Assembly (NCBI GenBank): GCA_902610175.1
Contig: CACLUR010000001.1
Location: forward strand, 1-64,000
Direction of reading: 5' to 3'
DNA: 64,000 bases
From: an uncultured Alphaproteobacteria bacterium
Lineage (GTDB): Bacteria > Pseudomonadota > Alphaproteobacteria > HIMB59
The translations under genes were made by a program, and so were the position numbers. The notes under the pieces were generated by a model that saw only the letters and a list, made by a program, of their open reading frames with translations, searched no databases and was not told where the DNA came from. Shown here one piece after another: positions 1 through 64,000 of the stretch. Each line of letters starts with the position of its first letter. Positions within the stretch are counted from its first letter, which is position 1.

Positions 1-2
1 CC

Positions 3-206
3 AATGAGAGGCAAATTGCAAAAGGTGAAATTTATTTTAAAAAATATGGCATTTGGTCATTGTTATTGGCATGGGTACCAATCATTGGAGATCCACTTAC
101 AATAGTAGCAGGAATATTAAGAGTAAAGTATTTCACTTTTTTACTTCTTGTTAGTATCTCAAAAATATCTAGGTATATTTTTTTAATATTTATTATTTTT
201 AAATGA
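3..206 (+). CDS. YqaA-like (DedA/SNARE-associated) membrane protein, 3' part only
   Basis: The reading frame enters from the left edge and ends at TGA 204-206, leaving the last 67 residues. The stretch YFKKYGIWSLLLAWVPIIGD (about residues 10-29 of the visible part) followed by PLTIVAGILR matches the conserved core of the YqaA branch of DedA-like inner-membrane proteins: an aromatic/Gly turn, then 'P-I-I-G-D-P-L-T-x-V-A-G'. A hydrophobic C-terminal helix follows. DedA-like proteins are linked to membrane homeostasis and possibly lipid transport; the substrate of YqaA is not established. The stop codon overlaps the next start in an ATGA. The 5' end lies outside the window. Confidence 0.75.
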   Translation, partial: NERQIAKGEIYFKKYGIWSLLLAWVPIIGDPLTIVAGILRVKYFTFLLLVSISKISRYIFLIFIIFK

Positions 207-388
207 TTAAAATAATTACTTTAGAGATTGGTAATTCATCTTGGTGGAAAAATAAAAAATACAGAAAAGAGGCCTCTATTGAGTTAAGAAAACTAAGAAA
301 CAAATATAAGTCAGTAAGAGTTGTAAAAAAATATAGATTAAACAGTAGTAATACAATTATATACGGTGATTATGCTTTAAAAAATTAA
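203..388 (+). CDS. small basic hypothetical protein (61 aa)
   Basis: A 61-residue protein that I do not recognise. Its ATG overlaps the stop of the YqaA-like gene (ATGA), which argues for translational coupling and a real gene. It is rich in Lys and Arg (KNKKYRKEASIELRKLRNKY), with an SSWW near residue 13 and no membrane segment or signal peptide. The basic central helix could contact nucleic acid or membrane surface, but that is a guess. It ends 13 bp before the stop of the convergent Cys-rich exported protein. Confidence 0.5.
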   Translation: MIKIITLEIGNSSWWKNKKYRKEASIELRKLRNKYKSVRVVKKYRLNSSNTIIYGDYALKN

Positions 389-401
389 TTTTTTTGTACA
401 G

Positions 402-1136
402 TTATTTAGATAGCTTTATAAATATATCACCCATCCCAGAAATAAGTTCTTCTTCTTTAGTAGAGTTTCTAATCTTACATTGTTGCCCAACTACAGGGTG
501 GTTGTTAATTGCTAAAAGATCACTGCTATTACAACTAGTTGGTTTGTGCAATAAGCCAATTATCATTTTTTGATCAACTGCAAAGACTTGATCTAAATTC
601 ATCTTTTCGCCAGTACAAAAATAATCTCGATTTACCTCAAGTGGAAATTCCTCTTTACCACAGGGGTTATCAATAGTCATAACAGTAAATTTTTCCTCAA
701 CACCTTGAAATTTATGTGATATTTCCATAGCTTTTGCATATTTCATTGAATCACAAACACATGGCCAACAACAGCGATACATATCACCACATACTTTATT
801 ATCTGAGTCGACCTCATTCATACTTACAAATGCTGGCTCAGATCCAGGTGCTATCAATGAACCAGATACTGGGCAATATCTTTTATTGAATTCAACAAAA
901 TCTTCAAAACTAAGGTCTTGATCTATTAGATATTTAAAAAACTTCGGTCCTGCAGCATTCCTATTTCCATCTGGAAATATATAAATCCAATTTTCGGCGA
1001 GTGTATCATAGTAGTAAGCTTCATCTCTTGTATTTTCACTTGAATAAGAATTTTTATTCACAACCAGTACAAGTAAGATAGTGATAACAGCTAAAATGAT
1101 ATTATTTTTAATTAAAGTCAGAAATTTTATATACAC
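402..1136 (-). CDS. exported or membrane-anchored Cys-rich hypothetical protein
   Basis: A 244-residue protein of unknown family. Residues about 10-30 form one hydrophobic helix after a basic start, so it is probably secreted or N-terminally anchored. The mature part contains ten Cys, including the dense motif CGDMYRCCWPCVCD near residue 115, a single RYCPVSGS upstream, and isolated Cys at NPC, YFC, TSC and QQC. The even count fits up to five disulfides in the periplasm; a metal site at the CCWPCVC cluster is an alternative. I cannot link it to a named domain. It is monocistronic and divergent from the FG-GAP protein gene, with a 58-bp shared upstream region. Confidence 0.6.
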   Translation of the reverse strand: MYIKFLTLIKNNIILAVITILLVLVVNKNSYSSENTRDEAYYYDTLAENWIYIFPDGNRNAAGPKFFKYLIDQDLSFEDFVEFNKRYCPVSGSLIAPGSEPAFVSMNEVDSDNKVCGDMYRCCWPCVCDSMKYAKAMEISHKFQGVEEKFTVMTIDNPCGKEEFPLEVNRDYFCTGEKMNLDQVFAVDQKMIIGLLHKPTSCNSSDLLAINNHPVVGQQCKIRNSTKEEELISGMGDIFIKLSK

Positions 1137-1194
1137 TAAATAGTGGTACCAATCATATCTAAATCTAGATCATCAAAAAAATAGTATCAAATAT

Positions 1195-2631
1195 ATGAAA
1201 TTTTATAAATTTCCGTTTTTACTTTTATTTATTTTTTATTCTATGAGCGTATTTGCAGAAAAAAGCTATTTCAAAAATATCAGTCATTTATTGCCTGATC
1301 AAAGTCCCAGACTAAGTTACGGGGTGGCTGTAACTGATTTTGATAATGATGGTAATGATGAATTTATAGTGACCGGATTTAGATTTAGTAATTTAGCTTT
1401 AGGCTTTAATGGAGAAAGATTTGAAAATAAAATTACTGATAATATTTTTTCTGACCCAGAGAGATCTACAATTGGAGTTGCTGCATGCGATATTGATAAA
1501 GACGGTCTTGAGGAGATTTATTTTCTTAACACCGATACCTACAGTGGGATGAAAAGGTACTCGGACAGACTTTTAATAAATTCGCAGAATAGAATAGAGG
1601 ACTTATTTGAAAAAAAAATTAATCAAAGTGAATTAAATTTAACAGCAGGAAGATCAGTAGTTTGTGTCGACAGAGAGGGTAATGGAAATTACGGTATTTA
1701 TGTTGCTAATTATGGTGGTCCAACAAGATTTTACGAGTTTATTGATAATAGAGTTGTAGATTTAGCTGCAAGTCTGGGACTTGATAAAGTTACAGGAGGT
1801 AGAGCTGTAGTTGCTGGTCATATCTTAACTGATCAAATAGATGTGTTTGCAGCTAATGAAAGAGGCCCAAATTTTCTCTATTTTAATCAAAATGGAAAGT
1901 ATTCAGATGTCGCCAGTCAAATGAATGTTAAAGATATTTATCAAAATGGAAGAGGTACAGCATTATCTGATATTCTTTATCGAGGAAGACTTGATATTCT
2001 AAACGGTAATTGGGAAGGTTTTAACAGAGCCTACGTTTTAGATAACGATAAATTTAAAAACATTGCTAACTCTACTTTTGACGAGCCATCAAGAATTAGA
2101 ACAGTAATCTCGGCGGATTTTGATAATGATGGTTATGATGAGGTGTTTTTGAATAACATAGGTCAACCAAATAGACTTTATAAAATAATTGAAAACGGTG
2201 AATTTAAAGAAATTAAATTAGAACAAGCCCTAGAGCCTAATGGTCTTGGGACGGGAGCAGCAGTTGCAGATATTGATAATGATGGAGTGCTAGAGCTTCT
2301 TTTATCTCATGGAGAGTCCGGCGCTCAACCCTTAACTCTATTTAAATATCACAATGATGAGAAAAGATCTTTTTTAAGAATTAGACCTTTGAACTTCCAT
2401 GGGGCACCGGCAAGAGGTGCTACTGTAACTTTATACACAAATGAAAGAACACATTCTAAAACAATTGATGCGGGTTCAGGTTATTTATGTCAAATGGAGC
2501 CAGTCGCCCACTATGGAATTAGAAATAATGAAAATGAGTTTAAGATTAAAATTAAATGGACTAATGGGGATGAGGAAATATTTGAGGTTGAAAATTTAAA
2601 TCAGACTATAATTGTGAAGCAAAAGATTTAA
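1195..2631 (+). CDS. secreted FG-GAP/VCBS repeat protein with ASPIC/UnbV C-terminus
   Basis: The 478-residue product starts with a classic signal peptide (basic start, hydrophobic residues 7-19, likely cleavage after FA at 20-21). Repeated calcium-binding blades of the integrin-alpha/VCBS type follow: DFDNDGNDEF (about 48-57), DIDKDGLEEI (near 100), DFDNDGYDEV (near 308) and DIDNDGVLEL (near 361). The end (GAPARGATVTLYT, then AGSGYLCQMEPVAHYGI) matches the ASPIC/UnbV domain that follows FG-GAP propellers in CRTAC1-like proteins. The fold is a predicted beta-propeller exported to the periplasm or surface. Ligand and function are unknown. Its stop lies 3 bp from the convergent ATP-grasp gene. 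Confidence 0.85.
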   Translation: MKFYKFPFLLLFIFYSMSVFAEKSYFKNISHLLPDQSPRLSYGVAVTDFDNDGNDEFIVTGFRFSNLALGFNGERFENKITDNIFSDPERSTIGVAACDIDKDGLEEIYFLNTDTYSGMKRYSDRLLINSQNRIEDLFEKKINQSELNLTAGRSVVCVDREGNGNYGIYVANYGGPTRFYEFIDNRVVDLAASLGLDKVTGGRAVVAGHILTDQIDVFAANERGPNFLYFNQNGKYSDVASQMNVKDIYQNGRGTALSDILYRGRLDILNGNWEGFNRAYVLDNDKFKNIANSTFDEPSRIRTVISADFDNDGYDEVFLNNIGQPNRLYKIIENGEFKEIKLEQALEPNGLGTGAAVADIDNDGVLELLLSHGESGAQPLTLFKYHNDEKRSFLRIRPLNFHGAPARGATVTLYTNERTHSKTIDAGSGYLCQMEPVAHYGIRNNENEFKIKIKWTNGDEEIFEVENLNQTIIVKQKI

Positions 2632-2634
2632 AAT

Positions 2635-4080
2635 TTAATCCTCTACAATCATAGTGTCTTTTGAGCCTCCACCTTGTGAACTATTAACTATCGTACTTCC
2701 CTTTTTAAGAGCAACTCTAGTCAAACCGCCCATAGTTACGTATGTCTCTCTTCCAGAGAGAATAAATGGTCGCAAATCTTGATGTCGAGGTTCAATTAAA
2801 TTCCCTTGCAAAGTTGGAGTAGTTGATAATATTTCTAAAGGTTGAGCAATAAAGTTTCTTGGGTTATGTAAAATTTTTCTAATATATGCCTCTCTCTCAG
2901 ATTTAGAGGATTTAGGTCCTACTATAATTCCATATCCACCAGATCCATCTGCTGGTTTTACTATCATTTTTGAAATATTTGATATTACATGATCTCTCTC
3001 GGATTTAATGTGACATAAATATGTCTCTACTTGGTCTAATTTAGGCTCTTCATCTAAATAATATTTAATTATTTTAGGAACATATGAGTATATAACTTTA
3101 TCATCTGCTACACCACTTCCAGGTGCATTTAGAAGACCAACATTGCCTTTTCTATAAGATTTATACAAACCCGCTACACCTAACAAAGACCCTTTAAAAA
3201 AAGTCTTGGGATCTAAAAAAGTATCATCAATCCTTCTGTATATGCAATCAACCCTCAAACCCCCTTTGACTGTCTTTACGTAAACTTTATCATTTTCAAC
3301 ATAAAGATCTTTTCCTTCAACAAGAGCAATTCCCATTTGTTGTGCTAAAAATGAATGTTCAAAGTAAGCAGAGTTATATACTCCTGGCGTTAGTACAACC
3401 ATTGTAGGGTTATTTTTTTTATAAGGTATTGCATCTAACATACAATGATAGAGTCTATTGCAATAGTGATTGATCGGTGAAACTCTATAACGAGTAAATA
3501 ATTCAGGAAATACCTCTCCCATTACCATTCTGTTTTCAAGCATGTATGAAACACCTGAAGGAACACGAAGATTATCCTCTAACACTAAAAATTTTCCATC
3601 AATGTTTCTTATTAAATCTATTCCTGAAATATGAGACCAAATTTTTCTTTTAGGCATAAATCCTTCACATTGTTTTAAATAATTTTGAGATTTAAATACT
3701 AAATCTTTTGGAACAATGTTGTCTTTAAATATTTTTTTTTGATTATAGACATCATTAATAAAAAGATTCAATGCTTTACACCTTTGTATTAACCCTTTTC
3801 TTACCTTAAGCCATTGGGATTTAAGAATAATCCTTGGAATAATATCCAATGGCCATTTTTTTTCCTCTGCAGCTTTTTTATCAGCTGAGTAAACTTTAAA
3901 ATTAATGCCACGAGAGCTTATTGTGCTTTGACAATTTTGTTCAATTTTTTCTAAATCTTTGATTGAGTAACTATTTAATATTTTAGAAATTACTTTAGCT
4001 TCTTTTCTTAGACTTTTTTCAGGAGTTAAATACTCATCATAGCTATTTTTTGAATTGTAATTTTTCCAGTTTATGCTCAC
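2635..4080 (-). CDS. circularly permuted ATP-grasp ligase (DUF404/DUF407 family)
   Basis: The 481-residue protein matches the circularly permuted ATP-grasp type 2 family in length and motifs. VLEDNLRVPSGVSYMLENR lies near residues 166-184, VKPADGSGGYGI near 374-385 (phosphate-binding loop), and PRHQDLRPF plus the end SSQGGGSKDT supply the remaining nucleotide and Mg sites. Family members are predicted amide or peptide ligases that typically sit with an alpha-E (DUF403) protein, a transglutaminase-like protease and the Anbu peptidase. Here only Anbu is adjacent, divergently transcribed from a 105-bp intergenic region that must hold both promoters. Substrate unknown. Confidence 0.88.
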   Translation of the reverse strand: MSINWKNYNSKNSYDEYLTPEKSLRKEAKVISKILNSYSIKDLEKIEQNCQSTISSRGINFKVYSADKKAAEEKKWPLDIIPRIILKSQWLKVRKGLIQRCKALNLFINDVYNQKKIFKDNIVPKDLVFKSQNYLKQCEGFMPKRKIWSHISGIDLIRNIDGKFLVLEDNLRVPSGVSYMLENRMVMGEVFPELFTRYRVSPINHYCNRLYHCMLDAIPYKKNNPTMVVLTPGVYNSAYFEHSFLAQQMGIALVEGKDLYVENDKVYVKTVKGGLRVDCIYRRIDDTFLDPKTFFKGSLLGVAGLYKSYRKGNVGLLNAPGSGVADDKVIYSYVPKIIKYYLDEEPKLDQVETYLCHIKSERDHVISNISKMIVKPADGSGGYGIIVGPKSSKSEREAYIRKILHNPRNFIAQPLEILSTTPTLQGNLIEPRHQDLRPFILSGRETYVTMGGLTRVALKKGSTIVNSSQGGGSKDTMIVED

Positions 4081-4185
4081 TGCTTAAAAATACAACAAAT
4101 GCCTATCAATAGTTATGCATAGTTTAGATTGAAGGTATGTAAATAATCGTTTGTATTTTTAAAAAATTAGCTATTTAATTAAAAT

Positions 4186-4911
4186 GTGACTTACTGTGTA
4201 GGAATAAAAGTGAATGAGGGGATGGTTTTTGCATCTGACAGAAGGACAAATGCAGGCCTAGATAACTTTAACTCTTATTCTAAAATGTATGTCCATAAAG
4301 GCATTGATAGAAATATAATAATTTTAACTTCAGGAAATTTAGCTACTTCTCAAGCAGTTTTTAATTCAATTGGAAAAGATCTAGAGGATGATAAAAACGG
4401 GAATAATTTAAATAATTTATTTAATTTAAATGAAATTGCAAAATACATCGGGAGATTAAATGTTAAACATTCCTCACCAGATGGTATTAATCAAGAAACT
4501 ATTGAATTAGGTTCAACTTTTATAGTTGGAGGACACATAAAAGATCAAGAGTCAGAATTATATTTAGTCTATCCACAAGGAAATTTTATTAAATCAAGCG
4601 AATTTAAACCTTATCTTGTTATTGGAGAAATAAAGTATGGTAAACCCATATTAGATAGAGTTGTTAAGTCCGATACATATTTAGGTGACGCTGCAAGATG
4701 TGCATTGATAAGTATGGACAGTACAATGAAAGCAGATTTATCTGTTGGTCCGCCAATTGACTTAGTTGTATATAAAAATAATTTATCAAAAATAGTTTAC
4801 GAACAATCTCTTGAAATTAACGATGATGATTATCAATACATATCAAAACAATGGGAAAAAGGAATATTTGAAATTTTTAAATCTTTCGATCGTTTTAAAT
4901 GGGAAGAATAA
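4186..4911 (+). CDS. Anbu proteasome-like peptidase
   Basis: The 241-residue protein is an Anbu (ancestral beta subunit) Ntn hydrolase. It begins MTYCVGIKVNEGMVFASDRR, so removal of Met would expose the catalytic Thr2 without a propeptide. The FASDRRTNAG segment supplies the conserved Asp, and the Lys of the catalytic set is expected around 33-38 (YSKMYV). LGSTFIVGGHI and DAARCALISMDSTMKADLSVGPP match the later proteasome-fold strands. Anbu forms large self-compartmentalised rings in other bacteria; the physiological substrate is not known. It diverges from the ATP-grasp ligase, its usual partner, and is followed 3 bp later by a small membrane protein. Confidence 0.9.
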   Translation: MTYCVGIKVNEGMVFASDRRTNAGLDNFNSYSKMYVHKGIDRNIIILTSGNLATSQAVFNSIGKDLEDDKNGNNLNNLFNLNEIAKYIGRLNVKHSSPDGINQETIELGSTFIVGGHIKDQESELYLVYPQGNFIKSSEFKPYLVIGEIKYGKPILDRVVKSDTYLGDAARCALISMDSTMKADLSVGPPIDLVVYKNNLSKIVYEQSLEINDDDYQYISKQWEKGIFEIFKSFDRFKWEE

Positions 4912-4914
4912 AAA

Positions 4915-5073
4915 ATGGAGCCCTCATCCTTTGTAGCAAATTTATCAAGTATTGTTGTAATTAGTCTAGCATTAATTTCTTTTTACCTTATGGCTAGAAA
5001 AAAAGGTAAATATGTAGATATAATATTTGGTTTTATTTTAGGAATAATTGTTCTTCTTAAAATTATTTATTGA
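4915..5073 (+). CDS. small two-helix membrane protein (52 aa)
   Basis: ATG at 4915 begins 3 bp after the Anbu stop, and an open frame of 52 residues ends at TGA 5071-5073. It encodes two hydrophobic stretches (SSIVVISLALISFYLM and IIFGFILGIIVLLKII) separated by a short basic loop (ARKKGKYVD). This predicts a hairpin membrane protein with both ends outside and the positive loop in the cytoplasm. The close spacing suggests co-transcription with Anbu. I do not recognise a family. Its last 7 bases overlap the end of the minus-strand Cys-rich micropeptide gene. Confidence 0.55.
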   Translation: MEPSSFVANLSSIVVISLALISFYLMARKKGKYVDIIFGFILGIIVLLKIIY

Positions 5074-5147
5074 CAACAACCGTCACCACAAGTGCAACAG
5101 CATGAGCAAGAACAACCACAATCAGGTTTTGGTTTATTATTATCCAT
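5067..5147 (-). CDS. Cys-rich micropeptide (26 aa), metallothionein-like in composition
   Basis: On the minus strand, ATG (5145-5147) to TAA (5067-5069) encodes 26 residues: MDNNKPKPD followed by CGCSCSCCCTCGDGCCQ. Nine of 26 residues are Cys, all in the C-terminal 17, in C-x-C and CCC arrangements typical of metal-thiolate peptides. No clear Shine-Dalgarno sequence precedes it, but an AT-rich leader with a CATAATATTG block lies upstream. Metal binding or detoxification is one reading; a modified-peptide precursor is another. The reading could also be a chance Cys-rich frame, but codons TGT and TGC are both used and the start and stop fit tightly. Confidence 0.45.
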   Translation of the reverse strand: MDNNKPKPDCGCSCSCCCTCGDGCCQ

Positions 5148-5236
5148 AAATTTTAAATATCATTTTTTTACAAAAATTACAATATTATGAGAATAAATTA
5201 GTAAATAATAATAAATTAGCTAACTTTTAAATTTAA

Positions 5237-5851
5237 ATGAAATCTCTTCTTAAAGGCATTGGTGGCAAAAAAGACATAGAAAACTACTATGACAACTGGT
5301 CCAGTTCATATGATGAGACGTTGTATAAATGGAACTATAAAGCGCCACTGCAATCAGTTAATATCTTAAAGAAATATATCAAAACAAAACCAAGATTTAT
5401 TTTAGATTTAGCATGTGGCACAGGACTTTTTGTTGATAAATTTTTACAGGCTTACCCTAACTGTATTTGTGATGGGTCAGATATTTCTAAAAAAATTTTA
5501 GACATATCTAGAAGAAATGGAAAATATAGATATCTTTATAAAAAAAGTTTTGAGAATAAAATTCAAATAATCAATAAATACAATATCGTTAGTCTTATTG
5601 GCGCAATGACATATTGTAAAAATCATCAATCACTTTTTAAACTGGTTTCTTATTATCTTGCAAAAAATGGTTATTTTATTTTTACTCAAAGAGTAGATTT
5701 ATGGAAAGAATTAAAATTTGATAATGTCTTAGAAAAATTAACTGATTTCAACTCGATCTATATATCAAGACCTTTAAATTATCTTCCAAACAATAAAGAT
5801 TTTGGTTCAGATATTAAAATTAGGATAGTCTTATTAAAAAGGAATAATTAA
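5237..5851 (+). CDS. class I SAM-dependent methyltransferase
   Basis: A 204-residue protein with a Rossmann-type SAM-binding core. Motif I is ILDLACGTGLF at residues 55-65, an acidic turn GSDIS follows at 80-84, and VSLIGAMTYC is the motif near 118-127. The N-terminal YYDNWSSSYDE is typical of WBSCR27/Williams-type methyltransferases acting on small molecules or lipids. The target cannot be predicted. It is the first gene of a short plus-strand run that continues into two tiny membrane proteins and the tRNA-Thr cassette region. Confidence 0.8.
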   Translation: MKSLLKGIGGKKDIENYYDNWSSSYDETLYKWNYKAPLQSVNILKKYIKTKPRFILDLACGTGLFVDKFLQAYPNCICDGSDISKKILDISRRNGKYRYLYKKSFENKIQIINKYNIVSLIGAMTYCKNHQSLFKLVSYYLAKNGYFIFTQRVDLWKELKFDNVLEKLTDFNSIYISRPLNYLPNNKDFGSDIKIRIVLLKRNN

Positions 5852-5860
5852 AGTTAGAAA

Positions 5861-6049
5861 ATGATTTGGGAGATTATTTTTTGGTTGTTTTTAATCCCCT
5901 TAATTATATTGGGACTTCATAAACTATTTAGATACAGTGCTATCGGGATACCCTTTATTAGAAACAACAAAAAGCTATATTGGGTATTTATGATTGGATT
6001 AGTCTTGTTAATAAACTATCTGGTAGATAAGTTTTACCTTGTGAATTAA
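5861..6049 (+). CDS. small membrane protein (62 aa)
   Basis: A 62-residue protein with two predicted membrane helices (about residues 4-20 and 41-57) and a basic loop between them (IRNNKKLYW). It starts 9 bp after the methyltransferase stop and is followed 2 bp later by another small membrane protein, so the three genes look like one transcript. No family recognised. It lies just before the tRNA-Thr fragment array. Confidence 0.5.
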   Translation: MIWEIIFWLFLIPLIILGLHKLFRYSAIGIPFIRNNKKLYWVFMIGLVLLINYLVDKFYLVN

Positions 6050-6051
6050 TC

Positions 6052-6237
6052 ATGTCAGTTATTATTGAATTAACAAAAAACCCTAATTTAATGTGGTTTG
6101 TATCATTTGTTTTTTTAGCAATTACATTTGCCACATGGCGTGTGAGTCAAAATAATTATAAATGGAAAATTATTTATGAAATCTCTAAATACCTGACAGC
6201 AGGCTGTCTTTTGTTAATGTTTTTTAATATGTATTAA
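6052..6237 (+). CDS. small membrane protein (61 aa)
   Basis: A 61-residue protein with hydrophobic segments at about 13-29 (LMWFVSFVFLAITFATW) and 46-60 (YLTAGCLLLMFFNMY), and a polar middle RVSQNNYKWK. Start 2 bp after the preceding gene suggests coupling. It is not recognised. It is the last gene before the first tRNA-Thr 5'-half copy, so it probably marks the chromosomal edge of the cassette array. Confidence 0.5.
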   Translation: MSVIIELTKNPNLMWFVSFVFLAITFATWRVSQNNYKWKIIYEISKYLTAGCLLLMFFNMY

Positions 6238-6259
6238 AAGTTTATAGTTTCTAAGAAAT

Positions 6260-6297
6260 GCCGCTGTAGCTCAGTGGTAGAGCACACCCTTGGTAAG
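6260..6297 (+). pseudogene. tRNA-Thr 5'-half fragment, copy 1
   Basis: These 38 bases match the intact tRNA-Thr(GGT) at 9078 from base 1 to just past the anticodon loop (…CACCCTTGGTAAG), with one mismatch (C to T at tRNA base 6). After that the sequence diverges completely, so there is no 3' stem, T-arm or CCA. It cannot fold as a tRNA. Its position before a cassette, and the end of homology at the anticodon loop, suggest an attachment-site remnant. Confidence 0.85.
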
Positions 6298-6389
6298 AAG
6301 ATACTACCCTTGATAATAAGGAATTCTATGATCATTTGTGTAATTTTGTGTCAAAAAAATTTTAAATTAATATAAATTGGATATTTAAG

Positions 6390-7595
6390 ATGAGTTCAGA
6401 TTTAAAAAAACAAGAAAATATTCAAAAAGCACAAGTATTTCTTCAAGCAGCTCATCTTTATCAAACATCAAAAATAGCAAAAGAGATATCTGGTTTGAAA
6501 AAACTTCAAACTGAAAGCAATGAAATTCAAAAAGTAATGAGTGAAAATCTTAGTGGGATGAATGCTAAATTAAATGAACAAAATCAAATTCTACGAAGAA
6601 AAGAACAACAAGAAAATATTGAAAGAATTGAAAAAGAAAAAACAAAAGAACTGAAAAATATTTTTTTTGATATAGTCGAAGAACTCGAAAAAATAAAAAT
6701 TTTAAAAATTAGTAATTTAGAGAAGTATTTCAAAACAATGAGTATTAAAGCTATGGCAGATAAAAATGAAATTTCACATAGAATTACTGAGGAACTTGAA
6801 GAGAAAAATCTAATTAGTCAAACTCTAAGAAATGTTCAGTCATACTCTGATGAATTAATTAGTAGTTTTGATGAAAAGGAAAATCAAGATTTTGAAGAAA
6901 TAATTTCTATTCTTGAAGTAGATGAAGAAAAAGAAATTGAAAATATTTCCTCAGATAATCTTTTTCAAACAGGTAAAAAGGTAATTAATTTACATAAATT
7001 AATAGAAAAAACATTTTCTGAGAAACCTTACCTACTTTTAAAAATTTTTGACCAAAAAGAAACTTTAAAGGAGATTCGGTATTGCTTATTCAATGAGGAA
7101 ACAACACATTTTGTATCATCAGGAAAATATTTACCTAAAATTGATTATGATGAATTATTTCTTGAAAATAATCAATCATCTGAGTTTAGTGGTCTATTGT
7201 CTGAAATAGGTTTTGATTTAATACTTACAAAAAATATTTTTGATTTTAAAAATTTTGATGTTGATATTCTAGATAAAATCATAGTTTCAAGCAAAAATTG
7301 GTTCAAAGATTTCTTTAAAGTAAGTGCTCTAAATGCAATTACACTAAAAAAAGTATCTTTTGAGGAAAAAAATAAAGTATTCAATTCTGACAAATACTCA
7401 GAAGTTGGAAATTTTTTAGTTAAAGTTTTTTTTAATGCATTAAACGAGACTTTTGGGTCATCTTTAGAAAAATTTAAGAGCGGATCTGAAAATATAAAAG
7501 ATTTAAAAAAAGATATTGAAGAAGAAAAAATGAAAGCTGCGAGAGTAATTTCTGAATATCCTTTTGTGGGCACTATTTTAGAGAACAGAAAATAA
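6390..7595 (+). CDS. coiled-coil hypothetical protein, cassette 1 cargo
   Basis: A 401-residue protein of unknown function. Residues about 1-120 are rich in Lys, Glu and Gln with heptad-like spacing (ENIQKAQVFLQAAHLYQTSK, then EKEKTKELKNIF), predicting a long coiled coil. The middle is acidic, and the last 40 residues return to a charged helix (DLKKDIEEEKMKAARVISEY). It has a single Cys and no signal peptide or obvious enzymatic motif. It is the only gene of the cassette between tRNA-Thr fragments 1 and 2. Phage or defence-related function is possible but nothing in the sequence shows it. Confidence 0.7.
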   Translation: MSSDLKKQENIQKAQVFLQAAHLYQTSKIAKEISGLKKLQTESNEIQKVMSENLSGMNAKLNEQNQILRRKEQQENIERIEKEKTKELKNIFFDIVEELEKIKILKISNLEKYFKTMSIKAMADKNEISHRITEELEEKNLISQTLRNVQSYSDELISSFDEKENQDFEEIISILEVDEEKEIENISSDNLFQTGKKVINLHKLIEKTFSEKPYLLLKIFDQKETLKEIRYCLFNEETTHFVSSGKYLPKIDYDELFLENNQSSEFSGLLSEIGFDLILTKNIFDFKNFDVDILDKIIVSSKNWFKDFFKVSALNAITLKKVSFEEKNKVFNSDKYSEVGNFLVKVFFNALNETFGSSLEKFKSGSENIKDLKKDIEEEKMKAARVISEYPFVGTILENRK

Positions 7596-7612
7596 TTATA
7601 TTTAATTTGATC

Positions 7613-7640
7613 AAAAACACATATAAATATGTTGTTTTTA
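7613..7640 (+). terminator. AT-rich hairpin with T-run after the coiled-coil gene
   Basis: Eighteen bases after the coiled-coil stop, an AT-rich inverted repeat centred on CATAT-aa-ATATG has flanking A-rich and T-rich arms and ends in GTTTTTA. This arrangement is compatible with a weak intrinsic terminator. The stem is poor in G+C, so confidence is limited. Confidence 0.4.
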
Positions 7641-7645
7641 ATTAT

Positions 7646-7682
7646 GCCGCCGTAGCTCAGTGGTAGAGCACACCCTTGGTAA
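7646..7682 (+). pseudogene. tRNA-Thr 5'-half fragment, copy 2
   Basis: These 37 bases are identical to bases 1-37 of the intact tRNA-Thr at 9078. Identity stops at the 3' side of the anticodon loop (TTGGTAA) and the following sequence (TGAAGTATTGC) cannot pair with the D- or acceptor stem. It is therefore a dead 5' half. It begins the second cassette, 1386 bp after copy 1 and 1432 bp before the intact gene. Confidence 0.88.
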
Positions 7683-7758
7683 TGAAGTATTGCTTAACCA
7701 TAATGAACAAAAATCGACAAAAACTTGTTCTTTTGGGTAATGCTAAACAAAGGTTTAC

Positions 7759-7795
7759 AGTAAATAACATAAAAAAGCGTGTAATTTCTGTACAC
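7759..7795 (+). repeat. 37-bp direct repeat A, copy 1
   Basis: AGTAAATAACATAAAAA, a 3-base variable core (AGC), then GTGTAATTTCTGTACAC. The same unit recurs at 8987-9023 with core TGT. Its right half contains a GTGTA/TACAC inverted repeat. A looser relative (GTGTAATTTTGTGTC) lies near 6337 just after tRNA fragment 1. It could be a recombinase or regulator binding site inside the cassette; no function is shown. Confidence 0.75.
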
Positions 7796-7831
7796 CTTGT
7801 TTAGTTAGGGTTAATTTTATAAAATTAGTAA

Positions 7832-7903
7832 ATGAAAACTCTCTTAGCTCTATTGTTATTAATCCCTAGTTTGAGTTGGGGCCATAACTCAGCTGGTACA
7901 TGA
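7832..7903 (+). pseudogene. signal-peptide gene stub B, copy 1
   Basis: ATG at 7832 opens a frame encoding the complete export signal MKTLLALLLLIPSLSWG, then HNSAGT and TGA at 7901. The same start is present at 8933. The 23-residue product has no mature domain, so this is probably the 5' remnant of an exported-protein gene whose body was lost or replaced. The nucleotide identity over about 50 bases to the second copy supports duplication rather than chance. Confidence 0.6.
7878..7900 (+). other. possible degenerate tRNA 5' fragment (tRNA-Ala-like)
   Basis: GGGGCCATAACTCAGCTGGT resembles the first 20 or so bases of a tRNA-Ala (acceptor strand, then a D-arm with CTCAG..GGT). It then runs into unrelated sequence. 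It overlaps the end of signal-peptide stub B. The match is short and includes an A in place of the usual G in 'AGCTC', so chance similarity is possible. Confidence 0.25.
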
Positions 7904-7985
7904 TTATCATGCAATAAAAACATTGAAAAAATTAATCAAAATTTAATAAAATTTTATTATGTTATTTAAAAAAGGAGATTAAAAA

Positions 7986-8456
7986 ATGAAAAAATTATTT
8001 ATTTTTATTTTTTTACTTTACGCAACGAATTCTATTTCAGCAGAATATAGTTTTGAATTTGAAGGAAGTTGGCTTGAAGCAGAGCCAAATGTGACAAAAA
8101 ATTTAGCATCTGGTAAAGTATTAGCAGATTTTCGTGATGTTCATGTGGTCCAATACACCAATCAACCAGAATTTTTTCCATCACTTACATCATCTGATTG
8201 TACTTCTAAAGCTATGTTAAACGAAGACACATCACTTATCTGGGTAAACATAAATTGTCATATTTCCGATATGAGTGGTGATACTTTTATGTTGTCTGGA
8301 AGTTTCAATCCAGCTCTAGGAGGAGGACAAAATATTATTCAGGCCGGAACTGGTAAATTTGAGGGTATTAAGGGTACCTCAGAATGGAAAGTTACAGGTG
8401 GTCACTTACATGGTGGTACATACGCAGGAAAAATTAATATAACTATGCCGGACTGA
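7986..8456 (+). CDS. secreted hypothetical protein, cassette 2 cargo
   Basis: A 156-residue protein preceded by a strong ribosome binding site (AAGGAG at 7972-7977, 8 bp before ATG), which is unusually good for this window. It has a signal peptide (hydrophobic residues 4-16, likely cleavage after SISA at 19). The mature part is beta-rich, and its end, IIQAGTGKFEGIKGTSEWK, resembles the 'GTGxFxGxxG' signature of allene-oxide-cyclase-like or DUF3224-type barrels. There are two Cys (about 77 and 95) that could form a disulfide. The fold guess is inference only. It is followed 29 bp later by a SnoaL-like protein. Confidence 0.65.
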   Translation: MKKLFIFIFLLYATNSISAEYSFEFEGSWLEAEPNVTKNLASGKVLADFRDVHVVQYTNQPEFFPSLTSSDCTSKAMLNEDTSLIWVNINCHISDMSGDTFMLSGSFNPALGGGQNIIQAGTGKFEGIKGTSEWKVTGGHLHGGTYAGKINITMPD

Positions 8457-8485
8457 GTATAGATTTGAATAGGAAAGGTTAAATT

Positions 8486-8854
8486 ATGGACTCAAAAGAA
8501 ATAGTACAAAAAGTTTATGACCTCTTTGGAAAAGGTGATATGGAAGGTTTCATGAATATGTTACATGACGATTTCGTTTTCATATACCCGGGTGATAAAC
8601 ACCCATTTTCAGGAACTCATAACATAGAGAGTTTTCAAGGCACATTAACGAAAATCCCTGAGCTCTGGAGTAATCTTCAAGTTACGGTAGAATCAATGAT
8701 TAGCGAAGGTGATAAAGTTTTTGTGAATACAAAAGCTACCGCTGATGGCATGGATACTATTTTTGGACACTACATGGAAGTTAAAGATGGTAAAATGTCA
8801 AAGTTTATAGCTTATGATGACACCTTAAGTATGTTCAATGCTATGAAAAAATAA
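8486..8854 (+). CDS. SnoaL-like / NTF2-fold protein, cassette 2 cargo
   Basis: A 122-residue cytoplasmic protein with the pattern of the NTF2-like (SnoaL, ketosteroid-isomerase-like) fold. An N-terminal helix (IVQKVYDLFGKGDMEGFMNM) leads into DDFVFIYPG, SGTHNIESFQGTLTKIPELW, VESMISEGDKVFVNTKATAD and a final strand with MEVKDGKMSKFIAYDDT. Members act as small-molecule isomerases, hydrolases or ligand carriers. Substrate cannot be told. The spacing suggests co-transcription with the secreted protein upstream. Both lie between tRNA-Thr fragment 2 and the intact tRNA. Confidence 0.75.
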   Translation: MDSKEIVQKVYDLFGKGDMEGFMNMLHDDFVFIYPGDKHPFSGTHNIESFQGTLTKIPELWSNLQVTVESMISEGDKVFVNTKATADGMDTIFGHYMEVKDGKMSKFIAYDDTLSMFNAMKK

Positions 8855-8881
8855 TCTTATAAATTTGTTGGAGTATAAAAA

Positions 8882-8913
8882 AGTCCCCTACCTGAATGTT
8901 TAAGTAAGGGGCT
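8882..8913 (+). terminator. GC-rich hairpin after the SnoaL-like gene
   Basis: AGTCCCCTAC and GTAAGGGGCT form a stem of about nine pairs with one C-A mismatch and one G-T pair around a 12-base loop. It lies 27 bp after the SnoaL-like stop and is among the most GC-rich spots nearby. The T-run that would complete an intrinsic terminator is missing (CTACTTCGACC follows), so it may instead be an mRNA 3'-protecting hairpin. Confidence 0.45.
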
Positions 8914-8932
8914 ACTTCGACCATATAAAGAA

Positions 8933-8995
8933 ATGAAAACCCTCTTAGCTCTATTGTTATTAATCCCTAGTTTGAGTTGGGGTGATAGTAAATAA
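8933..8995 (+). pseudogene. signal-peptide gene stub B, copy 2
   Basis: ATG at 8933 encodes MKTLLALLLLIPSLSWG, then DSK and TAA at 8993. It is nearly identical at the DNA level to the stub at 7832 (ACC instead of ACT at codon 3) up to AGTTGGGG, after which the two diverge. No mature domain remains. Its stop overlaps direct repeat A copy 2. Confidence 0.6.
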
Positions 8996-9023
8996 CATAA
9001 AAATGTGTGTAATTTCTGTACAC
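8987..9023 (+). repeat. 37-bp direct repeat A, copy 2
   Basis: Same unit as at 7759-7795, with the central three bases TGT instead of AGC. The order with stub B is reversed between the two sites: repeat A then stub B at 7.76-7.90 kb, stub B then repeat A at 8.93-9.02 kb. The pair therefore brackets the two cargo genes of cassette 2. Confidence 0.75.
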
Positions 9024-9077
9024 TTAATTAAATCTAGCACTTGAGAGTTAAGAAATATCCCTATAAATAGTACTTAT

Positions 9078-9152
9078 GCCGCCGTAGCTCAGTGGTAGAG
9101 CACACCCTTGGTAAGGGTGGGGTCGGAAGTTCAATTCTTCTCGGCGGCACCA
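9078..9152 (+). tRNA. tRNA-Thr (GGT)
   Basis: A complete cloverleaf. The 7-bp acceptor stem GCCGCCG/CGGCGGC is perfect, and the D-arm reads GCTC-AGTGGTA-GAGC. The anticodon stem CACCC/GGGTG encloses loop TTGGTAA (anticodon GGT), and the T-arm contains GTTCAATTC. The discriminator is A and CCA is encoded (9150-9152). This is the only intact copy; two 5'-half copies lie upstream at 6260 and 7646. Confidence 0.95.
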
Positions 9153-9186
9153 CATAAGTTAAATTTCTTTAAAATGGTTTTATTAG

Positions 9187-9630
9187 TTAGTAATTTAGTA
9201 TTTGTTCGAAAATTGACACATCTATGTAGTCAATAAATAACTCACTTGCTGCGCTAACTCCTTGGTCTTCCATTAACTCTGTCATTGCTATTTCTCCCAA
9301 AAGCTCAAATGCATAATAAACACTTTCTTCACCCTCGTATTCCATAGCCATATTTAACTCTTCGTTACACTTATATGCAAAAACATTGGTCATATAGTCA
9401 GCTACTCTTATGTTAACCATTTCAACATCATCGGCTGTTAAGTTAGACAAATCCATGAGCTGGGGGTGAAATGACATTGTCACATATATCCATCTAACTA
9501 AATCAGTTTTTTCTTGAGTTGTTGTTTTCATCACAATGCATTTAGCAAACTCATCTGTAAATGGACCAGAGAATAAGTTTAAATTAAAACTGAAAATAAT
9601 AATAAAGCAGTATTTGATAATTTTTTTCAC
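9187..9630 (-). CDS. small secreted hypothetical protein
   Basis: A 147-residue product that uses a GTG start (9628-9630); an ATG one base upstream in another frame is not usable. It has a signal peptide (KKIIKYCFIIIFSFNLNLFS, cleavage near FSG). The mature part is helical and acidic (MEYEGEESVYYAFELLGEIA), with two Cys at about 31 and 112. It resembles small alphaproteobacterial periplasmic helical proteins of unknown role, but I cannot name a family. The leader upstream contains the candidate structured RNA at 9686-9782. Confidence 0.6.
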   Translation of the reverse strand: MKKIIKYCFIIIFSFNLNLFSGPFTDEFAKCIVMKTTTQEKTDLVRWIYVTMSFHPQLMDLSNLTADDVEMVNIRVADYMTNVFAYKCNEELNMAMEYEGEESVYYAFELLGEIAMTELMEDQGVSAASELFIDYIDVSIFEQILNY

Positions 9631-9685
9631 ATTTAATGATAAACTAATTTATGAGAGATATTCAATAACTAAAGTGACAAAAAGC

Positions 9686-9782
9686 AGAAAAGAGCCTCAG
9701 TTGTCTCGACTTAGTTCCGGTTTCCCTTCTCTACGCCTCTACTTCTTTAGCTCTTTTCTTTGTTTTGGGAAGTTTCCTACCC
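9686..9782 (-). ncRNA. candidate structured RNA or 5' leader element
   Basis: AGAAAAGAGC (9686-9695) and GCTCTTTTCT (9750-9759) are perfect 10-bp complements enclosing 54 bases. Next to them, 9767-9782 folds into a second hairpin that on the minus strand reads GGGTAG-GAAA-CTTCCC, a GNRA-type tetraloop. The enclosed part is purine-rich on the minus strand and includes GGGAAACCGG. The element sits 56 bp upstream of the GTG start of the minus-strand secreted protein, so it may be its leader or a separate small RNA. It does not match a riboswitch class I know. Strand is inferred from the GAAA loop and the downstream gene. Confidence 0.4.
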
Positions 9783-9886
9783 TCTACATTTACTAATATA
9801 AATTAATTTATTTTTTTTGGCAATATAAGAAACTTAAAAAATAAATTTTTCTGTTTATAATTTGTGAATAAGTATTTTAGATTAAA

Positions 9887-10330
9887 TTAAATATTAGATA
9901 GTTCGTTAATTACATTTTTTACATGATCTTTTACTCTGACATTACTCCAGGTTTTTACGATTTTTCCTTTTTCATTTATTAATACTGTCGATCTAATTAT
10001 CCCATAATATTCTTTTCCTAAAAATTTTTTTAATCCCCAAGCTTTATATTTTTTTAGAACAATAGTTTTTTCATCAGACAATAATTCAAATTTTAACTTA
10101 TTTTTTTCTTTAAATTTTTTATGACTTTCAATTGTATCTTTAGATACACCTACAACAATTGCATTATTTTTATTAATAAATTTAATTGAATTGTTAAAAT
10201 CATTAGCTTCTATAGAGCAACCCTTTGTATTATCTTTAGGGTAAAAATACAAAATTATATTTTTTCCAAGATTATCACTTAGTTGAAATGTACCTGACGT
10301 GCTTGGTAACTTGAAATTAGGTGCTTTCAT
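9887..10330 (-). CDS. bcp: Bcp/PrxQ-type peroxiredoxin with one Cys
   Basis: The 147-residue protein matches thioredoxin-dependent thiol peroxidases of the Bcp/PrxQ class: APNFKLPSTSG at the start, YPKDNTKGCSIEANDF with the peroxidatic Cys38, VGVSKDTIESHKKFKEKNKL, and RSTVLINEKGKI. These enzymes reduce H2O2 and organic peroxides in the cytoplasm. In E. coli Bcp the resolving Cys lies five residues after the peroxidatic one; here that position is Asn43, and no other Cys exists in the chain. The protein therefore probably works as a 1-Cys enzyme resolved by an external thiol. It ends 23 bp before the thioesterase start. Confidence 0.88.
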   Translation of the reverse strand: MKAPNFKLPSTSGTFQLSDNLGKNIILYFYPKDNTKGCSIEANDFNNSIKFINKNNAIVVGVSKDTIESHKKFKEKNKLKFELLSDEKTIVLKKYKAWGLKKFLGKEYYGIIRSTVLINEKGKIVKTWSNVRVKDHVKNVINELSNI

Positions 10331-10353
10331 CAGCCGATGATAGTAATTTTCAT

Positions 10354-10821
10354 TTACTTTTTTAACTTATCTAACAAATAAAATTCTATTGGTGAAAATT
10401 TATTTTTATTTTCAGCTATGAAATCATCCACTAACTTTATTTTATGATCTTCCATTTCAATAACTTTGCGGATACTTAAGTCCACATAAAGAGAGCAAAC
10501 TTCTGATGTAGCTGCTCTAAAATTTCCACTTTTACTCACAATTTCCAATTGATATACAAATCTTTTTTTATCACGGTCTAAAAACAATAAGTTAATATCA
10601 ACTTCATCTCCTTCTTTTACCTCTTGGATATATTTAGTATGAGACTCTACAGCAAATGTTGATCTTTTCTCATTTTTTGCTGACTCTCCTCCCATTTGAA
10701 ACCTATCTAATAATACATCCCATCCTTGATCAAATAAGTGAATATAAAAAGCCAAATTCATATGGCCGTTATAATCTGTCCATTCGGGGATAATTTTTTC
10801 TGTTCTGAGATATATAGACAT
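10354..10821 (-). CDS. 4HBT thioesterase, betainyl-CoA-thioesterase-like
   Basis: A 155-residue hotdog-fold protein. The N-terminus IIPEWTDYNGHMNLAFYIHL holds the 4HBT catalytic region (Asp in WTDYNGHMN), and FAVESHTKYIQEVKEGDEVD matches the second strand block. The 'IPEW-x-DYNGHMN' form is characteristic of thioesterases found beside or fused to L-carnitine dehydrogenase, which hydrolyse betainyl-CoA. A 3-hydroxyacid dehydrogenase-type gene lies divergently next to it, but that protein is closer to hydroxyisobutyrate dehydrogenases, so the carnitine role is only suggested. The 82-bp gap to 10904 contains both start regions. Confidence 0.75.
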   Translation of the reverse strand: MSIYLRTEKIIPEWTDYNGHMNLAFYIHLFDQGWDVLLDRFQMGGESAKNEKRSTFAVESHTKYIQEVKEGDEVDINLLFLDRDKKRFVYQLEIVSKSGNFRAATSEVCSLYVDLSIRKVIEMEDHKIKLVDDFIAENKNKFSPIEFYLLDKLKK

Positions 10822-10903
10822 TGATTGATCTTATAAAAATTATTTAATATTAACATTGAAAAATTTAGTAATATTATTTTTTTTAATGAACAAAGGAGAG
10901 CAC

Positions 10904-11845
10904 ATGAAAGTAGGTTTTATTGGATTAGGTAATGTGGGAGGGAAACTTGCAAGCAACCTTTTAGAAAATAATTTTCAATTATCGGTTTTAGATAAAAATA
11001 GCAAGTTAATGAATGAATTTGAATTAAAGGGTGCAAATACAACCAAATCAATAAAAGATCTTGTTATAAGTTCTGATATTTTAATCACTTGTCTTCCCTC
11101 ACCAGAGATATGTGCGGAGGTTTTAGAGTCCAAAGATGGTATTATCAACACAATACAAAAAGGTCAAATTTGGATTGAGATGAGTACAACTGAAAATGAT
11201 CAGCTAAAAAAACATGCATCATTAATTCAGCAGAAAAATGCAATAGCTTTAGAAGCCCCAGTAAGTGGGGGTTGTCATAGGGCTGCAACCGGTAACATTT
11301 CTATTTTTGTTGGAGGCAGTAGAGAGGGATTTGATAGAGCTATGCCAGTATTAAAATGTCTCGGTAGAAAAATTTTGTATACAGGAGACTTTGGAAGTGC
11401 ATCCATTCTTAAAGTTATTACTAATTATTTGGCTACTGTTCACTTAGTTGCATTAGGAGAAGCTTGGGCTATAGCAAGTAAATCTAATCTTGATTTAAAC
11501 AAAACATACAAAGGAATTGCAGCTTCCTCAGGTAACTCGTTTGTCCATGAAACTGAGAGTCAGGTAATATTAAACGGTTCATATAATATAAATTTTACTA
11601 TGGACTTAGTTGAGAAAGATTTAGGACTTTTTCAGGATCTCGCCACAAAACTTGGGATCGAATTAGAGATATCACCTTTGATTCTTGATATTATTAAAGA
11701 TGCAAGAAAGAGGTTTGGTGATCGTGCATGGTCGTCAATGGTAGTTAAAAGGCTTGAAAATAAATACAATACTGCGTTTAGAGCTGAGGGGTATCCTGAG
11801 GAGTTGATTGATTTAGAGAAAAAAAGCCTTGGTTATGAGATATGA
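10904..11845 (+). CDS. 3-hydroxyisobutyrate dehydrogenase family oxidoreductase
   Basis: I place the start at ATG 10904, not at the upstream in-frame ATG 10856. AAGGAG (10893-10898) lies 5 bp before it and the Rossmann strand (MKVGFIGLGNVGGKLASNL) begins exactly there. The resulting 313 residues match beta-hydroxyacid dehydrogenases: the GxGxxG NAD(P) loop at residues 7-12, LPSPEI near 76, the substrate-binding APVSGG near 120, and the catalytic Lys in SILKVITNYLA near 170. Members oxidise 3-hydroxyisobutyrate, tartronate semialdehyde or related acids. The next gene is a BASS carrier 29 bp downstream, suggesting uptake and oxidation of an organic acid. Confidence 0.88.
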   Translation: MKVGFIGLGNVGGKLASNLLENNFQLSVLDKNSKLMNEFELKGANTTKSIKDLVISSDILITCLPSPEICAEVLESKDGIINTIQKGQIWIEMSTTENDQLKKHASLIQQKNAIALEAPVSGGCHRAATGNISIFVGGSREGFDRAMPVLKCLGRKILYTGDFGSASILKVITNYLATVHLVALGEAWAIASKSNLDLNKTYKGIAASSGNSFVHETESQVILNGSYNINFTMDLVEKDLGLFQDLATKLGIELEISPLILDIIKDARKRFGDRAWSSMVVKRLENKYNTAFRAEGYPEELIDLEKKSLGYEI

Positions 11846-11874
11846 TTATTTTAAGTTTTTGTTAATATTTATCT

Positions 11875-12720
11875 ATGAATTTCATAACTGATGTAATTCT
11901 TCCTTTAGCCTTAGCTTTTATTATGTTCACTCTGGGCTTAGGTTTGACATTCTCAGATTTTGCCAGAGTAATAAAGGCACCCAAAAATTTTATTATAGGT
12001 TTAATTAGCCAATTAATTTTTCTTCCAATAGTTGCTTTAATAATTGTTTTGGTTTGGCCACTTCAACCTGAATTAGCTATAGGTTTAATTTTAATTGCTG
12101 CAGCTCCAGGTGGAGTAACTTCTAATATTCTTACTTCTTTTGCTAAAGGGGATGTTGCTCTATCAATATCTTTAACTGCAGTGATGAGCCTTTTAAGTGT
12201 AATTTCTGTGCCTTTAGTTTTGGGGATATCGATGGGATTAATTTCTGACAATTCTTTGGGCTCAATCTCACTGACAGGAATAGCTATAAGTATGTTTTTG
12301 ATAGTAACATTACCTGTTTTAATTGGAATGACTTTCAGAGCTAGCTTATCTTTTTTAACCAAGAGAATTGAGAAGTTTGCTAAAATACTTTCAACTGCTT
12401 TATTTGTTTTAGTTTTGATTGGAGCTATTTTAGCTGAGAGAGAAAATTTAGTTGAGTATTTTGCTCAAACTGGATTGGTAGTCCTTTCTCTCAATTTATT
12501 AATGATGATAATTGCTTTTTACTGGGCAAAGTTTTTTGGAACAGGAACCTCACAACAAAAAGCTATTTCAATAGAGTGTGGACTTCAAAATGGAACATTA
12601 GCAATTTTTGTAGGCACAAGTGTTTTTGGTGGTGGACTGTATATTATACCAGCTGCCACATACAGCGTCATAATGTATTTAACTTCTTTAATTTTTATTT
12701 ATTTTATCAGAAATCGTTAA
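11875..12720 (+). CDS. BASS-family (bile acid:Na+ symporter-like) transporter
   Basis: A 281-residue integral membrane protein with about nine or ten hydrophobic helices. FTLGLGLTFSDF in helix 1 and AAAPGGVTSNILTSFAKGD near residues 80-98 are hallmarks of the BASS family; the latter is one of the crossover Na+/substrate sites. ECGLQNGTLAIFVG near 234 is the second. BASS carriers import organic anions such as bile acids, pyruvate or pantothenate with sodium. Marine bacteria lack bile acids, so an organic acid is more likely. It is probably in one operon with the hydroxyacid dehydrogenase upstream. Its stop overlaps the convergent gene by 4 bp. Confidence 0.87.
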   Translation: MNFITDVILPLALAFIMFTLGLGLTFSDFARVIKAPKNFIIGLISQLIFLPIVALIIVLVWPLQPELAIGLILIAAAPGGVTSNILTSFAKGDVALSISLTAVMSLLSVISVPLVLGISMGLISDNSLGSISLTGIAISMFLIVTLPVLIGMTFRASLSFLTKRIEKFAKILSTALFVLVLIGAILAERENLVEYFAQTGLVVLSLNLLMMIIAFYWAKFFGTGTSQQKAISIECGLQNGTLAIFVGTSVFGGGLYIIPAATYSVIMYLTSLIFIYFIRNR

Positions 12721-13124
12721 ATATAAATCTTATCTGCAAGTCCAAAACAAAGAATAGCCCAACCTATTGCTAGACCTCCTGTTGATAACCATCCTTCTCT
12801 TGAATATTGGTCAGTTCTTCCTAATTTATCAATCTCACCAGTGTAAAAAGCTGATATTGCTATAATGGTCATGATTATAAACATAAAATTAAAGAATGCC
12901 CATGTAGCCTCTGTGCCTCTAAATAAAATGTATAACTGCATTAAAACTGCACCTACAATTACGGCGCCAGCAAACCTAGCAAAAAATGCTGCTGTCACAT
13001 CAATTCCATATTTGCTTATGAAATTTTTGGTATTAAACAAACAGTTAAAGCCGTAAAAAGCATTCATCACTAAAATAATTAAAAAAATTACTAAATAAAA
13101 TATTCCGTTAAAATTTCCTATCAT
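12717..13124 (-). CDS. four-helix integral membrane protein, unknown function
   Basis: The 135-residue product has four predicted helices (about 7-28, 45-68, 72-92 and 115-132). The loop between helices 3 and 4 is polar (TGEIDKLGRTDQYSREGW). The 'FFARFAGAVIVGA' motif in helix 2 recurs in small uncharacterised alphaproteobacterial membrane proteins, but I cannot assign a domain. It overlaps the BASS stop convergently and shares no operon. Confidence 0.6.
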   Translation of the reverse strand: MIGNFNGIFYLVIFLIILVMNAFYGFNCLFNTKNFISKYGIDVTAAFFARFAGAVIVGAVLMQLYILFRGTEATWAFFNFMFIIMTIIAISAFYTGEIDKLGRTDQYSREGWLSTGGLAIGWAILCFGLADKIYI

Positions 13125-13214
13125 ATGAATCTCCCATTTTCTATTTTATCAGATTTTTATCTTTAATGGCTATGAATTATTATTTTTTTATGTCATGAAT
13201 ATTGAGATAAATTT

Positions 13215-13850
13215 ATGATCGAACTTGATATATTTTCAGATACTGTTTGCCCGTGGTGCTATATTGGTAAAAAAAGATTAGAAAAAGCTATTAGTAATCA
13301 CAAAGATACAAAATTCAAACAAACCTGGAGACCTTTTCAATTGAATCCAGGAATGCCTCCTGATGGAATGGATAGGCAAGAATATTTAATTTCTAAATTT
13401 GGAAGTGCTGATGCAGCAAAGACAATTTATGACAATATCTATGATGAAGGACTTGTAGAAGGAATTAATTTTAACTTTGACTCTATCATGAAAACCCCTA
13501 ATTCCTTTAATTCACATAGACTTTTAGCTTTAGCATATAAACAGGGTATACAGGAAAATGTTTTAGATAATTTATTTGAGTCTTATTTCTTAAATGGTGA
13601 AGACATAGGTGACCCCAATGTATTGTTGGATATAGCTATAAAACATAAAATTGGTGCTGAAGATTTTAAAAGTTATTTGTCAGATCAAGAAAATATTGAG
13701 CCACTCGCTAATGAAGAAATTCAAGCTAGAAAGATGGGTATAAATAGTGTTCCTACATTTATAATAAATAAACAAATTGTTATAAATGGTGCTCAGACAT
13801 CAGAAAATTTTGAGATTATTTTTCAGAAGCTTAAAAATAGCTTAAATTAA
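13215..13850 (+). CDS. DsbA-family (FrnE-like) oxidoreductase
   Basis: A 211-residue thioredoxin-fold protein with active site CPWC at residues 13-16 (IFSDTVCPWCYIGKKRLEKA). The helical insertion and the cis-Pro loop MGINSVPTFIINKQIVINGA (about 174-193) identify the FrnE/2-hydroxychromene-2-carboxylate isomerase branch of DsbA proteins. There is no signal peptide, so it acts in the cytoplasm as a thiol isomerase or glutathione-linked enzyme. It is followed 41 bp later by the IMPase-family phosphatase. Confidence 0.87.
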   Translation: MIELDIFSDTVCPWCYIGKKRLEKAISNHKDTKFKQTWRPFQLNPGMPPDGMDRQEYLISKFGSADAAKTIYDNIYDEGLVEGINFNFDSIMKTPNSFNSHRLLALAYKQGIQENVLDNLFESYFLNGEDIGDPNVLLDIAIKHKIGAEDFKSYLSDQENIEPLANEEIQARKMGINSVPTFIINKQIVINGAQTSENFEIIFQKLKNSLN

Positions 13851-13891
13851 AAATTATTAGTAGAAATGCTTTTTTTCTATATATTTTGTAA

Positions 13892-14674
13892 ATGTCTTTA
13901 AAACTTAAAGATTTATCTCCATATTTAAACTTTGCAAAAAAACTTATAAATGAGTCAGAGAGAATAATAAAAAAAATGCCCTCAAATCGTCTAAAAATAG
14001 ATTTCAAATCAGATAAATCACCAGTAACTAAAATAGACATGAAAATTGAAAAAGAATTGCGATCAATGATCATTAAAAAATATCCTGGTCACGACATATA
14101 TGGAGAGGAATACAAAAATAAATCGAATAACTCTTCATTTGTATGGGTAATCGATCCAATAGATGGAACAAAAAATTTTATTAATGGAAATGGTAATTTT
14201 GGCACATTAATTTCTTTGTGTATTGATAGATCACCCGTAATTGGAATTATTAACTGTCCTGATATAAAAAAAACATGGATAGGAATTAGAGACAATGGCG
14301 CTTTTTGTAATGGAAAAAAAATTAAGAAATCTCAAAATAATTTAAACTTATCTAAATTATATTTTAGTACTTCTGGAATGACAGCTTTCAAATCAAATAA
14401 AAAGAATAAAAAATATAATGCTCTGATTAAAAAAACTAAATATGCAACGTTTGGTGGTGATTGTGTACAATACGGACTTTTAGCTGAAAAAAGAATACCT
14501 TTAGTAGTAGAGTCTTTCTTAAAACCTTATGATTATATCCCTTTAGTAAATATTGTAGAAGAGAGCGGAGGTATAATAAGTGATTGGAAAGGAAATCCTC
14601 TAAATTTTCAATCAAATGGTGATGTTGTTGCATCAATTTCAAAAAAAGCGCACCAACAATTTTTAAAAATTTAA
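13892..14674 (+). CDS. hisN: inositol-monophosphatase-family phosphatase, probably histidinol phosphatase
   Basis: A 260-residue enzyme with the Mg-binding signatures of the IMPase fold: GEEY near residue 70, WVIDPIDGTKNFI at about 89-101, and the second motif LKPYDYIPLVNIVEESGGII near 211-230. The combination GGDCVQYGLLAEKRIPLVVE plus 'PYDY' matches HisN-type histidinol phosphatases better than CysQ or SuhB. HisN dephosphorylates histidinol phosphate in histidine synthesis. No other his gene is in the window, so specificity rests on sequence only. Its stop overlaps the convergent alcohol dehydrogenase by 4 bp. Confidence 0.78.
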   Translation: MSLKLKDLSPYLNFAKKLINESERIIKKMPSNRLKIDFKSDKSPVTKIDMKIEKELRSMIIKKYPGHDIYGEEYKNKSNNSSFVWVIDPIDGTKNFINGNGNFGTLISLCIDRSPVIGIINCPDIKKTWIGIRDNGAFCNGKKIKKSQNNLNLSKLYFSTSGMTAFKSNKKNKKYNALIKKTKYATFGGDCVQYGLLAEKRIPLVVESFLKPYDYIPLVNIVEESGGIISDWKGNPLNFQSNGDVVASISKKAHQQFLKI

Positions 14675-15816
14675 TATTTCCCAGAAATACAATTTAATAT
14701 TAATTCTTGAAATCTTTCTACTGTCATCTCTAGTGGGTTTGCACCAGTGCTTGGATCCTCTTGTGCTAATGGCGCCAATTTAATCTCATCTCCCTCATTA
14801 ATACCCATATCTTTAAGTGTTTCAGGTATCTCCATTTCTTTTTTTAATTCAATAATCCAATCAACGATACCCTCGAAGCCATTTTTAATATCTAGAAAGT
14901 TTGCCAATCTAGTAAATTTGTCTTCAATAACGCTATGGTTATAATTCAAAACAAATGGCATAACTGTACCATTTGTTGTTCCATGATGAGTCTTGTATAA
15001 GGAATTTACTGGGTGTGTAATCGAGTGAATGGCGCCTAGACCCTTTTGAAATGCAGCTGCACCCATCATAGATGCAACTAACATATGCGATCTTGCCTCA
15101 ACATTATTTCCATTATGATAAACCTCTTGAATATTTTCTTTGACCAGTCTTAAACCCTCTAAAGCTGTGCCCTCTGCCATTGGATGATAAAAAGGAGATG
15201 AATAGGCTTCAATACAGTGTGCCAATGCATCCATTCCTGTTCCAGCAGTAATGCTTTTTGGTAAATTTAATGTCAAAGATGGGTCAAGTATGGCAATCTG
15301 TGGTAACATTTTTGGGTGAAAAATAATTTTCTTTTTATGATTTTCTTCATTTAAAAAAACAGCTGCTCTACCCACTTCGGAACCTGTTCCTGCAGTAGTA
15401 GGTATAGCTATAATAGGTTTGATTACACTTGAGTCTGCTCTTGTCCACCAATCTCCAATATCTTCAAAATCCCAAAGTGGTTTAGATTGATGAGCTAAGA
15501 ATGCTATCCCTTTGCCAGCATCCATTCCAGATCCGCCACCTATGGCTATGACACCATCGTGATTACCCTCTAAAAAAACTTTTACACCATTAGTTACATT
15601 TGAACCAGTTGGGTTTCCTTGAACATCACTGTAAATTTGTGTATTTGATGACAGACTACTATTGATTTCATCAATAATTGATGTTTGTAATAATCCAGGA
15701 TCTGTAACAATTAAAGGGTTTTTAATACCTAAAGTATTACAAGCTTTTTGTATTTCTTTTGATCTATCAACTCCAAACCAAACGTTTGTTGGATAATTCC
15801 AATTCATATTTTGCAT
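14671..15816 (-). CDS. iron-dependent alcohol dehydrogenase
   Basis: The 381-residue protein belongs to the group III Fe-ADH family. GGGSGMDAGKG (93-103) binds NAD, PTTAGTGSE (139-147) is conserved, and the Fe ligands are Asp196, His200 (GMDALAHCIEAY), His264 and His278 (GAIHSITHP…THHG). It oxidises a primary alcohol or reduces an aldehyde in the cytoplasm. It is the last gene of a three-gene minus-strand operon with a glutamine-synthetase-like ligase (12 bp upstream) and an aldehyde dehydrogenase, which suggests oxidation of an alcohol-bearing substrate, possibly a gamma-glutamylated amino alcohol. Confidence 0.9.
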   Translation of the reverse strand: MQNMNWNYPTNVWFGVDRSKEIQKACNTLGIKNPLIVTDPGLLQTSIIDEINSSLSSNTQIYSDVQGNPTGSNVTNGVKVFLEGNHDGVIAIGGGSGMDAGKGIAFLAHQSKPLWDFEDIGDWWTRADSSVIKPIIAIPTTAGTGSEVGRAAVFLNEENHKKKIIFHPKMLPQIAILDPSLTLNLPKSITAGTGMDALAHCIEAYSSPFYHPMAEGTALEGLRLVKENIQEVYHNGNNVEARSHMLVASMMGAAAFQKGLGAIHSITHPVNSLYKTHHGTTNGTVMPFVLNYNHSVIEDKFTRLANFLDIKNGFEGIVDWIIELKKEMEIPETLKDMGINEGDEIKLAPLAQEDPSTGANPLEMTVERFQELILNCISGKY

Positions 15817-15828
15817 TTATAACTCTAT

Positions 15829-17190
15829 TTATCCTCTCTCAAAATAACGACGGTGCTCCCAGTCATTTACAGACTTATCATATTCACTCTGCTCCCATTT
15901 TGCAGCATGAATATAGTGGTCTAAAACATCTGAATGGAAAATCTTTGGTAATAATTTTGATTTCTTAGCAAGTTCAATTGCTTCATAAAGTGTACCTGGA
16001 ACATTTTTTGCCTTTCTATTTTGATATATATTTCCAGATAATGGCTCTTCAAGTTCTAATTTATTCTCAATTCCATACAGACCTGCTTGAATCAATCCAG
16101 CAAAAGCGAGGTAGGGATTAACATCTGCCCCAGGAACTCTGCATTCAATTCTTATTGAACTTCCGTGTCCTGCTAATCTAAATCCAGCAGTCCTATTATC
16201 AATTCCCCAGGCGGCAGAAGTAGGAGCAAAAGAGGACTCTTGAAATCTTTTATAAGAATTTACGTTTGGAGCTAAAAAAATTGATAGATCCCTCAAAAAT
16301 AAAATTTGTCCAGCTACATAGCTTTTAAAAATTTTAGACATTCCATATTTGTCTTTGGTATCAGAGAAAATATTTTTTTTTGTTTTTTTATCGAATAAAG
16401 AATTATGAATATGGCAGGAACTTCCGCAGAAATCTTGTTTGTATTTTGCCATAAAACTAACAGCACGATTATGTTTAAAAGCAATCTCTTTTGCAGCATT
16501 TTTAATTAATATATGATTATCTGCCATACTAAGAGCATCAGTAAAAACTACATTAATTTCTTGTTGGCCAGGTGAAGCTTCCCCTTTAGTGCACTCAACA
16601 TATATACCGGATTCTAATAAACTATTTCTTAACTCTTGATTAAAAGGCTCCTCTTTTGAAGTTTGAAATATCATATAATCTTCTATGTACCATGATGTTT
16701 CTTTTAAATTTTTATAATAACTAGAATGTATATCTTCATAAGTTTGCTTGAAAAGAAAGAATTCTAATTCTGAACCTAACATCGGCTCAAATCCCATTTT
16801 ATTTGCTTTTATAATTACCTCTCTTAAAACTTGTCTTGTGGAATGCGAAACAGGAGTCTTTCCATCATGTTGAAAAGCATCGCCGAGAACTAAAGCTGTT
16901 TTCTCTAACCATGGTAAAACTTTGATGGTTCTTTGGTCAGGCTTAACAGTCATATCTCCGTACCCAGTCTCCCAAGAGGATGATTTAAATCCGGGAACTG
17001 TATACATGTCCATATCAACTGTATAAAGATAATCACAAAAATGAGTTTCTTTGTGAACATAGTCTAAAAAAGCCTTACCTGTTACTCTTTTTCCCACTAG
17101 TCGACCTTGCATATCGGATAGAGATACTAAAACAGTATCAATCTCTTTTGATTTTATTTTTTTTTCTAATTCTTTGAAAGTAATGCTCAT
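15829..17190 (-). CDS. glutamine-synthetase-like gamma-glutamyl-amine ligase
   Basis: A 453-residue member of the GS superfamily. Visible motifs are ELEFFLFKQ (Glu metal ligands, near 136), PGQQEINVVFTDAL (about 215), CGSSCHIHNSLFD (the HIH/ATP loop, about 268) and IECRVPGADVNPYLAFAGLI (about 350). The Cys-for-Gly change in the 'GSGCHIH'-type loop and the overall shape are nearer to gamma-glutamylputrescine or gamma-glutamylethanolamide synthetases (PuuA, GlnA4-like) than to ammonium-assimilating GlnA. The genes on either side encode aldehyde and alcohol dehydrogenases, supporting an amine or amino-alcohol catabolic role. Substrate unproven. Confidence 0.82.
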   Translation of the reverse strand: MSITFKELEKKIKSKEIDTVLVSLSDMQGRLVGKRVTGKAFLDYVHKETHFCDYLYTVDMDMYTVPGFKSSSWETGYGDMTVKPDQRTIKVLPWLEKTALVLGDAFQHDGKTPVSHSTRQVLREVIIKANKMGFEPMLGSELEFFLFKQTYEDIHSSYYKNLKETSWYIEDYMIFQTSKEEPFNQELRNSLLESGIYVECTKGEASPGQQEINVVFTDALSMADNHILIKNAAKEIAFKHNRAVSFMAKYKQDFCGSSCHIHNSLFDKKTKKNIFSDTKDKYGMSKIFKSYVAGQILFLRDLSIFLAPNVNSYKRFQESSFAPTSAAWGIDNRTAGFRLAGHGSSIRIECRVPGADVNPYLAFAGLIQAGLYGIENKLELEEPLSGNIYQNRKAKNVPGTLYEAIELAKKSKLLPKIFHSDVLDHYIHAAKWEQSEYDKSVNDWEHRRYFERG

Positions 17191-17251
17191 AATCGAAAAC
17201 TAAATAATGAAATATTTTAACATTTTATTAATAACTATTTTGACCAACGCT

Positions 17252-18643
17252 CTAAACTACTTTGCGCATATGAAAACTCTGTGGTCTTGTAAATTGATCA
17301 AATGCTAATACTGAAAGTGAGCAACCGATACCAGTGTCTTTTACACCCGTCCATGCAAGTGCCGGATCTAAGTAATCACATCTATTCATGAAGAAAGTTC
17401 CTGTTTGAACATTTTTTCCAAATTCTTTAGCAAACTCCAAATCTTTTGTCCAAATAGATGCAGTTAGTCCATAAGGGCTATCATTCATCAAATTTTTTGC
17501 TTCTTTATCATCATCTACAGGCATAATTCCAACAGCAGGACCAAAAGTTTCCTCCATCATGAATCTCATATCATGATTGACATCAACCATTACTTGAGGG
17601 CTAACATAACAATTATCTTCTCTGGATATTGTAAATTTACTCTCATCAATGAGACGTTTTGCTCCGCTGCTCTCCGCTTCATTTATTTGAGCTCTAATAA
17701 AATTAGCTGCTGATTGTCTTACTACAGGGCCTAAATTTGTGTCAGGTTTTGAGGGATCATTTAAATTATAATTTTCAGTAATGCTTTTGAAGCCATCTAT
17801 AAATTCTTTATAAATTTTTTTATCTACATAAATTCTTTCTATACCACAACAAGATTGACCAGAATTAAATAGTGCACCGTCTGCAAGGTTTTCAATTGCG
17901 TGTTTTAAATCAGCATCTGCTCTAACGTAGGCAGGATCTTTCCCTCCTAATTCTAGACCAGCATTAATAAATCGTGTTCCTATATATTTTTTTACCTCCT
18001 GACCTCCTCTTACAGAGCCAGTAAAAACAACGTGAGCTATTCTTGAGTCAGAGATTATTTTTTCACAAGCTTTATGATCAGTATGAATAAATTGGAAAAC
18101 ACCTTCAGGTATCCCCGTATTTTCAAAAGCTTGAAAAATTAGTTCTGCACATCTTGGTGTTTGAGATGAGTGTTTTAAAATTAAACTATTACCTGAAATT
18201 ATAGCAGGAACAATTGTGTTAGTTGCAGTAATAATCGGATAATTCCATGGGGCCATTACAAAAATCACCCCAAGAGGTGTTTTGTATATATAGTTGTCAA
18301 ATTCTTCGTTTTGAGTGGCTGGAAGATTTTGTAATGAGTCTTTAGCAATATTTACCATGTGTCTAGAGCGCTCTTCAAAGCCTCTTAATTCTCCTGCACA
18401 TTGAGATATGGGCCTTCCAATTTGCCAACAAATTTCCTTTGATATTTCATCTTTGAGATCGATTAAGTTATCAATAAATTTATTTACAATATTAATTCGG
18501 TCATCAAGAGATGTGTTTTTCCAAATTTCAAAACTTGTTGATGCTTTATCTATGACTGTATTAATTTTACTATCTGAGGCTAATTCTCTCTCTAGGTAGA
18601 TAGAATTATCAATAGGCGTTATAGTTTTCTGCAAATTCATCAA
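17252..18643 (-). CDS. aldehyde dehydrogenase, NAD(P)-dependent
   Basis: A 463-residue ALDH with MAPWNYPIITATN (130-142), the general base Glu231 in LELGGKDPAYV, catalytic Cys265 in FNSGQSCCGIERIY, and EETFGPAVGIMPVDD. Both Cys265 and Cys266 are present; by alignment the first is catalytic. It is the first gene of the operon with the GS-like ligase and Fe-ADH. It is likely to oxidise the aldehyde made by the ADH to an acid, feeding a gamma-glutamyl or succinate-semialdehyde type route. The start is one of two adjacent ATGs. Confidence 0.9.
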   Translation of the reverse strand: MMNLQKTITPIDNSIYLERELASDSKINTVIDKASTSFEIWKNTSLDDRINIVNKFIDNLIDLKDEISKEICWQIGRPISQCAGELRGFEERSRHMVNIAKDSLQNLPATQNEEFDNYIYKTPLGVIFVMAPWNYPIITATNTIVPAIISGNSLILKHSSQTPRCAELIFQAFENTGIPEGVFQFIHTDHKACEKIISDSRIAHVVFTGSVRGGQEVKKYIGTRFINAGLELGGKDPAYVRADADLKHAIENLADGALFNSGQSCCGIERIYVDKKIYKEFIDGFKSITENYNLNDPSKPDTNLGPVVRQSAANFIRAQINEAESSGAKRLIDESKFTISREDNCYVSPQVMVDVNHDMRFMMEETFGPAVGIMPVDDDKEAKNLMNDSPYGLTASIWTKDLEFAKEFGKNVQTGTFFMNRCDYLDPALAWTGVKDTGIGCSLSVLAFDQFTRPQSFHMRKVV

Positions 18644-18706
18644 TCCTCCTAAGTTATAAAAACTATTATAATGAATTAAAATATTAGATGAAGAAAATTT
18701 ATTAGT

Positions 18707-19336
18707 TTAAGATGTTCTTTTTGATGCGTATCTTGACATGAAGTTTTCAGCTAAATTCTTTAATATGCTTAATTGTTTGAGTCTTGAAACCCCATCAACT
18801 ATTCCATCAACTGATTTGCTGATAAAGTTTTTGGTAGCAATGTCTTTTTCTGACTTGTCGTTAAGCCAATAAATTAATGTGGCAAGATAAATCATTGATA
18901 GCAAACCTCGCTTTGAGTAGTAACTAAAATCATTTGATTTATCACCTGATAAACTCCATATAAAGTCACTATTTTCATGAAGCATTTTAATGGACATTAA
19001 TATGTTACCAGGTCTTAAAAGAAATTTTAACATTTCAGGCAATGCTTTTTTGAGATGACTGTTATTTTCAAATTTTAACTCCATGATAGTTTTAATTTTA
19101 TCTCTAGTTTTCAATCGTGAGTTGTTGAAGGAGTTGTAATTCTTCTCAACTTGAATGTTATTTTGAGCAATTATGAATTTTAAGACATCATATTCAAAAG
19201 ATGGAAATAATTTTGCTAGAACAGATGTTGAAATTCTTTGCTTTTTTGCACATTGTAAGAGAGTTTCCCTAGACCAACCAAATTTAGGTACTTCGTTAAT
19301 AAATAAGTTAGCTAATTTTTCTTGCTTTGACTTCAT
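18707..19336 (-). CDS. COQ9-family ubiquinone biosynthesis protein
   Basis: A 209-residue helical protein with the COQ9 signature in its C-terminal half: [20 protein letters not shown] (about 148-167), then [20 protein letters not shown]. The N-terminal 50 residues have the TetR-like helix-turn-helix topology without a convincing DNA-recognition helix, as in the family. COQ9 binds lipids and delivers the quinone precursor to COQ7-type hydroxylases at the inner membrane. It is divergent from rpsU, an arrangement common in Alphaproteobacteria. Confidence 0.88.
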
Positions 19337-19373
19337 ATTTATATATAAATTACGCCTTTATGAGGTTACTAGA

Positions 19374-19574
19374 TTGGCAATAGAAGTTCAAGTCAGAGAT
19401 AATAATGTTGAGGCTGCTATACGCGTACTCAAAAAAAAGCTTTTAAGAGAGGGTATTTTTAAAGAATTGAAGTTAAGAAAAAATTATGAAAAACCTTCAG
19501 AGAGAAAGCTTCGCGAAAAAGCCGAATCAATTAAAAGATTTAAAAAACTTATGCGTAAGAAGAAATTCGACTAG
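19374..19574 (+). CDS. rpsU: 30S ribosomal protein S21 (TTG start)
   Basis: The 66-residue protein ([20 protein letters not shown], then a Lys/Arg-rich tail ending RKKKFD) is full-length S21. No ATG exists in frame at the right place. TTG at 19374 precedes the conserved AIEVxV start, with GAGG about 9 bp upstream, so I infer a TTG start. The upstream open frame in the same phase to 19173 lies opposite coq9 and is not protein. S21 is a small-subunit protein involved in initiation. It converges with pntB, with a 4-bp overlap. Confidence 0.93.
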
Positions 19575-20962
19575 TTCTCAAGCCCTTTAATTATATCTTC
19601 ACAAACTTTCTTAGCATCTCCAAATAGCATTAAGGTGTTGTCTCTGAAAAATAATTCATTTTGAACACCTGCATATCCACTAGCCATACCTCTTTTAACG
19701 AAAAATACTTGACCAGCATTTTCCACATCTAAAATAGGCATACCATAAATGGCACTCGTCTTATCAGTTTTTGCAGCTGGGTTAGTTACATCGTTAGCAC
19801 CAATCACAAACGCAACATCAGTCTCAGAGAAATCTCTGTTAATTTCATCAAGTTCTAGAACTTCATCATAAGGAACATTTGCTTCTGCAAGTAACACGTT
19901 CATATGTCCCGGCATTCTTCCAGCCACAGGATGGATTGCATATCTTACATCTGCACCTGCTGCTTTGAGTAAATCACCCATCTCTCTAAGTGCGTGTTGT
20001 GCTTGAGCAACAGCCATTCCGTAACCAGGAACAATGATTATTGTTTTGCTATTTTTCATCATAAAAGCAGCATCAGCAGCGTTACCTTGCTTTGCTTGAC
20101 GATCATCTTTTACTCCACCAGCACTAGCTGCTTGTTCACCACCAAATCCTCCAAGTAAAACGTTTAAGAAAGATCTATTCATTCCCTTGCACATTATGTA
20201 GCTCAAGATAGCTCCTGACGACCCAACAAGAGCGCCGGTAATAATCAATAAGTTATTGGATAGAGTGAAACCAATTCCAGCTGCGGCCCATCCAGAATAT
20301 GAGTTTAACATTGATACAATAACTGGCATATCCGCTCCTCCAATTGGAACAATTAAAAGTACCCCGATAACAAATGAGGCAAAAACGATAAGCCAAAATA
20401 ATTCTTGGTTTTGATCGATGCAAAACTTAACAATTAAAGCAATAATTCCTAAACCCAAAAGTAAATTAATAAAATGTTGACCTTTGAAAACTAAGGGATT
20501 TCCTGAGACAAAACCTTGGAGTTTTCCAAAAGCTATAATAGATCCTGTAAAAGTCACAGCACCAATTGCTGTTCCAATTGACATTTCTATTAAACTTCCA
20601 ATCGGAATAGATCCAACGGCACCTATATTAAAGGCGCTAGGATTGTAATATGCAGATGCAGCAACAAACACAGCAGCTAATCCTACCAAGCTATGGAAAG
20701 CAGCAACTAATTGTGGTAATGCAGTCATTTGAATTTTAACAGCAATTGATGTTCCAATCAAACCACCTATTAAAAAAGCTATTCCAATTTCTTTATAGCT
20801 AAGTACACCAGGATTAGACAGTGTTGTGACTATGGCTATAGTCATCCCTAAAATTCCTAAAAAATTTCCTCTCCTTGCAGTGGAGGGATGTGATAACCCT
20901 CTTAGAGAAAGTATAAATAAAACCGATGAAACTAAATATGCTGCAGTTGTTAAAGTTGACAT
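19571..20962 (-). CDS. pntB: NAD(P) transhydrogenase subunit beta
   Basis: A 463-residue protein. The first 270 residues or so form about nine membrane helices. The C-terminal 180 residues are the NADP-binding dIII domain, with [18 protein letters not shown] (about 312-329), [17 protein letters not shown] and [13 protein letters not shown]. It couples proton entry to hydride transfer from NADH to NADP, supplying NADPH. It is the last gene of pntA1-pntA2-pntB, 7 bp after pntA2, transcribed on the minus strand. The split alpha subunit is the alphaproteobacterial form. Confidence 0.95.
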
Positions 20963-20969
20963 TTTTTAC

Positions 20970-21359
20970 CTATTGTTTCTTTTTAAACATGGAGAGCATT
21001 CGATTTGTTACAACAAACCCCCCAAATATGTTAACGGCAGCAAGAGTTACAGCAACTAAACCAAAATATTTAGAAATGTTACTATCAACAGGGCCTGCGG
21101 CCAATAAAGCTCCAACAATAATTACGGACGAAATAGCGTTTGTGACACCCATCAAAGGACTGTGTAAAGCTGGAGTAACCGACCAAACTACATAATAACC
21201 TACAAAACAAGCCAATACCAAAACAGTTATACCAAAAATAATAAAGTCACTATGGCCCCCAGATGTTTCGGCCACACTAGATGCTAACTGGCTTGCTTCA
21301 TTTGCAATTTGTTGTGCCTTGTATGATAAACTTTCTAATTGATTTGAAATTTCTGACAT
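20970..21359 (-). CDS. pntA2: NAD(P) transhydrogenase alpha subunit, membrane part
   Basis: The 129-residue protein starts with a polar helical segment ([20 protein letters not shown]), followed by three or four membrane helices. These include [20 protein letters not shown] (about 54-73) and [16 protein letters not shown] near the end, which are hallmarks of PntA dII. In E. coli this region is fused to the NAD-binding domain; here it is a separate gene, as in Rhodospirillum rubrum. It sits 12 bp after pntA1 and 7 bp before pntB. Confidence 0.93.
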
Positions 21360-21371
21360 AGTAACTCCTTT

Positions 21372-22490
21372 TTATTTTATTAAAATCTTTCCAGCTGAGC
21401 AAATCATTGTAGCTTTAATAATTTCATCACTTTTATTAATCATAGATTTTTTCTTATCTTCAAAGTTCATTAATTTTAAAAAGTTAGAAATATTTTTTGA
21501 AAAAAGGCTTGAGGCATTATTTGCTACTCTGCCAGGAACGTTGGCGTGACCTACAATCTTAAGACCATTTTTGGAAACGACTTTTCCAACTTGGCTAAAT
21601 TCGCAGTTCCCTCCTGATTCTACAGCTAAATCAACAATAACTGAACCATTTTGCATGCTCTCTAACATTTCTTTTTTCAAAATTAAAGGTGCTTTTCTTC
21701 CCGGTATTTGAGCAGTACATATTACAATATCCATTGTCTTTAGAGTTTCGGCCAATAAAGCCTCTTGTTTTTTTTGGTACTCTGCACTCATTTCTTTTGC
21801 ATAACCACCCTTCGTTTCAGCATTCTTAGACTCCTCATCCTCGACCATAACAAATTTACCACCAAGACTCTCAACTTGCTCTTTTGATGCTATTCTTACG
21901 TCTGTAGCAAAAACAATAGCACCTAATCTTTTAGCCGTTGCTATAGCTTGTAAACCTGCAACACCTGCACCTATGACTAAAACATTTGCCGGAGTAACTT
22001 TACCAGCAGCCGTCATAAATAATGGTAATACTCTGTTAAATTCTTGAGCAGCATCTATAACCGCATGATATCCTGCTAAATTTGCTTGAGAGGACAAAAT
22101 ATCCATATCTTGAGCTCGAGTAATTCTTGGGACTAATTCTAAAGCAAAAGCTGATATTTTTTTAGAATTTAAAATTTTAATACTGTCTTGGTTGTTCTGT
22201 ATACTGATTTGAGAAATAACCATAGAATTATTTTTTAATAGTTTAGACTCGTCTGGGGTTGGGCAATTTATTTTTAAAATAATATCAGAATTCTTAAAAA
22301 CTTCTTTTGAGGTGGATAGAGTCGCTCCAGACTCTTTATACGATTTATCATTAAAACCTGAAAGTGAACCTGCCCCCTTTTCAATAAATACTTGGTGACC
22401 AGCTTTTACATAGTTTTTTACATCATCAGGAGAAATAGGAACTCTATTCTCAAACTTTTTTTTTTCTTTAACTGCGCCTATTATCATCAA
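21372..22490 (-). CDS. pntA1: NAD(P) transhydrogenase alpha subunit, NAD-binding part
   Basis: A 372-residue dI domain. RVPISPDDVKNYVKAGHQVFIE is its N-terminal motif, VLVIGAGVAGLQAIATAKRL (about 170-189) is the dinucleotide loop, and the QDMDILSSQANLAGYHAV and GGYAKEMS stretches lie where the family has its mobile loop. It binds NAD(H) and passes hydride to the NADP domain of PntB. Relatives include alanine dehydrogenase, but the separate pntA2 and pntB genes downstream settle the assignment. First gene of the operon; a 93-bp gap precedes it. Confidence 0.93.
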   Translation of the reverse strand: MMIIGAVKEKKKFENRVPISPDDVKNYVKAGHQVFIEKGAGSLSGFNDKSYKESGATLSTSKEVFKNSDIILKINCPTPDESKLLKNNSMVISQISIQNNQDSIKILNSKKISAFALELVPRITRAQDMDILSSQANLAGYHAVIDAAQEFNRVLPLFMTAAGKVTPANVLVIGAGVAGLQAIATAKRLGAIVFATDVRIASKEQVESLGGKFVMVEDEESKNAETKGGYAKEMSAEYQKKQEALLAETLKTMDIVICTAQIPGRKAPLILKKEMLESMQNGSVIVDLAVESGGNCEFSQVGKVVSKNGLKIVGHANVPGRVANNASSLFSKNISNFLKLMNFEDKKKSMINKSDEIIKATMICSAGKILIK

Positions 22491-22583
22491 CTTGTTCCTT
22501 TTAGAAGGTATGTTGTATATCAGATAAATCTAATTTGTTAAGTCTAAGATTTATAAAATTTATTAAAAATTTGTTGAAAGTCA

Positions 22584-23912
22584 TCATAAACCGGCAAATT
22601 TGAATGCTTTTTTTTGATTGGTTTCAACATTTTTAACTGAAAAATCTTTAATTAAGTCATGAAAAAGCTTGTACCAATTTATTTCAGCTTTCAAATGAAT
22701 AAAAATTGACCCTAAACCAACCGCTGCTCGATCCATAAATACAAACTCTCTAGGAGGTTTAACTCCTCCATATTTTTTGAGCTCTTTATGGACTTCGCTT
22801 GCTATTTTAGCTCCGTAAATACCACTATCTGAGTCTTGTATTTTTCGAACCTCATTTTTTAAAATTGGATCATACAAGAATAAAGCCCATTTATTTAAAA
22901 CATTCATTAATTTATCATCAATGTCTTTAAACCCCCATACTTGATAAGCAGTTTTTATCTTTTTGTTGTCTTTTTCTTTTAGAGCAAAATAAAGGTCAAT
23001 TACGCCCTTTACAAACTTAGGTGGAAAAATTCTGACACAACCATAATCAAATAGATTAATATTATTTTTATTATCTACTGAGTAATTTCCTAAGTGTGGA
23101 TCTCCATGAATTATACCGTATTTATAAAAAGGTAAGTACCATGCCATAAATAATTTTTTTGCTAATTCATTTCTAGTTTTTTGTGGTGCATTTTTATATT
23201 CAATTAATTTTTTACCGTTAAGAAATTCCATGACTAAAAGCCTGTTTGTAGATATTTTTTCGTAAACATTTGGAATTTTAATATATGAGTTATTTTTATG
23301 AATAAATTTAAAAATTTTTAAATGTTTGTTTTCTAAACTATAATTTAATTCTTCTTTTAGTCTTGCTTCTATTTCTTTATAGATCTCTCTAATTTGTATT
23401 GATTTATTATAACTAGAGTAAATTTTAAATATTATTTTTAATTGGTTTAAGTCAGCCTCTACAGCTGAAGACATATCAGGGTATTGGAGCTTACACGCAA
23501 CATAATCATTGGTTTTCAATTTGGCCTTGTGAACCTGACCTAAAGAGGCAGCAAAACTTGCTTCTTGATTGAATTCTTTAAAGTTATTTTGCCAATTTTC
23601 ACCTAATTCAGCTTTCATTCTTCTTTTTACAAACACCCAAGACATCGGAGGTGCATTTGACTGTAATTCAGCTAATTTTCTTGCATATTCCTCAGGCAGT
23701 AAATCAGGAATAGTAGCACTTAGTTGTGCCACTTTCATCAAAGGTCCTTTTAAATTACCTAAAATCTCTGTAATTTGAGCCGCATACTTTTGATCACTCA
23801 AATCAAAATTTAAATATTTTTTTCCAGCAAATTTCGTAGCTAAAGAAGTCATGGAAGTTGTAACTTTTGAATACCTTTTTACTCTTGAAACTAAATTATT
23901 TTCTTCTTTCAT
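22584..23912 (-). CDS. ABC1/AarF (UbiB-like) atypical kinase family protein
   Basis: A 442-residue ABC1-family protein. KGPLMKVAQLSATIPDLLP (about 54-72) is the KxGQ-like regulatory motif with the first Gln in 'VAQL', AASLGQVHKAKL (about 120) replaces the kinase P-loop, HGDPHLGNYSVD (about 270) is the catalytic loop, and LFDYGCVR holds the Mg-binding Asp. These proteins support ubiquinone synthesis or membrane lipid homeostasis through ATPase activity. No long C-terminal membrane helices are seen, unlike UbiB itself. It lies 6 bp downstream of the pepF gene in the same operon. Confidence 0.85.
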   Translation of the reverse strand: MKEENNLVSRVKRYSKVTTSMTSLATKFAGKKYLNFDLSDQKYAAQITEILGNLKGPLMKVAQLSATIPDLLPEEYARKLAELQSNAPPMSWVFVKRRMKAELGENWQNNFKEFNQEASFAASLGQVHKAKLKTNDYVACKLQYPDMSSAVEADLNQLKIIFKIYSSYNKSIQIREIYKEIEARLKEELNYSLENKHLKIFKFIHKNNSYIKIPNVYEKISTNRLLVMEFLNGKKLIEYKNAPQKTRNELAKKLFMAWYLPFYKYGIIHGDPHLGNYSVDNKNNINLFDYGCVRIFPPKFVKGVIDLYFALKEKDNKKIKTAYQVWGFKDIDDKLMNVLNKWALFLYDPILKNEVRKIQDSDSGIYGAKIASEVHKELKKYGGVKPPREFVFMDRAAVGLGSIFIHLKAEINWYKLFHDLIKDFSVKNVETNQKKAFKFAGL

Positions 23913-23918
23913 TTTAAG

Positions 23919-25670
23919 CTAAATACTTTTTTCAAACTCATCTATCAGACCTGAAATCATTGAGAGGCCTTTTTCCCAACTATTTTTTTGTTTGAGATCT
24001 ACATTAAATGGTTTTAAAACTTCACTATAATGTTTAGAGCCACCGCTTTTTAAAAGATTGATGTAACTTTCCTTAAAGTTTGGTAGGTCCTCATCATAAA
24101 GTTGAATCAAAATATTTACTAAACAATCTCCAAAAGCATATGCATATACATAAAAAGGGGTATGAATAAAATGAGGTATGTATGTCCAAAAATATCTATA
24201 TCCATCTGTTAATTCAATATTAGGCCCAAGACTTTCTGATTGTGTTTTCATCCAAAAATCACAAAGTTGATCAGATGATAATTCTCCTTTTTTTCTCTCA
24301 TTATGAACTAACTTTTCAAATTCAAAAAATGATATTTGCCTGATAACAGTGTTAATCATGTCTTCTATTTTTGATGCTAAAAGATATTTTCTGGCACTCT
24401 TATCACTATCTTCAAGTAATGTTCGAAAAGTCATCATCTCTCCGAAAACACTTGCTGTCTCTGCCAGAGTAAGTGGGGTGCTGGATAACAACAAACCTTG
24501 TTTAGCAGACAAATATTGGTGACATCCATGTCCGAGTTCATGAGCTAATGTCATTACATCTCTGGTTTTACCATGGAAGTTTGTCAAAATATAAGGGTGA
24601 ATTGAAGGGATTGTAGAAGCTGCAAATGCTCCTGGAGATTTACCAGATTTCAACTCAGCATCAATCCAACTGTTATTAAAAAATAATAATACGATATCTT
24701 TAAAACTATCATCAAAGTTAGAATATGAGCGGATTACAATATCTTTTGCCTCAGACCAATTTATCTTTTTATTTGGTGAGTCAGGATAAGGCGCGTTTCT
24801 ATCCCAATAATTTAGTTTTTCTTGATTAAAAAGTTTGGCCTTAATTTTATAGTAACGATGTGAAATATTCTTGTAGTTTGAAGTAACACTCTCAGTTAGT
24901 GCGTCGACAACTTCATTTTCAACATTATTCGCTAAATTTCTTGAATCTGTTGGAGATTTGTATTTTCTCCACTTATCATTAGTAATTTTATCTTTTGCAA
25001 GAGTGTTTGTTATAAAAGAAAAAGTTTTTACATTCGATTTAAAAACATCTTCAATACTTTTTGCTGCTTTTTTTCTAGTAGTTGCTTTATGATCAGATAA
25101 TAAATTTAAAGCTTCTGAACTATTTAAATCTTTATCATCGATTTTAAATATTAAATCATTTATTTGTTCTTCAAAGAATCTCACCCATGAAGAGTTAGAG
25201 GTTAAATTCTTATCAAGGAAAATCATCTCACTTTTTTCATCAAGTTGATGTTGTTTATATCTACGAATGTTAATTAACCAATTTTTATATTTGCCAGCAT
25301 TTGATAAAAATTTTTCAAATTCTGGGTCATTTGTAGCATTTATTTCGTTTGTAAAAAAAATCAAGTTTGATGATATCTCTGTAAGTTTTTCATTTATACC
25401 TTGATAGAATTGAACCGTCTCTTGGTCGTTCATATTTGTTGCGTATATCAAAAAAGCGAAATTTCCAATCTTGTCACCAAGTTCATTACCGTCTTCATAC
25501 TCTTTTATAATGCTTTCGAGATTTTGAGCTTGATTAACTAATTGACCTTTATATTTTTTGTTGAAAGATTTAGAAAAATTTCTATATTTTTCGAGATCAA
25601 GATTAATTCCTTCGTCTTTTATGGAAGAGTAAAAATCTCCTAAATTCCAGTTCGGCAATTTCTCAGTCAT
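23919..25670 (-). CDS. pepF: oligoendopeptidase F (M3B metallopeptidase)
   Basis: The 583-residue enzyme has the zinc motif HELGHGCHQYLS at about residue 378, with the distal Glu in LAETASVFGEMM about 25 residues later. The C-terminal GYRYFWTYIPHFIHTPFYVY is the M3 substrate-binding Tyr region. PepF cleaves short peptides of roughly 6-18 residues in the cytoplasm. The length matches the alphaproteobacterial M3B pepF group. Upstream by 5 bp is DUF1244, downstream by 6 bp is the ABC1-family gene; all three are probably one transcript. Confidence 0.93.
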   Translation of the reverse strand: MTEKLPNWNLGDFYSSIKDEGINLDLEKYRNFSKSFNKKYKGQLVNQAQNLESIIKEYEDGNELGDKIGNFAFLIYATNMNDQETVQFYQGINEKLTEISSNLIFFTNEINATNDPEFEKFLSNAGKYKNWLINIRRYKQHQLDEKSEMIFLDKNLTSNSSWVRFFEEQINDLIFKIDDKDLNSSEALNLLSDHKATTRKKAAKSIEDVFKSNVKTFSFITNTLAKDKITNDKWRKYKSPTDSRNLANNVENEVVDALTESVTSNYKNISHRYYKIKAKLFNQEKLNYWDRNAPYPDSPNKKINWSEAKDIVIRSYSNFDDSFKDIVLLFFNNSWIDAELKSGKSPGAFAASTIPSIHPYILTNFHGKTRDVMTLAHELGHGCHQYLSAKQGLLLSSTPLTLAETASVFGEMMTFRTLLEDSDKSARKYLLASKIEDMINTVIRQISFFEFEKLVHNERKKGELSSDQLCDFWMKTQSESLGPNIELTDGYRYFWTYIPHFIHTPFYVYAYAFGDCLVNILIQLYDEDLPNFKESYINLLKSGGSKHYSEVLKPFNVDLKQKNSWEKGLSMISGLIDEFEKSI

Positions 25671-25675
25671 CTAAA

Positions 25676-25969
25676 CTATTTTTTTTTAAATTGTTCTATT
25701 TGTTCTTTTGTTGCTTCTGATTGATATTTACTTTTCCATTCAGAGTAAGCCATTCCATAAATAATCTTTCTTGATTCCTCATAGTCTAGATCATAGTTTT
25801 CCTCTTTTGCGTATTTTACATACCATTTTGATAAACAATTTCTGCAAAATCCACTAAGATTCATCAAGTCAATATTTTGTACATCAGTCCTCTCTCTTAA
25901 ATGATTAATTAAATGATCAAGCACGTTAGCTTTAATTTTGTTCTCTTGTTCTTTTGATATTTTACTCAT
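25676..25969 (-). CDS. DUF1244 (SMc04008-like) protein
   Basis: A 97-residue helical protein with the DUF1244 core: HLRERTDVQNIDLMNLSGFC and RNCLSKWYVKYA (about residues 24-55). The pair Cys45/Cys48 in FCRNC is conserved in this family and could bind metal. The sequence continues with YGMAYSEWKSKYQ. Structure is known for a Sinorhizobium homologue but function is not. It is the first gene of the minus-strand run into pepF and diverges from pyk with 47 bp between the starts. Confidence 0.88.
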   Translation of the reverse strand: MSKISKEQENKIKANVLDHLINHLRERTDVQNIDLMNLSGFCRNCLSKWYVKYAKEENYDLDYEESRKIIYGMAYSEWKSKYQSEATKEQIEQFKKK

Positions 25970-26016
25970 GGTAATTTACTAATATCATGTTATTTATTAA
26001 TTTCTAAACAAATCAA

Positions 26017-27453
26017 ATGAAACTTAGAAACCGTAAAGCCAAAATTGTTGCAACATTAGGACCAGCCTGTGAGACTGAAAAAGCTATCGAGAAATTATTT
26101 TTATCTGGTGCTGACGTATTTCGTCTTAATTTTAGTCATGGTGACCATGAGGATCACAAAAAAAAAGTTAAAATTATTCGAAATTTGGAAAAAAAACATG
26201 ATCATTATATTTGTATTTTAGGTGACTTGCAGGGTCCCAAATTTAGAGTTGGCAGATTTCTAAATGTCAAAGAACAACTAAAAAAAAACCAAATATTTAC
26301 TTTTGATCAAAATAAAAAAGACGGTGACAGTTCTCGAGTCTACTTGCCTCACAAAGAAATTTTCAAATCTATAGCAATCGGACAAAGGCTGTTAGTGAAT
26401 GATGGTAAGGTAAGGTTAAAAGTAAAATCAAAATCTGCTTCTGCAATTAAATGTGTTGTTACAGACGGTGGAGAAATTTCTAATAATAAAGGATTGAATA
26501 TTCCAGATACAAAACTTGATTTAAAAATAATTACTCCAAAAGATAAAAAAGATTTAGAGCTAGCTATTAAACTTGATGTTGATTGGATAGCTCTTTCATT
26601 TATTCAAACTACAAAAGATTTATTAACAGCAAAAAAACTTATTCCTGCAAAATTTAAAGTAATGGTTAAAGTAGAAAAACCCTCTGCTATGAAAGAAATT
26701 GAGTCGATAACTGAAAATTCTGATGGAATAATGGTTGCTAGAGGAGATCTGGGTGTTGAAACCAACCCAGAAGATGTGCCAATTCATCAAAGAACAATGG
26801 TCGCTGCTTGCAGGAAATATGGAAAGCCATGTATTGTTGCAACCCAAATGCTTGAGAGTATGATTGACTCACCAACTCCAACAAGGGCTGAGGCCTCTGA
26901 TGTCGCTACAGCAGTATTTCAAGGAGTAGACGCTGTAATGTTATCTGCAGAGTCAGCTGCTGGTAATTATCCCAAAGAGTCGGTAGAAATGATGAATAAA
27001 ATTATTAAACGCGTTGAAAGTGATCCTAAATATTTAGCTAATATACAAAATTATAATTTGAATATGGTAAAGACATCAACAGAGGCTATAGCTACTGCGG
27101 CACTTGAAGTAGCCACCATTGCTGAATGCAATTGTATTGCAACATTTTCTCAATCAGGAAGATCTGTATTAAGAGTCGCAAGGATGAGGCCAGATGTGAC
27201 CTTAATAGGATTAACAACTAATAAAAAAGTTGCTCGTCAAAATGCTTTAACTTGGGGTACTTTTATGGATGTTGTGGATGAAATTTCATCATCAACTGAG
27301 ATGGTTGAGCGTGCCTGTAAAATAGCAAAAGTAAGAAAAATTCTAAAACATGGTGAAAAAATAATAATCACAGCTGGAGTTCCTTTTGGAAAAGTTGGAA
27401 ATACAAATATTCTTAGAATAGCTAAAATTATTTCTAATAGTAAATTAACTTAA
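26017..27453 (+). CDS. pyk: pyruvate kinase
   Basis: A 478-residue type II pyruvate kinase. KIVATLGPACETEKAIEKLF is the N-terminal motif, FRLNFSHGDHEDH the substrate loop, VMVKVEKPSAMKEIESI the catalytic Lys region (about 213-229), MVARGDLGVE (about 239) binds Mg/ADP, and PTRAEASDVATAVFQGVDAV follows. It makes ATP and pyruvate from PEP, the last step of glycolysis. Its stop overlaps the convergent aspartate aminotransferase by 9 bp. Confidence 0.96.
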   Translation: MKLRNRKAKIVATLGPACETEKAIEKLFLSGADVFRLNFSHGDHEDHKKKVKIIRNLEKKHDHYICILGDLQGPKFRVGRFLNVKEQLKKNQIFTFDQNKKDGDSSRVYLPHKEIFKSIAIGQRLLVNDGKVRLKVKSKSASAIKCVVTDGGEISNNKGLNIPDTKLDLKIITPKDKKDLELAIKLDVDWIALSFIQTTKDLLTAKKLIPAKFKVMVKVEKPSAMKEIESITENSDGIMVARGDLGVETNPEDVPIHQRTMVAACRKYGKPCIVATQMLESMIDSPTPTRAEASDVATAVFQGVDAVMLSAESAAGNYPKESVEMMNKIIKRVESDPKYLANIQNYNLNMVKTSTEAIATAALEVATIAECNCIATFSQSGRSVLRVARMRPDVTLIGLTTNKKVARQNALTWGTFMDVVDEISSSTEMVERACKIAKVRKILKHGEKIIITAGVPFGKVGNTNILRIAKIISNSKLT

Positions 27454-28641
27454 TTTAGAACAAACAGTTTTAATTCTTTGGCAGGCATCCTCTAATATTG
27501 AGTCAGAGGTTGCATAAGATATTCTAAAGAAACCCTCTAGCCCAAATGCAGAACCTTGTACACCTGCAACACCCACCTCTTCAAGAAGATAATCCATAAA
27601 GTCACCATCAGTTAAGAGTTTTTTACCAGACTCCGTTGTCTTACCTAAAACTTCTTTACATGAGGCAAAAACATAAAATGCGCCCTCTGGAGTTCTACAA
27701 GACAAACCAGGTGTTTCATTTAAATGTTTTACAACTAAATTTCGTCTTCTAAGAAAAGATTTATTGTTTGACAAGATAAAACTTTGATCTCCATTTAATG
27801 CCTCAACAGAAGCCGCCATTGATATTGATGCTGTTGAAGATACGTTTTGTGATTGAACTTTGTTCATTGCATTGATGAGACTGACTGGACCTGCAGCGTA
27901 GCCTACTCTCCAGCCTGTCATACAATAAGACTTGGATAATCCATTCATCGTTAACGTTCTTTCTTTTAAAAATGGGCAAACTTCAGCTATTGTTTTGAAC
28001 TCATTGGTGTCGTAAACGATCTTTTCATAAATATCATCTGATAAAATATAAATATTTTCATAACTTTTAAGAACATCTCCTATAGCTACCAATTCCTCTT
28101 TGGTATACATAGATCCAGTCGGATTACTTGGGCTATTTAGCATCAGCCATTTTGTTTTTGAAGATATATTTTTCTCCAAATCCTCAGGTGTGATTTTAAA
28201 ACCATTTTGCTCACCACACTCAACTATGATAGGTTTTCCATCATTTAAAATTACAATATCGGGGTAACTCACCCAATATGGAGCAGGGATTATAACTTCA
28301 TCACCTGGATTAATAGTTGCTGAGAAAGCATTATAAATTATATGCTTTCCACCAACTCCAACTGTAATATTACCAAGTTCATAATCTAAGTTATTATCTC
28401 TGAGAAATTTTTTTTGAATTGCGACCTGCAAATCTGGTGTTCCTTTACCTGGTACATACTTAGTAAAACCCTTATTTATGGCCTCAATAGCTGCGCTTTT
28501 AATGTGATCAGGTGTATCAAAATCTGGTTCTCCAGCTGCTAAGACAATCACATCCTTACCAGCTCTTTTAAGTTCCTGGGCCTTCATATTGGTGGCTATT
28601 GTTAATGATGGTTTTATGTTATTTACTCTATTTGAAATCAT
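27445..28641 (-). CDS. aatA: aspartate aminotransferase, class I (alphaproteobacterial type)
   Basis: A 398-residue PLP enzyme. LAAGEPDFDTPDHIKSAAIE (about 35-54) is the N-terminal arm typical of subgroup I-gamma aspartate transaminases, NSPSNPTGSMY (about 166) is the PLP phosphate region, and the Schiff-base Lys is in MNGLSKSYCMTGWRVGYAAG (near 240). The Arg for the substrate carboxylate is in FFRISYATS near the end. It interconverts aspartate and oxaloacetate; some members also use prephenate. Divergent from uvrB. Confidence 0.94.
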   Translation of the reverse strand: MISNRVNNIKPSLTIATNMKAQELKRAGKDVIVLAAGEPDFDTPDHIKSAAIEAINKGFTKYVPGKGTPDLQVAIQKKFLRDNNLDYELGNITVGVGGKHIIYNAFSATINPGDEVIIPAPYWVSYPDIVILNDGKPIIVECGEQNGFKITPEDLEKNISSKTKWLMLNSPSNPTGSMYTKEELVAIGDVLKSYENIYILSDDIYEKIVYDTNEFKTIAEVCPFLKERTLTMNGLSKSYCMTGWRVGYAAGPVSLINAMNKVQSQNVSSTASISMAASVEALNGDQSFILSNNKSFLRRRNLVVKHLNETPGLSCRTPEGAFYVFASCKEVLGKTTESGKKLLTDGDFMDYLLEEVGVAGVQGSAFGLEGFFRISYATSDSILEDACQRIKTVCSKLS

Positions 28642-28688
28642 TTTTTTTATTTAGTTATCTATAAACTTATTTATAAATTTCTACAAGT

Positions 28689-30671
28689 ATGCCATTTAAA
28701 ATAGTAAGTGAAAATAAACCTAAAGGAGATCAGCCTCAAGCAATTAAAAAATTGATTGATGGTTTAGAAAAAAGGAAACAAAGCCAAGTGTTATTGGGTG
28801 TAACCGGCTCTGGAAAAACATTTACAATTGCAAATGTTATTGAAAAATATAACAAACCAACATTGATTATGGCTCCAAATAAGACCTTGGCTGCGCAATT
28901 ATATGAGGAGTTAAAAGTATTGTTTCCTAAAAATGCAGTTGAGTATTTTGTGAGTTATTATGATTATTATCAACCAGAAGCTTATGTACCTCGATCAGAT
29001 ACATTCATAGAAAAAGAGTCCTCTATAAATGAGCAAATAGATCGTTTTAGACACTCAGCAACTAGATCATTAGTAGAAAGAGAAGATGTTATTATTGTAG
29101 CAAGTGTTTCTTGTATATACGGCATCGGGTCCGTTGACTCTTACTCTAAAATGACTTTAGAAATAAAAAAAGGACAGAACATTAATTTAATGGAGTTCCT
29201 GAGAGAATTAGTAGAGTTACAGTATAAAAGAAATAATATTGATTTTAGAAGAGGTATGTTTCGAGTAACTGGAGATCGGGTTGATGTTTTTCCTGCACAT
29301 TTAGAGGATATAGCTTGGAGGATAAGTTTTTTTGGAGACGAGGTGGAGGATATTAAAGAGTTTGATCCTCTCACAGGTGAATTCATTCAAAGCTTTGAAG
29401 AAGTAAAAATCTTTGCAAATAGTCATTACATTACTCCAAAACCACGATTAGAGAACGCTATTAAAGAAATTAAGAAAGATTTAAAAATAAGACTAGAAGA
29501 GTTTGATAAGGAAAAAAAGTTGCTTGAATTTCAAAGATTAAAAGAGAGAACTAATTTTGATTTGGAAATGATACAGGCAACGGGAACATGTTCAGGAATT
29601 GAGAATTATTCGAGATATTTAAGTGGAAGACAACCTGGTGAAGCACCACCAACTCTATACGAGTTTATTCCAGAAAACTCGCTTCTCATAATTGATGAGT
29701 CTCATGTATCCGTGCCTCAAATAAATGGAATGTATAAAGGTGACCGATCTAGAAAAAAAACTTTATCAGATTATGGATTTAGACTTCCATCTGCATTGGA
29801 TAATCGACCTTTAACTTTTGAAGAATGGAATATGATGCGTCCCCCCACTATTTTTTTATCTGCAACTCCTGGCCCATGGGAATTGAATGAAGTCGAAAAT
29901 CAGTATGTTGAACAAATTATTCGACCCACAGGTCTAATTGATCCTGAATGTGTGATCAAAACAACTATCAATCAAGTCGAAGATTTGATGGGTGAAATTA
30001 AAATAACACTCAATAATAAAAATAGAGTGTTGATTACAACTCTTACAAAAAAAAATGCTGAGGACTTAACCAATTACTTAAAAGAACATAATTTAAAGGC
30101 TGAATATATGCATTCTGATGTTGAGACTATTGATAGAATTAAACTTATTCGCTCTTTAAGAATTGGGGAGATTGATATTTTAATTGGCATTAATTTACTC
30201 AGAGAGGGGCTTGATATTCCTGAGTGTGGTTTAGTAGCCATCCTTGACGCTGACAAAGAGGGTTATTTAAGGTCAAAAACTAGTTTGGTCCAAACTATAG
30301 GTCGTGCAGCCAGAAATATAGATGGAAAGGTGATTTTGTATGCAGATGTGATAACCAAAAGTATTAAAGCAGCTCTTGAGGAAACAAAATACAGAAAAAA
30401 TAAACAAATTGAATTTAACAAGAAAAATAATATTACCCCTCAATCAGTGAAGAGAAATATTGGTGAAATTATCGAGAGCATCTATGAAAAAGATAGCTAT
30501 ACTGTGGGTACATCTGAAATTGATAAATTGAGCCCTAATAAATTTGAAAAGCATGTTCAAAAATTAGAGAAAAAAATGTTATCTGCAGCTGAAAATTTAG
30601 ATTTTGAGAAAGCCGCAATGTTCAGAGATGAGATAAGGAAGCTTAAAAAAGATCAAATGGGTGTGAATTGA
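28689..30671 (+). CDS. uvrB: UvrABC system protein B
   Basis: The 660-residue protein contains all UvrB landmarks. Walker A is [10 protein letters not shown] at 37-46, followed by [20 protein letters not shown], which forms the beta-hairpin that clamps DNA. Helicase motifs include DESHVS and GRAARN. The C-terminal UVR motif ([20 protein letters not shown]) contacts UvrC. UvrB verifies damage and recruits UvrC in nucleotide excision repair; uvrC is also in this window at 41040. The CaCA antiporter starts inside its stop (TTGA). Confidence 0.97.
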
Positions 30672-31594
30672 TAGAGAATTTATTAGGAGTATTAATAAGT
30701 CTTGCTCTATTAATATGGTCATGTGATTTTGCAATTAAAAATTCAATATTAATTTCACAAGTTTATAAAATTAGGCCAATCCTTGTTGGAATATTTATTA
30801 TAGCAATTGGCACTTCCCTCCCTGAGTTTGCAGCAACATTTCAAGCATTAAAGTTAAATTCTCTTGGAATAGTAGCGGGTAATCTTGTTGGAAGTAATAT
30901 TGCAAATATTTTATTGGTTGGGGGTATCATGCTATATCCCATTACTAGGTTAGTCACTGATAAAAGGGATAAAAGTACTTATTTATTTTTTTTAATTTTT
31001 TCAATTGTTTTTTTTATTTTCATAATATTTAATTTTAATATTGGCTTCACTTACGGTGTTTTACTTTTTGGATTACTTTGTTTTTTTATTTATTTTGAAT
31101 TAAAAAAACCAACTGACGAAATTAACACAATATCTGAGATAATACACTCTTCATCTTTTTTTATTATTTTAAAAATAATTATAGCATTTATTGCATTATT
31201 TTTTAGCTCTAAGTATTTTATTGTTTATGCGAAAAATCTAACTAGCATATTTGGTGTTGCAGAGACTACGATTGGAATAACAATTGTTGCTTTTGGTACA
31301 TCTTTGCCTGAGGTAATTGCAACAATATTATCAATCGTAAAAAAACAAAATAATTTGGCAATTGGAAATATTCTCGGTTCAAATATAGCCAACATATTTG
31401 GAATAACGATTATTGCTGTACTTATAAATGGAAGTATAAATTTTTATGAATTACTTGGTCAAATTGATAAATGGCTATTTTTAGTGACATCTTTATTATT
31501 TTTTGTAATTATTTCTCTAAAAATAGCTGGAAAATTTATTTCTCTTGGCTTTATATTTGCCTATATGATCTATTTTGTGTTCTTGTATTTTTAG
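30668..31594 (+). CDS. Ca2+/cation antiporter (CaCA family, YrbG-like)
   Basis: A 308-residue membrane protein with the two CaCA alpha-repeats: [14 protein letters not shown] with [13 protein letters not shown], and [14 protein letters not shown] with [13 protein letters not shown]. The inverted halves each have about five helices. It exchanges calcium or another divalent ion for H+ or Na+ at the inner membrane. It uses a TTG start that overlaps the uvrB stop, so translation is probably coupled. The AsmA-like gene follows 9 bp later. Confidence 0.9.
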
Positions 31595-31603
31595 AAAAAA
31601 TAA

Positions 31604-33796
31604 ATGAAAAAATTAAAAGTCCTTATACCCATAGCAATACTTTTAATTTTAGTGATTTTATTTGGATTAAGTTTTCTTAGATTGCCGATAAATATTTTAT
31701 CTAAAGAAATGGTCGAGAGAGAAACTAAAGGTTTAGTTACATTGAACAGCTTATCAAATCAAACTTTAAAAATTATGCCTAAACCAATTCTCTCAATAGA
31801 TAATTCAAATTTCGAAATTAATCATTATTTAATCCAAACTGATATTGCAGCTTCTGATATTGAAATTTCTAGATCTTTTTTTAACACAGATGATATTTCA
31901 ATTACACTTAACCAAGCAAGAGTAGAAAATATAAATTCAAATTTTATTAACAATGCTATTTTACTAGAGGGTTATATCGATAATTTAAAATTAAAAATCT
32001 CTAACGATGACAATTATACAAGAATAATATCTAATAAATTTAAATATAAAGGCTCTGATTTATATTTCGATATTTATACAACTGACTCAGACATAAATAA
32101 AATTGATTTTTCCATAGAAAATCTTGAAATAGATGAACTAGTATTACTTTTAGGGGGAAAATACCAGGAGGTTTTAAAAAAAATTAATTTTCAAAGTCTT
32201 GACATAAAAGGTGAATATTTAAAAGAAAATTTAAATATTGAAGACCTAGTTATTACTTTAGCTGACAAATCACAAATTAATATTGAAGGGAATATCAATT
32301 TAAGCAATTTCATTAGTTCTGATTTATCAATTAGAGGTCAAAATATCTCTTCAAGTAATTTATTTCAACTAATTCGTAATATAAATATTTTCAATGAAAT
32401 TATAGACATACCTCAAGGAATAATTGAAACTTTTGATTTAAACTACAATTCAAATAATTTAACCATAAATAAAATCTTGTATGTCTCTGATCAAGGAACA
32501 AACTTAGGTTTAAACGGAACTCTTGAAAATCTTGATTTTTATAATGCTAACTTTAATGCTAGTCTTAATTCTAGTTCCAAAGATGACTTATCAGTATTAT
32601 TAGAATTTTTACCTTATTCGGAATTAGTAAAGCAATTTGAATTTGATGAAATTAAATTATCCAGCAATTTCGCAAATAATATTTTTACAATTGATCAAAT
32701 AAATATAACTAATAAGGATGAAGATATTATTCAAATTAGAGGCTCTTATGGGCTTGATGATATCAATAGTCTACAATTAGATATTCAATTAAACCGGTTT
32801 AGACAATTTGAGTTAATTCCGTCTAACTCATTAATTAGATTATTAAAAACATTAAATACGGAACATATCAACGCGAGAGGCCTTATAAATGGCTCAAATT
32901 TAGCTATTGAAGATCTTCAATTTATTAATTTGGAAGGTTCGAATTTATTGATTGACGGTAATTTAGATCTTAATAACTTTAATAATGCCTCTTTGAATAT
33001 TGGAATTGAAAATTTAAATAAAACAGAACTATTAAATATTATCTCTGAATTAACTGAAGAAGATTTTACGAATATTATAGATCTTGTTGACTTTGATTAT
33101 TTAGAGTCAAACTTATACGCTGATCCAGTCAATGATCTATTTTTGATAGAAAATTTAGATCTAATAGATAAAGATAAAATTTCAAATATTTCTGGATCAA
33201 TTAAAAATCAGATGTTTACTGGTACAGTCAAATTAAATGATTTAAATTTATCTAATTTTGATCGTTTATTTTTAAATACATCTCGTATTAAAGGAAAAAT
33301 TAATCTGTCTTTAGATGTTTCTGAACCCGTTAATCTTAAAAATATTATAAATATATCTGGAAATATAGATGGTGATATTAATGTTAATATTACTGAAGAA
33401 GAATTTGCATTAGTTTTATTTATTCAATCTCTATCTCAAGACATTGAGGATTTTGAACAAATTAATGAATTATTAAACACATTAGCAAATTCTTTCATTA
33501 ATCAAAGTAGTTCTCTTTCTGGACAAATTTCAAATAATAATTTGAATGAATTGAAAATTAAAAACTTAATTTTAACGTCACCAGACGGTGAGACTTTAGA
33601 GGCGGAATTAGAATTAGCTTTGAATAATTTTAAAATTACAATTTTTGATATTATTGACAATGAGGATTTTGTTATAAAATATCAAAATGGAAATTATTCC
33701 TATGAAAGAGTCATACCTGATGGGACTGTAAAAAAACCTATAGAAGATTTAATTCAAAAAAATATAAATAAGCTTTTTGAAAATTTATTTCAGTGA
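31604..33796 (+). CDS. AsmA-family periplasmic/outer-membrane biogenesis protein
   Basis: A 730-residue protein with one N-terminal membrane anchor (about 7-27), then a long beta-rich periplasmic region full of repeating 'IxGxxxLxNFxxxxLxI' units, such as NIEGNINLSNFISSDLSI and IDGNLDLNNFNNASLNI. This matches AsmA/TamB-type bridges that move lipids between membranes or tune outer-membrane assembly. The start KSLRLPINILSKEMVERETK region follows AsmA's 'LP…' linker. No catalytic motif is expected. The last 12 bp overlap the convergent gshB. Confidence 0.75.
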   Translation: MKKLKVLIPIAILLILVILFGLSFLRLPINILSKEMVERETKGLVTLNSLSNQTLKIMPKPILSIDNSNFEINHYLIQTDIAASDIEISRSFFNTDDISITLNQARVENINSNFINNAILLEGYIDNLKLKISNDDNYTRIISNKFKYKGSDLYFDIYTTDSDINKIDFSIENLEIDELVLLLGGKYQEVLKKINFQSLDIKGEYLKENLNIEDLVITLADKSQINIEGNINLSNFISSDLSIRGQNISSSNLFQLIRNINIFNEIIDIPQGIIETFDLNYNSNNLTINKILYVSDQGTNLGLNGTLENLDFYNANFNASLNSSSKDDLSVLLEFLPYSELVKQFEFDEIKLSSNFANNIFTIDQINITNKDEDIIQIRGSYGLDDINSLQLDIQLNRFRQFELIPSNSLIRLLKTLNTEHINARGLINGSNLAIEDLQFINLEGSNLLIDGNLDLNNFNNASLNIGIENLNKTELLNIISELTEEDFTNIIDLVDFDYLESNLYADPVNDLFLIENLDLIDKDKISNISGSIKNQMFTGTVKLNDLNLSNFDRLFLNTSRIKGKINLSLDVSEPVNLKNIINISGNIDGDINVNITEEEFALVLFIQSLSQDIEDFEQINELLNTLANSFINQSSSLSGQISNNNLNELKIKNLILTSPDGETLEAELELALNNFKITIFDIIDNEDFVIKYQNGNYSYERVIPDGTVKKPIEDLIQKNINKLFENLFQ

Positions 33797-34729
33797 TCTT
33801 AAAACAAAATCAATAACATCTTTTTCAATCTTACTTTTATTTAATCTGTTGATTTCTTGAATTCCAGTAGGAGATGTAATATTTATTTCTGTTAAATAGC
33901 CATCTATAACATCAATACCAACAAAGAATAATTTTTTTTTCACCAAAAATGATTTTATTTTTTTACAAATGTACTTATCTTTGTCAGTGATATTGGTTTC
34001 TACTGCCCTTCCACCTGCATGAAAATTCGCTTTAATGCTATTAGCTCTAGGCACTCTTAATACAGCTCCAGCAATGTCCCCGTTTATGAGAATAATTCTT
34101 TTGTCTCCTTCTTTGAAATTTTTAAGGAATCTTTGAATAATTACTGGGCAATTCGAAAATTTTTTTATGTAATTTTTTAAGAACGTGCTGAGATTAGTCT
34201 TATTATGGCTAATTTTTTGAATTCCTAATCCTCCATTTCCATAAGCGGGTTTTATAATAACCTCTTTATTCTTCTTTATAAACTTTATGATGGCTTCTAT
34301 ATTTGATGATATTAGCGTCGGGGGAGTTAATTCTGGGAAATTCATCATAATATGTTTTTCTGGGAAGTTCCTAATCTCCTTTGAATTATTTAAAATTAAA
34401 GGTTTTTTTAATTGATCTAATAAATAGGTATTAGAAATGTAATTTAAATCGAATGGTGGATCTTGTCGAATAAAAATGGCATTCATATGTTCTAAATCAA
34501 TTTCTTTTAGGATCTTTCTTTGATACGAAAGTTGATTATTTTTTTTCAAACTTAATCTAGAAACGTGAGATTTAATTTTATTAACTTTATTAATCTCACT
34601 AAATACCCATCTTGGATCATTGTAATAACAATCTATACCTCTATTTAAAGACTCCTTGATTAACATATAAGTAGAGTCCTCGTTAATATTTATTTTTTTG
34701 GGATCATCCATTTGAAAAAGAAATTTCAT
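33785..34729 (-). CDS. gshB: glutathione synthetase
   Basis: A 314-residue prokaryotic-type glutathione synthetase. FLFQMDDPKKININEDSTYM is the N-terminal domain motif, IFIRQDPPFDLNYI is conserved, the ATP-grasp loop is IIKPAYGNGGLGI, and EINITSPTGIQEINRL is the C-terminal Mg site. It joins gamma-glutamylcysteine and glycine. gshA lies immediately upstream with 7 bp between them. Length equals E. coli GshB. Confidence 0.93.
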   Translation of the reverse strand: MKFLFQMDDPKKININEDSTYMLIKESLNRGIDCYYNDPRWVFSEINKVNKIKSHVSRLSLKKNNQLSYQRKILKEIDLEHMNAIFIRQDPPFDLNYISNTYLLDQLKKPLILNNSKEIRNFPEKHIMMNFPELTPPTLISSNIEAIIKFIKKNKEVIIKPAYGNGGLGIQKISHNKTNLSTFLKNYIKKFSNCPVIIQRFLKNFKEGDKRIILINGDIAGAVLRVPRANSIKANFHAGGRAVETNITDKDKYICKKIKSFLVKKKLFFVGIDVIDGYLTEINITSPTGIQEINRLNKSKIEKDVIDFVLRSLK

Positions 34730-34736
34730 AGCAAAT

Positions 34737-36071
34737 TCAATAATAGGTATTATTTAATAATGATAATATATCTTTTTTATCCTTAAACTCTTCAATTAAC
34801 AAATCTGCAGGATTTTTTTGTTTTTCAACAATATTATATAATTTTTCAAGATGAATACTTTCATCTCTTCCTTCAGAATTTAGATAACCTCTTTTTTCTA
34901 ATCCCTTGTTAGCGAGGATAAGAAGGTTTTTACCATGCTCATATAACGGCGAATTAATAAAGTTACTGTTAAGTCCTTTATAAGGAACCTCTAGATACAA
35001 ATTTAAAATATCATTCTCTTGCCACGAACTAGTTTCTTTCCAAAGATGTTCAAGATTTTCATCATCATAAAGTATGCCAACCCAAAATGCTGGGAGAGCG
35101 CAAATCATTTCCCATTTCCCAGCGTCTGCACCTCTAAGTTCTATATATGACTTTAATCTTACCTCTGTAAAAATTGTGGAGAGATGATTTATCCAATCTT
35201 GTATTGATATGTTGTAATTTGAAAGGTCTTTATTTGCGGTATTTTTAGTTAACAATTCATTAAAAGTATAATCTGTTGTGTCATATTGTTTTCCATTTAT
35301 CTTTAAAAAATAGTTTTTTACTTCCAAAACAAAGTCAACATATTCCTCAATAGAAAAATTCTTGTTCAGAAATGATCTTTTTATTCCACATCTTTGATCA
35401 TCAGTGTCTTGCCATGTATAAATTCGATTACTAACTAAATTATTATATTTCGACTCACGAAAGGGCGAATTACAAAATATACCCATAACTATTGGTTGAA
35501 TTCTATTAGAAACAACAAATTTTTTAATTAGATCTTTTTCATTAAAATAATCTAAATTTGCTTGAACAGTACATGTTCGGGTCATCATATCTAACCCTCT
35601 TGAGCCAACTTTAGGCATATATTCACTCATAATTTTATAACGCTCTTTTGGAATAAAAGTTAAATCCTCTAATTTACTTATTGGATCAAATCCCAGTCCT
35701 AAAATGCATAATTCATTCAATTCAGCATATTCTTTTAATTCTCTTAAATGTTCATAAGACTCCGTACATGTTTGATGAACATTCTTTAAAATTTTACCAG
35801 ATAATTCTAGTTGACACCCTGGCTCTAAAGTAATGCTAGCACCATTTTTAGACAAAGATATTAATTGATTGAAACTATTGTATTCTTTTTTTTGCCAACC
35901 CTTTGATAAGAAAAATTGAAATAAATTTTGTATACTTACCTCTCCATCAAATTGAAATCTTTTATTATCTTTATAAAAGATAAATTTTTCATGTTCAGTT
36001 CCAATACCTTTATACTCAGGATCAGTAAAATTGGAGTAGAAATAATTTATAAGATCTGATTTTTGTAACAA
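34737..36071 (-). CDS. gshA: glutamate-cysteine ligase, plant/alphaproteobacterial type
   Basis: A 444-residue enzyme of the GCS2 family. GIGTEHEKFIFY (22-33) is the ATP/Mg signature, GASITLEPGCQLELSGK (about 74-90) the substrate site, and MSEYMPKVGSRGLDMMTRTC matches the class-3 (plant-like) ligases. The Cys pair that redox-regulates plant enzymes is not evident. It uses a TTG start abutting the stop of the upstream transglycosylase gene (TAATTG). It is the first step of glutathione synthesis, and gshB follows. Confidence 0.92.
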   Translation of the reverse strand: MLQKSDLINYFYSNFTDPEYKGIGTEHEKFIFYKDNKRFQFDGEVSIQNLFQFFLSKGWQKKEYNSFNQLISLSKNGASITLEPGCQLELSGKILKNVHQTCTESYEHLRELKEYAELNELCILGLGFDPISKLEDLTFIPKERYKIMSEYMPKVGSRGLDMMTRTCTVQANLDYFNEKDLIKKFVVSNRIQPIVMGIFCNSPFRESKYNNLVSNRIYTWQDTDDQRCGIKRSFLNKNFSIEEYVDFVLEVKNYFLKINGKQYDTTDYTFNELLTKNTANKDLSNYNISIQDWINHLSTIFTEVRLKSYIELRGADAGKWEMICALPAFWVGILYDDENLEHLWKETSSWQENDILNLYLEVPYKGLNSNFINSPLYEHGKNLLILANKGLEKRGYLNSEGRDESIHLEKLYNIVEKQKNPADLLIEEFKDKKDILSLLNNTYY

Positions 36072-36656
36072 TTAAAACACACTATTTTTATGAAAATTAC
36101 ATTTTGTAATTTGATTAGAATAATCTTTAGCTTGATGTTCTACTTTTTTTGCCACCTCTAAAAGCCATTTTTTTTTGTTATAAGATTTTTTTTGATACCC
36201 ACCTTTGCCCTCATGATAAGCAAGGTAATGATTGTAAACATCACTTTTATCAATTTTCAACAGACGGTAACTTCCATCAACATACCAACCTATAAAATCA
36301 CTAGCATCTCTAAAATTTTTTCTATCGGCATTAAAGTTTTTTGTTGAAACTTTATACTCCTCCCATGTTCCATCTAAGGCCTGACTGTAACCATAAGCGC
36401 TTGATGGCCTTAAACCAGGTATAAAACCCAATACCTTTTTCCTCGGAGGCCTTGCAGTTCTTTCAAAAGAGGACTCTTGTTTAATAAAACTTAATTGCAA
36501 ACTAACTGGAACTCCCCATTTTTCTTTTGTTTTTTCTGCATATGATTTCCATTTAGGATTTGTTTTGAAAATATCGCAAATATTTGCTGTGTTAAAAGAC
36601 CTATCGGTTGTAATACAACCTGATATTAATAGAAAAAATATCAGTAAGTACTTCAC
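36072..36656 (-). CDS. lytic-transglycosylase (SLT) lipoprotein
   Basis: A 194-residue protein with a lipobox (LISGC, Cys14) after a hydrophobic signal, so it is probably an outer-membrane or periplasm-facing lipoprotein. The catalytic Glu61 lies in LSFIKQESSFERTARPPRKK, and the SLT-type continuation SSAYGYSQALDGTWEEYK follows. This fold cleaves peptidoglycan glycan strands. The start is GTG and overlaps the stop of the upstream aminopeptidase by one base. It precedes gshA directly, with no gap. Confidence 0.83.
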   Translation of the reverse strand: MKYLLIFFLLISGCITTDRSFNTANICDIFKTNPKWKSYAEKTKEKWGVPVSLQLSFIKQESSFERTARPPRKKVLGFIPGLRPSSAYGYSQALDGTWEEYKVSTKNFNADRKNFRDASDFIGWYVDGSYRLLKIDKSDVYNHYLAYHEGKGGYQKKSYNKKKWLLEVAKKVEHQAKDYSNQITKCNFHKNSVF

Positions 36657-37996
36657 TAATTAAAATTTTTCCATAAAAAATCACTCATTATATCTAATCC
36701 CTGTAATGCAGCTCCTTTGGAGTCTTGAGACCAAGCAAAGGTGTCAAAGTGAAACCAAGGTATATTGGGATATTTTAAAAATTCTTGAAGAAAAAGTGCT
36801 GCCGTAATAGAACCAGCCATACCATCTAAAGATGCATTACTAAGATCTGCTACTTGAGATTTAATTTTAAACAAGTAAGGAGAGTACAAGGGTAATCTCC
36901 AACATCTCAATTTTTCTTTATTTAAATTTTCGATTTTTTTTGCAAATTTTTCATTATTACAAAAATAAGCAGGAAGGTCTTCACCCAGAGCTACTCTTGC
37001 TGCTCCAGTAAGCGTTGCAAAATCAATTATCATACATGGGTTATAAGAAGAAGCTTTTTCTATTGCATCTGCTAACAAAAGTCTTCCCTCAGCATCTGTA
37101 TGGGCAATTTCCACAGACTTTCCTGATACAGATGAATATACATCACCAGGTCTCATTGATTTTGATGATATTGCATTTTCAGCGATTGGGGCAATTAAAA
37201 CAATTTTAGTTTTTTTTAAAAAATAATTTGCTAACAAAAATAATGATATAGCAATAGCAGATCCTCCCATATCTTTTTTCATATTTCTCATTGAGGTACC
37301 TGGTTTTATGTTTACACCACCTGTGTCAAATGTAACGCCTTTTCCAATAATAACCAATGGTTTATCTTTTTTTGAAAGTTTTCGATTTGTTATTTCAATC
37401 ACTTTTGGTTTTGAAGAGGAAGATTTACCAACAGCACATGTCAAAGGAAAATTCAAATTTATTTCTTTTTGAGTGTAATCAATAAAATTAAAACTTTTAA
37501 ACAAATTATTATTTTTAATTTTTGAGTAATAAGTTGATGGGTTTAATTTATTTGCAGGGCTATTTATCAAGTCTCTTGAAAAATTAATACAATCTGAGTA
37601 AAAAGTTAAAAACTCTAATTCCTTTTGTTCCTTTACATATAATAAATTTTTTTTGGATTTAGACTGATACTTATAGTTGCCCCAAGCCCATGCTTTGTAT
37701 ATTTCAGACTCCTTTGATTTGGCAAATTTACTAGATATATAATAGTTACCAATGTTAGACGCAGAAAAAGCACTAATTGCCTCAAGGTTTTTATCTGCGC
37801 CCTCTCCTAATATAACCTCTTTCAATCTTCCGTCCTCATAGGGAATTTTGAGAATTTTTCCTGATTCTGCCTTGAAATTATTAGATAAAGCCCAATTTTT
37901 AGTAAAAGATGATTGTGTTAACAACCATTTATCAAATTTACTTTGTGAAATGACAGAAATTTTTGTAGAACACTCAGTATTATCATTGGTAAACAT
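36656..37996 (-). CDS. leucyl aminopeptidase, M17 family
   Basis: The 446-residue protein has the M17 metal and catalytic residues: GKGVTFDTGGVNIKPG (about 217-232), the MRNMKKDMGGSA loop with the catalytic Lys, and AHTDAEGRLLLADA (about 293-306), where His replaces the more usual Asn. RDLINSPANKLNPSTYY is the linker before the catalytic domain. It releases N-terminal residues from peptides in the cytoplasm. Divergent from htpG with a 27-bp gap; downstream genes on the minus strand are slt, gshA and gshB. Confidence 0.92.
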   Translation of the reverse strand: MFTNDNTECSTKISVISQSKFDKWLLTQSSFTKNWALSNNFKAESGKILKIPYEDGRLKEVILGEGADKNLEAISAFSASNIGNYYISSKFAKSKESEIYKAWAWGNYKYQSKSKKNLLYVKEQKELEFLTFYSDCINFSRDLINSPANKLNPSTYYSKIKNNNLFKSFNFIDYTQKEINLNFPLTCAVGKSSSSKPKVIEITNRKLSKKDKPLVIIGKGVTFDTGGVNIKPGTSMRNMKKDMGGSAIAISLFLLANYFLKKTKIVLIAPIAENAISSKSMRPGDVYSSVSGKSVEIAHTDAEGRLLLADAIEKASSYNPCMIIDFATLTGAARVALGEDLPAYFCNNEKFAKKIENLNKEKLRCWRLPLYSPYLFKIKSQVADLSNASLDGMAGSITAALFLQEFLKYPNIPWFHFDTFAWSQDSKGAALQGLDIMSDFLWKNFN

Positions 37997-38023
37997 TACT
38001 TATAATAAGGATATTAAAAAAAA

Positions 38024-39886
38024 ATGACTAAACAACAAGCGGAAAAGAAAACTGTAAAATTTGAAACTGAAGTATCAAAGCTCCTAGATATAGTTGCTAA
38101 TTCACTATATACCGAAAAGGAAATATTTTTACGTGAATTAATATCAAATTCATCAGATGCTTGCGAAAAGCTTAGATATGTTAGTCAGACTGACTCCAAA
38201 GCTCCTAAAACAAATAAATTCCAAATTCGAATTCATCTTAATGAAAAAAATAAAACTATTTCAATTAAAGATAATGGGATTGGCATGGATGATAAAGATA
38301 TGCAATCAAATTTAGGCACAATAGCTAAATCTGGCACAGAAGAGTTTATTAAAAAGATGGGAGATAAAAAGGGAGATATCAATCAAATTGGTAAATTTGG
38401 AGTTGGTTTCTACTCATCATTTATGGTTTCAGATCAAGTAGTAGTTAGATCAAAAAAATATGACTCATCCAGTGGTTACCTTTGGACTTCAGATGGTAAA
38501 GGGACATTTTCAATTGAGGAAACGGAATACAATGAAATTGGAACTGAAATTACGTTATCAATTAAGAAGGATGAGAAAGAGTTTTTAAGTAAATATAAAA
38601 TAGAGGAAATAATAAAAAAGTATTCTGATTTTGTTCCTTTCCCCATTTTTGTAACATCCGAAGAAGATAAAAATGATAAGAAAAAAGATGATAAAACTGA
38701 AGAACAAGTAAACTCTGCTGAAGCCATTTGGCTAAAAGATAAATCAAAAATTAAAAAAGATGACTACAAATCTTTTTATAATCAAGTTTCAAACTATTAT
38801 GATGAGCCTTTAACAACTATTCACTTTAAAGCTGAGGGAGTTGTAAATTATACTACCCTTTTATATTTACCCAAATCGCAGCCTCAAGATCTTTACCATC
38901 CAGATCGCAAAAACAAGTTAAAGCTATATGTTAATAAAGTATTTATTTCTGATAAGTTAGATGCATTAATTCCAGCTTGGCTTAGATTTGTGCCAGGTGT
39001 GGTAGACACAGAAGATCTTAGTTTAAATATTTCAAGAGAAATTTTACAAAATAATGCCGTAATTAATAAAATATCTAATGCTATTACAAAAAGAGTTCTC
39101 AAAGAAATTCTAGAATTAAAAAAAAAGAAGCCAGATGAATTTAAAGATTTTTGGAAGAATTTTGGGCCTGTTGTAAAAGAGGGACTCTATGAATTTAATG
39201 ACTTTCATGATCAAATATTTGAGTTTTCAACTTTTAACTGCTCTGAGAAAGAGGAGATGATAACTTTAGATCAATACGTAACTGATTTTTCAAATGATAA
39301 AAAGAAAATCTATTATATTTCAGGCGAAAACAAGGAAAACCTCATTAATAGCCCTCAAATGGAACTATTTAAAAATAAAAAAATAAATGTTTTGTTAATT
39401 ACGGATCCAGTCGACGAATTCTGGATGCCAATGAAAATGAAATTCAAAGATTATGAATTTACATCTATTACTAAAGGTGAAGTAGATATTGAGGATAAAA
39501 AAGAGTCAAAAAAAGACAAAGAAGAGCCAAAGGAAGACAAAGATTTTGTTGGTTTTTTAAAAGACAATCTGAAAGATAAAGTTAAAGATGTAAAAATTTC
39601 TAAAAGACTAACTACAAGTGCTTCATGTTTAGTAGCTGATGAGAACGATATGGATATGCATTTAAAAAAACTGATGGCTGCTAATAATCAAAATATTTCT
39701 GATGAAAAAAGAATTTTAGAGATAAATATCAACCATGAATTAGTTAATAAACTAAAATCTTTAGATAAAAATCAAAAAGACAAATTCTGTGAAATTCTTT
39801 ATGATCACGCAAAGCTAATGGAAGGTGAAAGCCTTGACGACCCAAAAAAATATACGAATTTAGTCTCAGAACTCGTTTCATTATGA
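38024..39886 (+). CDS. htpG: Hsp90 chaperone HtpG
   Basis: A 620-residue HtpG. The N-terminal ATPase domain has FLRELISNSSDACEKLRY, DNGIGMDDKDM, GTIAKSGTEEFI and IGKFGVGFYSSFM. The charged linker near 210-235 is rich in Lys/Asp. The middle domain has LNISREILQNNAVI, and the C-terminal part ends with an acidic LDDPKKYTNLVSE. It is full length. HtpG remodels client proteins in the cytoplasm. The next gene starts inside its stop codon (ATGA). Confidence 0.96.
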   Translation: MTKQQAEKKTVKFETEVSKLLDIVANSLYTEKEIFLRELISNSSDACEKLRYVSQTDSKAPKTNKFQIRIHLNEKNKTISIKDNGIGMDDKDMQSNLGTIAKSGTEEFIKKMGDKKGDINQIGKFGVGFYSSFMVSDQVVVRSKKYDSSSGYLWTSDGKGTFSIEETEYNEIGTEITLSIKKDEKEFLSKYKIEEIIKKYSDFVPFPIFVTSEEDKNDKKKDDKTEEQVNSAEAIWLKDKSKIKKDDYKSFYNQVSNYYDEPLTTIHFKAEGVVNYTTLLYLPKSQPQDLYHPDRKNKLKLYVNKVFISDKLDALIPAWLRFVPGVVDTEDLSLNISREILQNNAVINKISNAITKRVLKEILELKKKKPDEFKDFWKNFGPVVKEGLYEFNDFHDQIFEFSTFNCSEKEEMITLDQYVTDFSNDKKKIYYISGENKENLINSPQMELFKNKKINVLLITDPVDEFWMPMKMKFKDYEFTSITKGEVDIEDKKESKKDKEEPKEDKDFVGFLKDNLKDKVKDVKISKRLTTSASCLVADENDMDMHLKKLMAANNQNISDEKRILEININHELVNKLKSLDKNQKDKFCEILYDHAKLMEGESLDDPKKYTNLVSELVSL

Positions 39887-40059
39887 GCGATCAAAATAAA
39901 ATAGCAGACCCTATAGAATATGTTTCAAAAAATACTGATATAGTAATGTGCGACGGTGGAAGTGGTGATTTAGGTCATCCAGCTGTTTATTTTAAATTTG
40001 GTAAAAAAAAAGAAATAGTGTGTAACTATTGTAATAAGAAATTTATAAAAAAAGACTAA
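39883..40059 (+). CDS. small zinc-finger (CHCC) protein
   Basis: A 58-residue protein whose ATG overlaps the htpG stop. Four ligands are Cys23 (VMCDGG), His32 (LGHPAVYF), Cys47 and Cys50 (VCNYCNKKF). This C-H-C-C order with the GHPxVY segment is the zf-CHCC domain related to mitochondrial NDUFS6. Bacterial homologues bind zinc; a role in complex I assembly is not proven. The four bases at the end overlap the convergent LysR gene. Confidence 0.88.
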   Translation: MSDQNKIADPIEYVSKNTDIVMCDGGSGDLGHPAVYFKFGKKKEIVCNYCNKKFIKKD

Positions 40060-40943
40060 ACTTTTTTTTCTTTATTTACTTCTCTCACTAAAAAATCTCT
40101 GAGAGCTTCAATTTTTTTAGAACCCTTCAATTCAGGTGGATAAGTAAAATAAATTATTGTCTTTGGAGTATTTGCATTAGGTAAAATAGGAACTAGATTG
40201 TTATTTGATATTTTCATATACTCAGGTAAGGCACCAATGCCCGCTCCTCCTCCAATAGCTCTCATAACTCCATACATATTTGAAATATAGATAGTCTTAG
40301 GTTTTTTTGATTTAGGAATTAAATCCAAAATACAGTTTACATCAGGTATAGATGGTTCTACATCATGACCAAAAGCAATTATTGTATGTTTTGATAAATC
40401 ACTTACACTTTTTGGTATACCAAATTTTTCAATGTATTCTGGTGAGGAGTAAATTTTAAATTGAAACTCATACAAAGGAAAACGAATTAAATCCATTTGT
40501 GTAGGTTCTTTTAATCTTAAAGCAACATCAGCTTCACCTAAGGAAAGATCTGTATATTTATTTTCAATTCTTATAGAGATATCTATATCAGGATATGAGT
40601 TTGAAAACTTTGCTATTCTTGGTGCAAGCCATGTGGTACCAAAGGCAACAGTTGCAGCTATGTGTAGTGAGCCTGTAGGTTTCTCTTTAGAGGAAGTTAA
40701 CTGGGACTCAGTTAGAGCTATCTTTCCAAATATATCATGTGCTGTTTTGAATAAAATTTTTCCTTGCTCAGTTAATGTTAGTCCTCTGGCATGCCTTTTA
40801 AATAGTGATACTTTTAAATCTCTCTCTAGTGAGCTAATCTGTCTACTTATGGATGAATGACTTATATTCATTTTATTAGCTGCTTCTGAGATATTAAGAT
40901 CTAGTGCAACATTATGAAAAATTTTAAGTTTATCCCAGTCCAT
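40056..40943 (-). CDS. LysR-family transcriptional regulator
   Basis: A 295-residue LTTR. The winged HTH is at residues 1-65 (FHNVALDLNISEAANKMNIS, then HSSISRQISSLERDLKVSLF). The effector domain follows from about 90 (GSLHIAATVAFGTTWLAPRI). The last 200 residues form the periplasmic-binding-like fold that senses a small ligand. The regulated gene cannot be told because both neighbours are unrelated (zf-CHCC convergent, uvrC divergent 96 bp away). Confidence 0.9.
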   Translation of the reverse strand: MDWDKLKIFHNVALDLNISEAANKMNISHSSISRQISSLERDLKVSLFKRHARGLTLTEQGKILFKTAHDIFGKIALTESQLTSSKEKPTGSLHIAATVAFGTTWLAPRIAKFSNSYPDIDISIRIENKYTDLSLGEADVALRLKEPTQMDLIRFPLYEFQFKIYSSPEYIEKFGIPKSVSDLSKHTIIAFGHDVEPSIPDVNCILDLIPKSKKPKTIYISNMYGVMRAIGGGAGIGALPEYMKISNNNLVPILPNANTPKTIIYFTYPPELKGSKKIEALRDFLVREVNKEKKV

Positions 40944-41039
40944 GTTTTAATTGATAATTTAGTTATTTATACTATCTATTTTTTGATTAGAAACTCATTA
41001 ATTTTTTTGTGATTTATAAAATGTCTGTAATATAGACTT

Positions 41040-42842
41040 ATGATTGGGCTTGAAATTCTTAAAAACAAAATAAAAGACGCACCTCAAAGTTCAGGGGTTT
41101 ACCTTTTTAAAAATAAAAAAGATAACCCGATCTATATAGGAAAAGCTATTAATATCAAAAGGAGATTATCTAATTATGGTAATCTACCAAAACTTCCAAG
41201 AAGACTTCAAAAAATGGTTTCACAAACAGTAAATATTGATTTTGAGCTAACAGAGTCTGAAAGAAATGCATTATTATTAGAGGCTTTACTTATCAAGAAA
41301 TTTTCACCGAGATATAATATTCGTTTAAAAGATGATAAAAGCTTTCCATTAATTAAAATTACTAAAGGTGACTTTCCAAGACTGACAAGATTTAGAAATG
41401 AATTTTCTAATGAAGATAGAGTATTTGGTCCATTTACCTCTGCGTTAAAAACAGACAAAGTCATAAAAATCTTGCAGAAATCTTTTAAGTTAAGGAGTTG
41501 TAGTGACTTAGAGTTTAAAAATAGAAAACGGGCATGCCTACTTTATGACTTAAAACAATGCACCGCTCCATGTGTAAATAAAGTTAGTCAAAATGAATAC
41601 AAAAATCAAGTTGATGATACAGTTAAATTTTTTCAAGGAGGTCAAAAAAAAATATTTGATAAATTAGAAAAACAAATGGTTTATTTTAGTGAAAGTCAAA
41701 ACTATGAGAAGGCAGCAGAGCTAAGAGATAGTATACAATCTTTAAATTTTATCATCAGAGAGGAAGTGAAAATCAGTACTCAAGATACAAATTATGACTA
41801 TATCCATATTGATGATAAAAAACATTTCTCAATATACATTGGTTTCATTAGGTATGGGCGATATCTTGGCGGAAATTTAATTTACTATTCTGAAAAGTTT
41901 GAAGATGATATAGACCTTACCTCTTTAATTATACAATTTTATTTAAAGAACTTTAGACCTAATAAAATAGTAATTTCAAAAAAAATTAACGGATATTATG
42001 AATTAAAGTCAATTATGAGAGATAATTATAAAATTGATGTATTTCTAAAAAGTAGCAAAATTAATGGTGTTCAGAAAATTTCGAAACTTACTGCAAAAAG
42101 AAATGATAAAGAAGTAAATCTTCAAAAACAAAAGTTTATTAATAATCAAGAAATTTTAACTTTAATAAAAAATAAGTTTAATATTAATAACAAAATTGAA
42201 CGTGTTGAAGCTTACGATAATAGTTTTTTTGGTAACAACTATGCTGTGGCATCCTATGTAGTATTTAATGAAGAGGGTTTTAGTATAAAAGACTCTAGAA
42301 CATATAAATTTAAAGATTATGATTTAAAGAAGTTTGGTGATGCAGATTTAATGCGAAAGGTGTTTAAGTCTCGTTTCTCCAAAGATGATAAAATTTTACC
42401 AGATTTAATAGTTATTGACGGGGGTCAACCTTATTTGAAAATTTGCCAAGAAATTATTGATGAAAGTGGTATTAGTGAAAGTATAAAGTTAATTGGGGTG
42501 TCTAAAGGTTTTAAAAGAGATTTTAGATTTGACAGATATCATACTCTTAGTGAAAAAAATCTGTCTTTGAAGGATAGCCCTCAAATAGAAGGTTTTATCC
42601 AAAAAATGAGAGATCAGGCTCACAAATTATCCAAAAAAAATAGCATGAAAAGGATGTCCGACTCCCTAAAAACAAGTTTTTTAGATGATATTTCTGGCAT
42701 TGGAAAAATAAAAAAGATGCGGGTCATTAATTTTTTTGGAAGTGTTCAAAATCTAAAGAAAGCTAACAAAGATGAGTTAACTCAAATAAAAGGATTAAAT
42801 TCGAAAAATATTAAGGCTATATTGGATAAGATAAATGGCTAA
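41040..42842 (+). CDS. uvrC: UvrABC system protein C
   Basis: A 600-residue protein. The GIY-YIG nuclease is at residues 15-90 (SSGVYLFKNKKDNPIYIGKA), the UVR motif near 215-230 (QNYEKAAELRDSI), the RNase-H-like 5' nuclease region includes EAYDNSFFGNNYAVASYVVF and PDLIVIDGGQPYLKIC, and the C-terminal end carries helix-hairpin-helix units (DDISGIGKIKKMRVINFFGS). It makes both incisions in nucleotide excision repair. pgsA begins 8 bp before its stop, starting an operon-like run pgsA-moaD-moaE. Confidence 0.96.
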   Translation: MIGLEILKNKIKDAPQSSGVYLFKNKKDNPIYIGKAINIKRRLSNYGNLPKLPRRLQKMVSQTVNIDFELTESERNALLLEALLIKKFSPRYNIRLKDDKSFPLIKITKGDFPRLTRFRNEFSNEDRVFGPFTSALKTDKVIKILQKSFKLRSCSDLEFKNRKRACLLYDLKQCTAPCVNKVSQNEYKNQVDDTVKFFQGGQKKIFDKLEKQMVYFSESQNYEKAAELRDSIQSLNFIIREEVKISTQDTNYDYIHIDDKKHFSIYIGFIRYGRYLGGNLIYYSEKFEDDIDLTSLIIQFYLKNFRPNKIVISKKINGYYELKSIMRDNYKIDVFLKSSKINGVQKISKLTAKRNDKEVNLQKQKFINNQEILTLIKNKFNINNKIERVEAYDNSFFGNNYAVASYVVFNEEGFSIKDSRTYKFKDYDLKKFGDADLMRKVFKSRFSKDDKILPDLIVIDGGQPYLKICQEIIDESGISESIKLIGVSKGFKRDFRFDRYHTLSEKNLSLKDSPQIEGFIQKMRDQAHKLSKKNSMKRMSDSLKTSFLDDISGIGKIKKMRVINFFGSVQNLKKANKDELTQIKGLNSKNIKAILDKING

Positions 42843-43389
42843 AATTTATACTATTCCAAATATTATTACCTTTGTAAGAATTATTTTAATTCCCATAATT
42901 TTATATTTACTGTTCTCCGATAATTCTAAAGTGGTTCTTGTTGCAGGCTTACTTTTTATAATTTCATCTATATCTGATTATTTTGATGGATATTTAGCAA
43001 GAACATTGAATCAATCGTCTAAGCTTGGTACTTTACTTGATCCTATCGCTGATAAACTATTAATAGCAGCTGTCATCATAGTTTTGATAGATACGAGAGT
43101 AATTGCGGACATTCATGTTATTCCAGCCATAATTATTTTATTAAGAGAAATTGCAATTTCTGGTTTAAGAGAATTTTTAGCTAAACTGAATACTGATATG
43201 CCAGTAAGCAAACTAGCTAAATATAAAACTACATTTCAAATGATTAGTTTATCTATTCTAATAATAGGATTAGGTTTTGAATTAAATGATTTTCTTTGGA
43301 ATTTAGGCTTAGTCACATTATGGCTAGCCGCTATAATTACTTTGTTATCTGGATATAATTATGTAGCAAAAGGTCTTAAATATATTTGA
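42835..43389 (+). CDS. pgsA: CDP-diacylglycerol-glycerol-3-phosphate 3-phosphatidyltransferase
   Basis: A 184-residue integral membrane protein with the CDP-alcohol phosphatidyltransferase motif D-x2-D-G-x2-A-R-x8-G-x3-D-x3-D in DYFDGYLARTLNQSSKLGTL followed by LDPIADK (residues about 48-74). Five or six helices are predicted. It makes phosphatidylglycerophosphate, the precursor of phosphatidylglycerol and cardiolipin. It overlaps uvrC by 8 bp and the TTG start of moaD by 4 bp. Confidence 0.93.
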   Translation: MAKIYTIPNIITFVRIILIPIILYLLFSDNSKVVLVAGLLFIISSISDYFDGYLARTLNQSSKLGTLLDPIADKLLIAAVIIVLIDTRVIADIHVIPAIIILLREIAISGLREFLAKLNTDMPVSKLAKYKTTFQMISLSILIIGLGFELNDFLWNLGLVTLWLAAIITLLSGYNYVAKGLKYI

Positions 43390-43640
43390 ATATTACATTG
43401 AAATATTTTTCTTGGATAAGAGTAAAACTTAAAAAAAGTCATGACTTAATTAAATTAAATCAAACAATAAGTTTTAAAGAATTGAAAAATAATCTCATTT
43501 CAAAAGACGCTATATACCAAGAAATATTTGAGGATAAGAGTGTAAAATTTTTTTTAAACTTGAGGGAAATAGATGATGAAAATCAAACACTTAATAATGG
43601 TGACATATTGGCTTTTTTACCTCCCGTCACAGGCGGATAA
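43386..43640 (+). CDS. moaD: molybdopterin synthase small subunit MoaD
   Basis: An 84-residue ubiquitin-fold protein that ends in the obligatory FLPPVTGG, the Gly-Gly that is thiocarboxylated. The start is TTG overlapping the pgsA stop (TTGA). YFSWIRVKLKKS is the first beta strand region. With MoaE it converts cyclic pyranopterin phosphate to molybdopterin. moaE follows, overlapping by one base (TAATG). Other moa or moe genes are outside this window. Confidence 0.92.
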   Translation: MNITLKYFSWIRVKLKKSHDLIKLNQTISFKELKNNLISKDAIYQEIFEDKSVKFFLNLREIDDENQTLNNGDILAFLPPVTGG

Positions 43641-44101
43641 TGATTAAAATTACTAATAAAAGTTTTGATCTAGAAACAGAGTTTAAATTTGTTTCATCCG
43701 ATACAAATGGTGCATACAGTTTCTTCTTAGGGACAGTTAGATCTGATTTAAGCTCATCAAATAAGAAAATAAAAGGAATTTATTTGGAGTGTTATGAAGA
43801 ATTAGCATTAGCTCAGCTTAAAAAAATAAGAAGCAAAGCATTAAGTAATTGGAAACTAAATGAATGTTTAATAATTCACCGAATAGGAAAATTAGATTTA
43901 GGAGAAAAAATTGTATTAGTAATTGCTGCTTCTTCTCATCGTGCAAACGCTATAGAAGCTTGTGAGTTTGTGATTGATAGCTTAAAGATAGATGTAGCTT
44001 TTTGGAAATTTCATTTATTAGATGATGATGAAAAAGAGTCGGTATTACAAAAAAACTTAGATAATGAAAAAATGTTAAAATGGAAAGATATTATTAATTA
44101 A
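43640..44101 (+). CDS. moaE: molybdopterin synthase catalytic subunit MoaE
   Basis: A 153-residue MoaE. Key segments are FFLGTVRSDLSSSNKKIKGI (the Arg-containing active-site loop), LIIHRIGKLDLGEKIVLVIA (about 90-109), ASSHRANAIEACEFVIDSLK and VAFWKFH, which holds the catalytic Lys just before WK. Together with MoaD it inserts two sulfurs into the pterin. Its stop overlaps the convergent ilvE by 4 bp. Presence implies at least one molybdoenzyme elsewhere in the genome. Confidence 0.94.
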   Translation: MIKITNKSFDLETEFKFVSSDTNGAYSFFLGTVRSDLSSSNKKIKGIYLECYEELALAQLKKIRSKALSNWKLNECLIIHRIGKLDLGEKIVLVIAASSHRANAIEACEFVIDSLKIDVAFWKFHLLDDDEKESVLQKNLDNEKMLKWKDIIN

Positions 44102-44985
44102 TTATCTTTGTAGTTAGGGTCTACCTCTTTCATATACAGACTTGAAATCTTAGCTGTGATATCTCCAACTTTAAAAATTTGATTATCTATTTTTCCTACT
44201 GGGGTTACTTCTACAGCAGAGCCTGTTAGGAAAATTTCTTCGGCATTTTTTATTTCGTCTGGATATATATCTCTTTCAATAACTTTCATACCCTCATTTT
44301 TAGCAATTTCAATGACAGCCTGACGTGTAATTCCATTTAAAAAACAATCAGGCACAGGAGTATGAATTTCTCCATTAATTACCAAAAAAATATTTGATCC
44401 AGTAGACTCGCTTACTCTACCTTTATAATCAAGCATCAAAGCATCTGTAAAACCATTTTTTTCAGCCTCATGCTTACTTAATGTACAAATCATATATAGT
44501 CCAGCAGCTTTAGTGTCAGTCGGTATGCAATCTGGGGGCGGTCTTTTCCACACTGCTGTTTGAAGAGATATGCCTTTTAATCGGTCTTCTTTAGTGAAAT
44601 AACTAGGCCATTCCCAAGTAGCAACAGCTACGTTAATTTTATTCTTCTGTGCGGAGATAGCCATCATTTCACTTCCTCTCCAAATCACTGGGCGAACATA
44701 ACCATATTTTATGTTCATTTTTTTTATTGTCGCTTCTTGAGCATTATTTATTTCAACTTTTGAATATGGTACTTCTATGCCCATTCTTTGAGCAGAAAAA
44801 AATAATCTATCGGTATGTTTTTCTAATTCATAAATTTTTTCGCCATAAACCCTGAGTCCTTCAAAAACGCAACTACCATAATGAAGTCCATGATTTAAGA
44901 CATGAGTGGTAGCATTTTGCCATTCAACAAACTCACCATTATACCAAATAAAACCTATTCTTTTATCAAAAGGGATAATTTCCAT
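44098..44985 (-). CDS. ilvE: branched-chain amino acid aminotransferase
   Basis: A 295-residue fold-type IV PLP enzyme. GLHYGSCVFEGLRVY (about 33-47) is the BCAT signature, Lys159 in PTDTKAAGLY is the Schiff-base residue, VSESTGSNIFLVINGEIHTP (about 190) binds the cofactor, and FLTGSAVEVTPVGKI is the second signature. It catalyses the last step of Leu, Ile and Val synthesis. Divergent from the MarR-response regulator-kinase operon, which in many Alphaproteobacteria sits next to ilvE. Confidence 0.94.
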   Translation of the reverse strand: MEIIPFDKRIGFIWYNGEFVEWQNATTHVLNHGLHYGSCVFEGLRVYGEKIYELEKHTDRLFFSAQRMGIEVPYSKVEINNAQEATIKKMNIKYGYVRPVIWRGSEMMAISAQKNKINVAVATWEWPSYFTKEDRLKGISLQTAVWKRPPPDCIPTDTKAAGLYMICTLSKHEAEKNGFTDALMLDYKGRVSESTGSNIFLVINGEIHTPVPDCFLNGITRQAVIEIAKNEGMKVIERDIYPDEIKNAEEIFLTGSAVEVTPVGKIDNQIFKVGDITAKISSLYMKEVDPNYKDN

Positions 44986-45044
44986 AATTCGAAATAATGT
45001 AATATTATTTATTAAAATTCACAATATAATTATAACTATATCTT

Positions 45045-45461
45045 ATGAATTTAAGTTTTGCCGATACTTTATATTTTAAAAAAGAAAATATTCTGGAAAT
45101 AATTTTAGGTTTACATAGATCTTATAAATCTCTTCAAAAAGAAATTCAAATTTGTTGTGAATTAAATAACTTAACATTTAATGAATTGGTAGTCATTTTA
45201 GAGATTAAAAAAGGATTTAAGAGAAAAATTGATATAGCAAATAAAGTTTTTTTAAAAAAACAAAATCTAAATTTAATATTAAAAGACTTACAGATGAAAA
45301 ATATATTAAAGTTAGATGATAAAAAAATATTAATTACTCAAAATGGAGAGGAATTAATTCAAAGAACAACTGATAAAATAAACGAAAAAATTATTAAAAT
45401 CTTCAAAAGAACAGATCCTAAAAATATGTCTGGTTTTATTAATATAATAGAGTCATTATAA
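45045..45461 (+). CDS. MarR-like winged-helix regulator, PetP-type
   Basis: A 138-residue helical protein with a MarR-like arrangement: a dimerisation helix (NILEIILGLHRSYKSLQKEI), helix-turn-helix (NNLTFNELVVILEIKKG), wing (ILKLDDKKILITQNGEELIQ) and C-terminal dimer helix. It is the first gene of a tight MarR-response regulator-kinase operon. In Rhodobacter capsulatus petP encodes a MarR-family protein beside petR, so the same arrangement here suggests a PetP equivalent. The charge-rich composition is typical of this window. Its stop shares a base with the next start (TAATG). Confidence 0.72.
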   Translation: MNLSFADTLYFKKENILEIILGLHRSYKSLQKEIQICCELNNLTFNELVVILEIKKGFKRKIDIANKVFLKKQNLNLILKDLQMKNILKLDDKKILITQNGEELIQRTTDKINEKIIKIFKRTDPKNMSGFINIIESL

Positions 45462-46129
45462 TGAATGATAAACACATACTTTTAGTTGAGGATGACGAAA
45501 CACTTCAAGCTCTTATTGAAAAATTATTAGTTACTAATGATTATGTGGTATCTAAAGCTAATAACGTTTTAGATGCAAAAAAATTAATAAAATTATTTTT
45601 ATTTGATTTAATAATACTAGATGTAATGTTACCTGATAGCACAGGTTTGGATTTTTATGAAGAAGCAATAAAAAATAGAATCAACACACCTGTTATTTTT
45701 CTATCAGCTTTAAGTAATGTAGATGATAGAGTAACTGGATTAGAACTTGGTGCAGATGACTATATAGGTAAACCGTTCGATACAAGAGAATTATTACTAA
45801 AGATAAAAAAAAATATCTCTAAAAAACAGACTCTTGATTTAATCAATTTCGGAAACGAAACAGAATTTGATCTAAAAAAGGAACAATTATTCTTTAAAAA
45901 ACAGATTATAAGTCTCTCAAGTAATGAAATAAAAATATTAAAATTATTAGTAAATAATTCTCATCAATATTTAACCAGAGATTTATTAAATGCAGAATTG
46001 GGGCTTGATTTTTTATCGAGAAGTGGAGATATGCAAATATCAAGATTGAGATTAAAACTCAAAAAAGAATGTAATTTAAATGACATAATTAGATCAGTTC
46101 ATGGAAAAGGATATAAAATTTTCATATAA
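45461..46129 (+). CDS. OmpR-family response regulator, PetR-type
   Basis: A 222-residue response regulator. The receiver domain has the acidic pair in LLVEDDE (10-12), phospho-acceptor Asp54 in LIILDVMLPDSTG, and the conserved Lys in DYIGKPFD near residue 105. The C-terminal winged helix ends with ISRLRLKLKKECNLNDIIRS and VHGKGYKI, typical of the OmpR/PhoB class. The upstream MarR and downstream sensor kinase form a signalling unit. By analogy with R. capsulatus PetR it may influence cytochrome bc1 expression; petABC is 9 kb away in this window. That link is inference. Confidence 0.88.
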   Translation: MNDKHILLVEDDETLQALIEKLLVTNDYVVSKANNVLDAKKLIKLFLFDLIILDVMLPDSTGLDFYEEAIKNRINTPVIFLSALSNVDDRVTGLELGADDYIGKPFDTRELLLKIKKNISKKQTLDLINFGNETEFDLKKEQLFFKKQIISLSSNEIKILKLLVNNSHQYLTRDLLNAELGLDFLSRSGDMQISRLRLKLKKECNLNDIIRSVHGKGYKIFI

Positions 46130-47370
46130 TGTTTAAATGGAAAAATTTTTCTGAGAGTCTTTTAGTAAGATCAGTTTATCTCATAACCATACCAATAGTA
46201 TTAGTGCAAATAATTGGAATTGTAATATTTTTTGAATTACACTGGGATTTAGTATTAAAAAGGAGTGCACAATCTATTTCTAATGAAATAAAGATATTGG
46301 AAATAGAAAAAAACTCCCCTTCTTTAAATGAATATGCAAACACTCTAGAAATAATTAGAACTGATAAAGTAGATTTGAGTGAAACAGAGGAATTAACAAA
46401 TTGGATTTTTAAAAAACGAATAAAAAATTCACTCAGACAAATATCTGGGGATTTTAAAGTTCTTCAAAATCAAAGTTACTTTATTTTTTTTGATCAAAAA
46501 AAGTTAGAATATTTTTATTTAGTTCCCAAAAAAAGAGTTGTGACTAAAACTGTAGGTGGATTTTTTTTATGGACAATTGCAGTAAGTATTATTTTATCGT
46601 TAATTTCATATTTATTTATAAAAAAACAAATTCAACCCTTAAAAAGACTTGGTATTATTACAAGAAGTTTTGGTAGAGGAATAGAAACACCAAATTTAAA
46701 ACCTACTGGATCTTCAGAAGTGAGGGGCTTGATTAAAGACTTTAATAACATGCATAACAACATTAACAGCACTCTAGACAATCAAAGAAATATGTTGGCT
46801 GGTATTAGCCATGATTTGAAGACACCACTAACTAGAATAAATCTAATGATTGAGGAAATTAATAGTGAAACATTAAAAAACTCAATTTCTCAAAATATTT
46901 CAGAAATGAATATTATGCTTAATCATTATCTAGACTTTATTAAAAATGAAAAAAATGAAAATTTAGATGAGATTAATACTTCTGATTTTATATCCAACTT
47001 AACTCAAAATTATCCTAAACTTCAAATTTTAATTAATAATTCAAATCAAATATTTATCAGAAAAAATCAAATAACTAGGGCTATAATGAACATACTAGAC
47101 AATGCCAATAAATTTGCAGAAAAAATTTTTATAAGTTCAAATATTTTTAATAATAATTGGAAAATAGAGATTGAGGATAATGGCCCAGGTACAAATTTAT
47201 CACAAGAGCAATTGATAAGGCCTTTTGTTAAAGGCTCTGATCAATTAAATCAAGGTACTGGATTAGGTCTATCTATTGTTCAAAAATTAATAAAATTAAA
47301 TAATGGAGAGTTAAATTTCCAAAAATCTTCACATGGTGGCTTAAAGGTAACTGTTATTTTACAAATTTAA
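46129..47370 (+). CDS. EnvZ-like sensor histidine kinase
   Basis: A 413-residue membrane kinase. Membrane helices at about 17-36 and 143-164 flank a periplasmic region of roughly 105 residues. A HAMP linker follows (KKQIQPLKRLGIITRSFGRG), then the dimerisation/phosphoacceptor box MLAGISHDLKTPLTR with His228. The ATPase domain has the N box (NILDNANKFAEK), G1 box (EDNGPG) and G2 box (GTGLGLSIVQKLI). The first base of its ATG is shared with the response-regulator stop (TAATG). The periplasmic sensor shows no recognisable ligand domain. Confidence 0.9.
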   Translation: MFKWKNFSESLLVRSVYLITIPIVLVQIIGIVIFFELHWDLVLKRSAQSISNEIKILEIEKNSPSLNEYANTLEIIRTDKVDLSETEELTNWIFKKRIKNSLRQISGDFKVLQNQSYFIFFDQKKLEYFYLVPKKRVVTKTVGGFFLWTIAVSIILSLISYLFIKKQIQPLKRLGIITRSFGRGIETPNLKPTGSSEVRGLIKDFNNMHNNINSTLDNQRNMLAGISHDLKTPLTRINLMIEEINSETLKNSISQNISEMNIMLNHYLDFIKNEKNENLDEINTSDFISNLTQNYPKLQILINNSNQIFIRKNQITRAIMNILDNANKFAEKIFISSNIFNNNWKIEIEDNGPGTNLSQEQLIRPFVKGSDQLNQGTGLGLSIVQKLIKLNNGELNFQKSSHGGLKVTVILQI

Positions 47371-47372
47371 GT

Positions 47373-47705
47373 TTAAAAAAGCTTACCACCATTTGGGATT
47401 TTAAGTGAAGGCATTACTAATACCGGATTATTTTCATCATCAGGAAAACCTAGGACCAGCACCTCAGAAATCATTTTACCAATTTGCTTTGGTGGAAAAT
47501 TTATAACTGCAGCCACTTGCTTACCAATTAATTCCTCTGAAAGATAGTATTTGGTAAGTTGTGCTGATGTTGTTTTTTTACCGATCTTTTCGCCAAAATC
47601 TATAAGTAAATATAAGCTGGGATTGCTAGATTTTTTGTTTAGTTTTGCTTCGATCACCGTTCCAACTCTGATATCAACTTTTTCAAAGTCAGAATAATTA
47701 ATCAT
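47373..47705 (-). CDS. csaA: CsaA-like tRNA-binding (EMAP/OB) protein
   Basis: A 110-residue OB-fold protein. FEKVDIRVGTVIEAKLNKK is the strand-1 motif, followed by LYLLIDFGEKIGKKTTSAQL (about 31-50), IGKQVAAVINFPPKQIGKMI and SEVLVLGF. This is the CsaA/tRNA-binding domain family related to the C-terminal domain of bacterial MetRS. The role in vivo (tRNA binding or secretion chaperone) is debated. It overlaps the upstream TetR-like gene by 4 bp and is last in the ybjN-proC-tetR-like-csaA run. Confidence 0.9.
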   Translation of the reverse strand: MINYSDFEKVDIRVGTVIEAKLNKKSSNPSLYLLIDFGEKIGKKTTSAQLTKYYLSEELIGKQVAAVINFPPKQIGKMISEVLVLGFPDDENNPVLVMPSLKIPNGGKLF

Positions 47706-48199
47706 CCTTTTCTAATAAATGACTTTATTTTATTAATATTATCAAATGCATTTCCTATAGAAGCCATAGTTTTGTCCATACTATTATTATCTTCAATCCA
47801 AATATTAAAAGCATATATGTAAATTATGTTACTTATCATTTTTTCAACTTGAGAATTAAGAAATAAATTAAAATAATTGTTAATATTTTTTGACAAATTT
47901 AAAAAATATTTTGGTTTTTTCTGTGACTCCAAATAAATTCTTAGTGTTATATTTTTATAATCATTCAGAAAATCTAATCTATTAATTATACCTTCAAAAA
48001 TTTTGTCTTGTGTGGCAAGGTCTTTAGAAGGGACTTTTAATTCAGTTGATATAAAATTTTCAAAATCTTTAATAAAAATATTTAGGTCTTGGTAATCTGA
48101 ACTAATTGATTTAATTTTAGAGGGAAAGCTCTTTAAATGAGCCATGCTATTAAGTTTTTTTAAATTTGTTTTATTAAGATTTTGTTTTTTTTTTCTCAC
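47702..48199 (-). CDS. TetR-like helical protein lacking a full HTH
   Basis: A 165-residue all-helical protein. The C-terminal part resembles the ligand-binding half of alphaproteobacterial TetR/COQ9-like proteins located next to proC: IFEGIINRLDFLNDYKNITL at about 68-87, and a final segment with IWIEDNNSMDKTMASIGNAF that fits 'W..D.S.D..KTMA.LD'. The N-terminus is short, lysine-rich and keeps only a FPSK remnant where the helix-turn-helix should end. DNA binding is therefore doubtful. It overlaps proC by 26 bp and csaA by 4 bp. Confidence 0.6.
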   Translation of the reverse strand: MRKKKQNLNKTNLKKLNSMAHLKSFPSKIKSISSDYQDLNIFIKDFENFISTELKVPSKDLATQDKIFEGIINRLDFLNDYKNITLRIYLESQKKPKYFLNLSKNINNYFNLFLNSQVEKMISNIIYIYAFNIWIEDNNSMDKTMASIGNAFDNINKIKSFIRKG

Positions 48200-48971
48200 T
48201 ATCTATTTCCTTAGATTTTTCGTAAGCCCTTTGAAATGTAGTATATATTATTTTCTCTATATTTTGTGATTTAATATAATTAACTCCAGCTTCTGTAGTT
48301 CCTTTCTTACTAGAAATAGAACTTACAAAATCACCTAACATTTTAGATGAATAATTAGTTTCTAATACATTTTTGAATAATTCTATTACTTCTTTTTCAT
48401 TCATATGATAGGGCTTAGCAAGTTTTTTGGATGCTTTTACAAAAATGTTTACTATATATGCAATAAATGCTGGTCCACTGCCGAAGACTGATGTAGCAAA
48501 ATTAATTTGATCTTCATTTCTAACATTAATAATTGTTCCGAAAGTGGATAATATTTTATTTAATTTTCTATCAAATAAATTTTTATTTTTCATATAAATA
48601 TGTGTTTGAGATTTATTATTTAAAGCCATTACATTTGGCATAATTCTAACAATTTTTTTTGATTTTAAGGTTTTTTCAATCGTAGATAATTTAATACCAG
48701 CCATACAAGAAATTACTAAGGTTTCTTTTGAAAGATATTTCTGGAATTGATTTCCAGAAGTTAGGAATGTATTTGGTCGAATAAGAAGAAATATATAATT
48801 ATAATCATTATTGAAATTTAATATTTTTTTTTTTAGATTAATATTTTTTATTACACCTTTCGAATTTAAAGCGTGAATGTTCGCATAGTTAAGTAGTTTT
48901 TTGGATAATAAGGATTTAGCTAGGTGTCCAAAACCTATAAAAAGTATTTTTGGCTTAAGCGTGGCCGACAA
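48174..48971 (-). CDS. proC: pyrroline-5-carboxylate reductase
   Basis: A 265-residue enzyme. ILFIGFGHLAKSLL (10-23) is the NADPH Rossmann loop, VISCMAGIKLSTIEKTLKSK (about 86-105) and VRIMPNVMALNN (about 108) are ProC signatures, and SGPAFIAYIVNIFVKASKKL with the TTEAGVNYIKS end (about 230) form the dimer and substrate site. It makes proline from P5C. The overlap with ybjN upstream (17 bp) and the TetR-like gene downstream (26 bp) shows strong operon packing. Confidence 0.9.
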   Translation of the reverse strand: MSATLKPKILFIGFGHLAKSLLSKKLLNYANIHALNSKGVIKNINLKKKILNFNNDYNYIFLLIRPNTFLTSGNQFQKYLSKETLVISCMAGIKLSTIEKTLKSKKIVRIMPNVMALNNKSQTHIYMKNKNLFDRKLNKILSTFGTIINVRNEDQINFATSVFGSGPAFIAYIVNIFVKASKKLAKPYHMNEKEVIELFKNVLETNYSSKMLGDFVSSISSKKGTTEAGVNYIKSQNIEKIIYTTFQRAYEKSKEIDSEKKKTKS

Positions 48972-49416
48972 TTTTTTGATTAATTAAAATTTGTGTAGTT
49001 TCAACGAATTTATCGCCTTTTAGTAACACGGAAACAAGGTGATTAAATTCAGACAATATATTTTCTAAATAACTTCTAATATCCTCTTTAGTTACTTTTC
49101 CTGAAATTGGGAGACTATGTCTATAAATAATTTTATTATTATTATTTTGTTTAAGTGTACCAATAACCAGATTATTGTTAATTTTATTCATATGATTGGT
49201 TAGAAAACTATATTCATAATTATCAATGCTAAATGATGATATGAGAACTTTTAGATCATCAATCCATTGAAAATCCATTATGACTTTTTGTTCATGGATC
49301 TCCGTTAAAAGAGAAATATCGTTATTTACGTTTTTTTTAGATAACTGTTTAACATTGAAAATATCTTCGAGAATAGAAATGGGGCTAGAATCAATGTTTT
49401 TTTGAGACATACACAA
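48955..49416 (-). CDS. YbjN-domain protein
   Basis: A 153-residue protein with the type III-secretion-chaperone-like YbjN fold. The N-terminal segment includes VIMDFQWIDDLKVLISSFSI (about 51-70), then LVIGTLKQNNNNKIIYRHSL, and the C-terminal helix carries LSEFNHLVSVLLKGD. YbjN proteins influence stress responses and motility in enterobacteria, mechanism unknown. It is the first gene of the minus-strand operon with proC. A 61-bp gap separates it from the next gene. Confidence 0.8.
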   Translation of the reverse strand: MCMSQKNIDSSPISILEDIFNVKQLSKKNVNNDISLLTEIHEQKVIMDFQWIDDLKVLISSFSIDNYEYSFLTNHMNKINNNLVIGTLKQNNNNKIIYRHSLPISGKVTKEDIRSYLENILSEFNHLVSVLLKGDKFVETTQILINQKIVGHA

Positions 49417-49477
49417 TATGTATCACATTACTTATCTTAGTAAATACTATATATAGTATTAAATTGCTTTTTATTGG

Positions 49478-49717
49478 TTAAATTTTATCTTTTCTGTTGA
49501 TTAAATATTTCTTTAATTTTTTAAAATCCGATTTGAAATCGATAAAAATTTGGGCAACTTCAACTGAATTATAAAGTATTTTTGATAACTTAAGATAAAG
49601 TTTATCTTTGTCTGAAACGTAAGTTGTATTATTAGTTTTTACAGTGTTTGAATATCCTAGTTTTTTATCACCAGTAGCTTTTGAGCTGTTCGGTTTAACC
49701 ATAAGGTGGTATAGCAT
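49478..49717 (-). CDS. UbiK/BMFP-like small coiled-coil protein, start uncertain
   Basis: The open frame of up to 79 residues overlaps the start of lgt on the opposite strand (49644-49717). The last 40 residues (LSKILYNSVEVAQIFIDFKS, then a Lys-rich tail) align loosely with the helical core of UbiK, the accessory factor of aerobic ubiquinone hydroxylases, which often sits beside lgt in this class. The N-terminal half has no resemblance and may not be translated; a non-ATG start nearer 49610 is possible. The tail of UbiK that continues after 'LVxReEF' is missing. A truncated or diverged homologue. Confidence 0.4.
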   Translation of the reverse strand: MLYHLMVKPNSSKATGDKKLGYSNTVKTNNTTYVSDKDKLYLKLSKILYNSVEVAQIFIDFKSDFKKLKKYLINRKDKI

Positions 49718-50420
49718 ATCTTATATTCTTGGATTTATTTACTTTTATTTTTTTGCATATAATAATTTAAAGCAATTTAGTTTGGATAAAAAAAAACTTG
49801 AGGATTTATTTTTTTACTTATTTTTATCTGTGGTTATTGGGGGAAGATTAGGTTATGTAATATTTTATAATTTATATTTCTATATACAAAACCCTTTTGA
49901 AATAGTTAAAGTTTGGCAAGGTGGTATGTCATTTCATGGAGCTTTAATTGGTGTTATCTTAACAACTATTATATTTTCAATTAAAAAAAACATTTCTATT
50001 TATAAACTTTCTGATCTTTTAAGTATAACTGCTCCAGTTGGAATTTTTTTTGGGAGAATTTCTAATTTTCTTAATAAAGAATTAATAGGAAAGCCAACAG
50101 AATTTTTTTTAAGTGTTCGTTACCCAAATGAGGATTTTTATAGACATATATCTCAAATATATGAAGCAGTATTTGAAGGATTAATACCAGCTATTTTACT
50201 ACTATTTTTCTATTATAAATTAAAAGTAAAAAAAGGTATTATAACATCTTTCTTTTTGATTAATTATGGATTATCTAGAATTATAATTGAAAATTTTAGA
50301 GTGCCTGACATTCAAGTAGGCTTAAAATTTAATTTATTATCTCAGGGTCAACTATTATCAATTCCAATTGTCATACTTGGTTTTTATTTTCTATATTTAT
50401 GTCAACACAAACAAAGATAG
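49644..50420 (+). CDS. lgt: prolipoprotein diacylglyceryl transferase
   Basis: A 258-residue membrane protein with seven predicted helices. IRWYSISYILGFIYFY is helix 1, VWQGGMSFHGALIGVI (about 90-105) contains the essential His, and the signature GIFFGRISNFLNKELIGKPT (about 133-152) follows, with GQLLSIPIVILGF near the end. It transfers diacylglycerol to lipobox Cys residues, consistent with the lipoprotein gene at 36072. The methyltransferase gene begins 22 bp before its stop. Confidence 0.93.
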   Translation: MFEYPSFLSPVAFELFGLTIRWYSISYILGFIYFYFFAYNNLKQFSLDKKKLEDLFFYLFLSVVIGGRLGYVIFYNLYFYIQNPFEIVKVWQGGMSFHGALIGVILTTIIFSIKKNISIYKLSDLLSITAPVGIFFGRISNFLNKELIGKPTEFFLSVRYPNEDFYRHISQIYEAVFEGLIPAILLLFFYYKLKVKKGIITSFFLINYGLSRIIIENFRVPDIQVGLKFNLLSQGQLLSIPIVILGFYFLYLCQHKQR

Positions 50421-51430
50421 ATACCATCATCAAATCAGTTGGTTCAATCAACATTCAAGATTTTGTAGAAATCTCTAATTTTGATAAAGACTCTGGCTTC
50501 TATAATAAACCAAATATTGAAAAAATTGGCAGAGATGGTCAGTTTATAACATCTCCTGAGATATCCTCTTTATTTAGCATAGCCCTTTCTAATCAGTTTT
50601 TAAAAGAATTTCCTGAGGCAAAAAATGTAAATTTATTGGAGTTAGGACCTGGTAATGGGATACTTACATTAGATATTTATCATTATCTTAAATCAAAGAA
50701 TATCAATGTTCATAACATTACTTTATTAGAAAGAAGTAATTATTTTAAAGGAAAAATTTTAAAGAGATCAGAAATAAAAGTTAATTTTATAGAAAATATC
50801 TATGATTATGAAATAGATAACGACAATACTGTTTTTATTTACTCTAACGAATTTTTTGACGCCTTTGGGTCTAAGCAATTTATATATAATAAAGGTAATT
50901 TTAATGAAATAAAAATATCAAAAGAAAATAATAAATATTATTTAATTCAAGATAGTGTGGCGATATCTGAGCAATTAATAGATCGCTATTCAAAATACAA
51001 ATTTAAAAATAATGATATACTTGAGCATTCAAATTTAATTTTGAATATACTGAGTGATATTCAAAACTTAAATTGCAAAAATTATTTTTTTACTACAACT
51101 GATTATGGCTACACGAAATTGCCATTAAAAAGTACACTTAGATTATTATCGAGCCATAAAAAATTAGACTTATTTGATAAATTTGAAAACGTAGATTATT
51201 CTTTCGGAGTTAATTTCGAGCTATTAAGGGATTTTTTTATTAGTAAAAATCCACAAATTATCAATCAAAAAGATTTAATTTGTAATAATCTCCCAAACGA
51301 ATACCTAAAATCAAGCAACAAGAATATTAGAAAAATTTTAGAATTAATTAGTGGAGAAAAATTTAATGATATGGGTCAAGTATTTTTGAATCTCTCTTTT
51401 AAAAATGATGAAACAACCAGTAAAATTTAA
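50399..51430 (+). CDS. COG1565/NDUFAF7-like SAM-dependent methyltransferase
   Basis: A 343-residue protein. The N-terminal DKDSGFYNKPNIEKIGRDGQ and FITSPEISSLFSIAL segment (about 30-66), ELGPGNGILTLDI (about 81-93) as the SAM loop, and YSNEFFDAFGSKQF mark the MidA/NDUFAF7 family. The mitochondrial member methylates an Arg of complex I subunit NDUFS2. The usual 'DLTAHVDF' motif is changed to DYSFGVNF here. Overlaps lgt by 22 bp and pgeF by 26 bp, an arrangement that is standard for Alphaproteobacteria. Confidence 0.87.
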   Translation: MSTQTKIDTIIKSVGSINIQDFVEISNFDKDSGFYNKPNIEKIGRDGQFITSPEISSLFSIALSNQFLKEFPEAKNVNLLELGPGNGILTLDIYHYLKSKNINVHNITLLERSNYFKGKILKRSEIKVNFIENIYDYEIDNDNTVFIYSNEFFDAFGSKQFIYNKGNFNEIKISKENNKYYLIQDSVAISEQLIDRYSKYKFKNNDILEHSNLILNILSDIQNLNCKNYFFTTTDYGYTKLPLKSTLRLLSSHKKLDLFDKFENVDYSFGVNFELLRDFFISKNPQIINQKDLICNNLPNEYLKSSNKNIRKILELISGEKFNDMGQVFLNLSFKNDETTSKI

Positions 51431-52121
51431 GTTTTTTAATAATAAAAATGGAAAATCAAAGGGGATTTACAATTCTCTTAATTGCGGATTAAAGTCTAGA
51501 GATAATAAAAATAATGTAAAAGAAAATATTGAAATTGCTAAAAATCTCATATCTAAAGAAAAAAAAGTATTAATAATTCCTAACCAATCACACTCAAGCA
51601 AATGTCTTATAGTAAGAAAAAATAAATCTGTTTACAATTGTGATGGTGTTGTAACACGAGATGATAAATTTATTCTCGGTATTACTACAGCTGATTGTTT
51701 GCCAGTAATATTGATTGATTACCAAAATAAAGTCATAGGAATTTGCCATGCAGGATGGAGGGGTTTGAAAAGAGAAATCATCGAAAATACCTTAAATAAA
51801 ATGCTTAAAATTGGCTCCAAAAAATCAAATATAAGGGCCTTTATCGGGCCCTGTATAAGAAAGAACTCTTACGAGGTATCTCGGGAATTCATAAAGGGTA
51901 TGAGATTTAAAGTTAACGGTTTATGGACTAAAAAAGATGATAAATATTATTTTGACCTTCCTAAACTTGCTAAACATAAATTAAACGCATTAGGTATTTC
52001 TAAAATTGTAGACTCCAAAATAGATACTTTTAAAAACACAAAATATTTTAGTTATCGAAGAAGTATTCATCTCAAATATAGAGATTATGGGAGAAATTTA
52101 AGCTTGGTATCTATAATTTAA
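51405..52121 (+). CDS. pgeF: laccase-domain protein (purine nucleoside phosphorylase/polyphenol oxidase, PgeF)
   Basis: A 238-residue YfiH/PgeF protein. The metal-binding set is visible as QSHSSKC (about 62), TTADCLPVILID (about 96-107) and GICHAGWRGLKREII (about 114-128), with GPCIRKNSYEV as the next signature. Members act as purine nucleoside phosphorylases or oxidases, and in some species edit misincorporated L-Ser in peptidoglycan. Overlap with the methyltransferase gene puts it in the lgt operon. Confidence 0.9.
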   Translation: MMKQPVKFKFFNNKNGKSKGIYNSLNCGLKSRDNKNNVKENIEIAKNLISKEKKVLIIPNQSHSSKCLIVRKNKSVYNCDGVVTRDDKFILGITTADCLPVILIDYQNKVIGICHAGWRGLKREIIENTLNKMLKIGSKKSNIRAFIGPCIRKNSYEVSREFIKGMRFKVNGLWTKKDDKYYFDLPKLAKHKLNALGISKIVDSKIDTFKNTKYFSYRRSIHLKYRDYGRNLSLVSII

Positions 52122-52163
52122 CTTTGTATGGATATAAATTTTACTATATAACCAAGCTAACTA

Positions 52164-53090
52164 ATGAAAATTATTTCTGGAAATAGTAACATTGAGTTAT
52201 CAAAAGAGATTTCAGAATATCTAAAAATTCAATTATCTGAAACAACTATGACAAGGTTTTCTGATAAAGAGATATTTGTTGAGATTGGTGAAAATGTTCG
52301 AGGAGAAGATGTTTTTTTAGTTCAATCAACTTCTTTTCCTGCCAATGACAATTTAATGGAATTATTGGTAGCAATTGATGCACTAAAACGTGGATCAGCA
52401 AAAAGAATCACTGCTGTTTTGCCATATTTTGGGTATGCAAGACAGGATAGGAAAACTGGACCAAGAACTCCTATATCAGCAAAATTAGTAGCAAATTTAA
52501 TTACCACAGCTGGTGCAAATAGAGTTTTAACAATGGATCTTCACGCAGGTCAAATTCAAGGTTTTTTTGATATACCCTTAGATAACCTATATGCAACTAA
52601 TATGTTCTTGAGTGACATTAAATCAAATAAAAGAGATGAAAATCTTGTATTTGTCTCTCCAGACGTAGGAGGTGTTTTAAGAGCTAGAGCATTTGCAAAA
52701 AAACTCGATGCTGATTTAGCTGTAATTGATAAACGTAGAGACGCTCCAGGTGTCTCTAACGCTATGAATGTCATAGGCTCGGTTGATGGAAAAAAATGTA
52801 TAATTGTTGACGATTTGGTTGACTCAGGAGGAACAATTTGCAATGCAGCTAAAGCTCTTAAAGAGAAAGGTGCGACAGAGGTTTATGGATACTGTTCTCA
52901 TGGTGTTTACTCTGGAAAGGCTTTAGAAAACATAAATAACTCAGTTTTAGAGGAAATGGTTTGTACCAATACAATCAAACCCACTTTTGAAGTACCCTCA
53001 TCAATGAGGTATTTATCTGTAGCTCCACTTTTTGGTGAGGCTATAAAGCGTATTAATAACGAAACTTCTATATCTTCTCTGTTTGATTAA
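52164..53090 (+). CDS. prs: ribose-phosphate pyrophosphokinase
   Basis: A 308-residue PRPP synthase. [20 protein letters not shown] (about 29-48) is at the N-terminus, [10 protein letters not shown] (about 92-101) binds [17 protein letters not shown] (about 124) is the flexible-loop region, and [20 protein letters not shown] (about 212) is the PRPP loop. It supplies PRPP for nucleotides, histidine and tryptophan. 42 bp after pgeF and 29 bp before rplY, so possibly a new promoter begins here. Confidence 0.96.
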
Positions 53091-53119
53091 TTTAGGATTT
53101 TGTTGTATAAACTCAGCCT

Positions 53120-53773
53120 ATGAAAATCAGTGGAAATATACCAGCTAAAGAGCGAGAAAAAGGAAATACCAGCCCATATTTTAAAGAGGGTTTGATACCC
53201 TCTATTATTTATGGTGGAAACACTGATCCTGTAATGGTCGCAGTCGACAATATTCAACTTAAAAAAAGATTTGATGAAGGTGGCTTCTACTCAAAAATAT
53301 TCGAAGTCGAATTTGGTGATAAAAAAGAAGCAGTTATTGTTAAAAGTATTCAAAGACATAAAGTTAAACACAACCCAATACATGTAGATTTTCAAAGAGT
53401 GGATGAAAAAACAAGAATAGTAATATCAGTCCCTGTTGAATTTACCAACCAAGAGTTATCACCTGGATTAAAACAAGGTGGTATCTTAAACGTCGTTCGA
53501 AGAGAAATCGAGTTGTCATGCCTTGCTAATAATATACCAGAAAAATTTGTTATCTCTCTTGAGGGTAAGGAAATTGGTGATGATATCAGATTAAGTTCTG
53601 TGACTTTGGGTGAGGGAATGAAGCCCACTATTCAAGGTAGAGATTTTATGTTAGCTACAGTTCAGGCTCCGAAGGTTGAAAAAGAACCAGAACCAGAAGA
53701 AACTGAAGAGACTACTGAAGAAACAGCAGAAAAAACCGAAGATAAGAAAGAAGAAGAAAAAGCAGCCGAATAA
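53120..53773 (+). CDS. rplY: 50S ribosomal protein L25/Ctc, long form
   Basis: A 217-residue CTC-type L25. The N-terminal 5S-rRNA-binding part has PAKEREKGNTSPYFKEGLIP, SIIYGG and HKVKHNPIHVDFQRV. The beta-barrel TL5 domain follows (PVEFTNQELSPGLKQGGILN). The last 35 residues form a low-complexity acidic tail of Glu, Thr and Lys. It binds 5S rRNA in the large subunit. pth starts 14 bp downstream, the conserved rplY-pth-ychF order. Confidence 0.94.
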   Translation: MKISGNIPAKEREKGNTSPYFKEGLIPSIIYGGNTDPVMVAVDNIQLKKRFDEGGFYSKIFEVEFGDKKEAVIVKSIQRHKVKHNPIHVDFQRVDEKTRIVISVPVEFTNQELSPGLKQGGILNVVRREIELSCLANNIPEKFVISLEGKEIGDDIRLSSVTLGEGMKPTIQGRDFMLATVQAPKVEKEPEPEETEETTEETAEKTEDKKEEEKAAE

Positions 53774-53787
53774 TATAGTCTATCTAT

Positions 53788-54336
53788 ATGCTTACTTTAT
53801 ATTGCTTAGGCAATCCAACAGTTAAACATAAAAATAATAGGCATAATGCTGGACTATTACTTGGAGAATTTCTAGTAGATAAATTAGAACTCAAACTAAA
53901 AAAGTTTAAGAACTTTAAACTTTCTAATTATTTTCTTCTTGATGGGCAAAAATGTCAAATCGCTTTATCTGAAAGTTACATGAATGAATCTGGAGACGGT
54001 GTATTGAGCCTCAAAACAAATAAACTCAATAAATCAGATGAGATATTTGTTTTATATGACGAATTAGATCTGGATTTAGGGGAGATAAAAATTAAATTTG
54101 CGGGAGGAAACGCTGGTCATAATGGTTTAAGAAGTATCAGTAGTAAAATTGGAGATAACTATTGGAAACTTAGGATTGGAATTGGTCATCCAGGTGATAA
54201 AGATAAGGTGACTAGGCATGTGCTAGGTAACTTTAATACAGAAGAAAAGAAACAGCTCATCTTATTATTTGAAGTTATATTCTTAAACCTTTCGCAGATA
54301 TTTGTATCGAAACATTTATCCAATTTAGGCATTTAA
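53788..54336 (+). CDS. pth: peptidyl-tRNA hydrolase
   Basis: A 182-residue Pth. LYCLGNPTVKHKNNRHNAG (4-22) holds the substrate Asn and the catalytic His20, VLYDELDLDLGEIKIKFAGG (about 90-109) holds the Asp, and NAGHNGLRSISSKIG is the final signature. It recycles peptidyl-tRNA dropped from ribosomes. The start abuts rplY by 14 bp, and its stop is directly followed by the ychF ATG. Confidence 0.94.
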   Translation: MLTLYCLGNPTVKHKNNRHNAGLLLGEFLVDKLELKLKKFKNFKLSNYFLLDGQKCQIALSESYMNESGDGVLSLKTNKLNKSDEIFVLYDELDLDLGEIKIKFAGGNAGHNGLRSISSKIGDNYWKLRIGIGHPGDKDKVTRHVLGNFNTEEKKQLILLFEVIFLNLSQIFVSKHLSNLGI

Positions 54337-55422
54337 ATGAAGTGCGGAATTATAGGTCTACCAAATGTTGGCAAATCAACATTATTTAATGCTTTATGCG
54401 AAAATGAGCAAGCTCTAGCAGCCAATTATCCTTTTGCAACAATTGACCCAAATAGCTCTTTAGTACGAGTACCAGATGATAGAATTCAAAAAATTGCTGC
54501 AATATGCAACCCACAAAAAATAATTCCTGCAGCTTTTGAAATAGTTGATATTGCAGGTCTAGTAAAAGGAGCCTCCAAAGGAGAGGGTCTTGGTAATGCT
54601 TTTTTATCTCATATTCGCTCAGTTAATGCGTTATTTCATATTGTAAGATGTTTTGAAGATGATGATATACAACACGTTGAAAATAGAATTAATCCTCTCG
54701 AAGATATAAAAATAATTAATGCTGAATTAGCTTTATCTGATCTAGAAATCTTGGAAAAAAATTATCAGAAACTAAAAAAAACTCAAAAAACAGATGATGA
54801 TAAAAAAAAGATATTGATAATTGAAAAAGCTATAGATCTTATTTCTAAAGAAAAAGGAATTTTGAACAACTTAAATAAAGATGAGATTAAATATTTGCAT
54901 ATCTTTCAACTTATATCTATTAAACCTGTTGTATATGTTTGCAATGTTGATGAAAATTCATCTGTAAACGGAAATGCATACACTAAGTCTATTGAGGAAT
55001 ATTCTAAATTGAATAATTCAGAGACATTGATTGTAAGTGCTAAAATTGAGTCTGAAATTTCTCAAATAAACGATCATGAAGAAAAAAAAATGTTTCTTGA
55101 CAGTATAGGTCTTAAAGAAACTGGTCTTAGAAGAGTTATTAAAAAAGGTTATGAGCTTTTAAATTATATAAATTTTTTTACTGCTGGTGAGAAAGAGCTA
55201 AAAGCATGGACGATTATTAGAGGTACGTTAGCACCCAATGCTGCTGGAGAAATTCATAGTGATATGGAGAAGGGTTTTATAAGAGCTGAAACGATTTCTT
55301 ATGATGATTACATCCAGTATAAAGGAGAGAGTGGCGCGAAAGAAAAAGGAAAGTTAAGATTAGAGGGAAAAGAATACGTAATTAAAGATGGCGATATTGT
55401 CCACTTTTTATTTAATGTTTAA
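54337..55422 (+). CDS. ychF: redox-regulated ATPase YchF
   Basis: A 361-residue Obg-like ATPase. [20 protein letters not shown] (6-25) is Walker [21 protein letters not shown] is G3, VYVCNVDE near 205 is the altered G4 that gives ATP rather than GTP preference, and the C-terminal TGS domain ([20 protein letters not shown], then [12 protein letters not shown]) is complete. YchF affects translation and oxidative-stress tolerance. Its stop overlaps the convergent petC by 11 bp. Confidence 0.95.
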
Positions 55423-56164
55423 TATCTCTCCAAATTTGTTGTTTAGAAATATAGGCTAACACGAACAATACCAATAAAAATAGTATTACTTTTAAACCCA
55501 TTCTCTTACGATCCTCTAAACTAGGCTCGGCTGCCCAAGCTAAAAAAGTTGTAACATCTGTTGTCATTTGATCCATTGTACTTTCAGTTCCATCATCATA
55601 ATCAACAAGACCGTCAGACAAAGGAGATGTCATAGCAATTAGATTACCTGCCATAAATTTATTGTAGTGTTGACCTTTTGGAACTTTAATATCCTTAGGT
55701 GGATCAACGTAGCCAAGCAATAAAGCTTTAATGTAATCAGCACCTTTAGGTCTTGCTTTAACTATTAATGACAAATCAGGCGGATAAGCACCGTTATTGG
55801 CTGCTCTAGCAGCCTTTTCATTTAGATATGGATTAACAAACTGATCAGAGGGAATACCGTCTCTTTCGAACATTTCTCCTTCGTCATTCGGTCCATCTAA
55901 AACTAAGTGTTCGGCTGCAATAGCTTTTATATGATCTTCACTAAAACCAAGGTCTGCTAAATTTCTGTAAGACAGATAATTCATGGAATGGCATCCCGCG
56001 CAAACTTCTCTATAAACTTTTAAACCTCTTTGAGCTGAGGCACGATCATATGTTCCGAAAAATCCTTTCCAAGACCAATCATATTTTGGAATATCAATTT
56101 TTGCTCCAGCGCCATACAAATTGAAACTAAAGATTAGAAAAACGGCCAGTAGAGCTTTTCTCAT
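55412..56164 (-). CDS. petC: cytochrome c1 of the bc1 complex
   Basis: A 250-residue protein. A signal peptide occupies 1-18 or so. The heme motif CAGCHSMNYLSYRNL begins at about residue 55. The axial Met is probably in AGNLIAMTSPLSDGLVDYDD (about 173-192), and one C-terminal membrane helix (KVILFLLVLFVLAYISKQQI) anchors it facing the periplasm. It passes electrons from the Rieske centre to soluble cytochrome c. petB is a separate gene 1 bp upstream. Confidence 0.93.
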   Translation of the reverse strand: MRKALLAVFLIFSFNLYGAGAKIDIPKYDWSWKGFFGTYDRASAQRGLKVYREVCAGCHSMNYLSYRNLADLGFSEDHIKAIAAEHLVLDGPNDEGEMFERDGIPSDQFVNPYLNEKAARAANNGAYPPDLSLIVKARPKGADYIKALLLGYVDPPKDIKVPKGQHYNKFMAGNLIAMTSPLSDGLVDYDDGTESTMDQMTTDVTTFLAWAAEPSLEDRKRMGLKVILFLLVLFVLAYISKQQIWRDIKH

Positions 56165-56165
56165 A

Positions 56166-57410
56166 TCAAGCTTTTTTACTTTGCAAATAATTTGTAATAG
56201 TTAGAGGTTGTCGTGGTGTTTCTAAAAATCCTACAAGTGGGGCTAAAACAAATATAAATAAAAACCAATATGCAGTCCCAATCCTTGATATAAGTACATA
56301 AAGACCCTCAGCAGGTTTACCTCCAACATACATAAGAATCAAAAAGTTTACTGCAAACAAGAGAACACAGTATCTCCAGATAGGTCTAAATAAACATGAT
56401 CTAACTTTAGATGTGTCAAGCCATGGTAATAAGCCTAATGCTAGAATGGAACTAAACATAGCTATCACACCACCTAGTTTATCTGGGATAGCTCTTAGTA
56501 TTGCATAGAAAGGTAGAAAGTACCACTCAGGCACAATATGTGCAGGAGTTACCATAGGGTTAGCTTTAATGTAATTATCGGAGTGACCTAAAATATTTGG
56601 ATAATAAAAGAGAATAAATGCCAAAATGATAAAGAAAAATATTGTAGCATTTAGATCTTTAATAGTTACGTATGGATGAAAACTCACTGTTTCATCCCAG
56701 CTTTGAGGTTCTGTGCCAGTCGGATTATTTGAACCAGTCATGTGCAACGTAATTACGTGAAAGACAACTAAACCGACAATTGCGAAAGCTAATAGCCAAT
56801 GAAGAACATAAAAACGATTAACAGCTGAGTCACCAACGGTGAAGTCACCAAGAAGTAATGTGAGTATAGCATCTCCTACAACAGGAATAGCTGAAAAAAG
56901 ATTAGTTATAACTGTTGCTCCCCAATAAGACATCTGACCCCATGGGAGTGTATATCCTAAAAATGCAGTTGCCATCATCAGCATGAACATGGTCAAACCG
57001 AAAATGTAGACTAACTCTCTAGGCGCCTTGTATGATCCAAAATATAAAGCTCTAAATATGTGTATAAAAGTAGCTATAAAGAAAAAAGAAACTAAGTTGG
57101 CATGCAAATATCTAATTAACCAACCAAAACTCACGTCTCTCATGATCCTTTCAACAGAGTCAAAGGCATCATCGGCTGAGGGCTTATAATGAAACCCTAG
57201 AAAAATTCCAGTTAAAATTAATCCTATAAGGCAAAACATGGCTATACCACCAAATGACCAAAAGTAATTGAGTGATTTAGGCACAGGAAACTTTAAATAT
57301 TCAGCTTCCATCATTCTTATCAGAGGAAGTCTAGAGTCAATCCAACCTTTTATACCAGTGTATGGTGAATTTAATGTTTTTTTGTAACCTTGTAATTCAT
57401 TTGAACTCAT
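56166..57410 (-). CDS. petB: cytochrome b of the bc1 complex
   Basis: A 414-residue membrane protein with eight or nine helices. The b-heme His residues lie in WLIRYLHANLVSFFFIATFI followed by HIFRALYFG, and in FYVLHWLLAFAIVGLVVFHV. MSYWGATVITNLFSAIPVVG is the cd helix of the quinol oxidation site, and PEWYFLPFYAILRAIP holds the conserved PEWY. It is a full, unfused cytochrome b, as in proteobacterial petABC operons. 4 bp after petA and 1 bp before petC. Confidence 0.96.
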   Translation of the reverse strand: MSSNELQGYKKTLNSPYTGIKGWIDSRLPLIRMMEAEYLKFPVPKSLNYFWSFGGIAMFCLIGLILTGIFLGFHYKPSADDAFDSVERIMRDVSFGWLIRYLHANLVSFFFIATFIHIFRALYFGSYKAPRELVYIFGLTMFMLMMATAFLGYTLPWGQMSYWGATVITNLFSAIPVVGDAILTLLLGDFTVGDSAVNRFYVLHWLLAFAIVGLVVFHVITLHMTGSNNPTGTEPQSWDETVSFHPYVTIKDLNATIFFFIILAFILFYYPNILGHSDNYIKANPMVTPAHIVPEWYFLPFYAILRAIPDKLGGVIAMFSSILALGLLPWLDTSKVRSCLFRPIWRYCVLLFAVNFLILMYVGGKPAEGLYVLISRIGTAYWFLFIFVLAPLVGFLETPRQPLTITNYLQSKKA

Positions 57411-57414
57411 TAAA

Positions 57415-57939
57415 TTATCCTATCTTTATTCTGTTATCAGTTAAAAAAACGTAAGGGGGAACAGGTAAGTTGGTCGGAGCTGGACCTTTTCTTATCCTGC
57501 CAGAAGTATCATAATGAGAACCATGACAAGGGCAAAACCATCCGCCATAGTCTCCTTTTGTATCCGAAGCTTTTTGTCCAAGAGGTACACAACCTAAATG
57601 AGTACAAACACCTAATACAACTAACCAATTATCTTTTTGAACTCTAGCAGAGTCCTCCTCTGCATCTGGTAGTTCCTCTAAAGAAATGTTTCTAGCACTG
57701 TCAATTTCACTTTTTGTTCGATGCTTTATAAAAACAGGTTTACCTCTCCATATTACTGTCAAACTCTGGCCCTCTTCCAAGGGAGATAAATCTATTTCAG
57801 TTGATGCCAAGGCTAGAGTATCTTTGCCTGGATTCATGCTTGATATAAAAGGAATAAGTAAACTAGCAGCCCCAACGCCTCCTAGAGTCATTGCTGATAA
57901 TTTAATAAAATCTCTTCTTGGTTTTTTACTATCTGACAT
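57415..57939 (-). CDS. petA: Rieske iron-sulfur subunit of the bc1 complex
   Basis: A 174-residue protein with a Tat-type signal anchor ([20 protein letters not shown]). The [2Fe-2S] ligands are in [10 protein letters not shown] (about 112-121) and [10 protein letters not shown] (about 135-144). It is exported folded and anchors the mobile Rieske head that oxidises ubiquinol. First gene of petABC on the minus strand; a 57-bp divergent gap to trmL holds its promoter. Confidence 0.95.
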
Positions 57940-57996
57940 TTGGGTTTAAATCTAAGTAGATTTTATTGGTAAGATGTAGCATAAGTAGTAGTCATC

Positions 57997-58452
57997 ATGA
58001 CGCATAAATTTGCAATTTGTCTCTATCAGCCCGATATGCCTCAAAATCTTGGTGTGATTATCAGAACCGCAGCTTGTTTAGAGTTTCCCCTTCACATAAT
58101 CAAACCTTTGCCTTTCTCCATGACAGATAAAAGATTTAAAGGGGCTGTGATGGATTACATAGACCATTGTGAAATTGTAAATCACGAAAATTGGGGCAAT
58201 TTTTATTTATATTCAAAAAAAAATAATAACAGAATAATCTTAGCCACTACTAAAACCGACAATAACCTTTACGAGTTTAAGTTTGAAGATAATGATATTA
58301 TTTTATTTGGAAAAGAAACAGCAGGTGTGCCAGAAACAATCCATGATACTGTCAATAAAAAAATAACGATACCGATAAACAGCAAAACAAGATCATTAAA
58401 TCTTGCTACCTCTGTTGCAATTGTAGTTTCATCTATAAAAGCTGATTTTTAG
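57997..58452 (+). CDS. trmL: tRNA (cytidine/uridine-2'-O-)-methyltransferase TrmL
   Basis: A 151-residue SPOUT methyltransferase. CLYQPDMPQNLGVIIRTAAC (8-27) is motif 1, LFGKETAGVPETIHD (about 106-120) motif 2, and IPINSKTRSLNLATSVAIVV (about 128-147) forms the knot. It methylates the wobble-base ribose of tRNA-Leu species. The start is divergent from petA. Its stop overlaps the convergent CCA-transferase-like gene by 4 bp. Confidence 0.92.
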   Translation: MTHKFAICLYQPDMPQNLGVIIRTAACLEFPLHIIKPLPFSMTDKRFKGAVMDYIDHCEIVNHENWGNFYLYSKKNNNRIILATTKTDNNLYEFKFEDNDIILFGKETAGVPETIHDTVNKKITIPINSKTRSLNLATSVAIVVSSIKADF

Positions 58453-59174
58453 GATAAAAAATCTAAAAATTGCCTCAGCTCATTATTCTCTTTTAAAAAA
58501 GAAATGGTATTTTTTGGAAATGGCATCTTGTAGATCTTATTAAGCTCTTGTGATATTTTTTTTTCTTTTACAAAATCTGTAATATTTTTTGAGAGTAACA
58601 TTATAGCTTCCAAATCAGCTGGAAAGGTCTTTGTATTTTCAAATAATGATAGAAACCTGATATATCTTATTGCCCTTAGATAATCTTTTTGTATTTGTAC
58701 AATTGGGTCAAAAATAAACTTCAAGTAATTATTTTTAAAATGCTCAACACCTGAATAAAAATCGAATACCTCCCCAATTAAATTTATGTATATGCTATTA
58801 AATGTAAAATCTCTTCTTAGAGAGTCCTCTTTAATACTTAGTGCATTAGCTATTTTTGAATGTCTTCCAGATGGGGCTACATCTTTTCTAAATGAATTTA
58901 TCTGGAACTCATAACCGCCTAATTCAAGTGATATACTTTTATAAGCTTGATAATATTTTGCACTATCATATTTGTTTAAAATTTTATCGACCGTTAGATT
59001 ATCTAATTCTGGAATAACTACATCAATATCTTTGTTTTCATAATTATCCGATAATAAAGACCTAGTGGCTCCTCCTATAAGATAAATATCTTTTTCATCA
59101 AATGGAAGCATACTGCAAATTTCATCAAAATGAGAAATTTTAGAGATTTCTTCTACTTTTTTTTTTAAATTCAT
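58449..59174 (-). CDS. short tRNA nucleotidyltransferase / poly(A)-polymerase-like protein
   Basis: A 241-residue class II nucleotidyltransferase. The head domain has YLIGGATRSLL (31-41), the catalytic D-x-D in NKDIDVVIPEL (Asp49 and Asp51) and the neck motif RRDFTFNSIYINLIGEVFDF (about 118-137). Typical alphaproteobacterial CCA-adding proteins are about 400 residues; the C-terminal body and tail are reduced here. Both complete tRNAs in the window encode CCA, so the enzyme would act in repair. It overlaps trmL convergently and lies 3 bp after the ABC-F gene. Confidence 0.75.
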   Translation of the reverse strand: MNLKKKVEEISKISHFDEICSMLPFDEKDIYLIGGATRSLLSDNYENKDIDVVIPELDNLTVDKILNKYDSAKYYQAYKSISLELGGYEFQINSFRKDVAPSGRHSKIANALSIKEDSLRRDFTFNSIYINLIGEVFDFYSGVEHFKNNYLKFIFDPIVQIQKDYLRAIRYIRFLSLFENTKTFPADLEAIMLLSKNITDFVKEKKISQELNKIYKMPFPKNTISFLKENNELRQFLDFLS

Positions 59175-59177
59175 CTT

Positions 59178-60995
59178 CTAATTTAATTCCATTAGTTCTA
59201 ACCATCTTTGCTCTTTATTTTCTAATTCTATTTGGAGGGAGCCTAATTTTTTAGTTGTGCTAATAAATAACTCATAGTCCTTTTTATAAAGATCTGGTGA
59301 CTCTATGATTTTTTCAAAATGAACAATTTCCTCTTTCAAAAGATCTATTTGCTTAGGTAAATTATTAAGCTCATATTGTAATTTAAAGGTTAACTTCTTT
59401 TTATGTAAATTTTTTAAATTTATATTTTTCTTTTCAGATTTATTTTCGTTTTGAGATAAGTTATTAGTATCATTTATAAGAAGATCTTTATTTTTCAAGA
59501 AGTCATGATAGCCACCATTAAATAACAAAACATCACCATTTCCTTTGAAAAATAATATTTTATTTACTAATTTATCTAAAAAATCTCTATTGTGAGAGAC
59601 AACTACCAGAGTCCCGTTGTAATTAGAAAGTATAGACTCTACTAAATCTAAAGTATTGATATCAAGGTCATTAGTAGGCTCATCTAAGATTAAGCCACTT
59701 TTAGGATTTGATAAAACTTTTGATAAAAGTAATCGATTTTTCATTCCACCAGATAAACTCCCAACAGGGTCATTTGCTTTAGATGGATCAAAATGGAAGT
59801 CTTTTAAATAACTGCATACATGTCTCTCTTTACCTTGCGTTTTTAAGTAATCGCCACCAGAGGGGACTAAGACTTTCTTTATTGGTAAATTGTCTTTTAA
59901 ATCATTTCTTAATTGATCAAAATATGAAAACTCTAACTCTTTTCTTAATTTTAAAGTTCCCGATTTTAAATTCAGTTCTTTAAGCAAAATTTTTAAAAAA
60001 GTTGTTTTTCCAGAGCCATTACCTCCCAAAAGACCAATTCTGTCTTTTTTGCTTATTTTTAAATTAAAGTTTTTTAAAATAGAATTTTTTTTATTTTCTC
60101 CATAGTAAAATTCTGCGTTGTGAAATTCTGCAACATTTTTAAAATTCTTTGAATTTTCATAAATTTGATTAATTTCAATCTTTTTTGTAGCTTTTTTAAA
60201 TTCGCTAATATCTTTGTCTAAATTTTCCTTTAAGTCTTTAGCTTGTTCTAACCTTCTGGTATTTCTTTTAACTCTTGCTTTAACTCCTTTATTAGCCCAA
60301 TTCACCTCTAAATTTACAAATTGCTTTCTATTTTGTAGTTCTCTCTCTTCTTGTGATAAAAGAGTCTCAGACCAATTGTCAAAATCACTATATCCTTTGT
60401 AGTTTATTTTTATTTTAGATCGATCTATCCATAATATTTTATTTGTAAAGTTTTTTAGAAATTGTCGATCATGACTTACACATAAAATTGCACAATCTAG
60501 TTTTTTTAAATAGTTTTCTAGCCAAACAATTGTATCCAAGTCCAAATGATTAGTTGGTTCATCTAATAGCAAAAGATCAGATGGTTTGATTAAATTTTTG
60601 ATTAGCCCTACTCTCCTTTTTTGCCCCCCAGATAAATGTTTAATTAAACTGTTTTTATCAATACTTAAATTATTGCAAAATATATCTATCTCATAATTAT
60701 TATCTTGATTTTTGATTACAGATAAAATTTCTTGCTCAACGGTGTTATTATCATTACTTAATACAAAATTTTGGTTGAAATAATTTACAGCAAAATTATC
60801 AATACTCCATTTTTCTCCAGCATCAATATCATGTTGACCTGATATAACATTCATTAGGGTTGATTTCCCTGCCCCATTTTTACCAACAAGCGCAATAAAA
60901 TCTTTTCGATGAATATTTATATCAAGTTCCTTTAAAATTTCTTTTTTATGATAACTAACTGATCCCTCTTTAAGTGAAAATAAAAGTTGTTTCAT
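59178..60995 (-). CDS. uup: ABC-F ATPase, Uup-like
   Basis: A 605-residue soluble tandem-ABC protein. Domain 1 has Walker A GKNGAGKSTLMN (38-49), signature LSGGQKRR and Walker B LLLLDEPTNHLDLDT. Domain 2 has GGNGSGKTTFLK, LSGGMKNR and LILDEPTNDLDINT. The linker is charged, and the C-terminus (about 540-605) is a coiled coil, as in Uup. ABC-F proteins work on the ribosome or, for Uup, in ribosome-related and DNA-transposition stability. No membrane part. Followed 3 bp later by the nucleotidyltransferase gene. Confidence 0.88.
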   Translation of the reverse strand: MKQLLFSLKEGSVSYHKKEILKELDINIHRKDFIALVGKNGAGKSTLMNVISGQHDIDAGEKWSIDNFAVNYFNQNFVLSNDNNTVEQEILSVIKNQDNNYEIDIFCNNLSIDKNSLIKHLSGGQKRRVGLIKNLIKPSDLLLLDEPTNHLDLDTIVWLENYLKKLDCAILCVSHDRQFLKNFTNKILWIDRSKIKINYKGYSDFDNWSETLLSQEERELQNRKQFVNLEVNWANKGVKARVKRNTRRLEQAKDLKENLDKDISEFKKATKKIEINQIYENSKNFKNVAEFHNAEFYYGENKKNSILKNFNLKISKKDRIGLLGGNGSGKTTFLKILLKELNLKSGTLKLRKELEFSYFDQLRNDLKDNLPIKKVLVPSGGDYLKTQGKERHVCSYLKDFHFDPSKANDPVGSLSGGMKNRLLLSKVLSNPKSGLILDEPTNDLDINTLDLVESILSNYNGTLVVVSHNRDFLDKLVNKILFFKGNGDVLLFNGGYHDFLKNKDLLINDTNNLSQNENKSEKKNINLKNLHKKKLTFKLQYELNNLPKQIDLLKEEIVHFEKIIESPDLYKKDYELFISTTKKLGSLQIELENKEQRWLELMELN

Positions 60996-61020
60996 ATTAT
61001 TTCAATTTATAGCTTAGATA

Positions 61021-61095
61021 TGGCTGGGGCGGTAGGATTCGAACCTACGCATGCCGATACCAAAAACCGGTGCCTTACCGCTTGGCTACGCCCCA
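61021..61095 (-). tRNA. tRNA-Gln (TTG)
   Basis: On the minus strand TGGGGCG/CGCCCCA forms a 7-bp acceptor stem, followed by a D-arm with GCC..GGC, an anticodon arm with CCGGT-TTTTGGT-ATCGG (anticodon TTG) and a T-arm with GTTCGAATC. Discriminator G and an encoded CCA (61021-61023) follow. It sits between the ABC-F gene and ispE. Confidence 0.95.
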
Positions 61096-61111
61096 TCAGG
61101 ATTTTAAGAAC

Positions 61112-61930
61112 TTATCCGAAATATAGGGATTTTTCAATTCTAACCGAAGGATAAAATTTGTTAATCTCTCTAAAAATCAGCATTTCTTTTGCGTTTCTCT
61201 TAAAAGATACAAAAATTGAAGATCCACTACCACTCATGCCAAATTTTAAGAAATTTCTCCTATAATCCAAAAGGAACATAAATAATTCTTTAAACTCTTT
61301 ATTTAGCAACATAGATGAACCAGTTAAGTTATTTTGAGATATTAGTTGTTTTTTTGCTCCCATATTATGGTTTTTAAAATAATTATAAATTTTTTTAGTT
61401 AAATTTTTTTGTGAAGGAAAAATTAAGTAAACCTTCCTCCAATAATATTTTTTTGCCTTGAGGTATTTATACTGACTTAATCCATCAATTATTTTTGGAT
61501 ATTTATCTTTAAAAATAATTACATCTGAACCAATTAAAGGTGCATCTTTTTCAAAGTTTTTTGAATTAATTTGATGATATTTATATAGAAATTTTAAAAT
61601 TGAGGCTGCATTTGAAGATCCGCCTCCTAATCCATAACCAACTGGTATTTTTTTGTAAACTAAAATTTTTAATTTTGTTTTAGTTTTGTATTTTTTATCA
61701 AAAAATAGAATTGATTTTTTTATAATATCATTTTTCAGTTTGATTTTTTTTTTATTTTGAACGTAATAAGTAATTTGTAACTTTGTAGAATTAGATACCT
61801 TAATTAAATCATTTAATTTTAAAAGAACGACTTTAGAAGAAATCTTATGTCTTTTGATAATTTTATCATAGTATTTAATTTTTAAATCAAGATTTATTTT
61901 AGCATAGCTTGTTAATTTACTTATTTTCAT
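61112..61930 (-). CDS. ispE: 4-diphosphocytidyl-2-C-methyl-D-erythritol kinase
   Basis: A 272-residue GHMP kinase. SYAKINLDLKI (8-18) is the N-terminal substrate motif, VGYGLGGGSSNAASILKFLY (about 97-116) is the ATP loop, and FGMSGSGSSIFVSF (about 228) is the C-terminal Gly loop. It phosphorylates CDP-ME in the MEP isoprenoid pathway, which also feeds ubiquinone side chains. The sequence is unusually Lys-rich. Its start overlaps the TPR protein's stop by 14 bp. Confidence 0.92.
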   Translation of the reverse strand: MKISKLTSYAKINLDLKIKYYDKIIKRHKISSKVVLLKLNDLIKVSNSTKLQITYYVQNKKKIKLKNDIIKKSILFFDKKYKTKTKLKILVYKKIPVGYGLGGGSSNAASILKFLYKYHQINSKNFEKDAPLIGSDVIIFKDKYPKIIDGLSQYKYLKAKKYYWRKVYLIFPSQKNLTKKIYNYFKNHNMGAKKQLISQNNLTGSSMLLNKEFKELFMFLLDYRRNFLKFGMSGSGSSIFVSFKRNAKEMLIFREINKFYPSVRIEKSLYFG

Positions 61931-63515
61931 TTCTGCCTAAAACTTCCTCGTATTTAAAATAATCTTTATGAAATAGTAAAATTTTATTATCTAAAAATTT
62001 TGATTCTTTGTATCTGCCTAATTCATAATATATTTGAGATAAATGATCTATTATTTCTGGTTCAGAGGGTTCAAGTTGATAAGCATCATAAATCCATTTT
62101 TCTGCCAAATCTATGTTATCTTTCTTATAATAAAGCCATCCCAAACTATCAAGTATAGCCCCATCATTATAATTTGAGTCTTTTACTGCTTTTTGAAGCA
62201 TACTTTCTGCAAGATCTAATTTTCTATCATTCTCAACCCATAAATATGCAAGATAATTTAATATGTAAGGATATGAACTTTTGGATATATCAATACTTTT
62301 TTGGATAATTTCTTCAGCTTTTTTAATTTCATTATTTCTCTCTAACAAAATACCATATTTAAAAAGATGAATTGCATCATCAGAATTCTCTATAATACTC
62401 ATGCAACACTCGTTTATAAAATCTAAAGCACTACTATTATCATTTAAAAAGTACATTTCCATCGCAATCAGAAATGATAACTCTAGATTTATCCAATCAG
62501 TTTGATGATCGCCATTATTTATAAAATACACTAAGTCATTCATATCAGTGTCTAATTCAAATGATGTTGAGATATAAAGGTAGTTTTTAAAAAAATTAAA
62601 ATTTTTGTCAGTTGGGTTAAAATTTTTAATTAATTTTAGTATTTCTTTACTTGGATTTAATTCTGCTAAAAATGAAATTTTTTTATATAAATAATAATCC
62701 CTATTATCTGGATTAATTTCGATTAAATAAGATAATAAAGCAAGTGCTTTTTTATACTCACCCGCATAAAAATAATAAGTGCTAGTTTGAAATAGTTGAA
62801 GATATATTATGTCTTCATAATCCTTGACTACATAATTTTTATCTAATTCAATAGACAAATTATTAAAAGTAGTTGATGACTGAATAAAATCTGACAGTGG
62901 AAAATTGATGTTATGATAATTGAAAATACTGTCCATTACATTTAATTCTTTTGAATTAAAGATAGAGAGTGTTTCTATATTTGATGTTATTTCTTCATTA
63001 ATTTTTTTTAAACTGTTGAGGTCTTCTTGATGATGATAGTAATAAATAGTATTGATATATCTTAAATTTGTAAAGCGACTATCAATTTCATTCAAATTTT
63101 CTAAATTATTTTGAACATTGTTTTTATTGCAAAAAGTCATCCAAAAATTTATGCTTTTTAGTATAGCCTCTTCAAAAATATAAATTTGTTTTTTGTCAGG
63201 AATGTTTAAGCATTTGTCATCACCTAGATTCCTAAGAAAAAGAACAATTTCATGAATAAATCCACTTTCAATTTCACTAATATTATCAAAAGTATAATTT
63301 CCTATAATAATATTACTTAATAAGGTTGAAGTATGGTCATTTGAAAAATTATATTTAGGTAATTTTTCCCAAATTAAATAATCATTATTGTATTCAGAAT
63401 AAATTGAACTTAGAAGTTGATTTTCGAAAGTATTTTTTAATTGAGACCCATATGCATATACAATAAATCCAAAAAAACATATAAAATATAAATTAAAAGA
63501 TAATTTTTTAATCAT
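61917..63515 (-). CDS. exported TPR-repeat protein
   Basis: A 532-residue protein. An N-terminal signal peptide or anchor (SFNLYFICFFGFIVYAYG) leads into mostly helical repeats. In the last 150 residues TPR units are clear: ALDFINECCMSIIENSDDAI, the IKKAEEIIQKSIDISKSSYP unit, and DLAEKWIYDAYQLEPSEPEI. An ispE-adjacent tetratricopeptide gene is common in Alphaproteobacteria. It probably scaffolds protein complexes in the periplasm. Its ATG overlaps the divergent next gene by two bases. Confidence 0.8.
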   Translation of the reverse strand: MIKKLSFNLYFICFFGFIVYAYGSQLKNTFENQLLSSIYSEYNNDYLIWEKLPKYNFSNDHTSTLLSNIIIGNYTFDNISEIESGFIHEIVLFLRNLGDDKCLNIPDKKQIYIFEEAILKSINFWMTFCNKNNVQNNLENLNEIDSRFTNLRYINTIYYYHHQEDLNSLKKINEEITSNIETLSIFNSKELNVMDSIFNYHNINFPLSDFIQSSTTFNNLSIELDKNYVVKDYEDIIYLQLFQTSTYYFYAGEYKKALALLSYLIEINPDNRDYYLYKKISFLAELNPSKEILKLIKNFNPTDKNFNFFKNYLYISTSFELDTDMNDLVYFINNGDHQTDWINLELSFLIAMEMYFLNDNSSALDFINECCMSIIENSDDAIHLFKYGILLERNNEIKKAEEIIQKSIDISKSSYPYILNYLAYLWVENDRKLDLAESMLQKAVKDSNYNDGAILDSLGWLYYKKDNIDLAEKWIYDAYQLEPSEPEIIDHLSQIYYELGRYKESKFLDNKILLFHKDYFKYEEVLGRNENK

Positions 63516-64000
63516 GAATAACCAAGACTACCAAAAAAATATTCTTTTGGAATTGATGAATCTGGAGGAATTTCAAGTAAAAAAATCTCAAAATGATTCC
63601 GATAACCAAATAAATCTAGATATTATCAATAGTCCTAGCAAAGCCACCAGTATTGATCAAATAGAGGATTTTTTAAAAAATGAATTATTAAAGTTAAATA
63701 TTAATCAACCAATCAATCTTGTAGAAGGTGACAAAAATTCGAAAATTTTATTTTTTTACGGTAAATGCGACATTACTGATGAAAAGATAATAGATAAAGC
63801 AAATGGTGAGTTATTCGATAAAATGCTTTCCTCTATAAAATTAGATAGGAAACAAATAAGCTTAGTGTCTTATATACCAAGGGGACTTAGAGAGTTTGAT
63901 AATAACCACAAAATAAATTCAATTTTACAACTTATCAATTATCGGTTGATTGAATTGATTAACCCAAAATATTTAATAATTATGTCAAATTATTGCATCA
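63514..64000 (+). CDS. uracil-DNA-glycosylase-family-like protein, 5' part, cut by window edge
   Basis: The open frame runs from ATG 63514 to the right edge (162 complete codons visible). The later part (ANGELFDKMLSSIKLDRKQI, then SLVSYIPRGL) aligns with the family-4 UDG block 'G.LLD.ML..IGL.R..VYI.N..pWRPP'. The diagnostic 'GEAPG' catalytic motif is replaced by YGKCDITDEK. It may therefore be a diverged or catalytically changed relative. In many Alphaproteobacteria a family-4 UDG gene stands at this place, divergent from the TPR gene. The exact start could also be the ATG at 63556. Confidence 0.55.
   Translation, partial: MNNQDYQKNILLELMNLEEFQVKKSQNDSDNQINLDIINSPSKATSIDQIEDFLKNELLKLNINQPINLVEGDKNSKILFFYGKCDITDEKIIDKANGELFDKMLSSIKLDRKQISLVSYIPRGLREFDNNHKINSILQLINYRLIELINPKYLIIMSNYCI

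Follow-up and report, generated by a model that had tools for sequence, protein, structure and literature searches.

Integrase-less cassettes stacked at a tRNA-Thr gene of a marine alphaproteobacterium, and their attachment arms in phages

Known elements at tRNA genes

As far as is known, phage satellites of the PICI and PLE type encode their own integrase. The two cassettes described here, which lie in front of a tRNA-Thr gene of an uncultured alphaproteobacterium of the HIMB59 lineage, are different in that they would borrow the integrase itself. A dependence on a helper phage, as described for such satellites (PMC6002521, PMC6092414), would be common to both. The catalogue of tRNA islands made with Islander requires an integrase and a length of at least 2 kb, and among its 3919 islands those with 3' fragments of the tRNA number 3760 and those with 5' fragments 159 (PMC4383910); insertion at a tRNA almost always leaves the gene its original promoter (PMC8371274). 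The locus resembles these islands in the crossover in the anticodon loop, the displaced tRNA fragment, the restored gene and the tandem array (PMC4383910), but the cassettes are 1.4 kb, have no integrase, leave 5' fragments and have exchanged the region upstream of the tRNA. Foreign DNA bounded by tRNA fragments, and empty sites in relatives, were thus found as in other tRNA islands, but not an integrase of their own.

Elements known as CIMEs, defined as decayed ICEs or IMEs, also keep their att ends, lack genes for recombination or integration and for transfer, and accrete in tandem at tRNA genes (PMC5704250). In the cassettes, however, the arm has its match in free phages, and they have no known relative among ICEs or IMEs. 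There are two further parallels in aquatic bacteria. The additive flexible genomic islands at tRNA-Lys of Ca. Methylopumilus are likewise stacked cassettes with repeated partial tRNAs in streamlined plankton, but their repeats are 20-nt tRNA ends, and att arms or a helper phage are not described in the relevant parts of that paper (PMC10872708). The tycheposons of Prochlorococcus are, according to the same paper, cargo elements at tRNA genes of aquatic bacteria, 4-200 kb long and with a tyrosine recombinase (PMC10872708); the cassettes, at 1.4 kb and without a recombinase, fall outside that definition. Finally, phages with tRNA-dependent lysogeny have been described in actinobacteriophages (PMC10865867), and Lactobacillus Lj965 and prophages of rhizobia provide comparable examples (PMC11476347). 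The phages discussed below resemble them in having a short common core, in not rebuilding the tRNA and in carrying a tRNA of the same isotype (PMC10865867), and differ in their 7-bp core, which occurs in both orientations, in being marine and in having an arm in common with cassettes.

Two insertions at tRNA-Thr(GGT)

The window, by which we mean the whole stretch of 64,000 nucleotides that was analysed, has the following arrangement at the tRNA-Thr gene.

5237..6259, + strand: conserved upstream flank that holds two small membrane ORFs besides a methyltransferase gene; about 22 congeners have it collinear with the tRNA
6260..6297, + strand: displaced original tRNA-Thr 5' half with native upstream sequence, the older junction (37/38 match)
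6290..6296, + strand: 7-bp core TTGGTAA of the anticodon loop, crossover of cassette 1, from the fragment ends in congeners
6297..7682, + strand: cassette 1, 1386 bp, bounded by core copies and missing in empty-site congeners
7683..9114, + strand: cassette 2, inserted later, 1432 bp long and adjoining the tRNA, with cores at both ends and missing in empty-site genomes
9078..9152, + strand: intact tRNA-Thr(GGT) (ARAGORN); 9078-9114 derive from cassette 2 and 9115-9152 are native, by comparison with empty sites

The original prediction placed 5' halves of the tRNA at 6260 and 7646 in front of the intact gene at 9078, with spacings of 1386 and 1432 bp, and ARAGORN and a search of the genome agree with it. 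Bases 1-38 are repeated at 6260-6297 (37/38, with one C-to-T change) and bases 1-37 at 7646-7682 (37/37). When the own genome was searched with the gene, these three places only were found, the halves with E values of 1e-13 and 1e-15, and a reversed-pattern control gave zero matches in 52 genomes. Both halves stop, as was also predicted, at the 3' edge of the anticodon loop: base 37, where the homology ends, is the last base of the 7-nt loop TTGGTAA (copies at 6290-6296, 7676-7682 and 9108-9114), and base 38 of the first copy is a chance G.

The census of the site was made on separate genome stretches. About 22 congeners have an empty 5' site, where the flank at 5237..6259 directly adjoins tRNA-Thr; in one such genome (L035) window positions 3625-6297 and then 9076-16000 are collinear, at 92.6% and 97.9% identity. 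Another 11 congeners have different DNA at the 5' site, partly stacked, and where a 5' half can be detected there, its last base is almost always the same; halves ending at base 37 with differing cargo are found in G003, G009, G064, G066, G071 and G072. Empty, filled and differently filled sites thus occur among the congeners, and the relatives do not all share the two cassettes. By these comparisons both intervals are insertions that restored the 5' half of the gene at the anticodon loop, stacked in two rounds as had been proposed. Restoration of the 5' instead of the commoner 3' half is a rare type known from Islander (159 of 3919; PMC4383910). That the halves arose by ordinary local duplication, for which direct repeats of similar spacing could speak, has next to no probability, since the copies differ beyond base 37 and in the sequence upstream of each, the cargo is foreign and the empty sites refute it.

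As a refinement of the earlier picture, tRNA-Thr is used from both sides. Cassettes on the 3' side, leaving 3' halves, were found at more than 10 loci in other genomes. In congeners the 5' fragments stop at base 37, whereas the beginning of most 3' fragments lies at bases 24-31; the loop is therefore their common part.

Cassette 1 has the following parts.

6335..6359, + strand: arm site holding TTTGTGTAATTTTGTGTCAAAAA, in tandem units of about 11 bp, with a match to viral contig L370
6390..7595, + strand: ORF of 401 aa, the cargo
7596..7682, + strand: restoring end, an imported promoter-like stretch and the tRNA 5' half, recognised by likeness to other cassette ends

The 401-aa ORF gave zero matches in Pfam and has no relative in other genomes among the 52 congeneric ones searched. 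The upstream stretch of the restoring end is similar to cassette ends in L043, L044, L045, L054 and L056. The arm units occur on the left side only and the two arms are dissimilar to each other. Several elements have arm repeats at both ends, among them cassette 2, whose parts are as follows.

7683..7802, + strand: phage-type att arm (P' arm), left end, with a match to viral contigs L354/L360
7759..7795, + strand: arm repeat of 37 nt, left copy
7832..7882, + strand: signal-peptide block (MKTLLALLLLIPSLSWG), left copy of a repeat pair
7986..8456, + strand: exported protein of 156 aa, cargo, with relatives in G064, G028 and G031
8486..8854, + strand: SnoaL-like protein of 122 aa, cargo (PF12680, E 1.5e-12)
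8931..8982, + strand: signal-peptide block, right copy
8987..9023, + strand: arm repeat of 37 nt, right copy, within the restoring end
9040..9077, + strand: imported promoter-like upstream sequence of the intact tRNA, by genome comparison

The two internal repeat pairs are absent from the original prediction. The 37-nt arm repeat is significant against dinucleotide shuffles (p<=0.005), and the signal-peptide block has more than 100 matches, in 44 of the 52 congeners. The sequence at 9040..9077 is common to G030 and G010 and unlike the native upstream sequence of empty-site genomes, whereas the displaced half at 6260 still has that native sequence in front of it. A promoter scan gave no excess over chance. 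Nine of 12 cassettes are co-directional with the displaced tRNA promoter, which is not significant; a theft of the promoter for the cargo is an idea at most.

The 156-aa protein is 92-99% identical in G064, G028 and G031, where it is located before tRNA-Ala(GGC). The cargo DNA is 96-98% identical to that of the tRNA-Ala islands while the flank is about 80%, a contrast which suggests a recent transfer. The cassettes could spread mainly when DNA of different cells recombines homologously, in the flanks, the tRNA halves or the signal-peptide blocks, as in additive flexible genomic islands, and such recombination would fit both the cargo in common with the tRNA-Ala islands and the fact that the match begins at the signal-peptide block in one of three genomes. 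It would however leave the crossovers at the loop edge, the arm repeats and the identity to phage att arms unexplained, and we find it very improbable as the main process, though it may rearrange the cargo in addition.

Phages with the same attachment arm

Candidate helper phages were identified by the arm sequence. Window positions 7693-7802 are identical to viral contigs L354/L360 in 110 of 110 nt, at equal distance from the core, and the homology stops at 7802. The distance from the core to a 27-mer is exactly 41 nt in the window and in all 18 viral contigs compared. The arm of another cassette, L065, is 112/113 identical to the phage arm, and on the 3' side L042 and L064d are 96.5% and 95% identical to phages with the core TTACCAA. 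An integrase gene (PF00589) adjoins attP in these phages, its product being 380 aa long in L352, and only the 7-bp loop TTGGTAA is common to phages and tRNA-Thr. The phage core occurs in both orientations (TTGGTAA/TTACCAA); the flip is seen between contigs that are 99.3-99.5% identical and requires at least three changes on the tree. The two orientations account for mirror-image cassettes on both sides of the tRNA. Four of the 19 viral records, of which the other 15 are fragments, encode tRNA-Thr(GGT), the sole tRNA type found. With their short core, a host tRNA that is not rebuilt and a phage tRNA of the same isotype, these phages are predicted from sequence to have tRNA-dependent lysogeny.

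For cassette 1 the match to viral contigs is limited to 25 nt of one contig: 6335..6359 is identical in 25/25 nt to the P' arm of L370, at bases 39-63 from the core versus 40-64. The arms of the 5'-side cassettes in L043, L044, L064 and L120 had no viral match. Neither the 3' half nor the common promoter-like end turned up in any viral contig, nor did the TTGGGTACAC arm and that of L043/L044. The cassette att site was not found in IMG/VR, but most viral contig sets would leave out elements as short as 1.4 kb. Five viral contigs with a 31-nt tRNA-Thr 5' half (L123-L127) were rejected as unrelated, having whole or longer tRNA copies. Neither the phage integrase nor lysogens were found in the 52 congeneric genomes, and the link to the host therefore rests on the common att arm and the target tRNA.

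The left junction has exactly the shape of a phage attL, and the halves could be scars of phage entry, each leaving a 5' half and an arm, with the phage lost and the tRNA repaired by recombination that brought in the cargo. But the phage sequence amounts to no more than about 120 bp and its boundary is always the same, with homology ending at phage positions 118-120 in 6/6 cassettes of this family of arms; repair from a sister strain should return the native promoter, yet the tRNA has an imported one, and there are mirror forms and many cargos with the same ends. We hold such scars to be improbable.

Origin and significance of the cassettes

That neither cassette has an integrase, as originally noted, was borne out: PF00589 was not found in either, nor were integrase remnants. 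The own genome has no phage-type integrase and one Xer-like match only. XerCD was considered as the recombinase and rejected; the Xer-sized matches are distant from the site and the arms suit a phage-type integrase. In viral contigs, a search for the A1 integrase family found no close helper. A recombinase gene beside the same tRNA, as one would look for in sister genomes, is present in a sister species (L053), in an element on the 3' side.

The cassettes could also be decayed autonomous islands of the CIME kind, whose own integrase was lost, leaving a tandem scar, and whose likeness to the phage arm reflects common descent of att sites. Integrase-bearing islands do exist, on the 5' side of tRNA-Ala (L075/L128) and, as in L053, at this tRNA-Thr. 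Some integrase-less elements resemble decayed islands, such as L117, which keeps an integrase N-terminus (E 2e-4) and has arms in common with L053, and the own genome has a weak integrase remnant at tRNA-Arg(ACG). We nevertheless think decay unlikely for the window cassettes, which have zero integrase remnant; old decay does not fit an identity with free phages over 110 nt, which is too recent, and the phage homology has one common boundary and does not trail off.

The explanation that we favour, and consider probable, is that small integrase-less cassettes with a hybrid att site of phage arm and tRNA half were inserted serially through a phage integrase acting in trans. Cassette 1 would have entered the anticodon loop of tRNA-Thr(GGT) first, and cassette 2 then the restored gene. 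One half of the cassette att would be a phage attP arm with the arm-type sites of the integrase, and the other a replacement upstream region with the tRNA 5' half, so that insertion would leave a working tRNA with a new promoter. The recombinase would come from infecting phages, members of a marine group that is not in culture, which would break tRNA-Thr without rebuilding it, at least some of them bringing their own tRNA-Thr(GGT). Since the loop stem is palindromic and the core either TTGGTAA or TTACCAA, the same arm could come to lie on either side of the gene, 5' or 3', giving cassettes that restore either half. The proposal that the cassettes are satellites mobilised in trans is thus supported directly by the att arms in common with integrase-encoding phages, while the mobilisation itself, and transfer between cells, would follow from this model.

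We are evenly divided on the wider proposal, that these are minimal satellites which borrow the integrase of tRNA-dependent temperate phages and spare the host tRNA that the phage would break, that flipping of the 7-bp core gives access from either side, and that through them streamlined marine bacteria gain genes to a substantial extent. It addresses the acquisition of genes by streamlined plankton, in which prophages are few. If true, cassettes of one or two genes would need no more than a phage arm plus half a tRNA to enter the chromosome by way of the phage integrase, and they would be overlooked by island finders whose criteria are an integrase and 2 kb. Marine phages would be predicted to have tRNA-dependent lysogeny, and the palindromic target, together with the two orientations of the phage core, would explain 5'-type islands.

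Insertions in front of tRNA-Thr

The intact tRNA-Thr(GGT) gene is preceded in the window by two partial copies of itself, and these bound two cassettes:

6260-6297: tRNA-Thr bases 1-37, with one mismatch
6297-7682: cassette 1 (1386 bp)
7646-7682: tRNA-Thr bases 1-37
7683-9114: cassette 2 (1432 bp)
9078-9152: intact tRNA-Thr(GGT)

The original prediction had placed the copies at 6260, 7646 and 9078, and its positions, spacing and fragment end point are correct. A search of the whole own genome (1.385 Mb in 16 contigs, from a genus of at least 52 species) with the tRNA-Thr(GGT) gene matched only the intact gene and the two partial copies. The named sister genomes are single cells of uncultured marine Alphaproteobacteria (AG-900-J20, AG-893-E21, AG-390-I07). 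In the sister genome G024 (stretch L035), window 3625-6297 is joined directly to 9076-16000 (92.6% and 97.9%), and both cassette intervals are therefore missing there. Such alignments show the two intervals to be insertions and not a duplication.

It had been proposed to look for relatives with no cassettes or other cassettes, and both occur: by our count the 5' site is empty in about 22 congeners and occupied in 11 genomes other than the window. The 5'-side cargo is never the same twice, and includes long helicase-like proteins, acyltransferase-like, HNH, hydrolase-like and exported proteins (the HNH protein is named by Pfam; names without a Pfam call are our reading of the sequences). Detectable 5' fragments stop at tRNA base 37 in G003 (two), G009, G064, G066, G071 (two) and G072; the exceptions are G071, whose third fragment is shorter (bases 1-32), and G032, whose copy is full-length but degenerate. 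On the sister stretch L051 a full-length, degenerate tRNA-Thr copy (8241-8313, 85%) precedes an acyltransferase-like cassette, half copies elsewhere being exact, and in G071 an inverted tRNA-Thr 3' half lies within the stacked 5'-side region (L120 12111-12155).

Other genomes have cassettes behind tRNA-Thr that left 3' halves, most of them starting at bases 24-31, with outlying starts at base 11 (L053), 16 (L041) and 50 (L118). The 5' and 3' fragments overlap in the 7-bp anticodon loop of tRNA-Thr, which is where the crossover would most simply be put. A 234-bp insertion behind tRNA-Thr (L121 10064-10252) has att arms and no cargo gene.

Upstream of the 6260 fragment lies the sequence that is native to tRNA-Thr in empty-site genomes, and a different one precedes the intact gene. 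The two stacked rounds of insertion that had been predicted can thus be ordered, cassette 1 first and cassette 2 second, and each cassette imported a new upstream region together with its 5' half. Cassette right ends fall into a few sequence families, common to cassettes carrying different cargo. The imported region presumably acts as promoter, and a consensus promoter scan gave nothing above chance. Since bacterial tRNA genes targeted by islands nearly always retain their own promoter (PMC8371274) and 5' fragments make up just 4% of Islander islands (PMC4383910), the polarity seen here is the rare one, in line with the claim that the 5' half is restored instead of the commoner 3' half.

Phage arms at the cassette ends

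A 27-nt stretch of the cassette 2 left arm is present in 18 IMG/VR viral contigs. In 18/18 it is preceded, at exactly 41 nt, by TTGGTAA or TTACCAA, as it is by TTGGTAA in the window. The search patterns for arms were picked from the window; this does not hold for the core, for its distance or for the two orientations. The same arm is identical to viral contigs L354 and L360 over 110/110 nt, the match ending 120 from the core, and phage homology stops at phage positions 118-120 in 6/6 cassettes of this arm family. A 5'-side cassette (L065) matches viral contig L364 at 112/113, three 3'-side ones (L042, L064d, L122d2) match TTACCAA-core contigs at 96.5, 95 and 89.6%, and L041 matches a viral arm at 92% over a shorter stretch. 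The cassette 1 arm agrees with viral contig L370 at 25/25, in register, and the L370 left arm recurs over 18-25 nt in the 3'-side cassettes L049, L121 and L122d. Altogether a phage arm was matched in 11 of the 26 cassette ends compared, and some 5'-side arms had no match among the viral contigs. In our reading the cassettes join a phage arm to a tRNA half.

The core reads TTGGTAA in nine viral contigs and TTACCAA in nine others. Since a palindromic stem surrounds the loop, both core forms can meet one tRNA site in opposite directions, and the same arm is therefore predicted on either side of the tRNA; it was found so. The tree of viral contigs requires at least three changes of core orientation, and the core of L356 is opposite to that of L355, L361, L362 and L366, which are otherwise 99.3-99.5% identical to it over 1.5-3 kb. 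Such an inversion between near-identical phages amounts to a change of three central bases.

Integrases, possible island decay and probable movement of cargo

A PF00589 search of the own genome gave one match, Xer-sized, and the window cassettes are without integrase, as had been claimed. When a recombinase was sought beside the same tRNA in sister genomes, as also proposed, one was present in G001 only, on the 3' side. The arm repeats of the G001 element are TTGGGTACAC in tandem, found also in the integrase-less stretches L040 and L117, the latter retaining an integrase N-terminus. The main rival explanation is that integrase-less elements arose by decay of autonomous islands (CIME), and it accounts for some neighbouring elements. 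Repeats common to both arms were found in 8 of 22 elements tested (p<=0.005), cassette 2 included; the other 14, cassette 1 included, had none at this threshold.

For the window cassettes the simplest mechanism would be insertion in trans: a phage integrase supplied by infection would bind the cassette arm and insert the cassette, whose tRNA half would keep the tRNA-Thr gene working. Both integration in trans and transfer of cassettes from cell to cell are what we infer from the sequences. The integrase of this phage group is absent from 52 congeneric genomes.

The cargo appears to move by a second route too, because near-identical cassette 2 cargo sits at tRNA-Ala elsewhere: in G064, G028 and G031 it precedes tRNA-Ala beside the same signal-peptide blocks and is 96-98% identical, with flanks at about 80% where aligned. 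The DNA block that encodes the signal peptide MKTLLALLLLIPSLSWG (7832-7882 and 8931-8982; also L080) is repeated in islands of the genus before different mature proteins, and may be a joint at which cargo recombines.

Among the 35 tRNA/tmRNA genes covered by a census of the own genome, tRNA-Arg(ACG) has another pair of stacked 5' halves (C3:5794-8666, L247) and tRNA-Gly(GCC) has one 3' half. The proximal cassette of the tRNA-Arg stack has a 109-aa ORF that weakly resembles an integrase N-terminus (E 0.025), and the tRNA-Gly fragment, 4.5 kb downstream, bounds an island with a methyltransferase-like gene (C1:484688-489236, L245). Sister genomes have 5' halves also at tRNA-Arg(TCG) and tRNA-Ala(GGC), and in G069 the integrase of the tRNA-Ala element (PF00589) lies on the 5' side. 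Of 51 integrases that are related to it and adjoin a tRNA, 45 are on the 3' side of that tRNA and 6 on the 5' side, the side having switched four times on their tree. Elements of about 6 kb with an integrase lie between two complete tRNA-Gly(GCC) genes in five stretches (L074, L082, L132, L133, L136).

The phages and their tRNA

Beside the phage attP is the gene for a tyrosine integrase of 380 aa (PF00589 E 1.9e-18; PHROG integrase 1.7e-25), which has about 25% identity to known phage integrases. Nearby are an exonuclease, an Erf-like annealing protein, an endolysin and a small ORF at the usual position of an excisionase. Phage and tRNA-Thr have only 7 bp in common, and phage insertion would therefore split tRNA-Thr(GGT). 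Four viral records (L352, L353, L354, L363) have a tRNA, tRNA-Thr(GGT) each time, that of L354 being about 73% identical to the host gene; the remaining 15 are fragments without tRNA and uninformative on phage tRNA content. A short att core together with an own tRNA-Thr(GGT) is the same design as in tRNA-dependent lysogeny (PMC10865867), of which a similar case is found in rhizobia (PMC11476347). We predict that these uncultivated marine phages with a 7-bp core use tRNA-dependent lysogeny, which would place it outside the groups where it has been described.
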